Below are positions 1 to 64,000 of a stretch of 64,000 bases of DNA, one piece after another; the first letter of the stretch is position 1, and every line of letters starts with the position of its first letter. The translations under genes were made by a program, and so were the position numbers. The DNA comes from Rhodospira trueperi. GTDB taxonomy: Bacteria > Pseudomonadota > Alphaproteobacteria > Rhodospirillales > Rhodospirillaceae. Under the pieces are notes generated by a model, which was not told where the DNA came from, did no database searches, and worked only from the letters and a program-made list of their open reading frames with translations. Location: assembly GCF_900101965.1 (NCBI RefSeq), contig NZ_FNAP01000007.1, forward strand, positions 1-64,000, written 5' to 3'.

Positions 1-258
1 GATGTCGAGGTCTGCGCCTTTCAGGTCGAGGCCGGCGCCGCCGCGACGTCCTACATCCCCACGTCCGGGTCCGCCGCGACGCGGGCGGCGGATGTTCTGA
101 GCGACACCCCGCCCGCCGCCCGGGACATCAAGCTGATCGGCACGGCGGCGGACGGCACCGAATATACCGCTGGCGCGCCCCTGGTGTTCGCCGGCCAGAC
201 CACCGAATGGACCTGCCCGGCCGGGCTGTGGTCCGACATCTGGGCGGAGGCGGTATGA
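1..258 (+). CDS. phage tail-associated protein, C-terminal fragment
   Basis: An open frame enters from the left edge and ends with TGA at 256-258, giving the last 85 residues of a larger protein. It contains the stretch ATSYIPTSGSAATRAADV, a pattern I recognise from the C-terminal part of phage tail or host-specificity proteins that carry a concanavalin/LamG-like carbohydrate-binding fold. The protein ends about 480 bp before the tail-fibre gene and overlaps the next ORF by four bases (ATGA), so it belongs to the tail operon. The exact role cannot be given without its N-terminus. Confidence 0.6.
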   Translation, partial: DVEVCAFQVEAGAAATSYIPTSGSAATRAADVLSDTPPAARDIKLIGTAADGTEYTAGAPLVFAGQTTEWTCPAGLWSDIWAEAV

Positions 259-635
259 GCGCGGCGGATTGGCATGATTTCACCTTGGCCGCGCCCGATG
301 AGGCGACGGCCAAGGCGTGCGCCCGGGCGATCCGCGCCGCCTCCGGCGGGGTGCTGGCGATCATCGACGATGCCGGGGCGTGGGTGCCGTCCGGCCCGCG
401 TCATGCGTGGGACCCGGTGGGTGTCGTCGTGGACGAGCCCGCCGCGTATGCCCCGGCCCCGGATGATCCGGGCCATCTGATCGAGACCCGTGCGGCCACG
501 TATCTGCCCGGCTGGCGCGGGATGCTGCGGGTGCGCACGGCGCGCGCGGCGGAGGTCCACGCGATGCTGGAGAGCGTGGGCGCCCAGTATGGCGTGACCT
601 GGCCGGCCGAGGTGCGGCGGGAATGGACGTCATGA
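255..635 (+). CDS. hypothetical phage tail-operon protein
   Basis: A 126-residue protein starting at the ATG that overlaps the upstream stop in an ATGA arrangement, which is why this start is preferred over a longer reading. It has no signal peptide or membrane segment and no domain that I recognise. The sequence is rich in Ala, Asp and Pro with a central acidic Pro-rich stretch. Its place between a tail-spike-like fragment and the collar/fibre gene suggests a baseplate or fibre accessory role, but that is positional inference only. Confidence 0.65.
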   Translation: MSAADWHDFTLAAPDEATAKACARAIRAASGGVLAIIDDAGAWVPSGPRHAWDPVGVVVDEPAAYAPAPDDPGHLIETRAATYLPGWRGMLRVRTARAAEVHAMLESVGAQYGVTWPAEVRREWTS

Positions 636-736
636 CGACGCGCTGGCGGCGCCGCGACACCCGACGGCTCGCGCGTGCCCATTGTGCGACGCGTCGGGGT
701 GACCTGATCGCCACGTGCCCATGGGAGGGGCTTTAG
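632..736 (+). CDS. small ORF, 34 residues, phage tail operon
   Basis: ATG at 632 overlaps the preceding TGA (ATGA) and the TAG at 734-736 is followed directly by the ATG of the fibre gene. The product begins MTTRWRRRDTRRLARAH and is very basic with two cysteines. A GGGAGGGG tract near its end would serve as the ribosome binding site of the fibre gene, so translation of this frame could couple the two genes. No homology is claimed; the exact fit between neighbours is the only support. Confidence 0.4.
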   Translation: MTTRWRRRDTRRLARAHCATRRGDLIATCPWEGL

Positions 737-2038
737 ATGTCATCAGAATACTGCGTGCTACTGACCGCCACGGGTCAGGCCAAGATCGCCAACGCCCTGG
801 CCCTGGGCACCGTGGTCGAGGTCACCCACATGGCCGTGGGCGACGGCGGCGGGGCGCCGATCACCCCGGCCGAGACCATGACGGCCTTGGTGGGCGAGAC
901 CTACCGCGCCGCCATCGAAACCCTTGAGGTGGACCCGGACAACCCCGCCTGGATGCGCGCCCAAATGATCATCCCGACCGACACCGGCGGGTGGTGGGTG
1001 CGCGAGGTGGGCCTGTTCGACGCGGTCGGCGACTTGATCGCCGTCGCCAACTACCCCGCCAGCTACAAGCCCGTCCTGGCCGACGGCGCGACCCGGGACA
1101 TGGCCATCAAGCTGGTGTTGGAGGTGTCCAGCACGTCGGCGATCACCCTGATTGCCGATACCAGCGTGATTGTGGCGACCCGCCCGTGGGTGCTGTCGCA
1201 ACTGCCACCTCACGCGACCACCGAGATGCGCGGCCTCGTCGAACTGGCCACGCCGGCCGAGTGCCGCGCCGGCACCGACACCGAGCGCGCGGTCACGCCG
1301 TCGGGCCTTTGGGCCGGGGTGGCCGCTGCCACGGCGGTGCCGCTGGCCGCGCTGCCATTCCCGGAGATCGTGACATCCACCCACCGCCTGAGCGTCACTC
1401 CCGCCGCCGGCGCGGACGGCGGAACGGTGGCCGTTGCCGCCGGAACGCCCATCGTGATGGGCACCGAAGGCGCGACCGCCGGCCGGGGGCATCTCGTGAC
1501 CGTGGAGACACCCGCGTGGCAATCCGCCGATCTGGCGGCCGACAGCACCTACTACCTGCGCGGCCGCGTCGAGGGTGGCGCTCTGGTGCTCTACACCCAG
1601 CAGGGCACCGACACAGACGCCGTCCCCGCCTCCCTGACCGGCACGCCCGACGGCGCCGCCGGGGGCGGGTTCGACAGTACCCCCGTGGACATGCTGATCG
1701 CCCGCGTCGAGACCGGCACCGCCGGCACCGTGCCCACGGTGACGCCGCTGGCCAATGCGGCGCGCCTGCACGCGACGGCGCATGTGACGGCGACCGGCGT
1801 CGTCTACGGCGGCAGCCCCGGGTCATGGGACTGGGCGCTGGCGCTGGACTGGGCGCGCACCCCGGCGACGCCCATGCTGTCGCTGTTGTTTCATTCGTTT
1901 CTCGACGGCGGCTCTGATGATGACTGGCAGATCGATACCGGTCTGGACGTATCGCGGTACGCGGTCTCCGGCACCCCGCAGCAGGACTCGCTGCAGTCCC
2001 CCTACGTCCCGCGCATTGCGGTGGAGGTGATGGCATGA
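737..2038 (+). CDS. phage tail-collar fibre protein (P2 gpH-like N-terminus)
   Basis: A 433-residue protein. Residues about 1-150 match the DUF3751/tail-collar fibre N-terminal domain found in P2 gpH-type fibres (start MSSEYCVLLTATGQAKIANA, then the conserved GWWVREVGLFD segment near residue 85). This part attaches the fibre to the baseplate. The remainder is a Thr/Ala/Gly-rich beta-type region likely to form the distal receptor-binding shaft. GGGAGGGG lies just upstream of the start. The stop overlaps the next ATG (ATGA). Confidence 0.85.
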   Translation: MSSEYCVLLTATGQAKIANALALGTVVEVTHMAVGDGGGAPITPAETMTALVGETYRAAIETLEVDPDNPAWMRAQMIIPTDTGGWWVREVGLFDAVGDLIAVANYPASYKPVLADGATRDMAIKLVLEVSSTSAITLIADTSVIVATRPWVLSQLPPHATTEMRGLVELATPAECRAGTDTERAVTPSGLWAGVAAATAVPLAALPFPEIVTSTHRLSVTPAAGADGGTVAVAAGTPIVMGTEGATAGRGHLVTVETPAWQSADLAADSTYYLRGRVEGGALVLYTQQGTDTDAVPASLTGTPDGAAGGGFDSTPVDMLIARVETGTAGTVPTVTPLANAARLHATAHVTATGVVYGGSPGSWDWALALDWARTPATPMLSLLFHSFLDGGSDDDWQIDTGLDVSRYAVSGTPQQDSLQSPYVPRIAVEVMA

Positions 2039-2733
2039 CGACCGCCCAGCATCACGACGGCGACCTGATGGTCGCGCGCGCCAGCGGCACGGCGCCCGGC
2101 ACCCCGCTGCCCCCGGCGCTGGCCGGCGTGCCCCTGGAGCGGCTGCGCTACGACGCGGCCGCCGACACGGTGATCGATATCGCCGGCGTCGAGCGGGAGT
2201 GGCATGTCGATCCCCAGGGCCGGCCGCGCCTGGCGCCGGCCGACGGCCGCCAGCCCCTGACCTGCGCCGGCGACGATCCGCTGATCCGCGACGCCGACAC
2301 CGGCCTGTGGCGGGTCGAGACCGACGCCGACCGACGGGCCGCCGCCCAGACCGCCGCCGCCGCCGAGATCGACCGGCGGGCGGAGGCGGTGCGGCTCACC
2401 TACCTGACGGGCGGCGCCGCCCAGGCCATGACATATCAGCGCAAGGAACAGCGCGCCCGCGAGGCCCAGGCGATCCTCGACGCCGGCGACATGCCTGCCA
2501 CGGGGGACTTCCCGATGCTCGCCGCCGAGGTCGGGATTACGGCGCCTAACCTGCCCGGCGTGGTGGCCGTGATCCTGACCCAGGCCGACGCCTGGGAGGG
2601 GGTGGCGGGCCGGATCGAGGCCGCCCGCCTGAGCGGCAAGGCCGCCATTGCCGCCGCCCCCGACGTCCCCGCCGTTCACACCGCCCGGGATTCCGCCCTC
2701 GCGGCCCTGGCCGCCCTGCACGCCACCCCCTAG
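2035..2733 (+). CDS. probable tail fibre assembly/accessory protein
   Basis: A 232-residue protein directly after the fibre gene with an ATGA overlap. The N-terminal half has the short beta-rich segment common in fibre-assembly (P2 gpG/Tfa-like) proteins, and residues about 100-150 form an Ala/Arg/Glu-rich helix of the kind seen in DUF4376-type fibre-associated proteins. Position after gpH and before the sheath matches gpG in P2. Sequence similarity to a named family is weak, so the function is inferred mainly from order. Confidence 0.55.
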   Translation: MTTAQHHDGDLMVARASGTAPGTPLPPALAGVPLERLRYDAAADTVIDIAGVEREWHVDPQGRPRLAPADGRQPLTCAGDDPLIRDADTGLWRVETDADRRAAAQTAAAAEIDRRAEAVRLTYLTGGAAQAMTYQRKEQRAREAQAILDAGDMPATGDFPMLAAEVGITAPNLPGVVAVILTQADAWEGVAGRIEAARLSGKAAIAAAPDVPAVHTARDSALAALAALHATP

Positions 2734-2745
2734 GGAGTTCCGCCC

Positions 2746-3918
2746 ATGGCCACCGACTATCACCACGGCATTCGCATCATCGAACTGACCGACGTCATCC
2801 GGCCCATCCGCACCGTGGAAACCGCCATCATCGGACTGGTGGCCACCGCCGACGATGCCGACGCCGACGCCTTTCCCCTGGATCGCCCGGCCCTCATCAC
2901 CGACGTGCGCACCGCCGCCGGGTCCGCCGGCACCACGGGCACGCTGGCCCGGGTGCTGGACGCCATCGCCGATCAAGCCAACGCCGTTACGGTTGTGGTG
3001 CGCGTGGCCGAAGGCGCCGACGAAGCCGAGACCACGACCAACGTGATCGGCGGCACCAACACCGCCGGCATGAAGACCGGCCTGCACGCCCTGACGGCCG
3101 CCCAGGCCCAGCTTGGGGTGACGCCGCGCATCCTGGGAGCCCCGGGACTGGACACGGACGCGGTCACGGCCGAGCTGGTCACCGTCGCCCAGACCCTGCG
3201 CGGCTTCGCCTATGCGGGGTGCCACGGCTGCGTCACCCCGTCCGAGGCCGTGCTGTACCGCGACGGCTTCGCGGCCCGCGAGCTCATGCTCATCTGGCCG
3301 GACTTCCAACGCTGGGACACGGTGGCCAGTGCGACGGGAACCGCGTGGGCGACGGCCCGCGCCCTGGGCCTGCGGGCCAAGATCGACGAGGACGTCGGCT
3401 GGCACAAAACCCTGTCCAACGTGGCCGTCAACGGGGTGACCGGCCTGTCCCGTGACGTCTCGTGGGACCTGCAATCCCCGGCCACGGACGCGGGCGTGCT
3501 GAACGCCGCCGACGTCACCACCCTGATCCGCGAGGACGGGTTCCGCTTCTGGGGCTCGCGCACCTGTTCGAACGACACGGCGTTCGCCTTCGAGAGCTAC
3601 ACCCGCACCGCCCAGGTGCTCGCCGACACCATGGCCCGGGCGCACATGTGGGCCGTGGACAAGCCCCTGCACCCAACCCTGGCCCAGGACATCGTGGACG
3701 GCGTCGACGCCAAGTTCCGCGAGTTGGTCGCGCGGAACTACCTGATCGGCGGGCGGGCCTGGTTCGATCCGGCCAAGAACAGCGCCACCGAGCTGTACGC
3801 CGGCAAGCTGTGGATCTCCTACGACTACACGCCGGTGCCGCCGCTGGAAAACCTGATGTTCGAGCAGAAGATCACCAGCGACTACCTGATCGACTTCGCC
3901 GCCCGAATGGCGGCTTAA
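2746..3918 (+). CDS. FI: contractile tail sheath protein (P2 gpFI-like)
   Basis: A 390-residue protein matching the P2 FI sheath family in length and sequence: it begins MATDYHHGIRIIELTDVIRP, then has the Thr-rich segment ETAIIGLVATADDADADAFP that leads into the sheath core, and ends in the conserved region with GGRAWFDPAKN. The sheath surrounds the tail tube and contracts at infection. GGGAG precedes the start. The next gene downstream is the tube protein, as in P2. Confidence 0.95.
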   Translation: MATDYHHGIRIIELTDVIRPIRTVETAIIGLVATADDADADAFPLDRPALITDVRTAAGSAGTTGTLARVLDAIADQANAVTVVVRVAEGADEAETTTNVIGGTNTAGMKTGLHALTAAQAQLGVTPRILGAPGLDTDAVTAELVTVAQTLRGFAYAGCHGCVTPSEAVLYRDGFAARELMLIWPDFQRWDTVASATGTAWATARALGLRAKIDEDVGWHKTLSNVAVNGVTGLSRDVSWDLQSPATDAGVLNAADVTTLIREDGFRFWGSRTCSNDTAFAFESYTRTAQVLADTMARAHMWAVDKPLHPTLAQDIVDGVDAKFRELVARNYLIGGRAWFDPAKNSATELYAGKLWISYDYTPVPPLENLMFEQKITSDYLIDFAARMAA

Positions 3919-3933
3919 GGGGAGGTCCCACCT

Positions 3934-4449
3934 ATGCTCCCGAAGCTCATTAAGACCTGGAACGTGGTGGTCGACGGCCGCTCCCTGGCGGGGGTGGCCG
4001 AGGACCTCACCCTGCCGGAACTGACGCGGGTCACCGAGAGCCTGCGCAACGCCGGCATGCTCGGCCCGGTCGAGGGCGACCTGGGCCTGGAGGGCCTGTC
4101 GCTGTCCTTCACCCTGACCGAGTTCAACGAGGACATCCTGCGCGCCTGGGGCCTGTTCGGGGCGGGCAACATCCCGGTCCGCTTCCTCGCCGCCGCCCGC
4201 GCCGACGATGCCGAGGCGCCGACGGACGCGATCGAGGTCTCCGTGCGGGGCCGCTGGAAGAAGATCAGCCACGGCACGGTCAAGGGCGGCGAGGTCGCCA
4301 AGATGACTGTCGAGGTCCCCTGCACCTACTACCGCTACCGCCTCAACGGCGACACCGTCATCGAGATCGACCTGATCGCCGGCACCGAGATCGTGGACGG
4401 CGTGGACCGTCAGGCGGACATGCGCCGCGCGATTGGTCTTGTTTCCTGA
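3934..4449 (+). CDS. FII: major tail tube protein (P2 gpFII-like)
   Basis: A 171-residue protein, the usual length for P2 FII. It begins MLPKLIKTWNVVVDGRSLAG and has the family's LPELTRVTESLRNAGMLGPV segment and a C-terminal YYRYRLNGDTVIEIDLIAGT strand region. It forms the inner tube through which DNA passes. It sits 15 bp after the sheath gene with a GGGGAGG ribosome binding site. Confidence 0.95.
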   Translation: MLPKLIKTWNVVVDGRSLAGVAEDLTLPELTRVTESLRNAGMLGPVEGDLGLEGLSLSFTLTEFNEDILRAWGLFGAGNIPVRFLAAARADDAEAPTDAIEVSVRGRWKKISHGTVKGGEVAKMTVEVPCTYYRYRLNGDTVIEIDLIAGTEIVDGVDRQADMRRAIGLVS

Positions 4450-4601
4450 TCGCCGCAGCGACCCTAGCAGGTCGCGCGGCTCCGCCGCTAAAGCGGCGCC
4501 GGCCCGGTCGGGCCGGAGGGGTACACCAAACCCGGGCGCCGGCCCGGTCGGGCCGATAGGCCCGGAGCCGCGCGGCGTCCGAAGGACGGCGCTGCGGCGA
4601 T
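4449..4601 (+). repeat. nested palindromic repeat region before gene E
   Basis: A 153-bp gap framed by a perfect 12-bp inverted repeat (ATCGCCGCAGCG at 4449-4460, CGCTGCGGCGAT at 4590-4601). Nested inside are a second inverted pair (GCGCGGCTCC at 4474-4483, GGAGCCGCGC at 4564-4573) and a 20-bp direct repeat centred on the palindrome GGCCCGGTCGGGCC, copies at 4495 and 4535. A transcript here would fold into a long branched hairpin. Confidence 0.75.
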
Positions 4602-4621
4602 GAAAAGAAAGGACCCAAAAC

Positions 4622-4954
4622 ATGAACGAGTTCCGCAGCGTCAAACTCTATCAACCCCTGCCTGTCGGGGGCGACAAGACCCTGGACACCCTGCGCTTCC
4701 GCGCGCCCAAGGCCGGCGATCTGCGCGGCCTGAAGCTGGCGCTGCTGGAAGAGGCGGAGGTGGATGCCGTCCTGACCCTGGCGCCCCGGATCAGCATGGA
4801 CGCCGTCTCCGCCGCGCACTTGGCCGAGTTGCACCCGGCCGACCTGCTGGCCCTGACGGCGGAGGTGTTGAGTTTTTTCGCACCCCCCGGGACGGGGGCG
4901 GGCGCGATGGGCCGGGACTCCCCGACGACGCCCGGGCCGCATGGGGTGTCCTGA
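4622..4954 (+). CDS. E: tail assembly chaperone gpE (unshifted product)
   Basis: A 110-residue protein of the P2 gpE type (phage tail assembly chaperone, PF10109-like). It begins MNEFRSVKLYQPLPVGGDKT and carries the family pattern DTLRFRAPKAGDLRGLKLAL. gpE and its frameshifted form bind the tape measure and guide tail-tube assembly. It lies between tube and tape-measure genes as expected, with AAAGGA upstream of the ATG. The last 24 residues, after the slip site, are low-complexity and probably functionless. Confidence 0.9.
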   Translation: MNEFRSVKLYQPLPVGGDKTLDTLRFRAPKAGDLRGLKLALLEEAEVDAVLTLAPRISMDAVSAAHLAELHPADLLALTAEVLSFFAPPGTGAGAMGRDSPTTPGPHGVS

Positions 4955-5088
4955 TGCAGGCGTTCCCGGGATCCTTTCCACCGGACGTCTTCGATGCCCT
5001 CGATCTCGATCGCTACGCCGAGGCCTATGGCATGGCGGTCGAGACCCTGAACGCCCAGGCGGAGGCGATGCGCACCGGTCGCCGATAG
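4622..5088 (+). CDS. E': tail assembly chaperone gpE+E' made by -1 frameshift
   Basis: The slippery heptamer T TTT TTC lies at 4873-4879, in phase with gene E (codons AGT TTT TTC). A -1 shift continues from 4879 to the TAG at 5086-5088 and adds about 69 residues containing LMQAFPGSFPPDVFDALDLD and a helical tail. P2-like phages make E+E' by a -1 shift at a run of T at the same place, and both products are needed for tail assembly. A GC-rich stretch follows the slip site and could form the stimulatory structure. The downstream frame has no suitable start of its own. Confidence 0.85.
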
Positions 5089-5097
5089 GGAGACCCA

Positions 5098-5165
5098 TCC
5101 GGCCCGACCGGGCCGGCGGGCCGAAGGCCCGGAGCCGCGCGAGCCCGAAGGGCGAACTGGGGCGA
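5098..5165 (+). repeat. palindromic repeat before the tape-measure gene
   Basis: Contains GGCCCGACCGGGCC, the reverse complement of the palindrome seen twice at 4495-4555, then AGGCCCGGAGCCGCGCG, an exact 17-base match to 4558-4574, then a GCCC-GAA-GGGC mini-hairpin. As before gene E, the block is followed by an A-rich ribosome-binding stretch and an ATG. Confidence 0.7.
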
Positions 5166-5179
5166 AAAAGGAAACCAAA

Positions 5180-7399
5180 ATGCCCGACCTGAAACTCTCC
5201 ATCGCCCTCGCGGCCATCGACACAGCCACGGCGCCACTGCGCCGTGTGCGGGAGGCCGCGCGCCAGATGGGCGGCGGGGCGCGGACGGCGGCGCAGCGCC
5301 TGGGCAGCCTGGAACGCTCGGCCGAACAGTTGGCCGCGTTCCGCAAGGTGCGCGCCAACGCATGGCAGAACACCCGTGCCCTGGCCGACCTTGAGGAACA
5401 ACTGACCGGCGCGCGGGAAAAGCTCGCCCGCGTGACCAAGGAGACCGGAGGCACCGGCCGGGCCTTCCAGCGGGCCACCCAGCATGTGGCGTTCCTGGAA
5501 AAGAAAGAGGCCGGGCTCATCAAGCGGACGCAGGGCATCCAGACGGCCATGTCGCGCGCCGGCGATGCCCTGCGCGAGGCCGGGGTGGACACCGGTCATG
5601 CCGCCGCCGAGACCCGGCGCCTGTCGGCCGACATCGCCCGCGCCATCCGGCGCGCCAACGGCCTGGCCCGGATCGAGGGCCACTTCGACCGCATCCGCCA
5701 CGCCGCCGGGGGGGCGGCCCTGGCCGCCGGTGCCCTCACCGGGCGCCTGTCCAGGCTCTCCGGCGCCCTCGGGCTCGGGGGCCTGTTGGGCGGCGGTGCG
5801 GCTGTCGGGGGCCTGGGCTCCATGATGCAGGGCTTTGCGGAGTCCGGCCGCGAGATCGACCAGTGGGCCGGGCGCATCGGGGTGTCCACCACTGCGCTGC
5901 AAGCCCTCACCGCCGTCGGCGGACGCTTCGGCATCCAGCAGGACGCCATGATCGACGGCCTCAAGGAACTGTCCCTGCGCGCCGATGAGTTCGCCGTCAC
6001 AGGGGGCGGGGAATCGGAAGAGGCATGGCAGCGCCTCGGCTTGGGACGGGATCAGATCAACGCCGTCAAGGGCGACACCGAAGCCCTGTTCGAGCTTGTG
6101 CGCAGCCGGATGGAAAACATCCAGGACGTCTCGGAACGCCAGCGCATCGCCGACGAACTGTTCGGCGGCACGGCGGCCGAACAGATGGTCGAGATGCTGT
6201 CCGCCTCCACCGACGAGCTGCGCCGCATGCGGGCCGAGGCGGAGGCCAACGGCCAGATCCTGTCGGAGGAAGAGATTGCCCAGGCGCGGACCCTATCGGA
6301 CTCCCTGCGCCACCTGTCCGGCATCATGGGCGGTTTGGCCAAGACCATCTCCGCCAAGCTCGCGCCGGTCCTCACACCCCTGTTGCAGCAGCTTGGGGAC
6401 TGGATCGGCGCCAACCGCGAGCTGATCGCCAGCGAGATCTCGTCGATCGTCCAGCGCCTGTCCGACGCCCTCGACCGCGTGGACTGGTCCGCCGTGCTGG
6501 CGAGCCTGAAGGCGTTCGGGTCCCGGGTCCAGTCGGTCGTGGAGGCCATCGGCGGCTGGGACACCGCCATGATCGCCGTGGTGGCCACCCTGAACGCGGG
6601 CCTGATCGGGTCCCTGGCCAGCCTGGGCGTTCAACTGGGGCGGCTGGGCGCGGCCCTGCTGGCGAACCCGATCACGGCGGTCATCGCGGCCATCGCCTTC
6701 GGCGCCTATGCCATCTACGCCAACTGGGACAAAATCGGGGTCTGGTTCCAGGCCAAGCTGGACAAGGTCCGCGCGGCGTTCGACGTCGGGCTGGGCTCCG
6801 GACTGTGGGAGATCATCAAGCAGACCAGCCCGTGGTCGCTCGTCCGCGATGCCTTCAACGGCCTGTTCAAGTGGCTGTTCGGCGTGGACCTCTCGGCCCT
6901 GGGTCGCCAATGGTTCGGGCCGCTCCTGGATGCCATCGACGCCGTGGACCGCGAGATCACCGCGTGGATCGCCTGGATCGATCAGAAGCTGCAGCCGGTG
7001 GTCGGGATGATGCGTTCGGCCGGCAGCATGCTGGGCTTCGGGGGCGATGACGACGAAGAGGATGCGGCTGCGGCGCCCCCCGCCGACACGCCGTCCCGGC
7101 CGTCGCTTTCTCTGCCGAGCCGGTTTGCCGACCGCGAGCCCTACGCCGGCGGCCGGCCGCCCCCGGCCAACGATGACCGGCCCCGTTTCAACGTGGTGGA
7201 CACCAGCGCCGGTGTCGCGGCGGCGGCGGCCGCCAACGCGCCCAACGTGGACTCCCACGACACGGTCAACCTGACGGTCAACGTTCCGCCGGGCTCGGAC
7301 CCCGAGGAGATCAAGCGCATCCTGGCGGAGCTCCTGGACGACCGGGAGGCGTCCCGCGCCTCCGCCGCCCGCGCGCACCTGTACGACGGGGTGCGGTGA
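5180..7399 (+). CDS. T: tail tape measure protein (P2 gpT-like)
   Basis: A 739-residue protein whose length sets tail length. Residues 1-170 are predicted coiled coil (repeated Arg/Glu/Ala heptads such as LEEQLTGAREKLARVTKE). A Gly-rich hydrophobic stretch (about 195-215) is followed by the TP901-type tape-measure domain with GRIGVSTTALQALTAVGGRFG. Hydrophobic segments occur near 465-520, typical of tape measures that insert in membranes during DNA delivery. A Pro/Ala linker and an acidic C-terminus follow. It lies between E/E' and U. Confidence 0.95.
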   Translation: MPDLKLSIALAAIDTATAPLRRVREAARQMGGGARTAAQRLGSLERSAEQLAAFRKVRANAWQNTRALADLEEQLTGAREKLARVTKETGGTGRAFQRATQHVAFLEKKEAGLIKRTQGIQTAMSRAGDALREAGVDTGHAAAETRRLSADIARAIRRANGLARIEGHFDRIRHAAGGAALAAGALTGRLSRLSGALGLGGLLGGGAAVGGLGSMMQGFAESGREIDQWAGRIGVSTTALQALTAVGGRFGIQQDAMIDGLKELSLRADEFAVTGGGESEEAWQRLGLGRDQINAVKGDTEALFELVRSRMENIQDVSERQRIADELFGGTAAEQMVEMLSASTDELRRMRAEAEANGQILSEEEIAQARTLSDSLRHLSGIMGGLAKTISAKLAPVLTPLLQQLGDWIGANRELIASEISSIVQRLSDALDRVDWSAVLASLKAFGSRVQSVVEAIGGWDTAMIAVVATLNAGLIGSLASLGVQLGRLGAALLANPITAVIAAIAFGAYAIYANWDKIGVWFQAKLDKVRAAFDVGLGSGLWEIIKQTSPWSLVRDAFNGLFKWLFGVDLSALGRQWFGPLLDAIDAVDREITAWIAWIDQKLQPVVGMMRSAGSMLGFGGDDDEEDAAAAPPADTPSRPSLSLPSRFADREPYAGGRPPPANDDRPRFNVVDTSAGVAAAAAANAPNVDSHDTVNLTVNVPPGSDPEEIKRILAELLDDREASRASAARAHLYDGVR

Positions 7400-7418
7400 T
7401 GTTTGCATTCGGCGCCAG

Positions 7419-7480
7419 CCCGCTCCCCCACCCGGCCACCCTACGCCAGGATCATATGGGTGGCCGGGTGGGGGAGCGGG
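7419..7480 (+). terminator. perfect 23-bp hairpin between tape measure and gene U
   Basis: Left arm 7419-7441 (starts CCCGCTCCCCCACCC) and right arm 7458-7480 are exact reverse complements, with a 16-base loop. The stem nearly continues for 8 more pairs outward with one wobble and one mismatch. No T-run follows, so it is not a standard intrinsic terminator for the plus strand; an mRNA processing or partial-termination element within the tail operon is as likely. Confidence 0.6.
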
Positions 7481-7510
7481 CCGGTGCCGCAAGACAAGAA
7501 AGGTCGATAA

Positions 7511-8035
7511 ATGCCCCTGATGACCCTCGGCCTGTTCACCTTCCAGACCGACTCGCTGCCCTATGCCACGGCGGCGCGGGACAGCGCGTGGCGCTGGCCG
7601 TCCCAGGACCGCGCCGGCGCCGCCCCCGCGCACCAGTACACCGGTCCAGGCACGGACACCCTGACCCTGACCGGGACCCTGATGCCCGAGATCACGGGCG
7701 GCCCGGTCCACCTGGACACGCTCCGCCGCATGGCGGCCGAGGGCAAGGCATGGCTGCTGATCGACGGCCAGGGGCGGCGGCGCGGAACCTGGATCGTCAC
7801 CAGCGTGCGCGAGACCCGCACCCACATGTTCAGCGACGGCACGCCCCGCAAGGTGGACTTCACCCTGTCCCTGACCCGGTACAGCGACGATGATCTGGCC
7901 GCGCGCGGCGATCTGGCGGACAGCCTGCCCGGCCACCTGTCCGCCCCCGCGCCGGACGACGTGATCGCCGGCGCCCGCGACCTGGCCGGAGGGCTGGCCG
8001 GGGCCGCGTCCGATCTGTGGAGCCTGTACCGGTGA
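7511..8035 (+). CDS. U: tail terminator/baseplate protein gpU-like
   Basis: A 174-residue protein with the P2 gpU family signature: MTLGLFTFQTDSLPYATA at the N-terminus, then the WRWPSQDR segment and the later KVDFTLSLTRYSDD strand. gpU acts at the end of tail assembly in P2. Its TGA overlaps a GTG that starts gene D, so the usual LysM-type gene X between U and D is absent. Confidence 0.92.
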   Translation: MPLMTLGLFTFQTDSLPYATAARDSAWRWPSQDRAGAAPAHQYTGPGTDTLTLTGTLMPEITGGPVHLDTLRRMAAEGKAWLLIDGQGRRRGTWIVTSVRETRTHMFSDGTPRKVDFTLSLTRYSDDDLAARGDLADSLPGHLSAPAPDDVIAGARDLAGGLAGAASDLWSLYR

Positions 8036-9093
8036 TCCCCGCGTGGCGCATCACGGCCGACACCGTGGACGTGACCGCCGCCATTGCGGCCGGTCTGGTG
8101 AGCCTCAAGATCACGGACAAGCCGGGCCTCGAATCCGACGAACTGGAGTTGACCGTCGCCGATCCTGACGGCGCCCTGGCGTTGCCCCGCCGTGGGGTCC
8201 GTCTGTCCGCCGCCATCGGCTGGCGGGACGGGCCGATGGTCTATCGCAGCACCTATCGAGTGGATGAGGTGCGGCACCGGGGCCCGCCGGACGTGGTCAT
8301 CGTGAAGGCCCGCGCGGCCGACCTGACCGGAGGCCTGCGCGCCCATCGGGACCTGTCCTATGACGACACCACCCTGGGCGCCGTGCTCCAGGCCGTGGCC
8401 GCGCGCCACGGGTTGATCCCGGCCATTGCGCCGGACCTGGCCGCGCTGCCGATCCCCCATCTGGATCAGGCCACGGAATCGGACGTCAACCTGATCTCGC
8501 GCCTTGCCCGCCAGGTGGACGCCATCGGCACCATCAAGGACGGCCGTCTGGTGTTCACGCCGCGCGGCTCCGGTCGCACCGCCGCCGGGGCCACCTTGCC
8601 GGCGATCCGGGTGGCCCGGGCGGAGACCGTGTCCCACGCGTTCGGGATCCAGGACCGCGAGGGCGAGACCACCGGGGTCCGCGCCGTCTGGCGCGACCAC
8701 GACGCGGCCGAGGATCGGGCCGAGCTGGCGGGCGCCCCCGGTACCGTCACCACCCTGCGGCGCCTTTATCCGTCCCAGGCCGAGGCCCGCGCCGCCGCCC
8801 GTGCGGCCCTGACCGATCAGGCGCGCGGGCAAAGGGACCTGCGCCTGCGGCTGGCCCTCGGCCGCCCCGAGGTGATCGCGGGGCAGCCCCTGGCCGTGAG
8901 CGGATTCCGCTCGGAGATCGATGGCGTGCAATGGGTGGTCGAAACCGTCCAACACGAGCTGGACGCCAGCGGCGGCTTCCGAACGCGCATCGAGGCCGTG
9001 GAACAGCAGCCCCCGGCCCAGGGCGGCGGGTCAGGCGGCGCCGCCTCCCTGACCGAGACGGGCGTGAATTGGTCGGGCCTGTCGGCCGCCTAA
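8032..9093 (+). CDS. D: late control/baseplate hub protein gpD-like
   Basis: A 353-residue protein of the P2 gpD family (baseplate hub, related to T4 gp27). It begins MIPAWRITADTVDVTAAIAAG and has the family's LKITDKPGLESDELELTVADPDG segment. The chosen start is GTG at 8032 because it overlaps the gpU stop (GTGA); GTG at 8017 is a less likely alternative. This is the last tail gene of the block. The C-terminus is Gln/Gly/Ser-rich. Confidence 0.93.
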   Translation: MIPAWRITADTVDVTAAIAAGLVSLKITDKPGLESDELELTVADPDGALALPRRGVRLSAAIGWRDGPMVYRSTYRVDEVRHRGPPDVVIVKARAADLTGGLRAHRDLSYDDTTLGAVLQAVAARHGLIPAIAPDLAALPIPHLDQATESDVNLISRLARQVDAIGTIKDGRLVFTPRGSGRTAAGATLPAIRVARAETVSHAFGIQDREGETTGVRAVWRDHDAAEDRAELAGAPGTVTTLRRLYPSQAEARAAARAALTDQARGQRDLRLRLALGRPEVIAGQPLAVSGFRSEIDGVQWVVETVQHELDASGGFRTRIEAVEQQPPAQGGGSGGAASLTETGVNWSGLSAA

Positions 9094-9112
9094 AACAATC
9101 GCATTCATGCGC

Positions 9113-9141
9113 TTGGCACCTACAAGAAGAAACGCTATACT
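9113..9141 (+). promoter_or_regulatory. sigma70-type promoter for the AT-rich cargo gene
   Basis: TTGGCA at 9113-9118 and TATACT at 9136-9141 are separated by 17 bases, five of six matches to the -35 consensus and four of six to the -10. It sits directly after the end of gene D and about 130 bp before the cargo ORF. A GCTGGC/GCCAGC hairpin (9182-9200) lies in the predicted leader. Confidence 0.6.
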
Positions 9142-9274
9142 TTTTACGGCCGTGGTGAGCGGTGCGTTTGTTTTTTCGTATGCTGGCAACCTGAGCCAGC
9201 AATATTAGTTTCACAAAGGGCAGTGATGCCGATAAAAAGTATGATGCTTATGAACAGAGAGCGGAGTTACTTCT

Positions 9275-9949
9275 ATGTGGTATGTCTACTTAATGTTGGC
9301 GCCAGTTCTTATTGTTCTCATTGTCTTTTTTATGTTTAATTTTCTTGTTAAGAAAGTGATGAAGTTGGAGCAGGCATCAATAGTAGAAATCATAAATGAG
9401 AACGGGAAATTTATTGAAGTGTGCATTCTTTTGATGAGCTTTTTTGTCGCACTCTTTGGTTATGTAGCCTGGAAAATAGATTATGATAGAGAATTAGAAT
9501 TTTCAGCATACAAAGAAATGTCGAGAATTGTAGAGCGTCGAGAAGACTATATGCGCTCCATTAAGCCGCATGACGTAACCGAGTTCATTGTTGATGATGA
9601 ATATACACTGCAAAAATATATATCTTTCCAGGAAATGGTTTTTGATGCAAAGATGTGCTATGATGCAAATATTTGTAATGCAAATTTCATTGATAGTTAT
9701 TATTGCAGTTCTATTTTTGCCTTAAAGACAAAAATGCTGATGGATGAAATTATTAATCATAATAACATCTGGTGCAACAAAGTTGGCCGATGCGAGCGAG
9801 CGAACGAATACATATACGGATCCCGTATAATGATGGAAACTATTTCGGACATTAAATACATATGTCCAAACGTTGATCAAGAAATATTTAGCAAAAAACG
9901 GATTGAAATAATTTATGATTACGCCAATGCGCTGCCATTATTGCTTTGA
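9275..9949 (+). CDS. AT-rich membrane protein, prophage cargo (moron), function unknown
   Basis: A 224-residue protein in a strongly AT-rich island inside GC-rich phage DNA. Two hydrophobic helices (about 3-26 and 49-67) form a hairpin with a short loop, followed by a soluble part of about 155 residues rich in Ile, Asn, Asp and Tyr with six or more cysteines (for example MCYDANICN and IWCNKVGRC). Its codons (ATA, TTA, AAA) are rare in the neighbours. It has its own promoter and a GGAG site eight bases before the ATG. These traits mark a recently acquired lysogenic-conversion gene. Roles in superinfection exclusion or defence are typical for such genes but nothing here proves one. I recognise no family. 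Confidence 0.8.
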   Translation: MWYVYLMLAPVLIVLIVFFMFNFLVKKVMKLEQASIVEIINENGKFIEVCILLMSFFVALFGYVAWKIDYDRELEFSAYKEMSRIVERREDYMRSIKPHDVTEFIVDDEYTLQKYISFQEMVFDAKMCYDANICNANFIDSYYCSSIFALKTKMLMDEIINHNNIWCNKVGRCERANEYIYGSRIMMETISDIKYICPNVDQEIFSKKRIEIIYDYANALPLLL

Positions 9950-10114
9950 TATACAATAAGTTGTACAAAAACTCATAAAAACTGCGCTTGAAAATGAATC
10001 ATATATTTACTTGAGTGTGCCGCACCCTCTCTTATTTCTGGTCAACACCAAATACATTTACGCCCGTGGCGCCGGTGCGCTATGCCCCGGCATTTTGTGG
10101 GCTTTGAACAAGTC

Positions 10115-10387
10115 TCAGGCCGGGCGTTTATCGTCCGTGGGGCGGGTGGTCGCGGCGCGCAATCTCCGGCGCAAAGCGATCTGGTGTTCGGCCAGGGCGT
10201 CGAGACGGTCGCCGGGCCCGGCCGCTTGGGATGTGATCGTGCCGTACCACTCGGCCGCCAACTCTCCTAGGCAGCGTTCGGGGATGGCTTAGCCCTCGGC
10301 CTTGTAGACCGCCTGGATCGTGTCGACGATTCGTCCCATCAAGTCGCGATCACGGTTCATGGGGGGGCGGCAGGTGAGGCGTCCCAT
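10115..10387 (-). pseudogene. small phage ORF interrupted by an in-frame TAA
   Basis: Reading the minus strand from ATG at 10387 gives MGRLTCRPPMNRDRDLMGRI and on to KAEG, then TAA (10289-10291), then 57 more residues in the same frame (AIPERCLGELAAEWYGTITS onward) to TGA at 10115-10117. Both halves look like one helical, charged protein of about 90 residues. An AGAAGAG motif precedes the start. It follows the repressor gene on the same strand. It may be a broken gene, a sequencing error, or two short ORFs. No family recognised. Confidence 0.5.
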
Positions 10388-10426
10388 TGGTGGCTCTTCT
10401 GCCGGTCCTGCGTCGCCGTGTTCAAT

Positions 10427-11050
10427 TTATCCCTTCCGGTAGCACCCAACGATCAGCATGACATTTCTGACCTCGGCCCGAGGGATCGGATCCAGGTCTC
10501 GCGGCGGGTTGTACTGGCGGACCCTGACTTCGTCGTCCGTCATCGCAATGAGAGCCTTGACCATGGCCTCGTTGACGCCGTCGCCATCCTCTTTGACCAG
10601 CAGCACATCGTCGCCCTGATTCACGGGCCGGTGTGGATGAATCAGCACCATATCCCCTTGCCGATAGGCTGGCGCCATCGAGTCGCCCACGACGTACATG
10701 CCGAACGCGCCCCGGACGTCCCGAAGTGGCTCCGGTCGCGTGACATATTCGATTGGATCGAAGGTCACGATCATGCCGGTCCGGCCGCCCCTCGCGCTTG
10801 AATAGATCGGCAGATCGCGGCCGGAGGCTCGCATATCCTCCGTTCGCTCAATCATAACGCGGGCGACTTCTGGCGGAGGTTCCAGTTCTAGGTAAGCCGC
10901 CACCGCAGGAATTTCGTCAGCCTTCAGCCGCCGCTTTCCTTGAAGGATGCGGGTCACGACTGCCGAATTCCGGCCGAGGGCATCGGCCAACCCGATCCGC
11001 GACTTTGCGGGGTTGTCCAGCCCTTCCTTGATCCATTCGATCACGTCCAT
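10427..11050 (-). CDS. phage repressor, XRE-type HTH plus S24 peptidase-like domain
   Basis: A 207-residue CI-like repressor keeping the prophage silent. Residues 15-45 form the helix-turn-helix (SRIGLADALGRNSAVVTRIL). The C-terminal LexA/S24 fold has the nucleophile Ser124 in VVGDSMAPAY and the general base Lys165 in EAMVKAL. The ATG at 11050 is preferred to one at 11086 because the longer form would place the first operator inside the gene. No Ala-Gly or Cys-Gly dipeptide is present where RecA-stimulated self-cleavage normally occurs, so induction may use another route, such as the ORF6N antirepressor. Confidence 0.88.
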   Translation of the reverse strand: MDVIEWIKEGLDNPAKSRIGLADALGRNSAVVTRILQGKRRLKADEIPAVAAYLELEPPPEVARVMIERTEDMRASGRDLPIYSSARGGRTGMIVTFDPIEYVTRPEPLRDVRGAFGMYVVGDSMAPAYRQGDMVLIHPHRPVNQGDDVLLVKEDGDGVNEAMVKALIAMTDDEVRVRQYNPPRDLDPIPRAEVRNVMLIVGCYRKG

Positions 11051-11059
11051 GGAACGATT

Positions 11060-11076
11060 TTTGCGCAAACCGCAAA
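11060..11076. promoter_or_regulatory. repressor/Cro operator, copy 1
   Basis: TTTGCG-N5-CGCAAA, a perfect 6+6 palindrome, ten bases upstream of the repressor start codon. The same 17-bp pattern recurs at 11109-11125. Confidence 0.8.
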
Positions 11077-11098
11077 CAAGCGCCATTTCGTTTTTCGT

Positions 11099-11127
11099 TT
11101 GACAGCACTTTGCGAAATGCGCAAATT
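11099..11127 (+). promoter_or_regulatory. rightward early promoter with operator copy 2
   Basis: TTGACA at 11099-11104 is a perfect -35 element; the -10 at 17-bp spacing is weak (CAAATT, 11122-11127). The second operator TTTGCG-N5-CGCAAA (11109-11125) fills the spacer, so a bound repressor would block RNA polymerase. A start near 11134 would leave the Cro-like mRNA with almost no leader. Confidence 0.6.
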
Positions 11128-11134
11128 TGGCGTC

Positions 11135-11428
11135 ATGGACACGTCACTCACTCCCATAGCGCAGCGCGTCATTGCCAAGTTCGGCGGGCACAGGGCCGTC
11201 GCGCGGATCACAGGCGCCTCTGTTTCAAGGGTCTACCGGTGGACCTACAGCCGTGAACGCGGTGGAACCGGTGGCCTCATCCCGCAACGGTATCAGGGCG
11301 TTCTGCTGCGGGCTGCGCGGCAGCGGGGCATTGAATTGGCGCCCCAAGATTTCTTCGACCTACCAGCAAACGATGTCCCGGCTCATGCTTCGGAACAGCC
11401 GGAAAGCGCAATGAGGTTTCCGCAATGA
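11135..11428 (+). CDS. Cro-like HTH regulator
   Basis: A 97-residue protein encoded divergently from the repressor. MDTSLTPIAQRVIAKFGGHR and the following AVARITGASVSRVYRW form a helix-turn-helix of the Cro/YdaS type, followed by IPQRYQGVLLRAARQRGIEL, a pattern common in such short regulators. It should bind the two TTTGCG operators and favour lytic growth. ATG at 11135 is preferred; ATG at 11117 lies inside operator 2. No Shine-Dalgarno sequence is visible, which fits leaderless translation. Confidence 0.75.
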   Translation: MDTSLTPIAQRVIAKFGGHRAVARITGASVSRVYRWTYSRERGGTGGLIPQRYQGVLLRAARQRGIELAPQDFFDLPANDVPAHASEQPESAMRFPQ

Positions 11429-11955
11429 ACCGCCAGCACGATGATCACGTCTACAAGGCCCTGAAAGCCGCGTTTCGGCGGCTGGTCGGGCAAAACGGCG
11501 GGTACTGCGCCGCCGCCGATCTGACGCGGGTCGGCAAGAGCCAGCTTCAGGAATACGCCAGCCCCCATCACATGGACGTGTTCCCGCCCGCCGACGTCAT
11601 CATCGACCTGGAGCGGGACGCGGCCGACCCCATCGTCACCCGCCAGATGATCCGCCTGTTGGCCGACGCGGACACGCCGGAACCGGCGTGGGACGGCGAC
11701 TCGGACGATGTCGCCGCCGTGTTGCACATGGCGACGCGGGGGCAGGTGGCCCTGGGCGAGTTGGCCCGCTGTGCCGTCCAGGCGGCCGAGGACGGCGACC
11801 TGTCGGACGAGGAACTGGCCGCCCTGATCCAGCGCGCGGAAACGCGCATGCACGTTGCCCAGTCCGACTACGACGCCCTCATGAAACTCCGCGAAACCCG
11901 GCGCGGACAGCCCCACCGCCGCAGGGCGGCACAATCCGGGAGATCACCACGATGA
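11425..11955 (+). CDS. phage CII-like regulatory protein
   Basis: A 176-residue protein starting at an ATGA overlap with the Cro-like gene. The first 75 residues (YKALKAAFRRLVGQNGGYCA, then DLTRVGKSQLQEYASP) resemble the phage regulatory CII/CP76 family (PF06892-like), which acts in the lysis-lysogeny decision or early transcription. The middle is acidic and the last 20 residues are basic. It overlaps the next gene by four bases. Family call from pattern; exact role inferred from position. Confidence 0.65.
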   Translation: MNRQHDDHVYKALKAAFRRLVGQNGGYCAAADLTRVGKSQLQEYASPHHMDVFPPADVIIDLERDAADPIVTRQMIRLLADADTPEPAWDGDSDDVAAVLHMATRGQVALGELARCAVQAAEDGDLSDEELAALIQRAETRMHVAQSDYDALMKLRETRRGQPHRRRAAQSGRSPR

Positions 11956-12251
11956 AACGCCCCCCGAACAACGGCAATTCCCGAAACTCGGCCCGCCCGT
12001 TCCGGAACAGCGCCAAGTGCCCCGTCTGCGGCGAGACCTGCCGCACCATCAAGGTCTGTCAGGTCACGCCGGCGATCACGGAAATCACTTACGGCTGCAC
12101 CAACGACGACTGCGGATTCCGCTGGGTTGGGCAGTTGGCGCCGGTGCGCGTGCTGCATGCCTCGTTGCTGCCGCCGTCCCGCCACCTGACGCCCCTTCCG
12201 CCGCCATCCGTCGCCACCGCGCCGCTCGCGCGGGCCGGGGCGGGCGGCTGA
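11952..12251 (+). CDS. Ogr/Delta-type zinc-finger late activator
   Basis: A 99-residue protein starting at an ATGA overlap. It carries CPVCGETCRTI, then CTNDDCGFRWVGQL, the CxxC-x(n)-CxxxxC arrangement of the P2 Ogr/P4 Delta family, followed by the basic-hydrophobic tail seen in that family. Ogr proteins recruit RNA polymerase to late (tail, head) promoters. Its place in the early operon rather than after gene D differs from P2. The last 30 residues are Pro/Ala-rich. Confidence 0.75.
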   Translation: MKRPPNNGNSRNSARPFRNSAKCPVCGETCRTIKVCQVTPAITEITYGCTNDDCGFRWVGQLAPVRVLHASLLPPSRHLTPLPPPSVATAPLARAGAGG

Positions 12252-12273
12252 TCCAGGGGTGGGGGGAAACACG

Positions 12274-13293
12274 ATGACATCGGACATCCAGTTGAATGAC
12301 ATCGTCACTTTGATCCGTGGCGATGCCCGGACGGCGCTGCAATCTCTTCCTGATGGCGCGGCGCGGTGTTGCGTCACCTCGCCGCCGTATTTCGGTTTGC
12401 GCGATTACGGCCACCCCGACCAGATTGGTCTGGAACCGGACCCAGCCGCCTATGTGGCTGAACTGGTTGCCGTGTTCCGCGAGGTCCGCCGCGTGCTGTC
12501 CGCCGACGGGAGCCTTTGGGTCAACCTCGGCGACTGCTACGCCAGCGACGGCGGTACGGGCCGACAAGGCACGCGGGGCCAGCGGTTTGACCGCCAGCAC
12601 ACCCAGGAAACTCTGGGCGAGACGCGAAAATGGCCGGATAGCGGGATCAAGCCTAAGGACCTGATCGGGATCCCGTGGATGGTAGCCTTCGCCCTGCGGG
12701 CCGATGGCTGGTACCTGCGTGAAGACATCGCGTGGCACAAGCCGAACGCCATGCCCGAAAGCGTCCGCGACCGTTGCACGCGGGCGCACGAGTATGTGTT
12801 CCACTTCACGAAATCGCCCCGATACTACCACGACGCGGATGCGATCAGTGAGCCGGCTGGGCAGCCCGCCGGGCCGCGACGTTTGACGGGTCAACACAAG
12901 GCGGACGCGGGCGGCGCAACAACGAACGGGACCAGCACCAGCACGCTGGGCAGCAATGGGGGGCCATCAACCCGCAACCGCCGTTCCGTCTGGGCCATTC
13001 CAACCCGCCCGTTCAAGGGCGAGCACTTCGCCACGTTCCCGGTCGGCCTTCCCACCCTATGCCTCCGCGCTGGATCGGAGCCCGGTGACGTCGTTCTGGA
13101 CCCCTTCGCGGGGGCCTGCACGACGGGTGTCGCCGCGCTGGCGGAGGGGCGCCGGTTCGTGGGCATTGAACTCAACCCGGCCAACCTTGTCCTTGCCCGT
13201 CCGCGTCTGCGGCAACCCGGGTTCGGCCTGATACACGCGCAACCCGCTGCGATCCCACCGCGCCCGTCAGAGGTGGGAGGCTATCATGCGTGA
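12274..13293 (+). CDS. DNA methyltransferase, SPPY type (beta class), orphan
   Basis: A 339-residue modification enzyme. The catalytic motif TSPPY at residues 35-39 and the SAM-binding motif DPFAGACTTG near 276-285 occur in that order, as in beta-class N4-cytosine or N6-adenine methyltransferases. SPPY is more often found in N4-cytosine enzymes, but the modified base cannot be settled by eye. The HEYVFHFTKSPRYY segment is typical of phage and CcrM-like members. No restriction gene is adjacent, so it probably protects phage DNA. GGGGGGAA precedes ATG 12274. It overlaps the primase gene by eight bases. Confidence 0.9.
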   Translation: MTSDIQLNDIVTLIRGDARTALQSLPDGAARCCVTSPPYFGLRDYGHPDQIGLEPDPAAYVAELVAVFREVRRVLSADGSLWVNLGDCYASDGGTGRQGTRGQRFDRQHTQETLGETRKWPDSGIKPKDLIGIPWMVAFALRADGWYLREDIAWHKPNAMPESVRDRCTRAHEYVFHFTKSPRYYHDADAISEPAGQPAGPRRLTGQHKADAGGATTNGTSTSTLGSNGGPSTRNRRSVWAIPTRPFKGEHFATFPVGLPTLCLRAGSEPGDVVLDPFAGACTTGVAALAEGRRFVGIELNPANLVLARPRLRQPGFGLIHAQPAAIPPRPSEVGGYHA

Positions 13294-15904
13294 CGATATC
13301 GCCGCCGACGTGCGGAAACGCCTGATCCATGACTACAAGATGCGCCCCCGGGGCGAGTGGCTGCAACGCGGCGTCTGCCCCCAGTGCGGCGAGAAGGAAC
13401 TCTACGCTAACGGCACGGAGCCCTGGGTCATCCGCTGCGGACGCCTGAACAAGTGCGGGTTCGAGGCGTCGACCAAGGACCTGTATCCCGACGCCTTCGG
13501 GCAGTTGAACGAGCGTTATCCCGCCACGTCCGAGAAACCCAACGAGACCGCGCACGCCTACATGGGGTTCGTGCGGGGCCTGCCCGACGCCGCGCGCGGC
13601 TGGTACCGCCAAGGAAAATTCTGGCACCCCCAGGGCGACCGCAGCACGGCCACCGTGTTGTTCGAGATCGCGCCCGGCATCTGGATGGAACGGTTCGTTG
13701 AACCGGTGCGGGTGAAGGAAGACGACGGCGACGTCACGCTGCGCAAGCAGCACTTCCATGGGGCACACAAGGGCCTCGCCTGGGCGCCACCGAAACAGCG
13801 GGTCGGGGACGAGCTTTGGATCGTCGAGGGTTGCATCGACGCCGCCACCCTGGCCTGCGCCGGGCTGTCCGCCGCCGCCACCCTGTCCGCGTCCAACTAC
13901 CCGGGCACCTTCCTGCAGCGACTGGCCGACGCCGGGCAAAAGCCGGTCCTGGTCTGGGCGTTGGACAACGACCCCGCCGGCAAGGGCGCCATGCGCCGCC
14001 ATATCCGGCGCGCCGAAAAGGACGGTTGGACCTGCCGCGCCGCCCTGGTGCCGCGCGACGGGCGCAAGAAGCGCGATTGGAACGACCTCTGGCTCGCCGG
14101 CGCCCTGACCGAAGACACGCGCGCCGACACCCTCGACCGCTGCCGCTTCCACGGCGATCTGTTCCGCGCCCGCACGGCCAAGGAAAAGGGCCTGCTGATC
14201 TACCGCCGCAAGAGTGCTTCCGCCTTCGGCCTCGACTTCGACAGCCGCACATGGTGGTGGAAGCTGGACCAGGAGCGCCTGAACAAGGCCACCATGGAGG
14301 GCCTGTGCCGCGAGGATGCCGAGGACATGGCCGCCGAGTGCCATGAGATCTGCAACTGCGCGGTCTCCTTCCTGTACTTCCAGCAGTCCAAGCTGACGGA
14401 CGAGAGTTGGTACTACACGCGGGTCGATCTGCCCGACGGCCGCACGCTCAAGAACACCTTCCGGGGGGCGGACATCTCGTCCGCGTCCGAGTTCAAGAAG
14501 CGCCTGATCTCCATCGCGCCGGGGGCCCTGTACAGCGGATCGTCCCAGCAACTGAACTGGATCGTCGGCCGCTACCTGCGGCGCATCCGGGTGGTCGAGA
14601 CCGTCGAGTTCATCGGCTATTCCCGCGAACACGAGACCTATGTGTTCCCGGACGTGGCCGTGCATCACGGTCGGGTGCATCGCCTGAATGACGAGGACTT
14701 TTTCGAGGTCGGCCGCCTGTCGATCAAAAGCCTCAACGGCTCGCTCGCGCTGCATATCGGCAAGCCGACCGAGTACCGCCACGACTGGCCCGATCTGGTC
14801 TACCGCGCCTATGGCGCCCAGGGGCTGATCGCCGCCGCGTTCTTCCTCGGCTCCCTGGTCGCGGAACAGATCCGCGCGGTCCACAAGTCGTTCCCCTTCC
14901 TGGAGATCGTGGGCGAGGCGGGGGCGGGCAAATCCTCTCTGATCGAGTTCCTGTGGAAGCTGGTCGGCCGCGTCGATTACGAGGGCTTCGACCCCAACAA
15001 GGCCACCAGTGCCGCCCTGGCCCGCAACTTCTCCCAGGTGTCGAACCTGCCGATCTCGCTGATCGAAAGCGACCGGGACAGCCCGGACAGCAAGCAGCGG
15101 CAATTCGACTGGGACCAGATGAAGACCGCCTACAACGGCCGCGCCGTGCGCTCGCGCGGGGTGAAGAACGGCGGCAACGAGACCTATGAGCCGCCGTTCC
15201 GCGCCTCGGTCCTGATCTCCCAGAACGCGGCTGTGAACGCCTCCGAGGCCATTCTCACGCGCATCGTGCACCTGTTGTTCGATTGCTCCGGCCATTCCGC
15301 CGAGGGCAAGGACGCCGCCGACGAACTCTCGGCTTTGCCCGTCGAACACCTGTCCCACTGGCTCATCCTGGTCTGTCAGGCCGAAGACCGGATCATGGAG
15401 ACGGTGCGCACCCGCACCCCGTTGCATGAAAAGGCGTTGCTGGCCGACCCCGCCATCCGGTCCCACCGCATCGCCAAGAACCACGGCCAGATGATGGCCC
15501 TGGCCGAGGTGCTGTGTGACCTGTGCGAGATCCCCCGGCCGCGCCGAGAGGACGTGCTGGAAACCCTGCACACCGCCGCCACCCGCCGCCAGGACGCCAT
15601 CGCCTCCGACCATGCCGTGGTCGAGGAATGGTGGGAGCTGGTCGAGTTCCTGGACCCCGACGGCGACAAGCTGAACCACAGCCGCAAGCCGGACCAGCTC
15701 CTCGCTCTCAACCTCAACCAGGTCATCCAGATGGCCCAGCAGCACCAGCAGGTGTTGCCGGCCACCTCGGCCGACCTGAAGCGGCACCTCAAGACCAGCA
15801 AGAGCCGCAAGTTCCTGGGCATCAAGACCGTCAACTCCGGCCAGCCCGGTGACTTCTACAACCGCGCCGTCAAGTGCTGGTGCTTCGAACAACCCCGCAA
15901 GTAG
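13286..15904 (+). CDS. phage primase-helicase (zinc ribbon, TOPRIM, P-loop ATPase)
   Basis: An 872-residue replication protein. A zinc ribbon spans residues 31-56 (CPQC then CGRLNKCGFE). A TOPRIM core follows: Glu in WIVEGCIDAATL near 180 and Asp-x-Asp in ALDNDPAGKGA near 226. The C-terminal half holds a Walker A motif (VGEAGAGKSSLIEF) near 540 and an Arg/Asn-rich helicase core. The arrangement fits a prophage primase that also unwinds DNA at the origin. It dominates the early operon and lies between the methyltransferase and small accessory genes. Confidence 0.85.
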   Translation: MRDDIAADVRKRLIHDYKMRPRGEWLQRGVCPQCGEKELYANGTEPWVIRCGRLNKCGFEASTKDLYPDAFGQLNERYPATSEKPNETAHAYMGFVRGLPDAARGWYRQGKFWHPQGDRSTATVLFEIAPGIWMERFVEPVRVKEDDGDVTLRKQHFHGAHKGLAWAPPKQRVGDELWIVEGCIDAATLACAGLSAAATLSASNYPGTFLQRLADAGQKPVLVWALDNDPAGKGAMRRHIRRAEKDGWTCRAALVPRDGRKKRDWNDLWLAGALTEDTRADTLDRCRFHGDLFRARTAKEKGLLIYRRKSASAFGLDFDSRTWWWKLDQERLNKATMEGLCREDAEDMAAECHEICNCAVSFLYFQQSKLTDESWYYTRVDLPDGRTLKNTFRGADISSASEFKKRLISIAPGALYSGSSQQLNWIVGRYLRRIRVVETVEFIGYSREHETYVFPDVAVHHGRVHRLNDEDFFEVGRLSIKSLNGSLALHIGKPTEYRHDWPDLVYRAYGAQGLIAAAFFLGSLVAEQIRAVHKSFPFLEIVGEAGAGKSSLIEFLWKLVGRVDYEGFDPNKATSAALARNFSQVSNLPISLIESDRDSPDSKQRQFDWDQMKTAYNGRAVRSRGVKNGGNETYEPPFRASVLISQNAAVNASEAILTRIVHLLFDCSGHSAEGKDAADELSALPVEHLSHWLILVCQAEDRIMETVRTRTPLHEKALLADPAIRSHRIAKNHGQMMALAEVLCDLCEIPRPRREDVLETLHTAATRRQDAIASDHAVVEEWWELVEFLDPDGDKLNHSRKPDQLLALNLNQVIQMAQQHQQVLPATSADLKRHLKTSKSRKFLGIKTVNSGQPGDFYNRAVKCWCFEQPRK

Positions 15905-15916
15905 GGAGACGGAATC

Positions 15917-16315
15917 ATGATCGACATTCCCCTCTACGCCGCCCTGGGCGGCACCCGCTGCGATGATCCCGTTGTGATCCATGAGGACCGGGGCGGGCGC
16001 CTGGTTCCCGTGATCCGGGGCACGCTCGCCGCGTGGCGGCCGCTGTCCGACCGGCGCCAGTCCTGGTGCGTCCGGATGGTCGGAGAGGATCCGAAGGCCC
16101 CGCCCGAAGCCGCCGTCATCGTGGTCGAGGAAATGCCCGACGGCCGGCTGGCCTACATCGGTGGCGGGCCGCTCAACGACGCGATCCAGGCGGCCGAACG
16201 CACCGCCGCCGGCGTGGTAACGCCGACATCCGTGTCGGACCAACTCATGAGCGTATCCGCCGCGCTCGTGGCCCTGAGCCTGCCCTACCACCGGGGCGAG
16301 GCGGCTGCGTCATGA
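15917..16315 (+). CDS. hypothetical phage protein
   Basis: A 132-residue protein 12 bp after the primase, with AGGGAGACGG upstream of its ATG. It starts MIDIPLYAALGGTRCDDPVV and has alternating strands and one C-terminal helix; no signal peptide or recognised motif. Its stop overlaps the next small ORF (ATGA), placing it in the early operon. No function assigned. Confidence 0.7.
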   Translation: MIDIPLYAALGGTRCDDPVVIHEDRGGRLVPVIRGTLAAWRPLSDRRQSWCVRMVGEDPKAPPEAAVIVVEEMPDGRLAYIGGGPLNDAIQAAERTAAGVVTPTSVSDQLMSVSAALVALSLPYHRGEAAAS

Positions 16316-16419
16316 GAATTATGAGGATTGTCGTGTTCGTGACGGAGGGCTTCACCCTGACCGTCGCGCTTTTTGTCCTCGTCCTGTGGTCGATCCTCGG
16401 CCACGCCATCCTCGACTAG
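16312..16419 (+). CDS. 35-residue single-pass membrane protein
   Basis: ATG at 16312 overlaps the preceding stop in an ATGA arrangement. The product MRIMRIVVFVTEGFTLTVAL and the rest (FVLVLWSILGHAILD) form one hydrophobic helix with a basic N-terminus. It is followed 10 bp later by GGGAGG and the next ORF. Small phage membrane peptides of this kind can affect lysis timing or host membranes; which applies here is unknown. Confidence 0.55.
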   Translation: MRIMRIVVFVTEGFTLTVALFVLVLWSILGHAILD

Positions 16420-16429
16420 GGAGGACACC

Positions 16430-16708
16430 ATGACGCATCACGCGCCGCACACCCCGGGGCTGGTGTCGGTCATGAAAGGCGGGCTCGTCCGCCTCGTGCC
16501 GCGCTACGACCCCGAGGTGGCGATTGCGGATCTCCGCCTGCGCGGTGTCCACACCGGCACCGCCCACGACGTCGCCCGCGCCGAGGCCATCGCCAATGCC
16601 TACCGGCTCGCCGCGTGCTGGAACCTGTGTGACGGCGTCCCCACCGAGGTCCTGGAAACCCTGCCACGCGGCGCCCTGGCCGTGCAGGGGTACGACCGCG
16701 CCGGCTGA
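16430..16708 (+). CDS. hypothetical phage protein
   Basis: A 92-residue protein beginning MTHHAPHTPGLVSVMKGGLV, with GGGAGG seven bases before the ATG. A helical centre (TAHDVARAEAIANAYRLAAC) suggests a small folded domain; no recognised family. It is co-directional with and close to its neighbours in the early operon. Confidence 0.7.
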   Translation: MTHHAPHTPGLVSVMKGGLVRLVPRYDPEVAIADLRLRGVHTGTAHDVARAEAIANAYRLAACWNLCDGVPTEVLETLPRGALAVQGYDRAG

Positions 16709-16736
16709 TCCCGACGCCAGAATGGAGGCGCAGACC

Positions 16737-17114
16737 ATGACAGACGCCACCCCCGTCTGCATCGGCGTCGATCCCGCAGCCGGCGACGACATGACCGTCG
16801 TCGTTTTGCCCCATCGGTACCGCCGCGATCTGCTCCAGTGCCTGACCCTGCACGATCAGGGCAACACCGCGTCCGCCCGTCTCGGTGCCTACATTCTCGG
16901 GTCCGACGCGGCAGAGGCCGGCATGGGGGCGGACGCCTGCCCCTTCGCCGAGGACGCGCTGCCCGAGCTGGCCGAGGCATGGCGGCGCGGCCGTCAGGAC
17001 ACGCTGGACTTCGGGGCCGGCAAGCGCCGGCCGGCCGATCGCCTGTCGTCCAAGTGCCGCATCCGCGCGCCGATCGGCAGCACCCACGCCGCCCACACGC
17101 ATCCGGGGGACTGA
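16737..17114 (+). CDS. hypothetical phage protein with an Rmf-like segment
   Basis: A 125-residue protein; ATG 16737 is chosen because GGAGGCG sits seven bases upstream. Residues about 50-85 (GSDAAEAGMGADACPF then LPELAEAWRRGRQD) follow the spacing G..AA.AG....CPF.....W..G of small ribosome-modulation-factor-like proteins found in phages. The similarity is by eye and tentative. The C-terminus is basic. Function unknown. Confidence 0.65.
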   Translation: MTDATPVCIGVDPAAGDDMTVVVLPHRYRRDLLQCLTLHDQGNTASARLGAYILGSDAAEAGMGADACPFAEDALPELAEAWRRGRQDTLDFGAGKRRPADRLSSKCRIRAPIGSTHAAHTHPGD

Positions 17115-17116
17115 CC

Positions 17117-17395
17117 ATGACCGCCATGCAGCCGGACATGTTTGGGGGGCCGTCCGTCGCCGACGGGCCGGAGCCCAAGCACAAGCCGAGACGCCCAGGA
17201 GGGTACGCCGCGCGCCCGGGCGGCGGGCCGAAGGGGGAGACCTGCCGGACCTGTCTGCACTACGTGCGGAAGGGCCGGGGCAAGTCCGTGTACCGCAAAT
17301 GCGACCTGCTTCGGGACGTCTGGACCAACGGCACCGGCAGCGATATCCGCGCCGGCGCGCCCGCATGCTGCCTGTGGAAGGAGGTCTCCGAGTGA
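17117..17395 (+). CDS. small cysteine-rich, probably zinc-binding phage protein
   Basis: A 92-residue protein. After a Pro/Gly-rich start (MTAMQPDMFGGPSVADGPEP), the core GGPKGETCRTCLHYVRKG and later KCDLLRDVW and PACCLW give a CxxC...C...C zinc-ribbon-like pattern that I recognise as a recurrent small protein of alphaproteobacterial prophages. It overlaps the next gene, an adenine methyltransferase, by four bases (GTGA), which suggests the two act together or are translationally coupled. Confidence 0.7.
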   Translation: MTAMQPDMFGGPSVADGPEPKHKPRRPGGYAARPGGGPKGETCRTCLHYVRKGRGKSVYRKCDLLRDVWTNGTGSDIRAGAPACCLWKEVSE

Positions 17396-18108
17396 CCGCC
17401 GCCGCCCCGCATCCCACCCTGTGGCCGCATCTGGCGAACGCGGCGCTCGCCGCTTCCTATGCGTCCCTGACCGCCCAGGCCGTGGCCGCCGAATGCTACG
17501 AGACGCCCGCGTGGACCGCGCGCCGGGTGCTCGAGGTCGAGGTCCTCACACCCCGCGTCCTGGACCCCTGTTGCGGCACCGGCATTCTGTCCCAAGCGGC
17601 CCGTGCCGCCGGCTATGACGTCGGGTCGCTGGACCTGCACCGCTGGGGCTATGCGGATCAGCACGGACAGGCGGACTTTCTGGCGGACCCGCCTTCCTGG
17701 ATCGCGTGGCCGATGTTCCGGGAGACCCCGGCCTATCTTCGGCACAACATGCCGCGACCCCTGTCCGGGGTGAGCGTGTTCATGAACCCGCCCTTTTCGC
17801 GGGCCACTGAGTTCGTGGATCGGGCCTTTTCCCTGGGGGCTCGAAAGGTCCTGTGCTTCCAGCGCTTTGCGTGGCGGGAAAGCCAGGCCCGCCGGGCGTG
17901 GTGGGACGCCCGGCCGCCGGCGCGCATCTGGCTATGCGGCGACCGCGCCCACTGCTGGCGCTTCGACATCCCGCCCGAGGCCCGTACCGGCGGCGCCCCG
18001 ACCGCCCACGCGTGGTTCGTCTGGGAACAGGGCCATCGCGGCCTCGAGGCCGTCGCCACGATCTGGAAGGACGGGCAGGCCGAGCCCCCCGTCCCCTGTC
18101 CTGTCTGA
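17392..18108 (+). CDS. DNA N6-adenine methyltransferase-like protein, phage
   Basis: A 238-residue protein with a SAM-binding motif I (DPCCGTG, about residues 59-65) and a catalytic NPPF motif IV (about 125-128) in that order, the signature of adenine-N6 DNA methyltransferases. It starts at GTG 17392, overlapping the zinc-binding gene. No partner nuclease is nearby, so anti-restriction protection of phage DNA is the simplest role. This is a second methyltransferase in the same prophage, of a different class from that at 12,274. Confidence 0.82.
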   Translation: MTAAAPHPTLWPHLANAALAASYASLTAQAVAAECYETPAWTARRVLEVEVLTPRVLDPCCGTGILSQAARAAGYDVGSLDLHRWGYADQHGQADFLADPPSWIAWPMFRETPAYLRHNMPRPLSGVSVFMNPPFSRATEFVDRAFSLGARKVLCFQRFAWRESQARRAWWDARPPARIWLCGDRAHCWRFDIPPEARTGGAPTAHAWFVWEQGHRGLEAVATIWKDGQAEPPVPCPV

Positions 18109-18126
18109 GCACACGGAGACCACTCC

Positions 18127-18894
18127 ATGACCACCGAACCCCTCGCCGCCGTCACGGTCGAGACCCTTCGGCCCATCGCCTACCGGGGCGAGCCTGTCCT
18201 GACCACCGAGCTTCTGGCCGCCGCCTACGGGACGGAGCCTGTGCGTCTCCACAAGAACCACAGCCGCAACGTTGATCGGTTCGTCGAGGGCCGACACTTC
18301 TTCAAAATTGCGGGATCGGATCTCCGCTTATTCCGAAAGCGAACTGACTACCTAAAAGACAGTCAGTTCGAGGTGGGAATGAATGCAAAATCGGTCCTTC
18401 TCTGGACCGCGCGGGGCGCCGCCCGGCATGCCAAGATGCTGGAGACGGACGCGGCCTGGGAGGTGTTCGAGGCCCTGGAGGATTCCTACTTCGACCGCCG
18501 GCCGGAAACCCGGGTGAAGGCCGACCCGCACCTGTTCGTCGGTAGTGGCGATTATGTCGAGGATCGCCGCGTGTCCGGCAGCGCCCGATTCTGCGAGGAG
18601 GTCGCTCGCCTCGGTTACGAAAGCCCGAAGGCGTTCGCCGCGACCGCCGGATGGACCGGCTCCAAGCTCTGGTCCATCGAACACGGCAACACCGCGCCCA
18701 GCAAGCCCGAGGACCTGAAGCTGCTGATCGGGCGCGGCTTCGACCTGCGCTATGTGCTGTACGGCGAGCGCACCATTGCCCGAGCCGAACTCGACCTGAT
18801 CGCCGCCTACCGCGAGGGCGACACCGCCGGCGTCCAACGCATCCTCGCCGCCCGTCCGGCGCGCCTCACCGACCAAACCAACCGCGAGACCTGA
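18127..18894 (+). CDS. ORF6N-domain antirepressor with C-terminal HTH
   Basis: A 255-residue protein. Residues about 15-105 match the ORF6N/KilA-N type domain (RGEPVLTTELLAAAYGTEPV, then HKNHSRNVDRFVEGRHFFK), which binds DNA or repressors in phage antirepressors. Residues about 155-215 form an XRE-like HTH (SPKAFAATAGWTGSKLWSIE). A segment near 18,300-18,380 is locally richer in A/T. Since the repressor lacks a normal cleavage site, this protein is a candidate for the inducing factor. Confidence 0.8.
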   Translation: MTTEPLAAVTVETLRPIAYRGEPVLTTELLAAAYGTEPVRLHKNHSRNVDRFVEGRHFFKIAGSDLRLFRKRTDYLKDSQFEVGMNAKSVLLWTARGAARHAKMLETDAAWEVFEALEDSYFDRRPETRVKADPHLFVGSGDYVEDRRVSGSARFCEEVARLGYESPKAFAATAGWTGSKLWSIEHGNTAPSKPEDLKLLIGRGFDLRYVLYGERTIARAELDLIAAYREGDTAGVQRILAARPARLTDQTNRET

Positions 18895-18960
18895 CCCATG
18901 CCCCCACGCCCGCCACACGGCCGGCCGGCCCATGACCAGGACGAGAGGGGACGCGCTGTC

Positions 18961-19194
18961 ATGCGCATTTCAAAAGACATGTCCTGCTTACCGGACTGGC
19001 CGCGCCTCATGACGGCCGAGGAAGCGGCCGCCTATCTGTCCATCTCGGCCAACACGCTCCGCGCGCATGTCCCCATCGAACCGTTCCGGATCGGTGGGTG
19101 TGTTCGCTATGACCGAAAGAAGCTGGACGACTACGCCGACGGCGATCCTTCGCCGGATCAAGCCGCCACCTGGGCGGATGAATTGTTCGGGTGA
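18961..19194 (+). CDS. excisionase-like HTH DNA-binding protein
   Basis: A 77-residue protein whose core LMTAEEAAAYLSISANTLRA begins a winged helix-turn-helix of the MerR/AlpA/HTH_17 type, followed by FRIGGCVRYDRKKLDDY, the usual wing in Xis-like proteins. ATG 18961 is preferred (GAGGGGA upstream); ATG 18898 would add a Pro-rich extension. It ends three bases before the integrase start, the normal place for an excisionase. Confidence 0.8.
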   Translation: MRISKDMSCLPDWPRLMTAEEAAAYLSISANTLRAHVPIEPFRIGGCVRYDRKKLDDYADGDPSPDQAATWADELFG

Positions 19195-19197
19195 CCC

Positions 19198-20283
19198 ATG
19201 CCAGTGTACCGGATCAAAGGCATCAAGCGGGTGCGGAACCCCAGAACGGGTGCCGTCTACCTGTATCACCGGGGCACGGGCAAGCGTCTGCGCCAGACGG
19301 AGGGAACGGCCGCGTTCCTTGAGGAAGTGGCCGCCCTCGACCGCGAAGTGCAAGACCGGCCGTCCGAGCCGAAATCGCCGGCGGGCACGTGGGGCTGGCT
19401 GCGGGAACTGTACCTAGCGAGCCCCAAGTATGCCCAGCTCGCGCCCCGGACGCGCAAAGGCTACCGCACCGTCTTGGACTATCTGGCGGAGCCCAACCCG
19501 GATCGCCCCGGCAAAGGGATGAACGCGGTCCCCTTGGACCGGATCGACAGCCCGTCCGTCATGCGGCTGCGCGATGCGACGCATGAGCGTCACGGCTGGC
19601 GGCAGGCGAATCTGGTGCTCGCCGTGATTTCGCTGGTGTGGAACTGGGGCCGACCCTACGGCTACGTCACCGGGCCAAATCCGGCCGAGAAGATTCCGCG
19701 CATCAAAAGACCGCGCGACAAACCCGCCGCGAACCGCCCCTGGACCGACGACGAGTTGGCCGCCGTCCTGGCGGCGGCACCGACGGGCGTCCGGGAGGCC
19801 GTGGCCCTTGGGGCATATACCGGCCTTCGCCAGGGTGACGTGTTGGCGCTGCCGTGGTCGGCGATCGAGGACGGATGGCTCAGGTGGCGCCAGTCGAAGA
19901 CCGGCGAAGAGGTCTGGATCCCCGTGCATCGCGATTTGGCCGCGATCCTGTCCCGGGCCGAACGCCGGGCAACGATGATCGTGGCCGGGGCGCGGGATCG
20001 CCGCCCGTACAGCGGCGACGGCTTCCGGACGTTGTTCTTTCGCCTGATTCGCAAGCTGGAGGCGGACGGCCGCATCGGCCACGGACTGACGTTCCATGGT
20101 CTGCGGCACGGGCTCGCAACACGCTTGGCCGACGCCGGCGCCGACGACCGCACCATTGCGGCGATCACCGGTCACAAGCAGGTCTCGATGGTCCAGCACT
20201 ACACCCGCACGGCCGACAAACGGCGCCGCGCCCGCGCGGGAATGGACCTGCTGGAAGGCGGCAAGCCGGAGGACAAGCCGTGA
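19198..20283 (+). CDS. int: tyrosine recombinase, prophage integrase
   Basis: A 361-residue integrase. Residues 1-60 are a basic arm-binding-like region, about 65-160 a core-binding domain, and 180-340 the catalytic domain with Arg211 (TGLRQGD), Lys234, His300/Arg303 (FHGLRHG), His326 (TGHKQ) and Tyr335 (HYTRTAD), all present. It inserts and excises the phage at the tRNA-Lys gene 95 bp downstream. It is last in the early operon, right after the excisionase-like gene. Confidence 0.95.
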   Translation: MPVYRIKGIKRVRNPRTGAVYLYHRGTGKRLRQTEGTAAFLEEVAALDREVQDRPSEPKSPAGTWGWLRELYLASPKYAQLAPRTRKGYRTVLDYLAEPNPDRPGKGMNAVPLDRIDSPSVMRLRDATHERHGWRQANLVLAVISLVWNWGRPYGYVTGPNPAEKIPRIKRPRDKPAANRPWTDDELAAVLAAAPTGVREAVALGAYTGLRQGDVLALPWSAIEDGWLRWRQSKTGEEVWIPVHRDLAAILSRAERRATMIVAGARDRRPYSGDGFRTLFFRLIRKLEADGRIGHGLTFHGLRHGLATRLADAGADDRTIAAITGHKQVSMVQHYTRTADKRRRARAGMDLLEGGKPEDKP

Positions 20284-20294
20284 ACAAACGGCCT

Positions 20295-20329
20295 AAAGTT
20301 TGGAAAACTTCCGGGAAAAGTTTGGAAAA
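20295..20329 (+). repeat. two direct repeats, candidate integrase arm sites
   Basis: AAAGTTTGGAAAA occurs at 20295-20307 and 20317-20329, a 22-bp period (two helical turns). They lie between int and the tRNA 3' end, where arm-type integrase sites of an attachment region are expected. Confidence 0.55.
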
Positions 20330-20330
20330 A

Positions 20331-20360
20331 AGGGGCAGATAGGATGACCTATCTGCCCCT
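20331..20360 (-). terminator. intrinsic terminator of the tRNA-Lys transcript
   Basis: A 13-bp perfect stem (20331-20343 with 20348-20360, core GGGGCAGATAGG) and 4-base loop. On the minus strand it is followed by a run of T (complement of A at 20326-20331), so it stops transcription from tRNA-Lys. It may also end the int transcript on the plus strand, where no T-run follows. Confidence 0.85.
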
Positions 20361-20377
20361 TAACGTCTTGATTTAAT

Positions 20378-20453
<76 letters not shown>

Positions 20454-20709
20454 CAATTTCTCAAATGGGTGACACGATCCGCGCCGCCCCGTTTGTGAGG
20501 GAGGGCTGGATACCAGCCCGCACCGGCATTTGCAAGCATCTTGAAGGCGTATGTCCGCCGTTTGCGTCGGTGCGGTCTCGCTGCGGTGTCCCAAAAGCCC
20601 GCCGCAGCGAGACGGATGGGGGTCCGTCTCGGCGGAGCGACCGCGGCGACCATGCGCGGCGGCAGTCTCCTCATCGTCGCGCGGTCTCAGAGTCCGTCGG
20701 GACAGACAC

Positions 20710-21099
20710 TCAGATGTCGCGCAACGCGCGTGTCCAGGTCTCCATTGCCGTGTTGGCCACGGGCATGGGCGCTTCCAGGAACGAGATTTCGAACCGGTCC
20801 TCCATTTGGACGACGCCGATGGAGCGGGGGCGAACGGCCATCACGTCCGGACTGGGCAGCTTGACGCCGAAGCAGAAGACGACATGCTTGGCCGCCTTGA
20901 TCTCCGGATTGATCTCGCCGCCGATGCCCTGCGTGTGCGCATAGTGATCGAATGTGGCGATGTAAGCGACCTTATCGTCTTCTTCGATTTTTTGCTTGTA
21001 GTGCTCCAGAATTTCGTCAACGGACGTCTTGCTCGTCTCAGAAAACGGCAGGCTCATGTGATAGACAGGATACTTTTCCTGAAGCGTGTACTGGCGCAT
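20710..21099 (-). CDS. conserved hypothetical protein, DUF6858-like
   Basis: A 129-residue soluble protein. The pattern EKYPVYHMSLPFSETSKTSV, FDHYAHTQG, AKHVVFCFGVKLP and AVRPRSIGVVQMEDRFEISF matches a small family that I recall as DUF6858, known mainly from proteobacteria living under low oxygen. Conserved His-Tyr-Ala-His and a single Cys could bind a cofactor or metal, but no activity is established. It is the first host gene beyond the prophage and stands alone on the minus strand. Confidence 0.75.
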   Translation of the reverse strand: MRQYTLQEKYPVYHMSLPFSETSKTSVDEILEHYKQKIEEDDKVAYIATFDHYAHTQGIGGEINPEIKAAKHVVFCFGVKLPSPDVMAVRPRSIGVVQMEDRFEISFLEAPMPVANTAMETWTRALRDI

Positions 21100-21217
21100 T
21101 CCGGGCTTCCTCTTTGCAACGACACGGCCCAGGCATGAGGCCGATGATAGGACCAGGAATCGTCATTCACCCCACCGCACGCAATGAGAAAGCGCAATGG
21201 AACGGGAGCCGAGCCGG

Positions 21218-21793
21218 CTACTGATCCTTTAGCGAGCGTGGCCGCCACTGATGCACGTTCACCGGCCGGCCCGACTGGGACCGCATGACGCGTGGGCGCA
21301 GGACATGCTCGATGTGCGGGGCGCCCCGGTCGGTGAGGGCACCGATCCCCTCGCGTTCGGTGGGTTTGCGGCCGTAAAAGGCAACCATCCCCTCGATGGT
21401 GATTTCCGCACCCGGGGCTTCCGCATAGGCGTCGGCATAGGGGGGGTGTCGCTTCAGAGACTTGGTCAGGTGCTCGGTGGAGTGCGCTCCGAAGCGGCGC
21501 CAGATGGAATCCAGAAGGGTTTCAGCGGGCTCCGGGATCTTGGCCAGATCCACGCGCGGCCGACTGTAGGAGAACGCCTTGAACAGGGTCGGTTCCAATG
21601 GCCCATCGGGATCGGCGATGAACGTCGCCGGGATCAGCTTGTGCCCCGCATTCGCGACCGCGAAATAAGCCTGTGCCAGATACAGCAGGCGGTGCAGTTT
21701 GCGCGGATTCAAGTATTCGTTGTCATCCAGGGCGCGGTCGAGCAACCAAAAGGTCGGCTCGAACCCGGATGGTGTTAGCGGTGGATGCGCCAT
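21218..21793 (-). CDS. SocA/Panacea (DUF4065)-like protein
   Basis: A 191-residue protein. The segments KLHRLLYLAQAYFAVANAGH, then DGPLEPTLFKAF and, later, LTKSLKRHPPYADAYAEAPG follow the SocA/Panacea (DUF4065) pattern, including the LYLAQAY helix and a late His-Pro motif. Panacea proteins are usually antitoxins next to a toxin gene; Caulobacter SocA is a ClpXP adaptor for toxin SocB. No toxin-like partner is visible on either side. ATG 21793 is chosen for its GGGAGG site nine bases upstream; a longer frame to 22033 has no such support. Confidence 0.65.
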   Translation of the reverse strand: MAHPPLTPSGFEPTFWLLDRALDDNEYLNPRKLHRLLYLAQAYFAVANAGHKLIPATFIADPDGPLEPTLFKAFSYSRPRVDLAKIPEPAETLLDSIWRRFGAHSTEHLTKSLKRHPPYADAYAEAPGAEITIEGMVAFYGRKPTEREGIGALTDRGAPHIEHVLRPRVMRSQSGRPVNVHQWRPRSLKDQ

Positions 21794-22019
21794 CGCGCCA
21801 GCCTCCCATGTCGTTGCCCTGATGGTACCGCGTTTCAGCGCGTCGGTAGAGGAAATCCCGCGCGATCCGGACCGGATCGCGCGGTGATTCGCCAATATGT
21901 CGATCTTCTGGGCAGCTCGCGCGACGCGCCCGAAATGCTGCGGGCAGGTTGTGGTTGCTTGGGACCGGGGCCATGCCGCACCATGGCCGAGATCGCTTCC
22001 GTCCGCCCGAGTCGCGCCC

Positions 22020-23006
22020 ATGACCGTGTCCACCGCACCAGAGCCCGCGCCCGAAGTGCCCGTTGCCGGGGACGCGGGTGTGCGCGAGGCGGTCGGGCGT
22101 TGGCGTGCATGGCTGTGGGGCGAGCGCCGGTGCAGCCCGAATACGCTCGACGCTTATGGCCGCGATCTGGCCGGGTTCCTGACATTCCTGAGCGACCATC
22201 TGGGCGGGCCGCCGACGATCAGCGATCTTGCCACCCTATCCGCCGCCGACATCCGGGCTTGGCTGGCTTGGCGGGGCGCGGCCGGTGTCTCCCGCACCTC
22301 TCAGGCGCGCGGCCTGTCCACGTTGCGCGGTTTCTACCGCTGGCTTGATCGCGAAGGCATCGCTCACAACCCGGCCATTGCCCAGGTGCGCGGCCCGCGC
22401 CCGCCTAAGGCGGTGCCCAAGGCGCTGGCCGAGGATGAGGCGCGCGAGGCCCTGACCACCGCGCCTGAGTTGGAGGACGAACCCTGGATCGCCAAGCGCG
22501 ATACCGCGCTTCTGACCCTGCTGTACGGGGCCGGACTGCGCCTGGGCGAGGCGCTGGCGCTGCGGCAGAAGGACGCGCCGTCCGGCGGCGCCCTGGTCGT
22601 CACCGGCAAGGGCCGCAAGCAGCGCGTGGTGCCGGTGCTGCCGGTGCTGGCGGCGGCGGTGGCGGACTACCGCGCCGCCTGCCCCTTCGTCCTGGGACCG
22701 GACGACGCGCTGTTCGTCGGCGCGCGCGGCGGCCCGCTCAATCCGGGCGTGGTGCAGCGGCAGGTGCGACGGCTGCGTGTTCTGCTCGGCCTGCCCGAGA
22801 GCGCTACCCCGCATGCCCTGCGCCACAGCTTCGCCACCCACCTGCTGGCGCGCGGCGGGGACCTGCGGACGATCCAGGAACTGCTGGGCCACGCCTCGCT
22901 TTCGACGACGCAGCGCTACACGGCGGTGGACACGGCGCGGCTGAAGCGCGTTTATGCGGACGCGCACCCACGGGCGCGCCAACCCGATGACCCACCGGAC
23001 CCCTGA
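22020..23006 (+). CDS. xerC: chromosome dimer recombinase XerC
   Basis: A 328-residue tyrosine recombinase. The N-terminal SAM-like core-binding domain (residues 20-125) has SPNTLDAYGRDLAGFLTFL. The catalytic domain has Arg174 (YGAGLRLGEAL), Lys198 (TGKGRKQR), His265/Arg268 (PHALRHSF), His291 (LLGHASLSTTQRY) and Tyr300. This is the classical XerC layout and length, unlike the phage integrase at 19,198. With XerD it resolves chromosome dimers at dif during division. It is followed nine bases later by the deacetylase-like gene. Confidence 0.93.
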   Translation: MTVSTAPEPAPEVPVAGDAGVREAVGRWRAWLWGERRCSPNTLDAYGRDLAGFLTFLSDHLGGPPTISDLATLSAADIRAWLAWRGAAGVSRTSQARGLSTLRGFYRWLDREGIAHNPAIAQVRGPRPPKAVPKALAEDEAREALTTAPELEDEPWIAKRDTALLTLLYGAGLRLGEALALRQKDAPSGGALVVTGKGRKQRVVPVLPVLAAAVADYRAACPFVLGPDDALFVGARGGPLNPGVVQRQVRRLRVLLGLPESATPHALRHSFATHLLARGGDLRTIQELLGHASLSTTQRYTAVDTARLKRVYADAHPRARQPDDPPDP

Positions 23007-23015
23007 GGACCCCTG

Positions 23016-24062
23016 ATGCGCGTTTTCATTTCCCCGGCGCAGCGTGGCCACGCCGGCGACACGTTCCTTGTCAGCGGCACGCCGCGCCCGATTCCGGAAC
23101 AGCCGGAGCGGCTGAACCACTTCCGGCGCGCGGTCGAGGCGCTGGGCCTGACCCCGGAGGCACCGGCCGACGCCGGTGACGGCCCGCTGGCTCGCGTGCA
23201 TACGCCCGAGTACCTGGACTTCCTGCGCACCGCCTGGACCCTGTGGCAGAGCCTGCCGAACGCGAGCGGCGATGTGCGCCCGAACGTCTCCCCCGACCGG
23301 CCGGACGCGCCCTATCCCCGCTCGCCGGTGGGCCGGGCCGGCTATCATCTGGGGGATCAGGCTTGCCCGATCCTGCGCGACACCTGGATCACCGCACGGG
23401 CCAGCGCGCACTGCGCGGTCGCCGCCGCCCGCGCGGTGGCGGACGGCGCGCGCGAGGCCTACGCGATGTGCCGCCCCCCCGGACATCATGCCGGGCGGGA
23501 GCGCACGGGCGGCTTCTGCTATCTCAACAATACGGCCATCGCCGCCGCCGATCTGGCCGCCGGCGGACGGCGTGTCGCCATCCTGGATGTGGACCTGCAC
23601 CACGGCGACGGCACGCAGGCCATCTTTTATGAGCGGTTGGACGTCCTGACCACATCGGTTCATGCCGATCCGGCGGATTTCTATCCGTTCTTCCGGGGGC
23701 ACGCGGCGGAACGCGGCGCCGGCCCAGGACTGGGCTACAACATCAACCGACCGCTGCCTCTGGGCACCGGAGACGCGGGCTATCTGGCGGCGGTGGAGAC
23801 AGCATTGGCGTGCATCGACGCCTTTGCTCCGGATGTGCTGGTGGTGGCGCTGGGGCTTGATGCGTCGGTGGACGATCCGTTCGGCGGGCTCACCGTGACG
23901 CCCGACGGTTTCGCCCGCCTGGGCGCGCTGTTGGGTGCCTTCGGGCGGCCCACGGTGCTGGTGCAGGAAGGGGGCTACATCTCCCCGACGTTGTCGGACA
24001 ACCTTCGCGCCGCGCTGAGTGGGTTCCTCGACGCCCGTCCGGGCGGCCTCACACCTGCATGA
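23016..24062 (+). CDS. histone deacetylase-like acetylpolyamine amidohydrolase
   Basis: A 348-residue zinc amidohydrolase of the arginase/HDAC superfamily. Visible residues include the active His-His pair in CRPPGHHAGRE (about 153-163), zinc ligands Asp and His in ILDVDLHHGDG (about 192-200), a third zinc Asp in ALGLDASVDDPFGGL, and the C-terminal Gly-Gly-Tyr (QEGGYI). The loop layout fits class II/acetylpolyamine amidohydrolases that deacetylate polyamines or acyl-lysines. It starts nine bases after xerC and its 3' end overlaps the convergent phosphatase gene by 14 bp. Confidence 0.88.
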   Translation: MRVFISPAQRGHAGDTFLVSGTPRPIPEQPERLNHFRRAVEALGLTPEAPADAGDGPLARVHTPEYLDFLRTAWTLWQSLPNASGDVRPNVSPDRPDAPYPRSPVGRAGYHLGDQACPILRDTWITARASAHCAVAAARAVADGAREAYAMCRPPGHHAGRERTGGFCYLNNTAIAAADLAAGGRRVAILDVDLHHGDGTQAIFYERLDVLTTSVHADPADFYPFFRGHAAERGAGPGLGYNINRPLPLGTGDAGYLAAVETALACIDAFAPDVLVVALGLDASVDDPFGGLTVTPDGFARLGALLGAFGRPTVLVQEGGYISPTLSDNLRAALSGFLDARPGGLTPA

Positions 24063-24822
24063 AACGCAAACGGTCACCCTCGAACACGCCGCAGGTCAGA
24101 CGGCCGTGCTCGACCGCGCCGGTATCGAGCGCGATGCGGTTGGTCAGGATCAGCGGGCGCGGTGTGATGGTGTGCCCATGCACGACGATGGCGCCGAAAT
24201 CGGCGTCGCTGGTCAGGAACGGCCCTCGGATCCAGAGCAGATCCTCGGCCGTCTGGTATTCGTGCGGCACGCCGGGACGCACGCCAGCGTGGACGAACAG
24301 GTAGTCTCCCTCGCGGTGGCTCAGACGCAGGTTGCGTAGGAACACCATGTGTTTCTCGGGCAGCGCGTCCAGCAACGCCTCCCGCAGGTGGTTCTCGGAC
24401 TCGCCGGTCAAGAACGCCGTATCGGGCACCGGCACGCCATAGCTTGCCAGGGTTTCCGTGCCGCCATTGAAAAGCCAGCCGGCCGGATCGCTCTGGCCGT
24501 CCAGGAAGGACAGCACGAAATCCTCGTGGTTGCCCTTCAGGAAGACCGTTTCCAGTCCCTTCGGCAGCCCGTTGGTGAGGATATCCAGCACCCGGCGGGA
24601 CCGTGGGCCGCGATCAATATAGTCGCCCAGGAACACGGCCACGGATCGTTCGAGTCCATCACCGGCCCGGGCCAGATCCACGTCGATGGCGTCCAGCGCC
24701 CGTTCGAGCAGATCGGCCCGCCCGTGGATGTCCGGTATGGCGAAAACCCGAACGCCGTCGGGAACCCGGCCGGGCGCCGGGATCCAGAAATCGACGGGCC
24801 AGGCCCCCTCCATGATCGTCAC
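24049..24822 (-). CDS. PPP-family serine/threonine phosphatase-like metallophosphoesterase
   Basis: A 257-residue enzyme with all calcineurin-like motifs in order: DIHG (about 31-34), GDYIDRG, GNHED, HAG and HGHT. This is the compact bacterial PrpA/lambda-phosphatase type, with two metal ions at the active site. Substrates could be phosphoproteins or small phosphoesters. GTG 24822 (GGAGG upstream) is preferred; ATG 24813 is possible. It is convergent with the deacetylase-like gene and divergent from the EAL-like gene. Confidence 0.88.
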   Translation of the reverse strand: MTIMEGAWPVDFWIPAPGRVPDGVRVFAIPDIHGRADLLERALDAIDVDLARAGDGLERSVAVFLGDYIDRGPRSRRVLDILTNGLPKGLETVFLKGNHEDFVLSFLDGQSDPAGWLFNGGTETLASYGVPVPDTAFLTGESENHLREALLDALPEKHMVFLRNLRLSHREGDYLFVHAGVRPGVPHEYQTAEDLLWIRGPFLTSDADFGAIVVHGHTITPRPLILTNRIALDTGAVEHGRLTCGVFEGDRLRFMQV

Positions 24823-25012
24823 AATACCACGCCTCCGGCTCGCTTCGACCTCACGGACCCGCTAAACAATACAACCGGGCGAAACCGGCCTTTCGCTCAA
24901 CCACCTTGGCTGGGATGGGTCAACCCGTTAGTGTGATCGCTACGGGCCGGCCTTCAGCCATGCCAGGGTCCGAACAAAATCGGCCCCGCATCGTTTAACG
25001 GCAGCGTAACAT

Positions 25013-26386
25013 ATGAGAGTTGGCAATTCCCTCGTCCATGCGGACCAGAGTCTTTTGGACAGTCTTGCCCGCATGTCGCGCTCAAGCGCGGGACGCGAGG
25101 CCCTGTTCGTGGGCCTGTCGCGGCTGCGCCCGATCAACCGCACTCCCACCCGTCTGCGGATCGCCGCCCAGTTGTTCGCGCCGTTGGTGTCCGGCTATGG
25201 CTGCGAGGTCTTCTCCCTGTCAAGCGGTGATCTGGTGATCATGGGGAACGGCATGCCCCCGGGCACGCTGGAGCTTCAGGGCGAGCGGCTGCGCGCCCTG
25301 TTCCGTTCCGATCCGGGATCCCGGGGAACGGCCCTGGATGGTCGGGATTTGTTCCTGACCATCTACGATCTGACCACCGACAACCGGGCCCTCGAAAACC
25401 GAATTCGGCTGCTGGCCGAGGACCGGGATACGCTGACGGGACCGATGAACCCGTCCAGCCCCCCCCCGGATCGGCCGATGGAGCCCGGCCTGTTGCGTCA
25501 GATCAGCGGGGCGCTGCAGAAGCTCGACCCCCGCCCGCTGATGCAGCGACAGGTGGTGCTGCGCATTGACGAGGAACGCCACGGCGCCTTTCATTACGAG
25601 GAGTTCTTCGTGTCCATGGCGGAGGTCCGCCGGGCCTGCGCCCGCGGCATCGATGTGACGGCCAGCCGCTGGCTGTTCCAGGAGATCTGCCGGCAACTCG
25701 ATCAGCGGGCCATCGCGGCGATGACCCGCCTGCCGCTTCCGGAGCAACCGGTCGGCGTCGGCCTCAATCTGAGCGTCGACACCGTTCTTTCGCCGGCGAT
25801 GAAGGCATTCACAGGGGTCCTGCCCGAAGGCACGACTCTGACCGTCGAGGTTCAGGTCATCGACGCCTTCAGCACCCTGGACCGCCTGGGTGAAGCCAAC
25901 CGGTGGCTGCGGGACCGTGGCCACAGGCTGGTTCTGGACGGGGTCACGCCGCGCGCTCTGTCGATGATCGATCCGGCGCGCCTGGATGTGGGCGGCCTGA
26001 AGCTCATGTGGGATCCCGATCTGGACGATCCCGCCGCCATCTGGGACGGACCGCACCCCAAGGCCATGATCGAGATGATGGGGGCCGACAGGATCGTGCT
26101 GTCGCGGGTGGAAACCGACCAAGCCCTCACATGGGGGCTCACCGCTGGAATCCACGCGTTTCAGGGGTTTTTCGTCGACCGCGTCATCGGTGCCACCACC
26201 ATGGCCGGATGCCCCCAACGGAAAGCCTGCACTCTGATGCAATGCGTCGAACGCCGACGCTCCGCCGCCGGACCGACGCGCCGGACATGCCCCAACCCGC
26301 CCCAACTGGACGCGATTACCAGACTGCACAAATTCGGTGAAGGCGTCAGCCCTGGCGTGACGCCCGGCGCCCGCGCGCCGTCATGA
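25013..26386 (+). CDS. degenerate EAL-domain protein, paralogue 1
   Basis: A 457-residue protein. The second half (about 165-390) has the fold pattern of an EAL domain: VGVGLNLSVDTVLSPAMKAF, LTVEVQVIDAFSTLDRLGEA, GHRLVLDGVTPRALSMIDPA and LDVGGLKLMW. The EAL/EVL catalytic motif is replaced (HYEEFFVSM) and the DDFGxG motif is absent (LDGVTP), so cyclic di-GMP hydrolysis is unlikely; a binding or scaffold role fits better. The N-terminal 160 residues are of unknown type. Its stop overlaps an ATG of the next gene, a divergent copy of itself. The ATG at 25013 has no clear ribosome binding site. Confidence 0.7.
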   Translation: MRVGNSLVHADQSLLDSLARMSRSSAGREALFVGLSRLRPINRTPTRLRIAAQLFAPLVSGYGCEVFSLSSGDLVIMGNGMPPGTLELQGERLRALFRSDPGSRGTALDGRDLFLTIYDLTTDNRALENRIRLLAEDRDTLTGPMNPSSPPPDRPMEPGLLRQISGALQKLDPRPLMQRQVVLRIDEERHGAFHYEEFFVSMAEVRRACARGIDVTASRWLFQEICRQLDQRAIAAMTRLPLPEQPVGVGLNLSVDTVLSPAMKAFTGVLPEGTTLTVEVQVIDAFSTLDRLGEANRWLRDRGHRLVLDGVTPRALSMIDPARLDVGGLKLMWDPDLDDPAAIWDGPHPKAMIEMMGADRIVLSRVETDQALTWGLTAGIHAFQGFFVDRVIGATTMAGCPQRKACTLMQCVERRRSAAGPTRRTCPNPPQLDAITRLHKFGEGVSPGVTPGARAPS

Positions 26387-26397
26387 CGGAGAGTTCC

Positions 26398-27711
26398 ATG
26401 GCGAACCCGCCGGCCAAGATTGCCTCCGCGCTCAGTCTTCCAGACTTCGTGAGGGACGTCGCCGAGACGCACCAGGACATGCGGGCCCTGCGCCTGACCC
26501 TGTCCGAGTTGCGGCCGGATACCTGGGAAAGCGATGTCATCCAGGCGGTCGAGGAGACGCTGGTCCCACTGGCGCGGGCGAACCAGACGCACATCTTCCG
26601 CCTGCCTCGTCGCGACTATCTGTTGTGCTTTCCCCGCGAACAGACCGATGCCGTTCGCGCCGTGATGATCCGCTTACGTCTGGTGATTCCCGAGGCCCCC
26701 CTGACGTCTCATCTGGCCGACCCGCCCGGCCGCAATAGTCCGCTGGTGCAGTGGTGGTCGCTTGATGCGGATTTCGGCGTGCTGCGCGCCATGGCCAAGC
26801 GGGTCGAGGACGCGGCCGCCGCCGCGGCCACCAAGCGGCGATCCGCCGCCAAGGGGTCAACTGACAGAGCGAAGACAACCGGCCGGGGCGATCCGGCGTG
26901 GCGGGCCTTCACTGGCGAGGCGGACGCCGACCGAAAACGGCCGTTGTCGCCCCTGGACGCCGAAATGCTGGAGCGTTTGGTCACGGGGCTGGACCGGGCC
27001 GACCTGTCCAACCATGTCCGGCAGCAACCGGTGTGCGCCATCGTCGGGGCGGCGCCGCCCAAGGCGTTGTTCTCGGAAGTCTATGTCTCCATCGACCGAC
27101 TGCGGGAGGCCATGGCGCCGAACGTGGATCTGACGGCCAACCGTTGGCTGTTCCAGCACTTTTCGGAAACGCTCGACCGTCGCGTCCTGGCGTGGCTGAA
27201 CCGCGAGGCCGGCGGCCTGCTGAAGAGCGGGTTTTCCATCAACATCAATGTCGGTTCGGTCCTCTCCGATGCCTTCCTGCGCTTCGAGGGCCAGGTCTCG
27301 GCCGCCCTGCACGGTACCGTGATCCTGGAGTTGCGGGTCGAGGATGTCTTCGCCGACCTGGAAGCCTATGCCTTCGCGCGTGATTTCGCGCACCAGCGCG
27401 GCTATCAAATCTGCCTGGACTCGCTGACACCGGAGGTGATGGCCTTGCTCAACCGCGACCGGCTGGGCGTCGACATGATGAAGCTGTTCTGGCATCCGGA
27501 CCTGCCGGAGGAGATGCGGCGCGGCCATGGTCCGGATCTGGCGGAACGCCTGCGCGAGCACCACGGCAACCGCACAATTCTGGCCCGCTGCGACGATCCG
27601 GCCGCGCTCGAACTTGGGCGCTCGCTGGGCATCACGATGTTCCAGGGGCGCTACATGGATAAGCTGCTGTCCAGCGCGAGCGCGCCGGTGATCCCGACGC
27701 GGCCGCGATGA
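26398..27711 (+). CDS. degenerate EAL-domain protein, paralogue 2
   Basis: A 437-residue protein of the same layout as its upstream neighbour: an unknown N-terminal half, an Ala/Lys/Arg-rich linker (about 138-165), then a degenerate EAL fold (GFSININVGSVLSDAFLRF, VILELRVEDVFADLEAYAFA, GYQICLDSLTPEVMALL, VDMMKLFWHPDL). Catalytic EAL and DDF motifs are missing. ATG 26398 has GGAGAG five bases upstream; ATG 26383 overlaps the previous stop and would add five residues. The stop overlaps the ABC ATPase start, so three genes are translationally coupled. Confidence 0.72.
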   Translation: MANPPAKIASALSLPDFVRDVAETHQDMRALRLTLSELRPDTWESDVIQAVEETLVPLARANQTHIFRLPRRDYLLCFPREQTDAVRAVMIRLRLVIPEAPLTSHLADPPGRNSPLVQWWSLDADFGVLRAMAKRVEDAAAAAATKRRSAAKGSTDRAKTTGRGDPAWRAFTGEADADRKRPLSPLDAEMLERLVTGLDRADLSNHVRQQPVCAIVGAAPPKALFSEVYVSIDRLREAMAPNVDLTANRWLFQHFSETLDRRVLAWLNREAGGLLKSGFSININVGSVLSDAFLRFEGQVSAALHGTVILELRVEDVFADLEAYAFARDFAHQRGYQICLDSLTPEVMALLNRDRLGVDMMKLFWHPDLPEEMRRGHGPDLAERLREHHGNRTILARCDDPAALELGRSLGITMFQGRYMDKLLSSASAPVIPTRPR

Positions 27712-28475
27712 GCGCCGCGCCTCCCTCCCCGGTGATCGAGGCGCGCGGTCTCACCAAGGTGTTCGCGGGACCACGCGGCACGTCCGTGACAGCCATGCGC
27801 GGCGTGGATCTGAGCATCGCGGCGGACACCACCGTCGGCCTGTTGGGCGGCAACGGCGCTGGCAAGACCACGACGCTGTCGATCATCAACGGCCTGCTGT
27901 TGCCGACGTCGGGAACGATTCGCGTTCTGGGCCGCGACATGACACGCGAACGTCATCTCGCGCTGGCGCGCATGAACGTCTCGTCGCCCTATGTCGATCT
28001 GCCGCACCGCCTGACGGTGCGCGAGAACCTGACGGTCTATGCCCATCTCTACGGCATCGCCGATGTGCGCGGGCGACTCGCGACGGTGGTGGAGGACCTC
28101 CACCTGGGCGAGGTGTTCAATCGGCCCGTCGGCAAGTTGTCGGCGGGACAGAAGACCCGGGTCGCCCTGGCCAAGGCCCTGCTGAACGATCCCGAGGTTC
28201 TGCTGCTGGATGAACCGACGGCCTCGCTCGATCCGGACACCGGCGATTGGGTTCGGACCCATCTGGCCGGGTGGCGCCGCCGGCACGGCGCAACGATTCT
28301 GCTGGCCTCGCACAACATGGCGGAGGTCGAGCGGCTGTGCGACACCGTGTTCGTCATGAAGGACGGGCGCATCCACGACCAGGGCGCCCCGGCCGATCTG
28401 ATCGCGCGCCATGGCCGTCAGACCCTGGAGGAGGTGTTCCTCGACATCGCGCGTCGGGCCGATGGGCATCCCTGA
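27708..28475 (+). CDS. ABC transporter ATP-binding protein
   Basis: A 255-residue nucleotide-binding subunit with Walker A (GGNGAGKTTT, about 48-57), Q-loop, signature LSAGQKTR (about 145-152), Walker B (VLLLDEPTASLD) and H-loop (LASHNMAEVE). The sequence is of the NodI/ABC-2 exporter type (LLLPTSGTIRVLGRDM). Such ATPases are normally followed by an ABC-2 permease gene; here ssrA follows instead, so the membrane partner must be elsewhere. It overlaps the degenerate EAL gene by four bases. Confidence 0.88.
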   Translation: MSAAPPSPVIEARGLTKVFAGPRGTSVTAMRGVDLSIAADTTVGLLGGNGAGKTTTLSIINGLLLPTSGTIRVLGRDMTRERHLALARMNVSSPYVDLPHRLTVRENLTVYAHLYGIADVRGRLATVVEDLHLGEVFNRPVGKLSAGQKTRVALAKALLNDPEVLLLDEPTASLDPDTGDWVRTHLAGWRRRHGATILLASHNMAEVERLCDTVFVMKDGRIHDQGAPADLIARHGRQTLEEVFLDIARRADGHP

Positions 28476-28589
28476 GACGACCATTCCAGGCAAGCCCTGT
28501 GGCCATCCGACAACAGGATACAACCGGCCCTTTGCATCCGGCGCCGCGTCGTCCTATATTTCAAGGGCCGGTTCGCCGGCTATGACGCT

Positions 28590-28890
28590 AAACCCTGTCT
28601 GGAATAAGCGTTGTGGACCCGGGGGCAGTGCCCGGCGCCTCCACCAGTTCCGGCCCCGCCAGCGGCGGCGGGGCCTCTCCTGGGGGCGAAACAGGATCGA
28701 CACGCGTGGTAAAGAGGCAGGCTGTGTTCGGCATGGCACCACCGTCATCGGGCCAAATGCAATAGTTGCCAACGACAACTATGCTCCGGAAGCCGTCGCT
28801 GCGTAATGCAGTGCTGGTGACCGATCTAAGCCCCGGGCGGTAGCACGTTCGGGCGGGGTTCGGGGGGCACCTGGCAACAGAAGCCCCCCA
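28590..28890 (+). ncRNA. ssrA: tmRNA, circularly permuted two-piece form
   Basis: The acceptor piece comes first: T-arm CCGGG-GGCAGTG-CCCGG and acceptor strand CGCCTCC then ACCA, ending at 28646. After an excised spacer (28647-28681) the coding piece begins at 28682 with GGGGGCG, which pairs with CGCCTCC to form the acceptor stem. The tag frame resumes at GCC 28768 after TAGTT and encodes ANDNYAPEAVAA then TAA (28804-28806). The coding piece ends near a GGGGGGC/GCCCCCC hairpin (28862-28889). This order is diagnostic of alphaproteobacterial tmRNA. The outer ends are approximate. Confidence 0.93.
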
Positions 28891-28997
28891 CTGTGCCGGA
28901 GGGATTTCGACCGGCATGGCGCGGGCCTTGCGCGGACGAACACAGTAAGGGAAGACACAGGGGTGCCGGCCCAGGCCAAGCGGACAGGAACAGCGAC

Positions 28998-29531
28998 GTG
29001 AGCGAGAAAATCACCACCTTCCATTACGACCGCATGGTCGAGGCTGCGTTGCGCGGCGTACTGCGCGACGCGCTCAGGGTGGTCGAGGCTCAGGGCGGTC
29101 TTCCGGGCGAACACCATTTCTACATTACCTTCGAGACCGCGCGCCCCGGAGTCGTGATGCCCGACCGGCTGCGCGCCCAGCACGCTCAGGACATGACCAT
29201 CGTGCTCCAGAACCAGTTCTGGGACCTGAAGGTGTTCGACGACGCGCTGGAGGTCACCCTCAGCTTCAACCGCAAGCGCGAGCGTCTGCGCGTTCCGTTC
29301 GCGGCCGTGACCGCGTTCGCCGATCCGCACGCCAGTTTCGGCCTGCAGTTCCAGACCGAGGCCGGCGAGGCCATGGACGACACGGACGATGATGCCGAGG
29401 CCAACTGGGACGCCCTGATGGGCGACGGCGAATCCAACGACGGGCGCGGCCAGGGCGGAGCCCCCCGGGTCGAGACCGATCCCGACGGCGCCAACGTCAT
29501 CGCCCTCGACGCTTTCCGCAAGAAACAGTAA
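28998..29531 (+). CDS. sspB: ClpXP adaptor SspB, alphaproteobacterial type
   Basis: A 177-residue protein starting at GTG 28998 (AGGA eight bases upstream). Residues 1-125 carry the SspB fold pattern: [40 protein letters not shown], and [21 protein letters not shown] long acidic Asp/Gly-rich linker ends in [11 protein letters not shown], the short C-terminal tail that docks on the ClpX N-domain. SspB hands ssrA-tagged proteins to ClpXP, and the gene lies about 110 bp after the tmRNA gene itself. Confidence 0.9.
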
Positions 29532-29616
29532 ACCGGGGTCATCACCGGTTCGATTGGTACCGCGCGGCCGTTGCCGCGTGGGCTGCGTTGTTTGGCCGTG
29601 CCTACGGGAGTGCCCG

Positions 29617-31227
29617 ATGATTGATGCCGCCTTCGCCGAGATGTTTCCCCTCGCCGCCGACGATACCCCCTACCGCAAGGTCACGGACGAGGGCGTCGGC
29701 CTCGACCGGTTCCGGGGCCAGGATGTCCTGGTGGTCGAGCCGGCGGCGCTGACCCGCCTGACCGAGGAGGCGTTCCGCGACATCTCTCACCTGTTGCGGC
29801 CGGGCCATCTGGCGCAGTTGCGGGCCATCATGGACGACCCGGAGGCCTCCGCCAACGACCGCTTCGTCGCCCTGGAACTGCTGAAGAACGCCAACATCTC
29901 GGCCGGGATGGTGCTGCCCATGTGCCAGGACACCGGCACGGCCATCATCCTGGGCAAGAAGGGCGAGCGCGTGTTCACCGGCGGCGGCGACGCGCTGGCG
30001 CTGTCGGAAGGCGTGGCCAATGCCTACGCCAATCTGAACCTGCGTTATTCGCAGAATTCGCCGCGCACCATGTACGACGAGGTCAACACCCGCAACAACC
30101 TGCCGGCCCAGATCGACCTGTACGCGACGGCGGGGGAGGCCTATTCGTTCCTGTTCATGGCCAAGGGCGGCGGGTCGGCCAACAAGACCTTCCTCTATCA
30201 ACAGACCCGGGCGCTGCTGAACCCGAAGAGCCTGATGGCCTTCCTTGAGGAGCAGGTGAAGACCCTGGGCACGGCGGCCTGTCCGCCCTATCACCTGTCC
30301 ATCGTCATCGGGGGCACCTCCGCCGAGGCCACCCTGAAGACCGTCAAGCTGGCCTCCGCCAAGTACCTGGACGGCTTGCCCACGGCCGGTGGCGATCACG
30401 GCCACGCCTTCCGCGACCTGGAGCTTGAGCAGGCGGTGCTGGAGATGACGCGGCGCCTGGGCATCGGGGCCCAGTTCGGCGGCAAGTATTTCTGCCACGA
30501 CGTCCGCGTGGTGCGCCTGCCGCGCCACGGGGCGTCGCTGCCGGTGGGCATCGGCGTGTCGTGCTCCGCCGACCGTCAGGCCAAGGCGAAGATCACCCGC
30601 GACGGCGTGTTCCTGGAGCAGTTCGAGACCGAACCGGCCAAGTACATGCCGGAGATCAAGGACGAAAAGCTGTCGGGCGAGGTGGTCAGGATCGACCTGA
30701 ACAGGCCCATGGCCGAGATCCGCGAAACCCTGGGCCGCCACCCGATCAAGACCCGGGTCAGCCTGACCGGCCCCATGATCGTCGCCCGCGACATCGCCCA
30801 CGCCAAGCTGAAGGAACGGCTGGACGCCGGCGAGGGCCTGCCCGATTACATCAAGAACCATCCAGTGTACTACGCCGGCCCGGCCAAGACGCCGGAGGGC
30901 ATGGCCTCTGGATCGTTCGGCCCCACCACCGCCGGGCGCATGGACGCCTATGTGGACGAATTCCAGGCCGCCGGCGGCTCCATGGTCATGATCGCCAAGG
31001 GCAATCGGTCTAAGGCCGTCACCGACGCCTGCGCGAAACACGGCGGCTTCTATCTCGGCTCGGTCGGTGGCGCGGCGGCGCAGCTCGCGCTGGAAAGCAT
31101 CCGCAAGGTCGAGGTGCTGGAATACCCCGAACTGGGCATGGAAGCCGTCTGGCGCATCGAGGTGGAGGACTTCCCCGCCTTCATCGTCGTGGACGACAAG
31201 GGCAACGATTTCTTCCGGCCGCGTTGA
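29617..31227 (+). CDS. fum: class I fumarate hydratase (4Fe-4S)
   Basis: A 536-residue iron-sulfur fumarase that converts fumarate and malate in the citric acid cycle. The cluster-binding region [20 protein letters not shown] (Cys near 104) and the [20 protein letters not shown] segment are typical of the fused class I enzyme; the beta-type C-terminal domain has GPTTAGRMD and KGNRS. The ATG at 29617 follows GGGAG. The longer upstream frame has no support. Confidence 0.93.
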
Positions 31228-31264
31228 GCCGGTCTGGTTGGCGTCGCCCTCGCAACAGACGCCC

Positions 31265-31924
31265 TTATTCCGCCGCGTTCGGCTGCGCTTCGACGGAACA
31301 CCCGGCTGCCGTCGCCTCGCGCCGCTCGGCCAGGGCGCGGCGGATGATCTGCGCCGACGAACTCAGGAACAGCCCGGCCAGCGCCGCCGCCACGATCAGG
31401 TCCGGCCACGGGCTCGCGGTCACCGCCACCAGCCCGCCGGCCCCGATCACGCCCAGGTTGCCGATGGCATCGTTGCGACTGCACAGCCACACCGAACGGA
31501 CGTTGGCGTCCCCCTCCCTGAACCGCATCAGCAACAGCACCGAAGCCACGTTGGCGGCAAAGGCCATCATGCCGATTGAGCCCATGACCACGGCATCGGG
31601 CTGAGCCAGCACGAACACCCGGTACAGGCTGGCGCCCAGGACCACCGCCGCCATCACCGCCAGACTCACCCCCTTGACCAGGGCCACCGTCGCTCGCGTG
31701 CGCAGCGACAGGCCGATCACCGCCAGCGACAGGCCGTAGGTGACGCTGTCACCCAGGAAATCCAGCGCGTCGGCCTTCAGGGCCATGGATTGGGCCATCA
31801 GCCCGCCGGCCATCTCCACCGCAAACATGGTGGCGTTGATGGCGATCACCGCCAGCAGCACGCGCCGATAGGCGGTTGAAACGCCCTCGAACCGGGTTTC
31901 TTGTGCGCAGTCACATCCGGGCAC
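31265..31924 (-). CDS. CDF-type cation efflux protein, lacking the cytoplasmic domain
   Basis: A 219-residue membrane protein with about six helices. Metal-site motifs are visible: ALKADALDFLGDS in helix 2 and CSRNDAIGNLGV in helix 5, as in cation diffusion facilitators for Zn, Co or Cd. An N-terminal CDC motif could bind metal. It stops after the last helix with a short tail ending AAE, so the usual C-terminal cytoplasmic dimer domain is missing. GTG 31924 is chosen for AGGAGG nine bases upstream. It is divergent from a MerR-type regulator. Confidence 0.82.
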   Translation of the reverse strand: MPGCDCAQETRFEGVSTAYRRVLLAVIAINATMFAVEMAGGLMAQSMALKADALDFLGDSVTYGLSLAVIGLSLRTRATVALVKGVSLAVMAAVVLGASLYRVFVLAQPDAVVMGSIGMMAFAANVASVLLLMRFREGDANVRSVWLCSRNDAIGNLGVIGAGGLVAVTASPWPDLIVAAALAGLFLSSSAQIIRRALAERREATAAGCSVEAQPNAAE

Positions 31925-31967
31925 CGTTTGAGGCCTCCTGATCCTTGATCCTTGATCCACAGGGCTC

Positions 31968-31998
31968 AACATGGATCCTGGAGCAACTCCAGATTCAA
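31968..31998 (-). promoter_or_regulatory. MerR-type operator-promoter of the efflux gene
   Basis: On the minus strand TTGAAT (31998-31993) is followed by the dyad CTGGAG-TTG-CTCCAG (31992-31978) and CATGTT at 19-bp spacing (31973-31968). The dyad closely resembles ZntR/CadR operators. The overlong spacer with a central dyad is the hallmark of MerR-activated promoters. Confidence 0.75.
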
Positions 31999-32014
31999 GG
32001 ACAAAAACACGGCC

Positions 32015-32452
32015 ATGAACATCGGCACGCTGGCCCGCCTGACGGGGGCCAAGGCGGACACGATCCGCTACTACGAACGCATCGGCTTGCTGCCGGCGCC
32101 GGCGCGGACGGCCGGCAATCACCGCGTTTACGGGCAGGAGCATCTGGCCCGGCTGGCCTTCGTGCGCGGGGCGCGGCGGCTGGGGTTCACGCTCGACGAA
32201 GTTCGGGAGTTAATCGCTCTGGGCGGTCACGCGAACCGGTCGTGCGCGGACATCCACGCCGTCGCCCAACGCCATCTGGACGCGGTGGACGCACGGATCG
32301 CGGACCTCAACCGTCTGCGCAACGAACTGGCGCATTTGGTGGACCAATGCGAGGGAGGCGAGGTGAGGCGCTGCGGTGTTTTGGACGCGCTGCCTCATCT
32401 GACCATGGCGGGTGAGGGCGACCAAGGCGCCGATCAGGGACAACCGCCGTAA
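32015..32452 (+). CDS. MerR-family metal-responsive activator (ZntR/CadR/PbrR type)
   Basis: A 145-residue regulator. The winged HTH is MNIGTLARLTGAKADTIRYY then ERIGLLP; a long dimer helix follows. Three cysteines occur in the metal-site positions of ZntR/PbrR: in HANRSCADIH (near 77), DQCEGG (near 112) and VRRCGV (near 119), which suggests a divalent metal such as Zn, Cd or Pb. It is divergent from the CDF gene whose promoter holds a MerR dyad, and its 3' end overlaps the convergent ydbL-like gene by 19 bp. Confidence 0.88.
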   Translation: MNIGTLARLTGAKADTIRYYERIGLLPAPARTAGNHRVYGQEHLARLAFVRGARRLGFTLDEVRELIALGGHANRSCADIHAVAQRHLDAVDARIADLNRLRNELAHLVDQCEGGEVRRCGVLDALPHLTMAGEGDQGADQGQPP

Positions 32453-32775
32453 CGGGACTGGAGCTTCTCGCCGGACACGATGCGGACCTGTTCCACCGAG
32501 GTGTTGGTGTCCCGCGCCAGCTTTTCGTAAGCGGCGAGACGCTGGCGGTTGATCGTGTCCACCTGCTGGACGACGGCCCCATTCGAACTGAGGGCGTGCA
32601 AAAGACCGTCCGGACGCTCGCACACGGCGCCGTTGGCCCGCAGTTGGTCCAAGCTCTGCGCCGCCGCCGGGGGTGCGAAGACCGTTAGCGCGAGCGCCAC
32701 CATCATTCCCGCCGTCCAGGCAAATCCAATCCGAGCTTGAGACCGCCGTTCGATGGCTGCTGGCCCGACTTTCAT
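32434..32775 (-). CDS. ydbL: YdbL/DUF1318 family periplasmic protein
   Basis: A 113-residue protein with a signal peptide (hydrophobic AWTAGMMVALALTVFA, cleavage after PPAAA). The mature part (SLDQLRANGAVCERPDGLLH, then VDTINRQRLAAYEKLARDTN and SVEQVRIVSGEKL) matches YdbL. In E. coli YdbL works with YnbE and the AsmA-like YdbH in lipid transport between membranes. It follows the ynbE-like gene by 37 bp on the same strand. Confidence 0.83.
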   Translation of the reverse strand: MKVGPAAIERRSQARIGFAWTAGMMVALALTVFAPPAAAQSLDQLRANGAVCERPDGLLHALSSNGAVVQQVDTINRQRLAAYEKLARDTNTSVEQVRIVSGEKLQSRYGGCP

Positions 32776-32812
32776 GTCCTAAGTCTCCCTGTTTCCGGCT
32801 GGGTCATCCGGA

Positions 32813-33082
32813 TCAGAAAAGGTCCGGGTTGCTGCTCATCACGTCCTCGACGCCCCTTTCAAGGCGGATCCGGACATCCTGTTCGATCTTGACGTTCAGG
32901 TTGATGACGATGGGTTTGTCGGGGGCCTCGACCTTGACCGTGGGCTGACAGCCGGACACGGCCAGAGCCCCGACCAGCGCCACGGCCATGGCACCGACCA
33001 TCGCCCCGCCCGTGCGCGCGCGCCGCGCGCGCACGCCGAACCAACCATCGGCCGATTGATCCACCGCCGTTTCCTGCCTCAT
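32813..33082 (-). CDS. ynbE: YnbE-like lipoprotein
   Basis: An 89-residue protein with an N-terminal hydrophobic helix and lipobox LAVSGC; the Cys would be lipidated. The short mature part QPTVKVEAPDKPIVINLNVK is almost the YnbE consensus. YnbE forms the outer-membrane partner of YdbH. ATG 33082 gives a long basic N-region; an internal GTG near residue 17 is an alternative start. The ydbH gene normally found beside it is not present here. Confidence 0.82.
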   Translation of the reverse strand: MRQETAVDQSADGWFGVRARRARTGGAMVGAMAVALVGALAVSGCQPTVKVEAPDKPIVINLNVKIEQDVRIRLERGVEDVMSSNPDLF

Positions 33083-33300
33083 GCGCTGGCCTCATATCCT
33101 GTCAAGCGTCGCTTCCGGGACAACACCATTATTCAAGCCCCGGATTGTGGCAGCGGCGGGGCACCGCGCATCACGCGTTATCTCCGAGTCTTACGCAAGG
33201 TCTTGCGCCGCCCCAGTGCGTCCCCCCATGATGGCGCCGTCCGCAAGGACGCTGCTCTTGGGCGGCACACCATAATGACAGAGTTTCAGGGAGGAACACG

Positions 33301-34503
33301 ATGCGCAACCCCTTGTCCGGCTGGTTGACCGGCCTTGCCCTGGTCGGCGCGCTGGCGGCGGCCGGCCCGGCCCTGGCCTATGAGCCGTTGGTGGAGAAAC
33401 AGAGCTTCACGATCCCCGAATTCACCACCCAGGGCGGCGAGACCATCCCGGACATGACGCTGGGTTGGGAGGCCTACGGCGACCTGAACGAGGCCAAGGA
33501 CAACGTCATCCTCGTCACGCACTACTACTCGGGCAACTCCCACGCCGCCGGCCGCTATGCCGCCGACGACACCGCCCCGGGCTACTGGGATTCGATCATC
33601 GGCGCCGGCAAGCCCATCGACACCGACAGATACTACGTGATTGCCGTCGACACGCCGGTGAACCTGGGCGCCCACAACCCGAATGTCATCACCACCGGTC
33701 CGGCCTCGATTAACCCCGAGACCGGCAAGCCCTGGGGCATGGACTTTCCCATCCTGACCATCCGCGACTTCGTCGAGACCCAGAAGGCCCTGCTGGATCA
33801 ACTGGGGATCGAGAGCCTGCACGCCGTCATGGGGGCGTCCATGGGCTCGCTTCAGGCCTACGAGTGGGCGGCCGTGCATCCGGATATGGTCGAGAGGGTC
33901 ATTCCGGTCATCGGCTCCGGGTGGAGCGACGGCGACCTGATCGCTTGGTTGAACATCTGGGGGGCGCCGATCCGCCTGGATCCGAACTGGAACAACGGCG
34001 ACTACTATGATGGCGAGCCGCCGACCCAGGGGCTGGCCGAGGCGTTGAAGATCGTTACCCTGCACGCCCAGAGCCCGGAATGGTCAAACGGCGTGTTCGG
34101 TCGCGCCTGGGCCGAGGACGGACAGGACCCGGCCGACAGCTTCGACAACCTGTTCAAGATCGAGGCCGTGCTGGACGGTGCCGGGGCCGCCCGCGCCGCC
34201 ACCTCCGACGCCAACCATTTCCTGTATCTGGCCAAGGCCAACCAGCTCTTCTACACCGGCCACGGCGAAAGCCTCTACGAGGGCCTGCTGGACATCGAGG
34301 CCCCCGTGCTCATCATCCACACCAACGAGGATCTGATCTTCCCCGGTGACGCCGTGCGGGAGACCGCCACTCTGATCAAGTCGGACGGCACCCCGGTGCA
34401 GATCGTGGAACTCCAGGGCACGCGCGGGCATCTGGACGGCGTGCTGTCCATCGCCCAGGCCGGTGACGCCATCGCCGCATTCCTCGCCAGCGAGAGCGAG
34501 TAG
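33301..34503 (+). CDS. exported alpha/beta hydrolase of the MetX (homoserine acetyltransferase) fold
   Basis: A 400-residue protein with a clear Sec signal peptide (WLTGLALVGALAAAGPALA) and GGGAGGA six bases before the ATG. The catalytic triad is visible: nucleophile Ser in GASMGSLQAYEW, Asp in HTNEDLIFPGD and His in GTRGHLDG. The overall pattern (VTHYYSGNSHAAG and NLGAHNP) is that of MetX-like acyltransferases. True MetX is cytoplasmic, so export argues for a different ester or acyl substrate in the periplasm. It stands alone. Confidence 0.82.
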   Translation: MRNPLSGWLTGLALVGALAAAGPALAYEPLVEKQSFTIPEFTTQGGETIPDMTLGWEAYGDLNEAKDNVILVTHYYSGNSHAAGRYAADDTAPGYWDSIIGAGKPIDTDRYYVIAVDTPVNLGAHNPNVITTGPASINPETGKPWGMDFPILTIRDFVETQKALLDQLGIESLHAVMGASMGSLQAYEWAAVHPDMVERVIPVIGSGWSDGDLIAWLNIWGAPIRLDPNWNNGDYYDGEPPTQGLAEALKIVTLHAQSPEWSNGVFGRAWAEDGQDPADSFDNLFKIEAVLDGAGAARAATSDANHFLYLAKANQLFYTGHGESLYEGLLDIEAPVLIIHTNEDLIFPGDAVRETATLIKSDGTPVQIVELQGTRGHLDGVLSIAQAGDAIAAFLASESE

Positions 34504-34612
34504 GGCAGGCCCGTGGGGGAGGGGGGCGTGGCGGGGGTCGAACGGTTCCCTGGGCCCGCGCCCCGTCCGCCCCAATCCAGGCTATCTGATTGACACAACT
34601 CTACTTTTGTTC

Positions 34613-34725
34613 GTCAATGCGAGGAGCGCAGCCCAAATTAAAACATGGGGCAATCCAGGACGAGCCTGCGTGTTCCATGCTCTGGATTGCTTCACCCTCG
34701 TCTTGCGACGAGGGTTCGCAATGAC
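34613..34725. repeat. palindromic intergenic repeat, MITE-like
   Basis: Begins GTCAATGCGAGGAGCG and ends CGCAATGAC (7 of 8 terminal bases inverted). Inside are GCAATCCAG (34650-34658) and CTGGATTGC (34682-34690) in inverted orientation, plus a CCCTCGTC/GACGAGGG hairpin. It resembles the widespread bacterial palindromic repeats beginning GTCATTGCGAGGAGCG and containing GCAATCCAG. Confidence 0.7.
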
Positions 34726-35063
34726 GAGTCAAGATGTCGCGTGAGCGAAGAGCCGCCGCTTCGGCGGAAAGACGTGTGAATACGATAGCCTATCCGGGGG
34801 AGGAAGGCCGGTGCGCGCCTGAGGCACCCGTCATGCCTCCACGAAAGGGCATGGGACCGGTGACTGGCCCACGGCGAGAGCTGCCGAACGTGCAAGCCCC
34901 CGCTAAAACGACCGAAACGGTGCGGTCCTTCACCCGGCCGTCACCGCCGCCTGACGGACACCTCCGTTCCCAAAATGGGCTCTTTCGGATAGGATACGGA
35001 GCGCTCTGATCGGTGTTTTGGGGATGCCGGTTAGCGGTCACGTTTGAAGACGGGGGACGGCGG
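34726..35063. other. intergenic region, no supported gene
   Basis: The 338 bp between the palindromic repeat and the next gene contain a possible 91-codon frame from 34734 with no ribosome binding site, low-complexity content and no recognisable domain; I do not call it. No tRNA, clear promoter or terminator is seen. Confidence 0.5.
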
Positions 35064-35654
35064 ATGATTGGGTTCAAGATTACCGCGACATGTAAAGAGC
35101 GGGGCTACAACAGAGTCGAATCGGGATGGTCGGAAGGGTATCCCGTGATCGAAGGCAAGGTTAAGGACGCTATTGTCGAAAAACTTGTTATTAACGGCGG
35201 CAAGCTTATCGTCAAGGGCGTCGGGGGCCCTGTTTCCGTTGCCGAGTTTTTGTTCTCCCAGGCTTGGGGTGTGGGCTCCGCCATCGGGAATTCAATGGCG
35301 CAGAACCTGATCAAGATCAATGACACCCGGTTCCAGAGAGCCGCGGCGGCGCGCGCGACGTATAATGTAAAGGTCAAGGTGACGGGCGATTTCGAGGCCG
35401 AATACGGGATCCGCAGCTACAAGGACATTGAGAGCCTGCTGACCCTGCTGGCCATGATTCCTCAGAAGAATACGAAACCGTACCAGTTCATGGGCAATCA
35501 TGTTCTCAAGGCGGCCTACGAACTCCACCAACACTTTCTTGACAGCCGCGTGATTCTCAGCAGCGCTCTCTTCGAAGGCCGAGCCGAAACGTTGAAGGCG
35601 CAGGGCATCAGTTTCGAAGGTCCTTGTACTCTCAATCTGAACATCGATCTTTGA
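35064..35654 (+). CDS. orphan protein of unknown function
   Basis: A 196-residue soluble protein with no recognised family. It begins MIGFKITATCKERGYNRVES, then VEKLVINGGKLIVKGVGGPV suggests beta strands; the C-terminal half is more helical (YKDIESLLTLLAMIPQKN) and it ends ISFEGPCTLNLNIDL. Base composition is visibly lower in GC than its neighbours. A GGGGGACGG stretch precedes the ATG. It sits alone between two gene-poor stretches and beside a palindromic repeat, which suggests a recent arrival. Confidence 0.65.
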   Translation: MIGFKITATCKERGYNRVESGWSEGYPVIEGKVKDAIVEKLVINGGKLIVKGVGGPVSVAEFLFSQAWGVGSAIGNSMAQNLIKINDTRFQRAAAARATYNVKVKVTGDFEAEYGIRSYKDIESLLTLLAMIPQKNTKPYQFMGNHVLKAAYELHQHFLDSRVILSSALFEGRAETLKAQGISFEGPCTLNLNIDL

Positions 35655-36067
35655 CACCGCTCGCCATCCGAAATCACCCATCCAGCCGACCCTGAATGGT
35701 GGCTGAAGGCGTCAAGACGGCCGGTGTCGGGCGGGTTTTCGGTGGAATTCAGCGGCGTGTCGGGAGTCCGCGCCCGAGTCTTTGTCAGGGAGTGCGGAGC
35801 CCGGCCGGACCGAAGGGGCCGCTTGGCAGGGGGGATGACCTCGTCCGTGATGGTCCCCCCAAGGACGCTCGACCAGGGCATGGGCGCGCGAAGCGTTCTT
35901 TTTGACCTGTATCCGGTGGGTCAGGGCAAATCCCCAGCGATCCGGAATGGATCGCGACGCCGATGGCCCTATATATCAGCACATCATCGCGGCGCATTGG
36001 GTGAGGAAGAACGCCGGCAACGCGCCCTGGCTCTTGCGGGGACGGACCGGGCAAGGATTGGCGGACG
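35655..36067. other. intergenic region, no supported gene
   Basis: A 413-bp gap. A TATATA stretch near 35,970 could be a -10 element but has no good -35. A GGGGGGA/TCCCCCC imperfect hairpin lies near 35,831-35,870. Overlapping frames here lack start signals and resemble no protein. Confidence 0.5.
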
Positions 36068-36847
36068 GTGTCTGACAACAGGAAGCAGTCCGGCGATCAC
36101 ACGCCGGCGCCGCGCGGCGCCGACGATGTGGACGCCTTTCTGGAGCGCGCCCGCGCCGCGCCCGCGCCTGCGTCCGCCGGGTCCGTGGACGCTTTTCTTG
36201 ATCAGGTCCGCGCCACGCCTTCCACCGGCCGGGGCCGGTTGATCTTCGCCATGGATGCCACCGCCAGCCGCCAGCCCACCTGGGATCTGGCCATGGACAC
36301 CCAGGCGGCCATGTTCGCCACCGCCACCAGCGTCGGCAATCTGGCGGTTCAACTCGTGTTCTATCGCGGCATGGGGGAATGCAAGGCCGGTCCCTTCGTC
36401 ACCCGCCCGGACGACATGGTACGGCACATGACGTCGGTGACCTGCCGCGCCGGGCGCACCCAGATCGGCCGCGTGCTGCGCCATGCCTTGACGGTCCTTG
36501 CAGAGGCTCCGGTCAGTGCCCTGGTGTTCATCGGTGATTGCGTCGAGGAGGAACCGGACGACCTCTACGCCCTGGCCGGCGAAATGGGTTTGCGCAAGCT
36601 GCCGACGTTCATCTTTCACGAGGGACACGAGCCGCTGGCCGGTCGGGTGCTGAGCCACGTCGCGCGGCTGTCGGGCGGGGCCTGCTGTGCCTTCGACGCG
36701 CGCGGCCCGGACGAGTTGCGCCGGTTGCTGGGCGCGGTGGCGGTGTACGCCGCCGGCGGGCGCCCGGCCCTGGAGGACCACGCCCGCAAGGCCGGCGGCG
36801 CCGTGTTGCGTCTGACCGACCAGATGAGCCGCGCGAAAGGGACCTAA
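36068..36847 (+). CDS. VWA-like (MIDAS-containing) protein
   Basis: A 259-residue protein starting at GTG 36068. Two similar short N-terminal repeats (DVDAFLERARAAPAP and SVDAFLDQVRATPST) precede a von Willebrand A-like domain: LIFAMDATASRQPTWDLAMD has the metal-site DxTxS pattern, and ALVFIGDCVEEEPDDLYAL the second metal-site Asp. VWA domains bind partner proteins through a metal ion. The gene is followed three bases later by a membrane-anchored J-domain protein, which suggests a shared complex. Confidence 0.78.
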   Translation: MSDNRKQSGDHTPAPRGADDVDAFLERARAAPAPASAGSVDAFLDQVRATPSTGRGRLIFAMDATASRQPTWDLAMDTQAAMFATATSVGNLAVQLVFYRGMGECKAGPFVTRPDDMVRHMTSVTCRAGRTQIGRVLRHALTVLAEAPVSALVFIGDCVEEEPDDLYALAGEMGLRKLPTFIFHEGHEPLAGRVLSHVARLSGGACCAFDARGPDELRRLLGAVAVYAAGGRPALEDHARKAGGAVLRLTDQMSRAKGT

Positions 36848-36850
36848 TCC

Positions 36851-37675
36851 ATGCTGCCGATGCTCATTTTGGGCGTGATCGTGGCTTTGGGGCTGGCTCT
36901 GCTGCTGCGGCAGGCGGTCGCGGTCGAGCCCCGGATTCTGTTGCGCATCCTGGGCTGGAGTGTCGGCGGGGCGATCCTGGTCGGCGTGATCTTCCTGGCG
37001 GTGACCGGTCGGCTGGCCTGGGCCGCGACCGCGCTGGCCGCGCTGGTGCCGTGGCTCGTGCGCGGGCTGCGGATGGCCGCGTTCGGGCGCCAGATGTCCG
37101 CGTTTCTGCGCATGTTCGGGCTATCCGGCGGCGGCGTCGGCGGCATGGGAGGGCTTGGCGGGGGGCTCGGCGGCCTGGGTGGTCTGGGCGGCGCCCATGC
37201 CGATCCCGATCCGGACGACCGCTCGACGGTCACCACCCGCTTTCTGCGCATGACCCTATCGCACGCCACCGGCGCCATGAGCGGCGTTGTCCGCGAGGGG
37301 CCGCTCAAGGGCCGTGCCCTGGACGATCTCGGCGAGCAGGAGGCGGCGCGCCTGTGGCAAACGGTTCAGGCCGATCCCGAAAGCGCGCGGGTGTTCGACG
37401 CCTGGCTGGAGCGGGCCCGGCCCGAGTGGCATGCCGCCGCCCGCGCGGGCGGAGGGGAAGGAGACGGCGCGGAACCGCCGCCGTCCGGCGGCCCCATGAC
37501 CCGGGCGGAGGCGCTGGCGGTGCTCGGCCTGGAGGCAGGTGCCAGCGCCGACGACATCCGTGCCGCGCACCGCCGCCTCATCGTACTGGTGCATCCGGAT
37601 CGGGGCGGCACGCCCTATCTGGCGGCGCGGCTCAACCAGGCGCGGGACCTGCTGCTGGGGACCGGATCCAGGTGA
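36851..37675 (+). CDS. membrane-anchored J-domain protein
   Basis: A 274-residue protein. Two hydrophobic helices (about 2-22 and 34-54, with a third near 55-70) anchor the N-terminus; a glycine-rich linker (GGMGGLGGGLGGLGG) follows; a central helical part (about 125-195) leads to a C-terminal J-domain with the HPD motif (LVHPDRGGTPYLAARLNQAR) near 250. The layout resembles DjlA/TIM14-type co-chaperones that recruit DnaK to a membrane site. It pairs with the VWA-like gene. Confidence 0.83.
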   Translation: MLPMLILGVIVALGLALLLRQAVAVEPRILLRILGWSVGGAILVGVIFLAVTGRLAWAATALAALVPWLVRGLRMAAFGRQMSAFLRMFGLSGGGVGGMGGLGGGLGGLGGLGGAHADPDPDDRSTVTTRFLRMTLSHATGAMSGVVREGPLKGRALDDLGEQEAARLWQTVQADPESARVFDAWLERARPEWHAAARAGGGEGDGAEPPPSGGPMTRAEALAVLGLEAGASADDIRAAHRRLIVLVHPDRGGTPYLAARLNQARDLLLGTGSR

Positions 37676-37706
37676 TCCGGGCGCCGGATCACCGAAGATC
37701 GTGCGA

Positions 37707-37755
37707 GATACCGGCCGTCGCATGAACTGACTTCAATCGACGGCCGACCGGTATC
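37707..37755. terminator. hairpin between convergent dnaJ-like and dnaE genes
   Basis: GATACCGGCCGTCG (37707-37720) is repeated in inverted form at 37738-37755 with a four-base insertion. A smaller perfect hairpin TGATCCGG-GCG-CCGGATCA (37673-37691) precedes it. Position between convergent genes suggests a shared terminator, although no T-run is present. Confidence 0.5.
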
Positions 37756-40700
37756 ACACCTCCCGCACGTTGATCACCCCGGACACGCCGCGCAGGGCCA
37801 TCAGGGTGTCCGGCGTCAGGCGGTGGCGTTTTTCCAGGTCGAGTTCGATCTCGCGTTCCGGCGTGCGGGCAACCAGGAACACCCGCTTCTGCCCGGGCGG
37901 ATCGTTGTCCAGAATCTCCCGCACGCGGGCCAGCGGCCCCGGCTCGCCGACGTAGATCTTGAGCTGCTCGACGGTGCGCGCCACCGCCGCGTCCAGCGGC
38001 TCCACCGCTTGCATCATCAGGCGGATGTCGTCGTCGCCCTCCTGGCGGGCATCCACGGTGACCAACAGCGGATTGCCCGAATCGAGCAGGTCGCGGGCCG
38101 CCGCCAGCACCTCGGAGAAGACCACGGCCTCCATGGTGGCGCTGGCGTCGGAAATCTCGACGAAGGCATAGCGGTTGCCGGTCTTGCCGGTGCGTTCCTT
38201 GCGGGCGCCGGCGATGGCGGCGACGCGGATGGCGCCGCGCCCACCCTGCTTGATGTGGCGGGACAGGTCACCCAACTGCACCACGCCGAGCCGCTCCAGC
38301 CCGCTGCCGTAGCTGTCGAGCGGATGGGCCGACAGGTAGAACCCCAGCGCTTCCCGCTCCATGCGCAACCGTTCCATCGCCGGCCAGTCGGAACACGCCT
38401 TCAGGGACAGCGCCGGGGCTTCGTCGGCGCCGCCGAACAGGTTGACCTGATTGGACGTGCGCTCCTCGGCCGCGCTCTGGGCGTGGCGCATGATGGTGTC
38501 GATGGCCTCGTACACCTGGGCGCGGTTGGGGTTGAGGCTGTCCAGGGCTCCGGCCTTGACCAGGTTTTCCAACAGCCGCTTGTTGACGGCGCGGGTGTCG
38601 AGCCGGCGGGCGAAGTCGCTCAGGTCCTTGAACGGCCCGTTCCGCTCGCGCTCGGTGATCACCGCCTCCATGGCCGCCTCACCGACGTTCTTGATCGCCG
38701 CCAGCGCGTAGCGCACGGCGCCGCCCTCCACCGAGAACGCCACCTGCGAGCGGTTGACGTCGGGTCCCAGCAGGGTGATGCCCAGGCGCTGCAACTCCCC
38801 CTTGAACGCGCCCATCTTGTCGGTGTTGTGCATGTCGTAGGTCATGGTGGCGGCCATGAATTCGACCGGGAAGTTGGCCTTCATGTAGGCGGTCTGGTAG
38901 GCCACCAGGGCATAGGCGGCGGCGTGCGACTTGTTGAAGCCGTAGCCGGCGAACTTGGCGATCTGGTCGAACACCTCGGAGGCCTTGGCGGCCTTGATGC
39001 CGCGCGCCTCAGCCCCCTCGCAGAACAGCGCGCGCTGCTTGTCCATCTCGGCCTGGATCTTCTTGCCCATGGCGCGGCGCAGCAGGTCGGCCCCGCCCAG
39101 GCTGTAGCCGGCCAGCACCTGGGCGGCCTGCATGACCTGTTCCTGATAGATCATGATGCCGTAGGTCTCGCGCAGGATGGGCTCAAGCTGCTCGTGCAGG
39201 TACTGCACCTCTTCCTGACCCTGCTTGCGCCGGATGTAGCTGGGGATGTTGTCCATCGGGCCGGGCCGGTACAGGGCCACGACGGCGATGATGTCCTCCA
39301 GCGAGTCGGGTTTCATGTTGCGCAGCACGTCGCGCATGCCCGTGCTTTCAAGCTGGAACACGCCGGCCGTCTCGCCGCGCCCGAGCATCCGGTAGGTCTC
39401 GCGGTCGTCCAGCGGCAGCGCCGACAGGTCGGGCGTAAGGCCGCGCGGCGCCAGCAGCTTCACCGCCGTGTTGAGCACCGTCAGCGTCTTCAGGCCCAGG
39501 AAGTCGAACTTCACCAGGCCGGCCTGCTCGACCCATTTCATGTTGTACTGGGTCACCGGCATGTCGGCGTTGGGATCGCGATAGAGCGCCACCAGGTCCG
39601 ACAGCGGCCGGTCGGCGATGACCACGCCGGCCGCGTGGGTCGAGGCGTGGCTGTACAGCCCCTCCAGCTTGATGCCGATGTCCAGCATGCGGGCGACCTG
39701 GGGGTCCTCGCGTTTCAACTCCTGAAGCCGCGGTTCGCCCTTGATGGCCTCGGGCAGGGTGACCGGCTTGGCCGGGTTGTTGGGCACCATCTTGCAGATC
39801 TTGTCCACATAACCGAGCGGCATTTGAAGCACCCGGCCGACCGAGCGCAGCACGGCCCGCGCCTGGAGCTTTCCGAAGGTGATGATCTGGGCCACCTTGT
39901 CGGCGCCGTAGGCCTCCTGGACGTAATGGATCACCTCGCCGCGCCGGTCCTGACAGAAGTCGATGTCGAAGTCGGGCATCGACACGCGTTCGGGATTGAG
40001 GAAGCGCTCGAACAGCAGGCCGAAGCGGATCGGGTCCAGGTCGGTGATGGTCAGCGCCCAGGCCACCACCGAGCCGGCGCCGGAGCCGCGCCCCGGCCCC
40101 ACCGGGATGTCATGATGCTTGGCCCACTGGATGAAGTCGGCGACGATCAGGAAATAACCAGGGAAGCCCATCGACTCGATGATGCCCAGTTCGTAGTCCA
40201 GGCGTTCGCGGTAGGGACGGGCCGTGGCCTCGCGGTCCTCGTCGCTCATGCCGTCGGCGAAGACGTGCTTCCACAGCCGCTTGTTCAGTCCCTCGACGGC
40301 GAGGTCCCGCAGCGCCCCGGCCTCGCCCTTCTCACCGGCGCGGCGCGCGTGCGGCAGCATCGGTTTGCGCTTCTCCGCCATCACGGCGCAGCGCCGGGCG
40401 ATCACCAGCGTGTTGTCGCAGGCCTCGGGCAGATCGCGGAACAGGTCGCGCATCTCGGCTGCGGACTTGAGACCGTGCTCCGGGGTCAGGCGGCGCCGGT
40501 CGGGCTCGTCCACAAAGCTCTTCTCGGCCATGCAGATCAGAACGTCATGGGCCTCGAACAGGTCGCGATCGGGGAAGAAGGCCTCGTTGGTGGCCACCAG
40601 GGGCAGGTCCTGGGCGTAGGCGAGGTCGATGAACGCGGGTTCGGTGCGGTGCTCGGCCGCCATGCCGTGGCGCTGGACCTCGACATAGCACCGCCCCGGG

Positions 40701-41221
40701 AACGCCGCCGCCATCCGGGCCAGCATCGCCGCCGCGTCGTCGGCGCGGTCCTCCAGCAGCAGGCGTCCGACCGGTCCACCGACTCCGCCGGTTAGCAGGA
40801 TCAAGCCTTCGTTGAGGAGTTCCAGATCCTCCAGGGAGACTTGCGGGCGCTCACCCGACGGCGTCTCCAGGAACGCCTTGCTGAGCAGCGTCTGAAGGTG
40901 GGTCAGGCCGGTATCGGTTTGCGCCAACAGCACCACCGGGTCAGGGTCGGGTCGGCGCATGTCGCGCATCCCGGCGCCCCGGCGGCGCGGTTCGTCGGTG
41001 TTGCGCACCGCCACCTGACAGCCGACGATGGGCTGAACGCCGGCATCGGCGCAGGCCACCGAGAACTCCAGCGCGCCGAACACGTTGCCGGTGTCGGTGA
41101 TGGCGACGGCCGGCATGGCCATGTCGGCGCAACGGCGGACCAGATCCTTGACCTGGATGGCGCCCTCGGACATGGAATACGCGGTATGGACACGCAGGTG
41201 GACGAAGTCGGCATGGGCCAT
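37754..41221 (-). CDS. dnaE: DNA polymerase III alpha subunit
   Basis: A 1155-residue replicative polymerase. The N-terminal PHP domain begins FVHLRVHTAYSMSEGAIQVK. The palm carries the catalytic aspartates in MPDFDIDFCQDRRGEVIHYV (near 420) and GPGRGSGAGSVVAWAL (near 385). The helix-hairpin-helix and fingers regions follow (AGYGFNKSHAAAYALVAYQT), then the OB domain (IRVAAIAGARKERTGKTGNR). Length and order are those of DnaE1. It is divergent from the solute-binding-like gene with a 48-bp gap. Confidence 0.97.
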   Translation of the reverse strand: MAHADFVHLRVHTAYSMSEGAIQVKDLVRRCADMAMPAVAITDTGNVFGALEFSVACADAGVQPIVGCQVAVRNTDEPRRRGAGMRDMRRPDPDPVVLLAQTDTGLTHLQTLLSKAFLETPSGERPQVSLEDLELLNEGLILLTGGVGGPVGRLLLEDRADDAAAMLARMAAAFPGRCYVEVQRHGMAAEHRTEPAFIDLAYAQDLPLVATNEAFFPDRDLFEAHDVLICMAEKSFVDEPDRRRLTPEHGLKSAAEMRDLFRDLPEACDNTLVIARRCAVMAEKRKPMLPHARRAGEKGEAGALRDLAVEGLNKRLWKHVFADGMSDEDREATARPYRERLDYELGIIESMGFPGYFLIVADFIQWAKHHDIPVGPGRGSGAGSVVAWALTITDLDPIRFGLLFERFLNPERVSMPDFDIDFCQDRRGEVIHYVQEAYGADKVAQIITFGKLQARAVLRSVGRVLQMPLGYVDKICKMVPNNPAKPVTLPEAIKGEPRLQELKREDPQVARMLDIGIKLEGLYSHASTHAAGVVIADRPLSDLVALYRDPNADMPVTQYNMKWVEQAGLVKFDFLGLKTLTVLNTAVKLLAPRGLTPDLSALPLDDRETYRMLGRGETAGVFQLESTGMRDVLRNMKPDSLEDIIAVVALYRPGPMDNIPSYIRRKQGQEEVQYLHEQLEPILRETYGIMIYQEQVMQAAQVLAGYSLGGADLLRRAMGKKIQAEMDKQRALFCEGAEARGIKAAKASEVFDQIAKFAGYGFNKSHAAAYALVAYQTAYMKANFPVEFMAATMTYDMHNTDKMGAFKGELQRLGITLLGPDVNRSQVAFSVEGGAVRYALAAIKNVGEAAMEAVITERERNGPFKDLSDFARRLDTRAVNKRLLENLVKAGALDSLNPNRAQVYEAIDTIMRHAQSAAEERTSNQVNLFGGADEAPALSLKACSDWPAMERLRMEREALGFYLSAHPLDSYGSGLERLGVVQLGDLSRHIKQGGRGAIRVAAIAGARKERTGKTGNRYAFVEISDASATMEAVVFSEVLAAARDLLDSGNPLLVTVDARQEGDDDIRLMMQAVEPLDAAVARTVEQLKIYVGEPGPLARVREILDNDPPGQKRVFLVARTPEREIELDLEKRHRLTPDTLMALRGVSGVINVREV

Positions 41222-41269
41222 GGGTCAACCTCAAGGGCGAACGAACGTGATGAAACGCGGGGCGGGGCG

Positions 41270-42643
41270 ATGGTAACCGAGCGGCACGGGCCTGTCCCCC
41301 GTCGAGAACGGCGCACCGCGCTGGCGCTGGCGCTGGCGCTGCTCATTGCGGCGCCGGGGGCCGGGGCCGCGACCGATCCGGATGCCGAGTCCGCCCCGGA
41401 GGCCGAACCGCTGATTCTGTGTACGGCGCCCTGGCCGCCGTTCGTCGAGGCGGTGCCGCCGCTGCGTCCGCCCGCCTCCAAGCCGGATCCGGTGGCCCTG
41501 GGGTTCCCGGCCCGGGGCGACACCGCGACCACCGCCGAGCCCGAGGACATGGCCGCGCCGGAGATCATGCCGCCACCCCTGCCGGAGCCGTTGCGGCCGG
41601 AAGTGGGCGATTCGGCGCCGGCCTCCCCGGACACCGAGGGACCGCCAGGCGCCGGCACCCCGGTTGAGGTCCTGCCGCCGCCCGTGCCCCTGAACAAGCG
41701 CGTGGCGCGGGTTGAGTTGGCGGTCGCCGACGCCCACCGCCGCGCCGAGGCATCGGTAGACCGGTCGGAGGCGCCCGCGCCGGAGTCCGGGCCGGAAGAC
41801 CAACCCGCCGGCGGCGAGGCGGCTGCCGCCGAGGCACCCGAGACCGCCGTTGATGCGGAGGTCGCCGAGGTGGACGTCGCGCCGCCGGCCGTGGAGGAGG
41901 CGGAGGACGGGGAGAGTGCGGAGAGCGCGGAGAGCGCGGAGGACGACGCGGACACCGGCGCCATGCTCAGCGCGCTGCAAATGCCCACGGCGCGGGCTCT
42001 GATGCCGCGTGGTCATGCCGGCGGACCGATGAGCGAGGCCGTGCGCGCGGCCTGCCGGGAGGGTGGGCTGAACTGCCGTGTCGTGCTCGGCCCCTGGATC
42101 CGGCCGCGCACCCAGCTTGCGTCCGGGGCCTGTGACGCGGTCTTTCCCGTCGAAAAAGCCGCCGGATCAGCCGGTTTCATGACGGTCTCCGATGCCGTGG
42201 TCAACAGCCGGCTGACCTTCTTCACCATGAACACGACCATCCATCGGATGGCGGATATGGCCGAGTACATCGTGCTCGCCCAGGGGCCGTCCGACGCCGC
42301 CGAGGACGCGCGCGCGGCCATCGAGGCGCTGGAAAAGAGTGCCCTGGTGCTGGGGCCGGATCTGGCCAGCCTGATCCGCCGCCTCAGCGGTCTGGAGCCG
42401 ACCGACCGTGTGGCTCTCTATGGCAACTACCACGTCATCACCGACGCGATGAGGGATCACGAGGGACCGATCCCGGCGCTCAACGTGATTCCGCACCGGA
42501 GGCAGGCCCTGCGGGTTGGTTTCGCGCGCGCCACCGTGCCCGACGCGGTGGTCGAGGCCTTCAATCAGGGACTGAAACGCATCCGGGAAACCCGCGAGCT
42601 TCAGGACATCCTGGACGTCGGCGATGTGGCCCCGGTGAACTAA
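41270..42643 (+). CDS. exported protein with acidic linker and solute-binding-like domain
   Basis: A 457-residue protein with a twin-Arg-containing signal region (RRERRTALALALALLIAAPGAGA), although it lacks a full Tat motif. Residues about 45-235 are Pro/Glu/Ala-rich and include repeated Glu-Ser-Ala-Glu units; residues about 240-457 resemble a family 3 solute-binding or periplasmic ligand domain (ALMPRGHAGGPMSEAVRAAC, GACDAVFPVEKAAG and SRLTFFTM). There is no permease nearby. The 5' end lies 48 bp from dnaE. Confidence 0.65.
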   Translation: MVTERHGPVPRRERRTALALALALLIAAPGAGAATDPDAESAPEAEPLILCTAPWPPFVEAVPPLRPPASKPDPVALGFPARGDTATTAEPEDMAAPEIMPPPLPEPLRPEVGDSAPASPDTEGPPGAGTPVEVLPPPVPLNKRVARVELAVADAHRRAEASVDRSEAPAPESGPEDQPAGGEAAAAEAPETAVDAEVAEVDVAPPAVEEAEDGESAESAESAEDDADTGAMLSALQMPTARALMPRGHAGGPMSEAVRAACREGGLNCRVVLGPWIRPRTQLASGACDAVFPVEKAAGSAGFMTVSDAVVNSRLTFFTMNTTIHRMADMAEYIVLAQGPSDAAEDARAAIEALEKSALVLGPDLASLIRRLSGLEPTDRVALYGNYHVITDAMRDHEGPIPALNVIPHRRQALRVGFARATVPDAVVEAFNQGLKRIRETRELQDILDVGDVAPVN

Positions 42644-42789
42644 GACCAATCCCGATCGATCCGAAGGGCCAGCCGGCCCGACGGCGGGTCGCGCCTGCGG
42701 CGTGAACCCGCCTTCCGGAAGACCACCAATCAAACGCCAACGGGTTGATCCGCCGCTGGAGGCCGGCGAAGCAACGGCGACCGTCCCCC

Positions 42790-45417
42790 CTACAGCGCCG
42801 CCGCCACCTCTTCCAGCTCGAAGCACTCGATGAAGTCGCCGACCTGGATGTCGTTGTAGGTCTCGAACGACATGCCGCACTCGTAGCCCTCGCGCACCTC
42901 GCGGACATCATCCTTGAAGCGCTTGAGCTGGCCCAGGTTGCCCTCGTGGATGACGACGTCGTCGCGCAGCAGGCGCACCTTCGCCCCGCGCTTGACCATG
43001 CCTTCCGTAATCATGCAGCCGGCCACCTTGCCGACCTTGGTGATGTTGAAGACATCGCGGATTTCGGCGTAGCCCAGCAGGTTTTCCTTGTAGGTCGGCT
43101 CCAGCATACCGGTCAGCAGCGCCCTGACGTCGTCGGCGACGTTGTAGATGATGCTGTAGTACCGGATCTCGATTCCATCGCGCCGGGCCATCTCGCGGGC
43201 CTGCGGGTTGGCGCGCACGTTGAAGCCGATCACCAGCGCGTCCGACGCCTTGGCCAGCGTGATGTCGCTTTCGTTGATGCCGCCGACCGCCGAGTGCAGG
43301 ACGTTCGGCTTGACCGCGTCGGTGCCCATCTTCTCCAGGGTGCCGATGAGCGCCTCGACCGAGCCCTGCACGTCGCCCTTGATGACCACGGGCAGTTCCT
43401 TGGCCTCGCCGGTCTGGATGCGCTCGAACATCTGCTCCATGGAGCCGCGCGCCGACTTGACGAACTGGCTCTCGCGGTCCTTGCGCTGGCGATAGCCGGA
43501 GACCTCGCGGGCCTTGGCCTCGTCCTCGACCACGATGAAATCGTCGCCGGCCTCGGGCGTGCCGTTGAAGCCCAGCACCTCCACCGGAACGGCGGGGCCG
43601 GCCTCCTCCAGGCGTTCGTCGCGCTCGTTGACCAGGGCGCGCACGCGGCCCCACTCCTTGCCGCAGACGAAGGTGTCGCCGATCCGCAGGGTGCCGCGCT
43701 GCACCAGCACGGTGGCGACCGAGCCCCGGCCGCGCTCCATCTTGGCCTCGACCACCGCGCCCTCGGCCACCCGGTTGGGATTGGCCTTCAGGTCGAGCAT
43801 CTCGGCCTGGAGCAGGATGGCTTCCTCCAACTTTTCCAGGTTCATCCGCTTCTTGGCGGAGACCTCGACGGTCTGGACGTCACCGCCCATATCCTCGACC
43901 ACCACGTCGTGCTGCAGCAGTTCGGTGCGCACGCGGTTGGCGTCGGCCTCGGGCAGGTCGATCTTGTTGATGGCCACGACGATCGGCACCTTGGCGGCCT
44001 GGGCGTGGCGGATGGCCTCGATGGTCTGCGGCATGATGCCGTCGTTGGCGGCCACCACCAGCACGACGATGTCCGTGACCTCCGCGCCGCGCGCCCGCAT
44101 GGCGGTAAACGCGGCGTGGCCCGGCGTGTCGATGAAGGTGATGCGCTGGCCGCTTTCCAGCTTCACCTGATAGGCGCCGATGTGCTGGGTGATGCCGCCG
44201 GCCTCGCCGGAGACCACGTCGGCCTCGCGCATGGCGTCGAGCAGCGAGGTCTTGCCGTGGTCGACGTGGCCCATCACGGTCACCACCGGCGGGCGGGTGA
44301 ACATGTCGGACTCGGTGTCGGGGCCGGTGACCAGACCGATCTCGACATCCGCGTCGGAGACTCGCTTGGCCTTGTGGCCGAAGTCCTCGACCACGAGTTC
44401 GGCGGTGTCGGCGTCGATCACCTGGTTGATGGTGGCCATGACGCCGAGCTTCATCAGCGACTTGATGACGTTGGCGCCGCGTTCGGCCATGCGGTTGGCC
44501 AGTTCCTGGACGGTGATGGTCTCGGGAACGGTGACCTCGCGGACCACGCGCTCCTGTGGGCCGCCCGACTGCTGCTTGCGGCGCTCCTTCTGCTGGGCGC
44601 GGCGCATGGCGGCCATGGAGCGGCCGCGCTCGGAGCGATCATCGCCGTCCAGAGCCGCCGAAATGGTCAGCTTGCCGCGCCGCTTGGGCTCGGAGCGCTT
44701 GGTCGAGGCGGGCTTGGGCGCCGCCTTGGCCGGGGTCGCGGCGGCGGGGCCACGGCGCGGCGCCGGGGAATCCTCGTCGTCGGCGGCGGTGCGGCGTGGC
44801 GGCTTGCCGGGACTCCTGGGGGCGGATGCACGGTTGCCCGCGTCGGCCCCGTCCGGTGTTGTCGGGGCGACCGCTGCCTTCGGTTCGGCCGCGTCCGCGC
44901 CGCTCGCGGGGGCCTCGGCCTGGCCGGCTTCCGGTGTCGCCTCGGACGCCGACGCGTCCTCTCCGGCCTGCCGTTCTTCCTCGGCCTTGCGGCGGGCTTC
45001 CGCTTCCTCGGCCTTGCGCTGGGCTTCTTCCTCTTCCGCGCGGCGCCGGGCTTCCTCTTCCTCGACCTTGCGGCGGGCCTCTTCCTCGGCCTTGCGGCGG
45101 GCCTCTTCCTCGGCGCGCTGCTGGGCATTCTGAAGGGCGCGCAGCCGGTGCGCCTTCTCTTCGTTGGTCAGGTCACCCGGCGCGCCGTTCGCAGCCTCGC
45201 GCGGGCGCGTGTCGGCCGCGCCGCCCCGTCCGCGCCGGGCGGCCTCGGCCTCGGCGGCCTGGACGTTGCGCTTCTTGCGCACCTCGACCTGCACCACCTT
45301 GGAGCGCCCATGCGAAAAGTTCTGACGGACCTGACCGCTCTCCAGCGGGCGCTTCAGTTCCAGCTTGCCGCGCGAGGAAAGAGACAGGGGCGCCTTGCGT
45401 TCTTTTTCGTCCGCCAT
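42790..45417 (-). CDS. infB: translation initiation factor IF-2
   Basis: An 875-residue GTPase that places initiator tRNA on the ribosome. The long N-terminal part is charged, with Glu/Ala/Arg repeats ([20 protein letters not shown]). The GTPase has [12 protein letters not shown] (near 385), DTPGHAAF and NKID; C-terminal beta-barrel domains follow. ATG 45417 ([20 protein letters not shown]) is preferred over the longer frame. It is the last gene of rimP-nusA-ylxR-infB on this strand; rbfA, which usually follows, is about 8 kb away on the other strand. Confidence 0.97.
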
Positions 45418-45484
45418 TCGACTCAGCTTCGCTCCATACCCAACCACAGGTTCGGGACCGGACGTCCCGAGTTTCCGTCATGCC

Positions 45485-46285
45485 CTACACGGATCCGTCG
45501 GTAGTGACCCTAGGGTCGCCCCGATCCCCCGATCCGCCGTTGTTGCGGCGGGCCCCACGAGAGCCCGCCAGTTCATCCGCCACCGAGAGGATGACGGGAC
45601 CGGGCCGAAACCCGGCCAGATGACCGCAACGCTCCACGAAGGTTTCCGCCAGCCGTCCCCCGTCAAGTGTGGCGTGAACGACCCGGTCGCGGCCCAGGGG
45701 ACGCCCCAGTTCCTCGGCATCGAAGCCGACCACGACCGGCGGAGCACTCTGTCCGGCGCACCCGGACGCGGCGCCCTCGCCGCTCTCCAGAATCGCCACC
45801 GCCAGCGCCGCCACCTTTTCCCGGCCGTCCGGTGCTCCGTCGCGCGCCGAAAGAAGAACCGCCGGCATTCTTGCCCGTGAGGCCCCCGCCTCACGCAACC
45901 GTGTCCGCACCTTCTCGAACCCGGCGACCACCTGCCCGGCGCGGCGGGCCAGCCCCAGCGTGTCGAGACAGCGCCGCGTCAGCAGAGCCTCCACCCGATC
46001 CGCCAGATCGGCGGGCACCGTGACCGCGCGCCGCGCCGCCCTTGCGAATAGACGCTTTTGCGCCGCCATCTCTACCACATCGCGGCTCGGGCTCAACCAC
46101 AAACCACGTCCCGGAAGGCGTCGGTCCACATCGGGGACCACCTGTCCATCCGGATCCAGAACGAATCGGAGCAGATCGCTCTTGGGCCGGCAGTCACGGG
46201 TAACGATGCAACGCCGTGTCCCGGGCGGCATGTCGTCCTCCCCGGTTTCGTCATCCGCCGCGCCCTGGCGACCATCCGGCGCCAT
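45485..46285 (-). CDS. ylxR: YlxR (DUF448) RNA-binding protein fused to an L7Ae-like domain
   Basis: A 266-residue protein. Residues about 18-90 are the YlxR domain (RRCIVTRDCRPKSDLLRFVL and GRGLWLSPSR); residues about 100-230 are an L7Ae/L30e-like domain (LLTRRCLDTLGLARRAGQVV, AVLLSARDGAPDGREK, then GRPLGRDRVVHATLDG). This fused form is common in Alphaproteobacteria between nusA and infB. GAGGT precedes ATG 46285. The C-terminus is low-complexity. Confidence 0.9.
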   Translation of the reverse strand: MAPDGRQGAADDETGEDDMPPGTRRCIVTRDCRPKSDLLRFVLDPDGQVVPDVDRRLPGRGLWLSPSRDVVEMAAQKRLFARAARRAVTVPADLADRVEALLTRRCLDTLGLARRAGQVVAGFEKVRTRLREAGASRARMPAVLLSARDGAPDGREKVAALAVAILESGEGAASGCAGQSAPPVVVGFDAEELGRPLGRDRVVHATLDGGRLAETFVERCGHLAGFRPGPVILSVADELAGSRGARRNNGGSGDRGDPRVTTDGSV

Positions 46286-46296
46286 CAGTCGAGACC

Positions 46297-47916
46297 TCAG
46301 GCATCCGATCCGGAGGCATCGGACCTGTCTTCGGCGTCGTCCGGCTCGGTCGCCGGGGCATCGCCGGCCCCGTCGCCATCGCCATCGGCGGCGGAGGCTT
46401 CGTCCTCGTCCTCGAACCAGTGCGCGCGCGAGGCCATGATGATGGTGTTCGCCGTCTCCTCGTCCATGTTGCCCTCGCCGACGATCTCGCGCAGTTCGTC
46501 ACTGGCCAGATCGGCCAGATCGTCCAGCGTCTTGACGCCGGCTTCGCCCAGTGCGACCAGCATGACCGACGACAGGCCGTGAACGTACGTCATGTCGTCG
46601 TCCACCCCGAGTTCACGGCGCCGATCATCGGCGGCGCGATCCCGTTCTTCCAGGAAGCCCTGAGCGCGGTCCTTCAATTCGGTGGCGATATCCTCGTCAA
46701 AGCCCTCAATCGACGCCAATTCCGGTTCGTCGACAAAGGCCACTTCCTCGACCGAGCTGAAGCCCTCGGTGACCAGCAGGTGAGCAATGACGTCGTCCAC
46801 ATCGAGGGCGTCGATGAAGGCCTGGGAGCGGGTGCGGAACTCCTCCTGTCGGCGCTCCGACTCCTCGGCCTCGGTCAGGATGTCGATGTCCCAACCCGAA
46901 AGCTGCGAGGCGAGGCGCACGTTCTGCCCGCGCCGTCCGATGGCCAGTGAAAGCTGTTCGTCGGGGACCACCACCTCGATTCGGCTGGAATCCTCATCCA
47001 CCACCACCTTGGCGACCTCGGCCGGGGCCAGCGCGTTGACGATGAAGCTGGCCTGATCCTCGGTCCACTGGATGATGTCGATCTTCTCGCCCTGGAGTTC
47101 CGCGACAACCGCCTGAACACGCGAACCGCGCATGCCGACGCAGGCCCCCACCGGATCGATGCCCGAGTCGTTGGACAACACCGCGATCTTGGCGCGCGAG
47201 CCGGGATCGCGGGCCACGGCCTTGATCTCGATGATGCCGTCGTAGATCTCCGGCACCTCCTGGGCGAACAGCTTGGCCATGAATTCCGGGCGCGTGCGCG
47301 ACAGGAAAATCTGGGGCCCGCGCGGTTCCTGGCGCACGTCGTGAATGTAGGCCCGCACCCGGTCGCCGGTCTTGAAGTGCTCGCGGGGGATCAGTTCGTC
47401 GCGGCGCAGCAGGGCTTCGGCGCGGCCCAGATCGACCACGACGTTGCCGAATTCCACCCGCTTGACGAGGCCGTTGACGACCTCGCTGATGCGGTCCTTG
47501 TACTCCTCGTACTGGCGCTCGCGCTCGGCGTCGCGCACCCGCTGGACGATCACCTGCTTGGCGGTCTGGGCGGCGATGCGGCCGAAGTCGATGGGCGGCA
47601 GCGGGTCGATGATGACGTCGCCGACCTCGGCGTCCGGCTTCTTGCGGCGCGCCCGTTCCACGGTGATTTCCGTGGCCTCGTCCTCGATCTCCTCGACGAC
47701 GTGAATGTGACGCTCCAGCTTGATCTCCCCGCTGCGACGGTCGATCAGCGCGCGGATGTCGTGTTCATGGCCATACTTGGAGCGTCCGGCCTTCTGGATG
47801 GCCTGCTCCATGGCGATGAACACCTCCTCACGGTCGATGCCCTTGTCGCGCGAGACCGTATCGGCCACCTGCACCAGTTCCGGCCGGGTCATGCCGGCCA
47901 CGCGATCCATGTCCAT
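46297..47916 (-). CDS. nusA: transcription termination/antitermination factor NusA
   Basis: A 539-residue protein. The N-terminal RNA-polymerase-binding domain starts [21 protein letters not shown]1 ([20 protein letters not shown] onward), KH1 and KH2 ([40 protein letters not shown]) follow; two C-terminal acidic repeats end in an Asp/Ala-rich tail. ATG 47916 lies five bases after the rimP stop, which fixes the start. It is part of rimP-nusA-ylxR-infB. Confidence 0.97.
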
Positions 47917-47921
47917 CTGCC

Positions 47922-48473
47922 TCAGTCCTGACTGTCCTTGCCCTTGCGGGCCGCCTTGTCCGCCTTCATGACATGGCGGATCAACTCGTCCGTCATCACC
48001 AACTTGGCCCGGGTCAGCGCGCCCAGCGGCACGCGCCACTCGTCGCTTTCGTCCGGCCCCGGCTCGGCGACGGCGACGATGACCTCGTCGTCGTCGGTGA
48101 TGCCCTTCAGCCGGCCCTTGACGCGGCGCCGGCCGTCGATGGCCACCTCCGCCTCCAGGCGCGCCTCCAGCCCGGCGTAGCGCTCGAAGTCGGAGCGCCG
48201 GGTCAGCGGCCGGTCGATCCCGGGTGAACTGACCTCCAGGTCGTAAGCGCCGTGGATCGGATCATCCACGTCCAGCACCGCCGACAGCGCGCGGCTCAGC
48301 GCCTCGCAGTCCTCCACCGTGATCGGCGCGCCGTCGGCGCGGTCGGCCATGACCTGGAGGATCTTGCGCTGCTTGCCCATCACCAGGATGCGCACCAGTT
48401 CGAAGCCCATGTCCTCCAGCGTCGGGGTCACGAGCGCCACCAGCGGCCCCTGTTCGCCCATCAGCCTGGTCAC
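47922..48473 (-). CDS. rimP: ribosome maturation factor RimP
   Basis: A 183-residue protein for 30S assembly. The N-terminal domain has LEDMGFELVRILVMGKQRKI, the middle SSPGIDRPLTRRSDFERYAG is the family's most conserved segment, and a C-terminal SH3-like barrel ends in a Lys-rich tail. GTG 48473 (AGGA seven bases upstream) is preferred; ATG 48461 is an alternative. It heads the nusA-infB operon, with a terminator-like hairpin 35 bases before the start. Confidence 0.92.
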   Translation of the reverse strand: MTRLMGEQGPLVALVTPTLEDMGFELVRILVMGKQRKILQVMADRADGAPITVEDCEALSRALSAVLDVDDPIHGAYDLEVSSPGIDRPLTRRSDFERYAGLEARLEAEVAIDGRRRVKGRLKGITDDDEVIVAVAEPGPDESDEWRVPLGALTRAKLVMTDELIRHVMKADKAARKGKDSQD

Positions 48474-48507
48474 GATCCGATCCGTTCCTTCGCCAGCGTT
48501 CGGCAAC

Positions 48508-48534
48508 AAAAAAAGGGGGGCCGCAGCCCACCCC
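48508..48534 (-). terminator. terminator-like hairpin upstream of rimP
   Basis: On the minus strand GGGG-T-GGGC, loop TGCG, GCCC-CCC is followed by seven T. It lies between the small coiled-coil gene and the rimP start codon, so it either ends transcription of the former or acts as an attenuator in the rimP-nusA leader. Confidence 0.65.
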
Positions 48535-48730
48535 AGCGTTATCTTCACTGGATCGTTCCTGATCCAGCCCTGCCATGAGGATTGATTGCGCGTTTGATAA
48601 CAGGTTCCGCCACCGCTGGCAAGGTCGAGCGTCACGAAAGGGTCATGGGGCGGGGGCGGCGGCGGGGCGTTCGCGGCGGTGCATGTCCCGCCCGTCCGGA
48701 CCCGCCGTTATTGTGGGGGCGGACGGAGGC

Positions 48731-48976
48731 TCACGCGTCGGTCAGGTCGAGACGGCGGTCGATGCGGTCCACTTCCTTGCCGAGGCGGTCAACTTCCGCC
48801 CGAAGCTGAGCCACGTATTCAGCGTCGCTGCCCTGATCCTGGCGCACGCGGGCAAGCCCCGCCTCGATCCGGGGGACACGCAGAATCGTCTCGTCCTGTT
48901 TCTGAATAACGGTATCCACCTTGGCATCAAGCCGCCGAAGATACGCGAGGACGATGTTCTCAGGCTCATCAGACAT
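48731..48976 (-). CDS. small conserved coiled-coil protein
   Basis: An 81-residue protein beginning MSDEPENIVLAYLRRLDAKV. Heptad repeats run through nearly all of it (VIQKQDETILRVPRIEAGLA, LRAEVDRLGKEVDRIDRRLD). Similar small proteins occur widely in Alphaproteobacteria without known function. ATG 48976 is used because the family begins MSDEPE; a frame extended to 49000 exists. It is divergent from miaA. Confidence 0.75.
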   Translation of the reverse strand: MSDEPENIVLAYLRRLDAKVDTVIQKQDETILRVPRIEAGLARVRQDQGSDAEYVAQLRAEVDRLGKEVDRIDRRLDLTDA

Positions 48977-49080
48977 GATCGCGCCTCCCTGGCTGTCCAA
49001 ACCCGGATACAGCGCCCTGATCCGCGCATCCTAACATATGGGTCGTGCATGTTCTCGGACAAACCGCCATCCTCTCCCCC

Positions 49081-50040
49081 ATGAGCGAGTCCTTCTCCCC
49101 CCTCATCCTCCTCGCCGGGCCGACCGCCAGCGGCAAGTCGTCGCTGGCGCTGGCGCTGGCCGAGGCGCTGGACGGCACGGTCATCAACGCCGACAGCATG
49201 CAGGTATACCGCGACCTGCGCATCCTGACCGCGCGCCCGACGCCGGCGGAGGAGGGGAGGGCGCCGCACCGTCTGTATGGGGTGCTGGACGGCAACGACG
49301 TGTGTTCGGCGGCGCGGTGGGCGGACATGGCCGCCGAGGCGGCGCGCGAGGCGTGGGCCGCCGGCCGTCTGCCGATCCTGGTGGGCGGCACCGGATTCTA
49401 TATGCAGGCGCTGACCGAGGGCCTGGCCGCCGTCCCCGACATTCCACCGGACATCCGCGCCGCCGCCCGCGCGCGCCTCGACGAGATCGGCAACGCCGCC
49501 TTTCACGACGCCCTCGCGGCGCGCGATCCGGAGATGGCCGCCCGCCTCGATCCGGGCAACTCGCAGCGCCTCGCCCGGGCCTGGGAGGTTCTGGAGGCCA
49601 CTGGCCGCTCGCTGGCGTGGTGGCAGGATCAGCCGCCGGCCCCGCCGCCGCTGACCGCGCGCACCTTTTCCATTGTCTTGGACCCCGACCGCGACGCCCT
49701 GCGCACGGCCATCGACGCGCGGTTCGTGGCCATGGTGGAGGCCGGCGCGCGCGACGAAGTGCGCGCCCTGCTGGCCCGGACCCTACCGCCCGACCGTTCC
49801 GTCATGAAGGCGGTCGGCGTGCCGGACCTCGCGGCCCACCTGCGCGGCGAGATCGACCTCGCCACCGCCATCGCCCGCGCCCAGGCGGCCAGCCGCCAGT
49901 ACGCCAAGCGACAACGGACGTGGTTGCGTCACCGGATGCGGGCGGATCTCATGCTCCCCTCTCTGCAGATCGCGCAACAACCGGAAAGGCTGGCCGCCGA
50001 AACCAAAACATTCGTTCGCCGGTTCCTGTTGACCGGCTAG
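49081..50040 (+). CDS. miaA: tRNA dimethylallyltransferase MiaA
   Basis: A 319-residue enzyme that adds the dimethylallyl group to A37 of tRNAs reading UNN codons. P-loop GPTASGKSSLALALAEAL at residue 14 onward, INADSMQVYRDLRILTARPT for substrate binding, and PILVGGTGFYMQALTEGL for the isoprenyl pocket are all present. ATG 49081 gives the standard N-terminus; the longer frame adds 12 unlikely residues. The ilv genes follow on the same strand. Confidence 0.96.
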   Translation: MSESFSPLILLAGPTASGKSSLALALAEALDGTVINADSMQVYRDLRILTARPTPAEEGRAPHRLYGVLDGNDVCSAARWADMAAEAAREAWAAGRLPILVGGTGFYMQALTEGLAAVPDIPPDIRAAARARLDEIGNAAFHDALAARDPEMAARLDPGNSQRLARAWEVLEATGRSLAWWQDQPPAPPPLTARTFSIVLDPDRDALRTAIDARFVAMVEAGARDEVRALLARTLPPDRSVMKAVGVPDLAAHLRGEIDLATAIARAQAASRQYAKRQRTWLRHRMRADLMLPSLQIAQQPERLAAETKTFVRRFLLTG

Positions 50041-50145
50041 GCGGCTCGGACTAGGTTGTCGCTCCCCGCGCTGTCCCCCGGACGGCGCGGCGGTTTCGTT
50101 TCGTGGTCCGAACCCGTCGGGACCCCGTCAGCAAGGATGCGCACC

Positions 50146-51906
50146 ATGTCAGAGACGCAGCTCAACGGCGCCGAAATCATCCTCAAGGCCCTGGCCGATC
50201 AGGGTGTCGAGGTCGTCTTCGGATATCCGGGCGGCGCCGTCCTGCCGATCTATGATGCCCTGTTCAAGCAGAACCGCATTCGCCATGTGCTGGTCCGGCA
50301 CGAGCAGGGCGCGGTTCACATGGCGGAGGGCTATGCCCGGTCCACCGGCAAGGTGGGCTGCGTTCTGGTGACCTCCGGCCCGGGCGCCACCAACGCCGTG
50401 ACCGGCCTGACCGACGCGCTGATGGACTCGATCCCCATCGTCTGCCTGACCGGGCAGGTGCCGACCCACCTGATCGGCAACGACGCCTTTCAGGAGGCCG
50501 ACACCACCGGCATCACGCGCCAGTGCACCAAGCACAACTATCTGGTCAAGGACGCCGACAAGCTGGCCCGCACCATCCACGAGGCGTTTCTGGTTGCCGG
50601 CACCGGCCGGCCCGGCCCGGTGGTCATCGACCTGCCCAAGGACGTGCTGATGGGCAAGGCGTCCTATGTGCCGGCGGCGCGGGTCAAGCACCGTTCGTAT
50701 AAGCCGCAGGTCAAGGGCGACATCAAGCTGATCGAACAGGCGGTCGAGCTGATGGGCAAGGCCGAGCGGCCGATCTTCTACATCGGCGGCGGCGTGGTGA
50801 ACTCCGGCCCCGACGCGGCCAAGCTGCTGACCACCTTCGTGCGCTCGACCGGCTATCCCATCACCAGCACGCTGATGGGGCTGGGCGCCTATCCGGCCTC
50901 GGATCAGCAGTTCCTGGGCATGCTGGGTATGCACGGCACCTACGAGGCCAATCTGGCCATGCATGACTGCGATGTCATGATCTGCATCGGGGCCCGCTTC
51001 GACGACCGCGTGACCGGCCGCCTGGATGCCTTCGCGCCGGGCTCGAAGAAAATCCACGTCGATATCGATCCGTCCTCGCTCAACAAGAACGTGCCGGTGG
51101 ACATCGGCATCGTCGGCGACGTCGCGCATGTGGTCGAGGACATGATCCGGGTCTGGAAGGCCAAGCAGGTGCGCCCGTCTCAAAAGGCGCTGGCGACCTG
51201 GTGGGGCCGGATCGACCAGTGGAAGGCCCGCAACGGCCTCGCCTACAAGGCCACCGACTCCATCATCAAGCCGCAGTTCGCCATTCAGCGCCTGTACGAG
51301 GCCACCAAGGACCGCGACACCTACATCACGACCGAGGTCGGCCAGCACCAGATGTGGGCCGCGCAGTTCTACAAGTTCGAAGAGCCGAACCGTTGGATGA
51401 CCTCCGGCGGCCTGGGCACCATGGGCTACGGCTTCCCGTCGGCCCTGGGCGTGCAGGTGGCGCATCCGGACTCACTGGTGATCGACATCGCCGGCGAGGC
51501 CTCGTTCATGATGAACCTGCAGGAGATGGGCACCGCCGCGCAGTACCGTCTGCCGGTCAAGGTGTTCATCCTCAACAATCAGTACATGGGCATGGTGCGC
51601 CAGTGGCAGGAACTGCTGCACGGCAGCCGCTATTCCGAAAGCTACTGCGAGGCCTTGCCGGACTTCGTCGCCCTGGCCGAAAGCTTCGGCTGGGTCGGTC
51701 TGACGGTGGACAAGCCGGGCGATCTCGACGACGCCATCCGCACCATGATCGAAACCGACAAGCCGGTCCTGATGAACGTCCATGTCGACCCGTCGGAGAA
51801 CTGCTACCCCATGATCCCGTCGGGCGCGGCCCACAACGAGATGCTGATGAATTCCGAGGACACCGCCGGCACCGAGGTCTCCGACCAGGGCATGATGCTG
51901 GTCTGA
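50146..51906 (+). CDS. ilvB: acetolactate synthase large subunit
   Basis: A 586-residue TPP enzyme for the first common step of branched-chain amino acid synthesis. The N-terminal domain has VEVVFGYPGGAVLPIYDALF and the catalytic Glu in VLVRHEQGAVHMAEGYAR. The C-terminal TPP domain reads IDIAGEASFMMNLQEMGTAA and ILNNQYMGMVRQWQELLHGS; the usual GDG/GDA at the Mg-binding turn is GEA here. ATG 50146 follows AAGGA; ATG 50137 is possible. ilvN and ilvC follow, forming one operon. Confidence 0.96.
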   Translation: MSETQLNGAEIILKALADQGVEVVFGYPGGAVLPIYDALFKQNRIRHVLVRHEQGAVHMAEGYARSTGKVGCVLVTSGPGATNAVTGLTDALMDSIPIVCLTGQVPTHLIGNDAFQEADTTGITRQCTKHNYLVKDADKLARTIHEAFLVAGTGRPGPVVIDLPKDVLMGKASYVPAARVKHRSYKPQVKGDIKLIEQAVELMGKAERPIFYIGGGVVNSGPDAAKLLTTFVRSTGYPITSTLMGLGAYPASDQQFLGMLGMHGTYEANLAMHDCDVMICIGARFDDRVTGRLDAFAPGSKKIHVDIDPSSLNKNVPVDIGIVGDVAHVVEDMIRVWKAKQVRPSQKALATWWGRIDQWKARNGLAYKATDSIIKPQFAIQRLYEATKDRDTYITTEVGQHQMWAAQFYKFEEPNRWMTSGGLGTMGYGFPSALGVQVAHPDSLVIDIAGEASFMMNLQEMGTAAQYRLPVKVFILNNQYMGMVRQWQELLHGSRYSESYCEALPDFVALAESFGWVGLTVDKPGDLDDAIRTMIETDKPVLMNVHVDPSENCYPMIPSGAAHNEMLMNSEDTAGTEVSDQGMMLV

Positions 51907-51956
51907 GCCCGCAAGACCGAGACTTAACCGCCGAACCCAAGAGGACACATCGGGTC

Positions 51957-53562
<1,606 letters not shown>

Positions 53563-53733
53563 GGTCGCGGCGGGTCCCTTCGTCGTTTCCTTCGGCGGGC
53601 GGAGTCGGCCCCCGTCCGTTTCCCATTGGAAACGTGGCGGGGCCTCCGCCGGAAGGAGCGCCGTGCATGGCGGCTTGCGCCTTCGGCGCGAAGCCGCCCG
53701 ACGGTCTGCGTCCCGGAGTAAGAAGACAGGCGT

Positions 53734-53760
53734 CCGGGCGGGAGTGCGACTCCCGCCCGG
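53734..53760 (+). terminator. hairpin after ilvC
   Basis: CCGGGCGGGAGT (53734-53745), loop GCG, ACTCCCGCCCGG (53749-53760): a perfect 12-bp stem with a short T tract a few bases later. The stem core is nearly the same as that of the terminator after pnp. Confidence 0.7.
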
Positions 53761-53821
53761 CCCGGTTTGAAAGGGGCCCCCGGCCCGGATCACCTCACAC
53801 ACCCCAAGGAGTCCCGTCACC

Positions 53822-54307
53822 ATGAGACGCGACCCCGCCCGCGCCGCCGCCAAGCAGGCCGGCAAGCCGCAAAGCCAGCGTCAGCTTCGTGTCGGCGAGG
53901 AACTTCGCCACGCGCTCGCCTGGACCCTGGAGAAGGGCAACATCCGCGACCCCGTGTTGGCCGCCACGCCGGTCACCATCACCGAGGTGCGCGCCAGCCC
54001 CGACCTGCGCAACGCCACGGTCTTTTGCATGCCCCTGGGGGGCGGCGAGGCCGCCGAGGCCGAGGTTCTGGAGGCCCTGCGCCGGGTCAAGCCCTTCCTG
54101 CGCCACGAGGTGGCCAGCCGGGTCCGCCTGCGCCATGTGCCGGACCTGTCGTTCGCCACCGACACAAGCTTTGACACCGCCAACCGCATCGAGGCGCTGT
54201 TGCACAGCCCCGAGGTGGCGCGGGACGTGACCGGCGACGACGACGGGCGCGACGAAGACGAAAACATCGACAAAGACATCGACAAAGACGGGGGCCATGG
54301 GGCGTAG
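53822..54307 (+). CDS. rbfA: 30S ribosome-binding factor RbfA
   Basis: A 161-residue cold-response and 16S maturation factor with a KH-like fold: RVGEELRHALAWTLEKGNIR, then PVTITEVRASPDLRNATVFC and FLRHEVASRVRLRHVPDLSF. An acidic tail (DDDGRDEDENIDKDIDKD) extends beyond the family core, as is common in Alphaproteobacteria. Its end overlaps truB by 11 bp. AAGGAG lies before the ATG. Confidence 0.94.
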   Translation: MRRDPARAAAKQAGKPQSQRQLRVGEELRHALAWTLEKGNIRDPVLAATPVTITEVRASPDLRNATVFCMPLGGGEAAEAEVLEALRRVKPFLRHEVASRVRLRHVPDLSFATDTSFDTANRIEALLHSPEVARDVTGDDDGRDEDENIDKDIDKDGGHGA

Positions 54308-55256
54308 GCGCAAAGGTCTGCCGATCAACGGCTGGCTCGTCATTGACAAGCCCCTGGGCATGACCTCGACGGCCGTGGTCTCCGCCGTGCGCCGGATCAG
54401 CGGCGCCGCCAAAGTCGGCCACGGCGGTACGCTCGACCCGCTGGCCACGGGGATTCTTCCGGTGGCGCTGGGCGAAGCCACCAAGACCGTCAGCCATGTG
54501 ATGGATGGCCGCAAGCTGTATCGGATGGGGTTGCGCTGGGGCGAGCAACGCGACACCGACGATGCCGAGGGGCAGGTGATCGCCACCAGCGCCGCGCGCC
54601 CGACGCGGGAGCAGGTGGTGGCGGCCCTGCCTGCCTTCACCGGCTTTGTCGAGCAGGTCCCGCCGCGGTTTTCGGCGGTCAAGGTGGCGGGGCGGCGGGC
54701 CTACGATCTGGCACGGGCCGATCAGGCGGTGGATCTGTCCCCGCGCACGGTGCGCATCGACTCCATCGATATCCTGACGTCCGAGGACGATGCCCAGGCC
54801 GATCCGGATCGCCTCGACCTGTTGATCACCGCGGGCAAGGGCACCTATATGCGGGCGCTGGCTCGCGATCTGGCCCTGTCGCTCGGCACCGTGGCCTTCA
54901 TGGACAGCCTGCGGCGGTTGTCGTGCGGGCCGTTCGACGAATCGCGCGCGATTTCCCTGGATTCTCTGGAAACGCTGGGGCATAGTCTCGCGCACTCCGA
55001 GGTTCTGCTTTCCGTCGAGACCGCGCTGGACGACATCCCGGCCCTGGCCCTGACGGAACAGGACGCCCGCCGCCTCTCCCTGGGGCAGCCGCTGGCTCTG
55101 TCGGCGGTGCTGAGCAGGGAAACGCCGGCGTGGTGGACGGCGGAGGCCGCCTCGTCTCCCGATACGGTCCTTCAGGCCCGGTCGGGCGGTCGGTTGGTGG
55201 CCATGGTCCGGATCGATGGCGGCGAGATCCGCCCGGTTCGTGTCATGAACCTGTAG
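54297..55256 (+). CDS. truB: tRNA pseudouridine-55 synthase TruB
   Basis: A 319-residue enzyme that makes pseudouridine 55 in the tRNA T-loop. It starts [20 protein letters not shown]; the catalytic Asp lies in [20 protein letters not shown] (near 45), and [18 protein letters not shown] forms motif III. A C-terminal PUA-like extension follows. It overlaps rbfA and is followed by rpsO, the conserved order. Confidence 0.96.
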
Positions 55257-55369
55257 CTCGGCCGGATGGCGCCACAGCCGTGGCGCCGCCGCTGCCGTTT
55301 TTGTCGTTTTCTAGGTCAGCGCGCGCCTCGATCATCGGTCGGGCGCCCCAGGGAGCCAAAGAGCACACG

Positions 55370-55639
55370 ATGTCGATTACACCCGAACGCAAGCAGGAAC
55401 TGATCAAGGAATTCGCGCCGACGGAGGGCGATACAGGCTCGCCCGAGGTGCAGGTCGCGATCCTGACCGAACGCATCAAGAACCTGACCGAGCACCTGAA
55501 GGAGCACAAGAAGGATACCCACTCCCGGCGCGGTCTGTTGATGATGGTCGGCCAGCGCCGGCAGCTTCTGGACTATGTCAAGCGGCGCCAGCGCGACCGC
55601 TATGAGAGCCTTATTGGTCGGCTCGGCATCCGCAAATAG
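55370..55639 (+). CDS. rpsO: 30S ribosomal protein S15
   Basis: An 89-residue protein identical in length to typical S15. [20 protein letters not shown], then [20 protein letters not shown] and [20 protein letters not shown] are family signatures. In other bacteria S15 represses its own mRNA at a leader fold. It lies between truB and pnp. Confidence 0.98.
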
Positions 55640-55961
55640 GCTAATGCGATGGGTGCGGATCATATCCCCGCAACCCATGAGCACACCGAACACAGGGCGC
55701 TGTGTCCGGCCGGTCGCGCGACCTTCCTTTGGGAAGGGCGCGCGGACCTGGATCGGGCACGCCGAACGCGGGTCCGCGCCCCCCGCACGTCGCGGATCCC
55801 GGTTCGGAACCCGGATCCCGTTTCTCGCATGCCCGCCTGCTCTTGCCTGCGCGCGTCGTCCGGCCCCGTCCGACGGCGTGTTCAGCCATGAGCCGGTGGC
55901 GCAAGGGTGCGAAAGCGCGCAAGACGGCGGCGATGGTCACGCAAGGGAAAGATGACACGCA
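55640..55961 (+). other. rpsO-pnp intergenic region with hairpins
   Basis: A 322-bp gap. GCGCGGACC near 55,740 pairs with GGTCCGCGC near 55,770 (9 bp plus outer GGG/CCC pairs), and a second GGATCC-centred fold lies near 55,795-55,820. Such structures between rpsO and pnp are the place where RNase III/PNPase autoregulation acts in other bacteria. No ORF here has support. Confidence 0.5.
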
Positions 55962-58082
55962 ATGTCGATGTTTAACGTATCACGCAAGGAAATCGATTGG
56001 GGCGGCCGCAAGCTGGTCCTGGAGACCGGTCGCATCGCCCGTCAGGCGGACGGCGCCGTCCTGGCTTCGCTCGGCGAGACCACCGTGCTGTGCACCGCGG
56101 TCGGCGAGCACAGCCCGCGCCCGGGTCTCGATTTCTTTCCGTTGACCGTCCACTACCAGGAAAAGACCTTCGCGGCCGGCAAGATCCCCGGCGGCTTCTT
56201 CAAGCGGGAAGGCCGCCCGACCGAGAAGGAAACCCTGGTCTCCCGCCTGATCGACCGGCCCATCCGGCCGCTGTTCCACAAGGGCTACAAGAACGAGACC
56301 CAGGTCATCTGCACCGTGCTGTGCCATGACATGGAGAACGACCCCGACATTGTCGCCATGATCGGCGCCTCGGCGGCGCTGACGATCTCGGGTCTGCCGT
56401 TCATGGGGCCGATCGGCGCCGCCCGCGTCGGCTACATGGACGGCAAGCCGGTGCTGAACCCGACCCTGGATCAGGTCAAGGAGTCCGATCTGGATCTGGT
56501 CGTCGCCGGCACCAAGGACGGCGTGCTGATGGTCGAATCGGAAGCCCAGGAGCTGCCCGAAGAGGTCATGCTCGACGCCGTCATGTTCGGGCACGAGGCC
56601 TATCAGCAGGTGATCGACGCGATCATCGATCTGGCCGAGATGGCCGCCAAGGACCCGCGCGAGGTGCCCGAGCCCCCGCCGGAGGCCGAGACCGTGGCGA
56701 CCAAGCTGCGGGAGATCGCCACCGAGGGCCTGACCGCCGCCTACGCCGAGCCGGACAAGGTGGAACGGCAGAAGAAGGTCGCGGCCGTCAAGGACGAGGC
56801 CAAGGCCGCGTTCGAGGACGACGAGGCCGCCCTGGCCCTGTTCGGCGGCGCCTTCAAGTCCCTGGAAGCCGACATCGTGCGCGGCACCATCCTGAAGACC
56901 GGCCAGCGCATCGACGGCCGCGACACCAAGACGGTGCGCCCGATCGAGGTCGAGGTCGGCTTCCTGCCGCGCGCCCACGGCTCGGCGCTGTTCACCCGGG
57001 GCGAGACCCAGGCCATGGTCGTCGCCACCCTGGGCACCGGTCAGGACGAGCAGATCATCGACGCCCTGGAGGGTGAGTTCCGCCAGAACTTCATGCTCCA
57101 CTACAACTTTCCGCCGTACTCCGTCGGCGAGACCGGTCGCATGGGCGGCGCCGGGCGGCGCGAGATCGGTCACGGCAAGCTGGCGTGGCGCGCCATTCGG
57201 CCGCTGCTGCCGGCCAAGGCGGACTTCCCCTACACCATGCGCGTGGTCTCGGAGATCACCGAGTCCAACGGCTCGTCCTCCATGGCGACCGTGTGCGGCT
57301 CGTCGCTGTCCCTGATGGACGCCGGCGTGCCCATGCCGCGCTCGGTGGCCGGCATCGCCATGGGCCTCATCAAGGAGGGCGACGACTTCGCCGTGCTGAC
57401 CGACATCCTGGGCGACGAGGACCACCTCGGCGACATGGACTTCAAGGTGGCCGGCACCTCGGAAGGCGTCACCGCGCTCCAAATGGACATCAAGATCACC
57501 TCCATCACCAAGGAGATCATGGACGTCGCCCTGAAACAGGCGAAGGACGGTCGTATCCATATCCTGGGCGAGATGGGCAAGGCCCTGACCGGGGCCCGCG
57601 AGGAAGTCTCGGGCAACGCGCCGCGGATCACCACCATCAAGGTGAACCCGTCCAAGGTGCGTGAGGTGATCGGCACCGGCGGCAAGGTGATCCGCGAGAT
57701 CACCGAAACCACTCAGACCAAGATCGACATCGAGGACGACGGCACCATCAAGATCGCCGCCACCGATGCCGACAACGCCCAGCGCGCCGTGGACTGGATC
57801 AAGGGCATCGCCGCCGATCCGGAAATCGGCGTGGTCTACACCGGCAAGGTCGTGAAGGTGGTCGAGTTCGGCGCCTTCGTGAACTTCCTGGGCAGCCGCG
57901 ACGGTCTGGTGCACATCTCGGAGCTGTCCAAGCAGCGCCCGCAGAAGGTGGCCGACGTCGTCAACCAGGGTGACATGGTCAAGGTGAAGGTGCTGGGCTT
58001 CGATGATCGCGGCAAGGTCAAGCTGACCATGAAGCAGGTGGACCAGGAAACCGGCGCCGACCTGAGCCAGTCGGAGGACTGA
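55962..58082 (+). CDS. pnp: polyribonucleotide nucleotidyltransferase
   Basis: A 706-residue exoribonuclease. Two RNase PH-like domains ([20 protein letters not shown] onward; [20 protein letters not shown] onward) flank a helical linker; KH ([20 protein letters not shown], GxxG loop) and S1 ([20 protein letters not shown]) domains follow. Catalytic residues sit in the second PH domain near [20 protein letters not shown]. It is the last gene of rbfA-truB-rpsO-pnp and has a strong terminator. Confidence 0.98.
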
Positions 58083-58141
58083 TCCCCGTCAGGGCAAGGG
58101 CGGGTGATCAGACCCCTCTTATCCATAATGCGGGCACGCGG

Positions 58142-58179
58142 AAGCCGGGCGGGAGATCATCTCCCGCCCGGCTTTTTTT
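58142..58179 (+). terminator. intrinsic terminator after pnp
   Basis: Stem AAGCCGGGCGGGAG (58142-58155) and its exact complement (58161-58174), five-base loop, then TTTTTTT. It also could serve the minus-strand HD-GYP gene less efficiently. Confidence 0.92.
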
Positions 58180-58310
58180 GGTGCGCCAAGCATGGCGCAT
58201 AGCGCCGTGCCGGGCGCTGTCTGGACCGCTGTGGTGCCGGTCTCCGGGGACCTTGGGGGGGAAGTCTCCTGCGGGCCCTGGTGACGGGATACCGGCCACT
58301 TCAGGCCGCA

Positions 58311-59426
58311 TCAATCCGCGTAGCGCGCGGCGATGGCGCGCACCGCGTCTTCCTGAGCCAGCAGGGCATCAACGATGTCGGGGTCGAAATGCGTCCCCCG
58401 TCCGTCGCGGATGATCTCCATGGCGTTTGCGTGGCTGAAGGCGGGCTTGTAGACGCGCTTGCAGATCAAGGCGTCATAGACGTCGGCGACGGCCATCAGG
58501 CGCGCGGCGGTGGGGATCTCCTCGCCCTTCAGGCCGGACGGATAGCCGCTCCCGTCCCATTTTTCGTGATGCCCGCCGGCGATGTCGCAAGCGAGGCTGA
58601 GGAACCCGATGTCGGACGGGTCGCTGCCCTCGGCGGCGGCCAGCAGCGCTTCACGACCCAGCGCGGCATGGGTCTTCATGATCGCCATCTCGTCGTCGGT
58701 CAGTCGCCCGGGCTTGAGAAGGATGGCATCCGGAATGCCGACCTTGCCGACGTCGTGCAGTGGGGCGGACTTGAACAGCAGTTCGATGGTGTCGTCGTCC
58801 AGGAAGGCGGCGAAGCGTGGATGCTCCGCCAGTGCCTCCGCGAGCAGGCGGACATAATGCTGGGTCCGCTTGATATGGTTCCCGGTCTCGTTGTCGCGCG
58901 TCTCCGCGAGCGAGGCCAGGGCGCGAATGGTGACATCCTGGGCGTGCACCACCTCACGCGTTCGCGCCATCAGTTGGTCCGTGCGCTCACGCACCTCGGC
59001 TTCCAGGGTGCGGCTGTAGTCCTCCAGCACGCGGCGGGCGTGACGTAATTGCAGATGGGTGCGGATGCGGGCCAGGGCGACCGAAGGCGAAATCGGCTTG
59101 GTTAGATAGTCCACCGCGCCCAGTTCGAAGCCGCGCGTTTCGTCGTCCACCTCGCCCAAGGCGGTGACGAAGATGACCGGGATGTCCGCGAACTCCGGCG
59201 TGTCCTTCAGCACCCGGCAGAGCGCGTGGCCATCCATGCCCGGCATCATCACATCCAGCAGGATCAGGTCCGGCGGCGGCCCTGCCCGCAGGCGCTGCAG
59301 GGCCTGATGGCCACTCTTGGCGACGGTCAGGCGGTAGCTGCCGCCCAGCAGATCAACCAGTACTTTGATGTTCATCGGTTCGTCGTCGACGACCATCAAC
59401 AGAGGACGGGTGTCATCGGGGCTCAT
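58311..59426 (-). CDS. response regulator with HD-GYP cyclic di-GMP phosphodiesterase domain
   Basis: A 371-residue protein. The receiver domain (about 8-125) has the phosphoacceptor Asp in [14 protein letters not shown] and Lys in [10 protein letters not shown] coiled linker leads to the HD-GYP domain: [20 protein letters not shown] (HD) and [20 protein letters not shown] (GYP) are all intact, so it should hydrolyse cyclic di-GMP. ATG 59426 overlaps the kinase gene's end by 14 bp, so the two are coupled and the kinase is its likely partner. Confidence 0.93.
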
Positions 59427-62400
59427 CAGCGGATCCCTTGGAATGAGGGGGGTGATTGAGCGCGGTGTCCAGGCGCTCCAAGGCGGCCAGCGCGTCGTCA
59501 AAGTCGAAGCTGGCGGCGGCGGCAGTCAGAACCTCCGCCTCCGCCTTGAGATCCGGGCGCGCGCCGGACAGGCGGCCCGCCAGCGTTTCGGCCAGACCTT
59601 CGGAACTCGGGTCGCCCGCCGACAGGGCGGCTTGCAGGGCCGCGAGGGTCTTTCGCAGGGCTTGGGTGTCGGCGGTGGCTGTGGGGGCGGTCTCCGGCGC
59701 GGTCGCGCTGTCGTCCGACGCCGGGACGTCCGCCATTCGAGGGGCAGGTTGCATGGCCAGGATCGACTTGATGAGGGGCGACAGGGCACTCCCCAGCCGG
59801 TCCATCTTTTCCTCGGATGGCGCTTCGCCCTTTGCCAGCGCTGTTTCCACCGCGCCGGCCGCGCGCGCCACCTGGGTGGCGCCGATGGTGGCGGCCGTGC
59901 CCTTCAGGGTGTGCGCGATGTGGCGAGCGTCCTCCAGACGACCCTCGCGCACCGCCTGATGCAGAACCAGGCTTTGAACGCCCTGATTGCGGGCGAAATC
60001 GTTCAGCAGCCGGCGCAGAAGCTCCACCTTGCCGTTGACCGAGCGCACCGCCTGACGGACGTCCAGCACGTCCAGCACCGGCTTGCCTAGACTGTGCAGG
60101 ATCTTGGTTTCCAGGTCGGGGTCGGACAGCGCGGGCGCGGGCGCGGGCACAACATCCTTGTTCAGCCAGCGCGCCAGGGTTGAGAAGAGGGCCGGCGGAT
60201 GGATCGGCTTGGCGATGTGATCGTTCATCCCGCTGTCCAGACAGCGCTCGCGATCAGCGGCCATGACGTGGGCGGTCATGGCGATGACGGGCAATTCGGC
60301 CAACTCGGGCCGGCGGCGCAGCCGGCGCGTGGTTTCCAGGCCATCGATCCCGGGCATCTGCACGTCCATCAGCACGAGGTCGAAGCTCTCGCGGTCCAGC
60401 CAAGCCAGGGCCTCAGGGCCATCGCCGGCTGTGAAGACCTCGATGCCGGCGTTCTCCAGCATGTCGCGGGCGACCTGCTGGTTCAGCGGTGTGTCCTCGA
60501 CCAACAGCACCCGCGCTCCGGACAGGGACCCGCGCGCCGACGGCGCATCCCCGTGTCCCGCCCGTGCCAGCGAACTCTCGGCGGCGGTCTCGTTACTCCA
60601 AAGGCCGGCCAGACGCAGCAGCGTCAGGCGCAGCCGCCATTCGGTCGGCGGCGGCTCCAGGTGGATCACGCCCTCCGCATCGTCACCAGTCGTGTGCGTT
60701 GCCAGCACGATCAGCGGCGCGCCCTCGACGTCGCGGGCGGCGTCATCAGCAATCACGGCCAGGGGCGGTGAGTCGTCCGAGCCTCCGTCCGCCACACGCA
60801 GATCCAGCCGCTCCAGAATCAGCGCGAGGGCAGCCCGGCGTTCGGCATCATCCACCCTCAGGCGCACGACCCGGCCTCGCAGCGCGGCGGGCACGGGATC
60901 GTCCGCCGGCGGACGGTCCGGTTGGTCGAGCGGCAGGACAACACTGAAGGTGGAGCCCAGGCCCGGGGCGCTGTCCACGGCGATGGTCCCGTTCATCAGG
61001 GCCACGATCTGGCGGGAGATCGCCAAACCCAGGCCGGTGCCGCCGAAGCGCCGCGTGGTTGAATTGTCAACCTGACTGAAGGCTTGAAACAGCCGAGCCT
61101 GCTGGGTCTGGCTCATGCCGATGCCGGTGTCTGAAACGGCGATCATGAGGTGCGGTGAGTCGCTCGTCTCCGCGGTGCGGGCCCGCGAGACGGTCAAGCC
61201 GATGCCGCCGCTTTCGGTGAATTTGACGGCGTTGCCGGCCAGATTGATCAACACCTGCCCCAGGCGTACCGGATCGCCCCGCAAGGAGTCCGGCACGTCT
61301 CGGTCCACATGGAGGGTCAGCGACAGGGTCTTTTCCCGCAGTCGGGGCCGGATCACGGTGACCACGGAGTCGATCACTTCCGACAAGCGGAACGAGACCC
61401 GCTCCAGCGACATCTTGCCGGCCTCGATCTTCGAGAAATCAAGAATGTCGTTGATGATCGCCAGCAGGTTCTGTGACGCCGTCGAGATGTTTTCCAGGTA
61501 GTCGCGCTGGCGCGGCGTCAACTCCGTTTGCAGCGTCAGATGGCACAGTCCGATGACCGCGTTCATCGGTGTTCGGATCTCGTGGCTCATGTTGGCCAGA
61601 AACCGGCTCTTGAACTGGCTTGATTGCTCGGCCGCCTGGCGCGCCTGTTCGGTCGCCACCTCGGCTTGCTTGCGCGCGGAGATATCGTGGAACAGGGTCA
61701 CCGAGCCGACGATAACGTCGTCCTCGATCAGGGGAACGGAGGAGATGGCGACCGGGAAAAGTGTGCCGTCGCGGCGGCGAAACGCCTCGCCCTCGGACCG
61801 ATAGGCTTCGCCCCGGCGGATGGTTTGCAGGATCACACAGTCATTCGCGGGGACCGTGCGGCCGGACTCGAACTTGTGATGTACCAGGGTATGGATGTCG
61901 GCGCCGAGCAACTCGCCAAGGGTCAGGTCCAGCAAGCGTTCGGCTTCCGGATTGACGAAGGTACAGCGACCGAATGCGTCAAGCGCGTAGACGCCCTCGC
62001 CCATGGCCTTCGTCATGCCGTGCAGGAAGCGGTTGCGCTCGCGGAAGCGCTCCTCGATCAGCTTGCGCTCGGTGATATCGGTGCGGATGGAGATGTACTG
62101 AAAGGGCGTTCCATCGTTGTCCAGAAACGGTACGATTGTCGCCGAGACCCAGTACGGCTGGCCGTTCTTGGCCCGGTTCTTGATCTCTCCGTGCCAGACC
62201 TCGCCACGCGTAATCGTTTGCCAAAGCTGGGCGAAAAACGCCGCGTCGTGTTCGTCAGACCGAACCATGCGGTGGTTTCGGCCGATGATTTCGTCGCGAT
62301 CATGCCCGCTGATGGCGCAGAACCGGTCGTTGGCATAGGTGATCGTGCCGTCCTTGTCCGTCGCCGTGACGATGGCGTGTTGGTCTAAGGCGAATTTCTG

Positions 62401-63219
62401 GAATTCCAGGTCCCGCTTGACCTCTTCCAGGCGTCGGTTCGAGGCTCTCACCGAGCGCAGCATCCAGACGCCCGTGCCGACCACGAACAGGATCACGATG
62501 CCGGACAGGACGACCCGCGCGAGACGGTACGCCTCGGTTCGTCGGTCGATATCGAGGTTCAGCGCGTTGAGGGTCCGCTGACTTTGAAAGAACAGGCGGT
62601 TGGCGTTCTCGTTCATGCGCAGGAACAGCGGCGGCAGGCGCGCCATGAAGTTTTCGAGATCACGCTCCAACGCCAAGTAGGCGACCGCGTCGGACACCCG
62701 CCCCAAGGAGTCGTGACGGTTCATCAGATCGATGAGTTCATCCGTCAGGTGCTCGACATCGTCCAGTTTGGGGGTGATCTCGATGACCTCAAGAACATAG
62801 GGGAAATCGGTGTGGGTGGCCTCGTACGGGATGACGCGCTCCATGACGGCGCGCGATTCGATGTTCAAGCGTGTCTCGCGCCGGAGCACGCCACCATTGG
62901 ACAGCACCTCCAGGGCCTCACGCAAATTCGCGACGGTGGACTCGACCTGCTCGCGCATCCACTCCCGGTCCTTGGCGTTGCGGGTGGCCGACGCAATGCG
63001 ATACGTCAGCGCCTCCAGGCGGACTAGGTCATTGACAATGACCTCGCCGATCAGCACCCGATTGCTTTCATTGCGGGCGCGGTCGTTCAGGTCTCCGATC
63101 AGGCTGGAGAACAACAGCTCGCCCCCGATCAGCGCCAACACGCCAACCACATAAACCACGAACAGGACGAACAGCGGCCGGGTGGAAATGCTGTCGGTCC
63201 GTTTGGCGCGCGATGGCAT
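59413..63219 (-). CDS. hybrid sensor histidine kinase (TM-PAS-PAS-HisKA-HATPase-REC-HPt)
   Basis: A 1268-residue membrane kinase. TM helices near 16-38 and 236-258 enclose a helical periplasmic domain of about 200 residues. Two PAS domains follow (about 270-390 and 395-515). The phosphorylated His is in [15 protein letters not shown] near 550; the ATP-binding domain has [17 protein letters not shown] and [12 protein letters not shown] degenerate stretch, then a receiver ([12 protein letters not shown] near 950) and an HPt domain ([14 protein letters not shown] near 1100) complete a phosphorelay. Its ATG overlaps the solute-binding gene's stop (ATGA), as in TorT/TorS-like sensors. Confidence 0.92.
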
Positions 63220-64000
63220 CAGTTGGCCACTCCGACTCGACCGTCCCGATCAAGAAACCCGAATGAGCGAAAGATGGCTTGGCCGCGCTCCGACGCCGCT
63301 AGGCCCATGAATCGGTGCGCCAATTCCGGGTGTGCCGAAAAGGTCAGCAAATTGATCGCCAGGATCTTGGGTTCAGCGAGGGCTGGGTCGATATCCAGCA
63401 CATCCAACTGGTCCCGGTTTTCGGGAAAGAAGGCGGTGGCGCGCCAGTTCATGATGAGGTCGGCGGCCCCGTCCAGGAGGAACTGGTTCAGGTTGCGGGA
63501 ATCCGTGGCCATGAAGCTGGTGTTGGCGAGGACATCGCGGTTGAGACCGGCCGCCTCCAAGACTCTCTGAGTTTCCCGGCCGATGCTGCCGCTCTGCGGG
63601 TTGGCGATCACCACCGATAGCGCCGGATCCGCCAGGGCGGCCAGATCCGCCGGAATGCGCTTTGGGTTGCCCTCCAGCACCAACAGGGCCGAGACGTTGT
63701 AACCGAGCTCGAAGGCCTCGCCCAGGAGCCCTTCCTCAAGGTTCCGCGTGCGATAGGACAGGGATCCGGGGAAATAGAGGTCACCCAGACGGTTGGCCTT
63801 CAGGCTCTTGTAAAGGTCTTCCGAACCGCCCTGGCTGATGGTGACCGTGGCGCCGGTTTCGGCTTCGAACACGGCGGCGACGGCGCGGATGGGATGCAGC
63901 ATCGTGATGCCGCAATAGATCAGCAGGTTAGCGTCGCTCGTCCGTGCCGCTTGGTCCACATCGTCATCGCAGCCGGCCAAAGCGAGCCCCATGGACACCA
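63219..64000 (-). CDS. periplasmic solute-binding (ModA-like) lipoprotein, 5' end cut by window
   Basis: At least 260 residues. The visible N-terminus [11 protein letters not shown] is a lipobox but is too short for a whole signal peptide, so the gene continues beyond the window. The mature part ([50 protein letters not shown], then [20 protein letters not shown]) fits family 1/ModA-like oxyanion-binding proteins. It overlaps the kinase start, so it probably delivers the signal to that kinase rather than to a transporter; no ABC genes are seen. Confidence 0.8.

Follow-up and report, generated by a model that had tools for sequence, protein, structure and literature searches.

A P2-like prophage of Rhodospira trueperi carries an AT-rich accessory slot between its tail gene D and its repressor gene, and this slot contains one intact open reading frame (ORF), which encodes a 224-amino acid (aa) orphan protein. 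The analysis was made on a stretch of 64,000 nucleotides at the start of contig NZ_FNAP01000007.1, hereafter referred to as the window. We propose, with a probability of roughly 0.45, that this cargo gene is a single-gene moron that protects the lysogen, and that its product is a superinfection-exclusion protein of the inner membrane whose periplasmic domain is perhaps held by disulfide bonds. Since no homologue, domain or confident fold was found for the protein, the proposed function is drawn from the position of the gene and the anatomy of its product.

An AT-rich slot between gene D and the repressor

The prophage occupies positions 1–20283 of the window (67.7% GC), on a contig of 232,516 bp with 67.2% GC. 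It encodes a tail fibre, sheath, a head-closure-family protein, tape measure, U and D, as well as a CII-like activator and a repressor of the S24 type, and it also contains two methyltransferase genes and the genes for an integrase, a Toprim primase and an ORF6N antirepressor. The order sheath, tape measure, U and D is that of P2 itself, and this order, together with the phage integrase, identified the element as a P2-like prophage. The same tail gene order is present in Peduoviridae records. The contig begins within the tail region and does not contain the prophage's left part.

The slot (9094–10077, 984 bp, 36.7% GC) is flanked on the left by gene D (8017–9093, plus strand; phrog_52 tail protein, E 5e-111) and on the right by the gene for a Peptidase_S24-type repressor (10427–11086, minus strand; phrog_4, 1.4e-17; PF00717, 1.7e-11). 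A first-pass annotation, made from the sequence, had claimed an abrupt change in base composition after gene D and a return to normal before the repressor, and this was borne out by GC content in 300-bp windows, which fell from 70–78% in gene D to 32–36% in the slot and stood at 60–66% between the slot and the repressor. On the entire contig, the slot was the sole cluster of 600-bp windows below 45% GC (20-bp steps). Its right end was judged from a single relative, a prophage of the sister species Roseospira marina (L034), in which blastn homology to the window extended through the end of gene D, stopped there and resumed at 10078 with a conserved phage block of 270 bp (10078–10347; 88% identity to L034:3778-4047). 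The limits first given for the island (9094–10060) were therefore right as to position, and the right end lies slightly farther, at 10077. Direct repeats that might mark an insertion were sought around the slot; short imperfect matches were the only ones seen, and none of them was located at both slot ends. In 10078–10360, one minus-strand frame is interrupted by an in-frame stop in the window; L034 has no stop at that position.

The cargo gene and its product

The cargo gene (9275–9949, plus strand) has 33.9% GC. GC at codon positions 1, 2 and 3 was 0.40, 0.25 and 0.37, compared to 0.76, 0.55 and 0.89 in gene D, so that its codon use is unlike that of the phage, as had been claimed. When the slot was shuffled 1000 times with dinucleotides preserved, no ORF of this length arose (longest shuffled, 174), and no other ORF of at least 60 codons was located wholly within the slot.

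The first description of the product as a 224-residue, two-helix, Cys-rich protein agrees with its sequence, which predicts two hydrophobic segments and contains seven cysteines (residues 50, 128, 134, 144, 167, 173 and 197). The segments comprise residues 7–25 (9293–9349, plus strand; mean Kyte-Doolittle value 2.77) and 46–64 (9410–9466, plus strand; 2.34), and are followed by a region predicted from the sequence and from low-confidence models to be soluble and probably helical (residues 68–224; 9476–9946, plus strand), which contains six of the cysteines. Two single-sequence AlphaFold2 models (mean pLDDT, 57.5 and 51.1) suggest, to be read with caution, a mostly helical protein. Residues 1–25 contain no K/R and residues 26–46 contain four, while the acidic region 68–224 has 19 K/R and 27 D/E. 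Considered with the positive-inside rule, this charge pattern mildly favours a topology in which both ends are outside.

Homologue searches placed the protein in no family. At E 10, it matched neither Pfam nor PADLOC, and two PHROGs matches (E 0.82 and 1) were not significant; NCBIfam gave no match at E 0.01, and the best match among PDB sequences (E 0.79) was likewise not significant. No match was detected by tblastn against annotated phages and plasmids at E 1. In a collection of genome contigs, a scan that reaches close relatives only yielded 31 stretches fitting the pattern and no relative, and viral contigs returned the same prophage only, whether the query was the entire protein or residues 108–224. 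At E 0.01, whole-genome searches gave matches in one of 198 relatives, two of 385 genomes of the class and one of 398 of the phylum, in overlapping sets that each count the own genome. The second class-level match (E 0.0066) was rejected, because it lies inside a 474-codon frame that does not have the same anatomy; this frame looks like one for a benzoyl-CoA oxygenase component. With phmmer against 24,824 ORFs from 160 D loci, the protein found itself alone below E 1, and the best Foldseek matches to the first AlphaFold2 model had E values of 1.0 (PDB) and 0.52 (BFVD). The earlier statement that the long cysteine-containing soluble part matches no known family was thus upheld in the libraries searched, and a clear match to a housekeeping family, which would have spoken against prophage cargo, was seen neither in Pfam (E 10) nor in NCBIfam (E 0.01) nor among the PDB sequences. 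The protein family would be new; the gene itself is best taken as a prophage moron, a known kind.

Promoter and leader

The first-pass annotation had assigned the gene a sigma-70-like promoter of its own. A match to such a promoter (TTGGCA-17-TATACT, 10/12) is present at 9113–9141 on the plus strand and is weakly suggestive, but the same score was reached in 24 of 1000 trials in which the 181-bp leader was shuffled, the number of promoter matches in 9000–11200 was at chance level (3 observed versus 2.6 expected), and a terminator-like stem-loop of seven pairs (9181–9201, plus strand), also present in predicted folds, intervenes between the match and the gene. A promoter specific to the cargo gene, and with it the claimed expression from the silent prophage, is thus no more than possible, and the stem-loop possibly represents the end of the D operon. 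Three stretches tested for a stable leader RNA folded no better than shuffles. A 37-codon ORF (9226–9339, plus strand) runs, in another frame, into the beginning of the cargo gene and is preceded, as judged by eye, by a ribosome-site-like sequence before its ATG; it is a possible leader or means of translational coupling, and may be due to chance. Since the cargo gene is located directly downstream of the late gene D and in the same direction, late expression, that is, during the lytic cycle, is also possible.

Genes in the slot of near relatives

A search of 298 genomes gave a match to gene D in 22 of them, including the own genome, and 20 surrounding stretches were taken. The regions downstream of D were read, for up to eight ORFs per locus, in 13 of these 20 loci (L041 in part); the others were L035, in which the contig ends near D, and L046 and L048–L052, which have the most distant D. 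The slot of L034 contained an ORF6N gene and an unrelated gene with 43% GC. Another R. marina prophage (L033), in which homology extended through the end of D without resuming after the slot, carried a ParE/RelE toxin gene. In L037, the slot contained a gene of the sce7726 family (PADLOC model cll) and one for a beta protein (PADLOC PD-Lambda-2_C), the latter system being matched by its C component only; PD-lambda-2 is described as having three components in the part of the report consulted (Vassallo et al., PMC9519451). Other near-relative loci that were read had genes without assigned identity downstream of D. When ten of the relatives' cargo proteins, picked by eye, were compared to PADLOC at E 0.01, three had a match (two in L037 and one weak) and seven had none. 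These data indicate that the cargo gene, being absent from kin, is accessory.

The slot of a Telmatospirillum prophage (L080:9001-9978) contains a gene with 41% GC for a protein of 326 aa that appears, by eye, nucleotide-cyclase-like. It had no PADLOC match, and its copy in L038 had no Pfam, PADLOC or NCBIfam match.

A wider survey of D-to-primase intervals

For a broader comparison, an alignment of ten D proteins was used as the query and the primase as the downstream anchor, which in the window is the Toprim primase gene (13286–15904, plus strand; phrog_1139, 3e-280; PF13155, 1e-10). The best 80 of 140 relatives in genome contigs and the best 80 of at least 582 in viral contigs gave a sample of 160 loci that is rich in Xanthomonas and Stenotrophomonas. 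A primase was found downstream of D in 103 loci, at a distance of 1374–7386 bp; the other 57 had none, partly since the available DNA ends first. Dereplication left 64 intervals, one being that of the window's own phage and nine apparently being among the 13 near loci (L074, L075, L080, L083, L084, L087, L089, L094 and L114). The figures that follow cover the D-to-primase interval alone, which includes the immunity region, and refer to mechanically called ORFs, some of which are not genes. A 400-bp stretch at least 12 GC points below its locus was present in 38 of the 64 intervals, and 48 of them contained one or more ORFs of at least 120 codons and at least 7 GC points below the locus. There were 87 such ORFs (33 codirectional with D and 54 on the opposite strand), which formed 60 clusters, 48 of them singletons. 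At least one hydrophobic segment was present in 34 of these ORFs and at least two in 13, the cargo gene included.

Helix-turn-helix families were the commonest Pfam matches among the 87 ORFs, which also included a TIR-type Pycsar effector and PIN domains, and PADLOC matches to one or more of them came from fifty families. When ten further proteins were compared singly to PADLOC at E 0.0001, four matched and six did not. In L099, a Xanthomonas prophage, a PycTM and PycC pair was located beside D, and in L104, from Cardiobacterium, the match was to PDC-M11A, a candidate defence gene. The PADLOC match in L111 spans the helix-turn-helix part only, and this protein may be a regulator. Among annotated phages, Halomonas phage 4908 has an Eco29kI-type restriction enzyme and methyltransferase directly after D, Alfacinha1 and VP58.5 have unnamed genes there, and Bacillus phage ZY1 has about 770 bp without an annotated gene; in ESSI2_ev239, D was not seen in the stretch examined. 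Judged by its sequence content across these phages, the slot is best read as a variable interval between conserved phage genes that is able to hold defence genes.

Broad variation between D and the repressor was also seen in a further locus (L237), and across these P2-like prophages the interval contains many proteins of no assigned family beside some defence genes. About 2.1–4.3 kb downstream of D, another locus (L157; D 60% identical) encodes two proteins of about 290–310 codons with C-terminal hydrophobic stretches that are, by eye, mutually similar, and a protein in L158 is partly similar to this pair.

Comparison with known systems

In Dobby, a phage of Pseudomonas, and Smp131, a phage of Stenotrophomonas, both assigned to the Peduoviridae, tape measure, U and D are followed, as in the prophage, by regulators and by a primase, the latter being related to that of the window. 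They differ directly after D, where Dobby has a LuxR-type regulator and a hypothetical protein, and Smp131 has 654 bp without an annotated gene. In Burkholderia phage KS5 (Peduoviridae; the portion of PMC3091744 consulted), gp12, an annotated membrane protein of 248 aa, is likewise encoded between the repressor and D. However, gp12 has a single hydrophobic segment at about residues 167–191, is encoded on the strand opposite to D and has no similarity to the cargo protein, and the KS5 slot additionally contains an insertion sequence.

According to the sections available of two reports, P2-type hotspots of about 1–5 kb are located between gpA and gpQ, a K139-like hotspot between cI and the integrase gene (Rousset et al. 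2022, PMC9122126), and a second P2 locus holds fun (Vassallo et al. 2022, PMC9519451). As far as these sections describe them, such hotspots and the slot are alike in being small variable loci amid conserved genes, with varied defence genes and unknown proteins, whereas the published positions are gpA-gpQ, the fun locus and cI-integrase and the present one is gene D-repressor. Neither this slot as a hotspot nor the cargo gene was named in those sections or in a literature search that was not exhaustive; a search for literature on Roseospira and prophage found nothing.

Proposed function and alternatives

As a single best guess, phage protection was chosen because of the defence genes among the slot neighbours in kin. 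The moron would have been acquired from a low-GC source and would now occupy a variable slot that separates the late tail operon from the immunity region. Two N-terminal helices would then anchor the protein in the inner membrane with both ends outside, and the six-Cys helical domain would lie in the periplasm, perhaps with disulfides, where it might interfere with the entry of superinfecting phage DNA or with some other early step of infection. P22 SieA, as described in the part of PMC10883804 consulted, provides a model for such action, being a small prophage-encoded inner-membrane protein that is independent of other phage proteins. Compared by description, the two proteins differ, because SieA has 162–164 aa and three predicted helices and the cargo protein has two hydrophobic segments and a Cys-bearing part of 157 residues. 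The original view of the gene as lysogenic-conversion cargo holds in so far as it is a foreign-looking prophage gene in a slot that contains unrelated, often lower-GC genes in kin, some of them known or candidate defence genes; the exclusion or defence role that came with this view is plausible from context only.

A bolder version of this proposal, which we consider rather unlikely, is that the protein represents a new family of single-protein superinfection exclusion, in which the entry of phage DNA is stopped by a helical domain, stapled by disulfides, that an inner-membrane anchor holds in the periplasm, and that the D-to-repressor slot is a defence hotspot of alpha-, beta- and gammaproteobacterial P2-like prophages. 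With no relative in the collections searched and a location that in other phages is taken by Pycsar, restriction-modification and toxin genes, the cargo gene is a short, cheap anti-phage candidate, and gene D provides a simple anchor for mining further candidates from the D-to-repressor slot of P2-like prophages.

Membrane-damaging abortive infection, in which a cytoplasmic domain senses infection, the helices depolarise the membrane and the infected cell dies, is unlikely. PycTM, the effector located beside a cyclase in the same slot of L099, is also a two-helix membrane protein, and the cargo gene is among the 13 slot ORFs of 87 with at least two hydrophobic segments. However, the cargo protein had no PADLOC match at E 10 to any model, including PycTM and CBASS 2TM, no cyclase gene is adjacent to it in the slot, the lack of another ORF of at least 60 codons wholly within the slot argues against a signal-making partner, and the charge pattern mildly points to a periplasmic domain.

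Lysogenic conversion without a direct role against phage DNA, through a change in the envelope, a receptor or host fitness, appears unlikely to much the same degree. It would accord with the radical SAM, decarboxylase, amidase and acetyltransferase matches among the 87 ORFs, as well as with the LuxR-type regulator after D in Dobby, but the cargo protein matches no enzyme or envelope family. A late phage gene co-transcribed with D, such as a lysis-timing or virion-exit factor, is decidedly improbable: although the gene is on the strand of D and begins 181 bp past its stop codon with only weak terminator-like stems between them, it is absent from the L034 slot and has no match below E 1 in other D loci, which argues that it is dispensable for growth in kin, its composition is unlike that of the surrounding phage genes, and Smp131 has no annotated gene at this position. 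That the slot is an AT-rich insert without function and the frame incidental, as the lack of a homologue to reveal selection would allow, is hardly credible in view of the shuffling result, the GC minimum at codon position 2, a feature of coding DNA, and the two strongly hydrophobic segments.

The ends of the prophage

The integrase gene (19198–20283, plus strand; phrog_1, 6e-51; PF00589) forms the right end of the prophage. An IMG/VR viral contig of 20,283 bp, the available part of which is identical to window positions 4275–14946 at the same coordinates, is one that we take, from this identity, to be window 1–20283. The 3′ part of a tRNA-Lys gene follows the integrase gene (20378–20422), and an identical 45-bp copy is present near the end of another contig (C33), as would be expected for an attachment site. 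This 45-bp piece is the probable attachment site, and the copy on C33 suggests the other end of the prophage. This one prophage contains two DNA methyltransferase genes (12259–13293 and 16885–18108). Just outside it, past the tRNA-Lys, a second phage-type integrase gene is located at 21897–23006.
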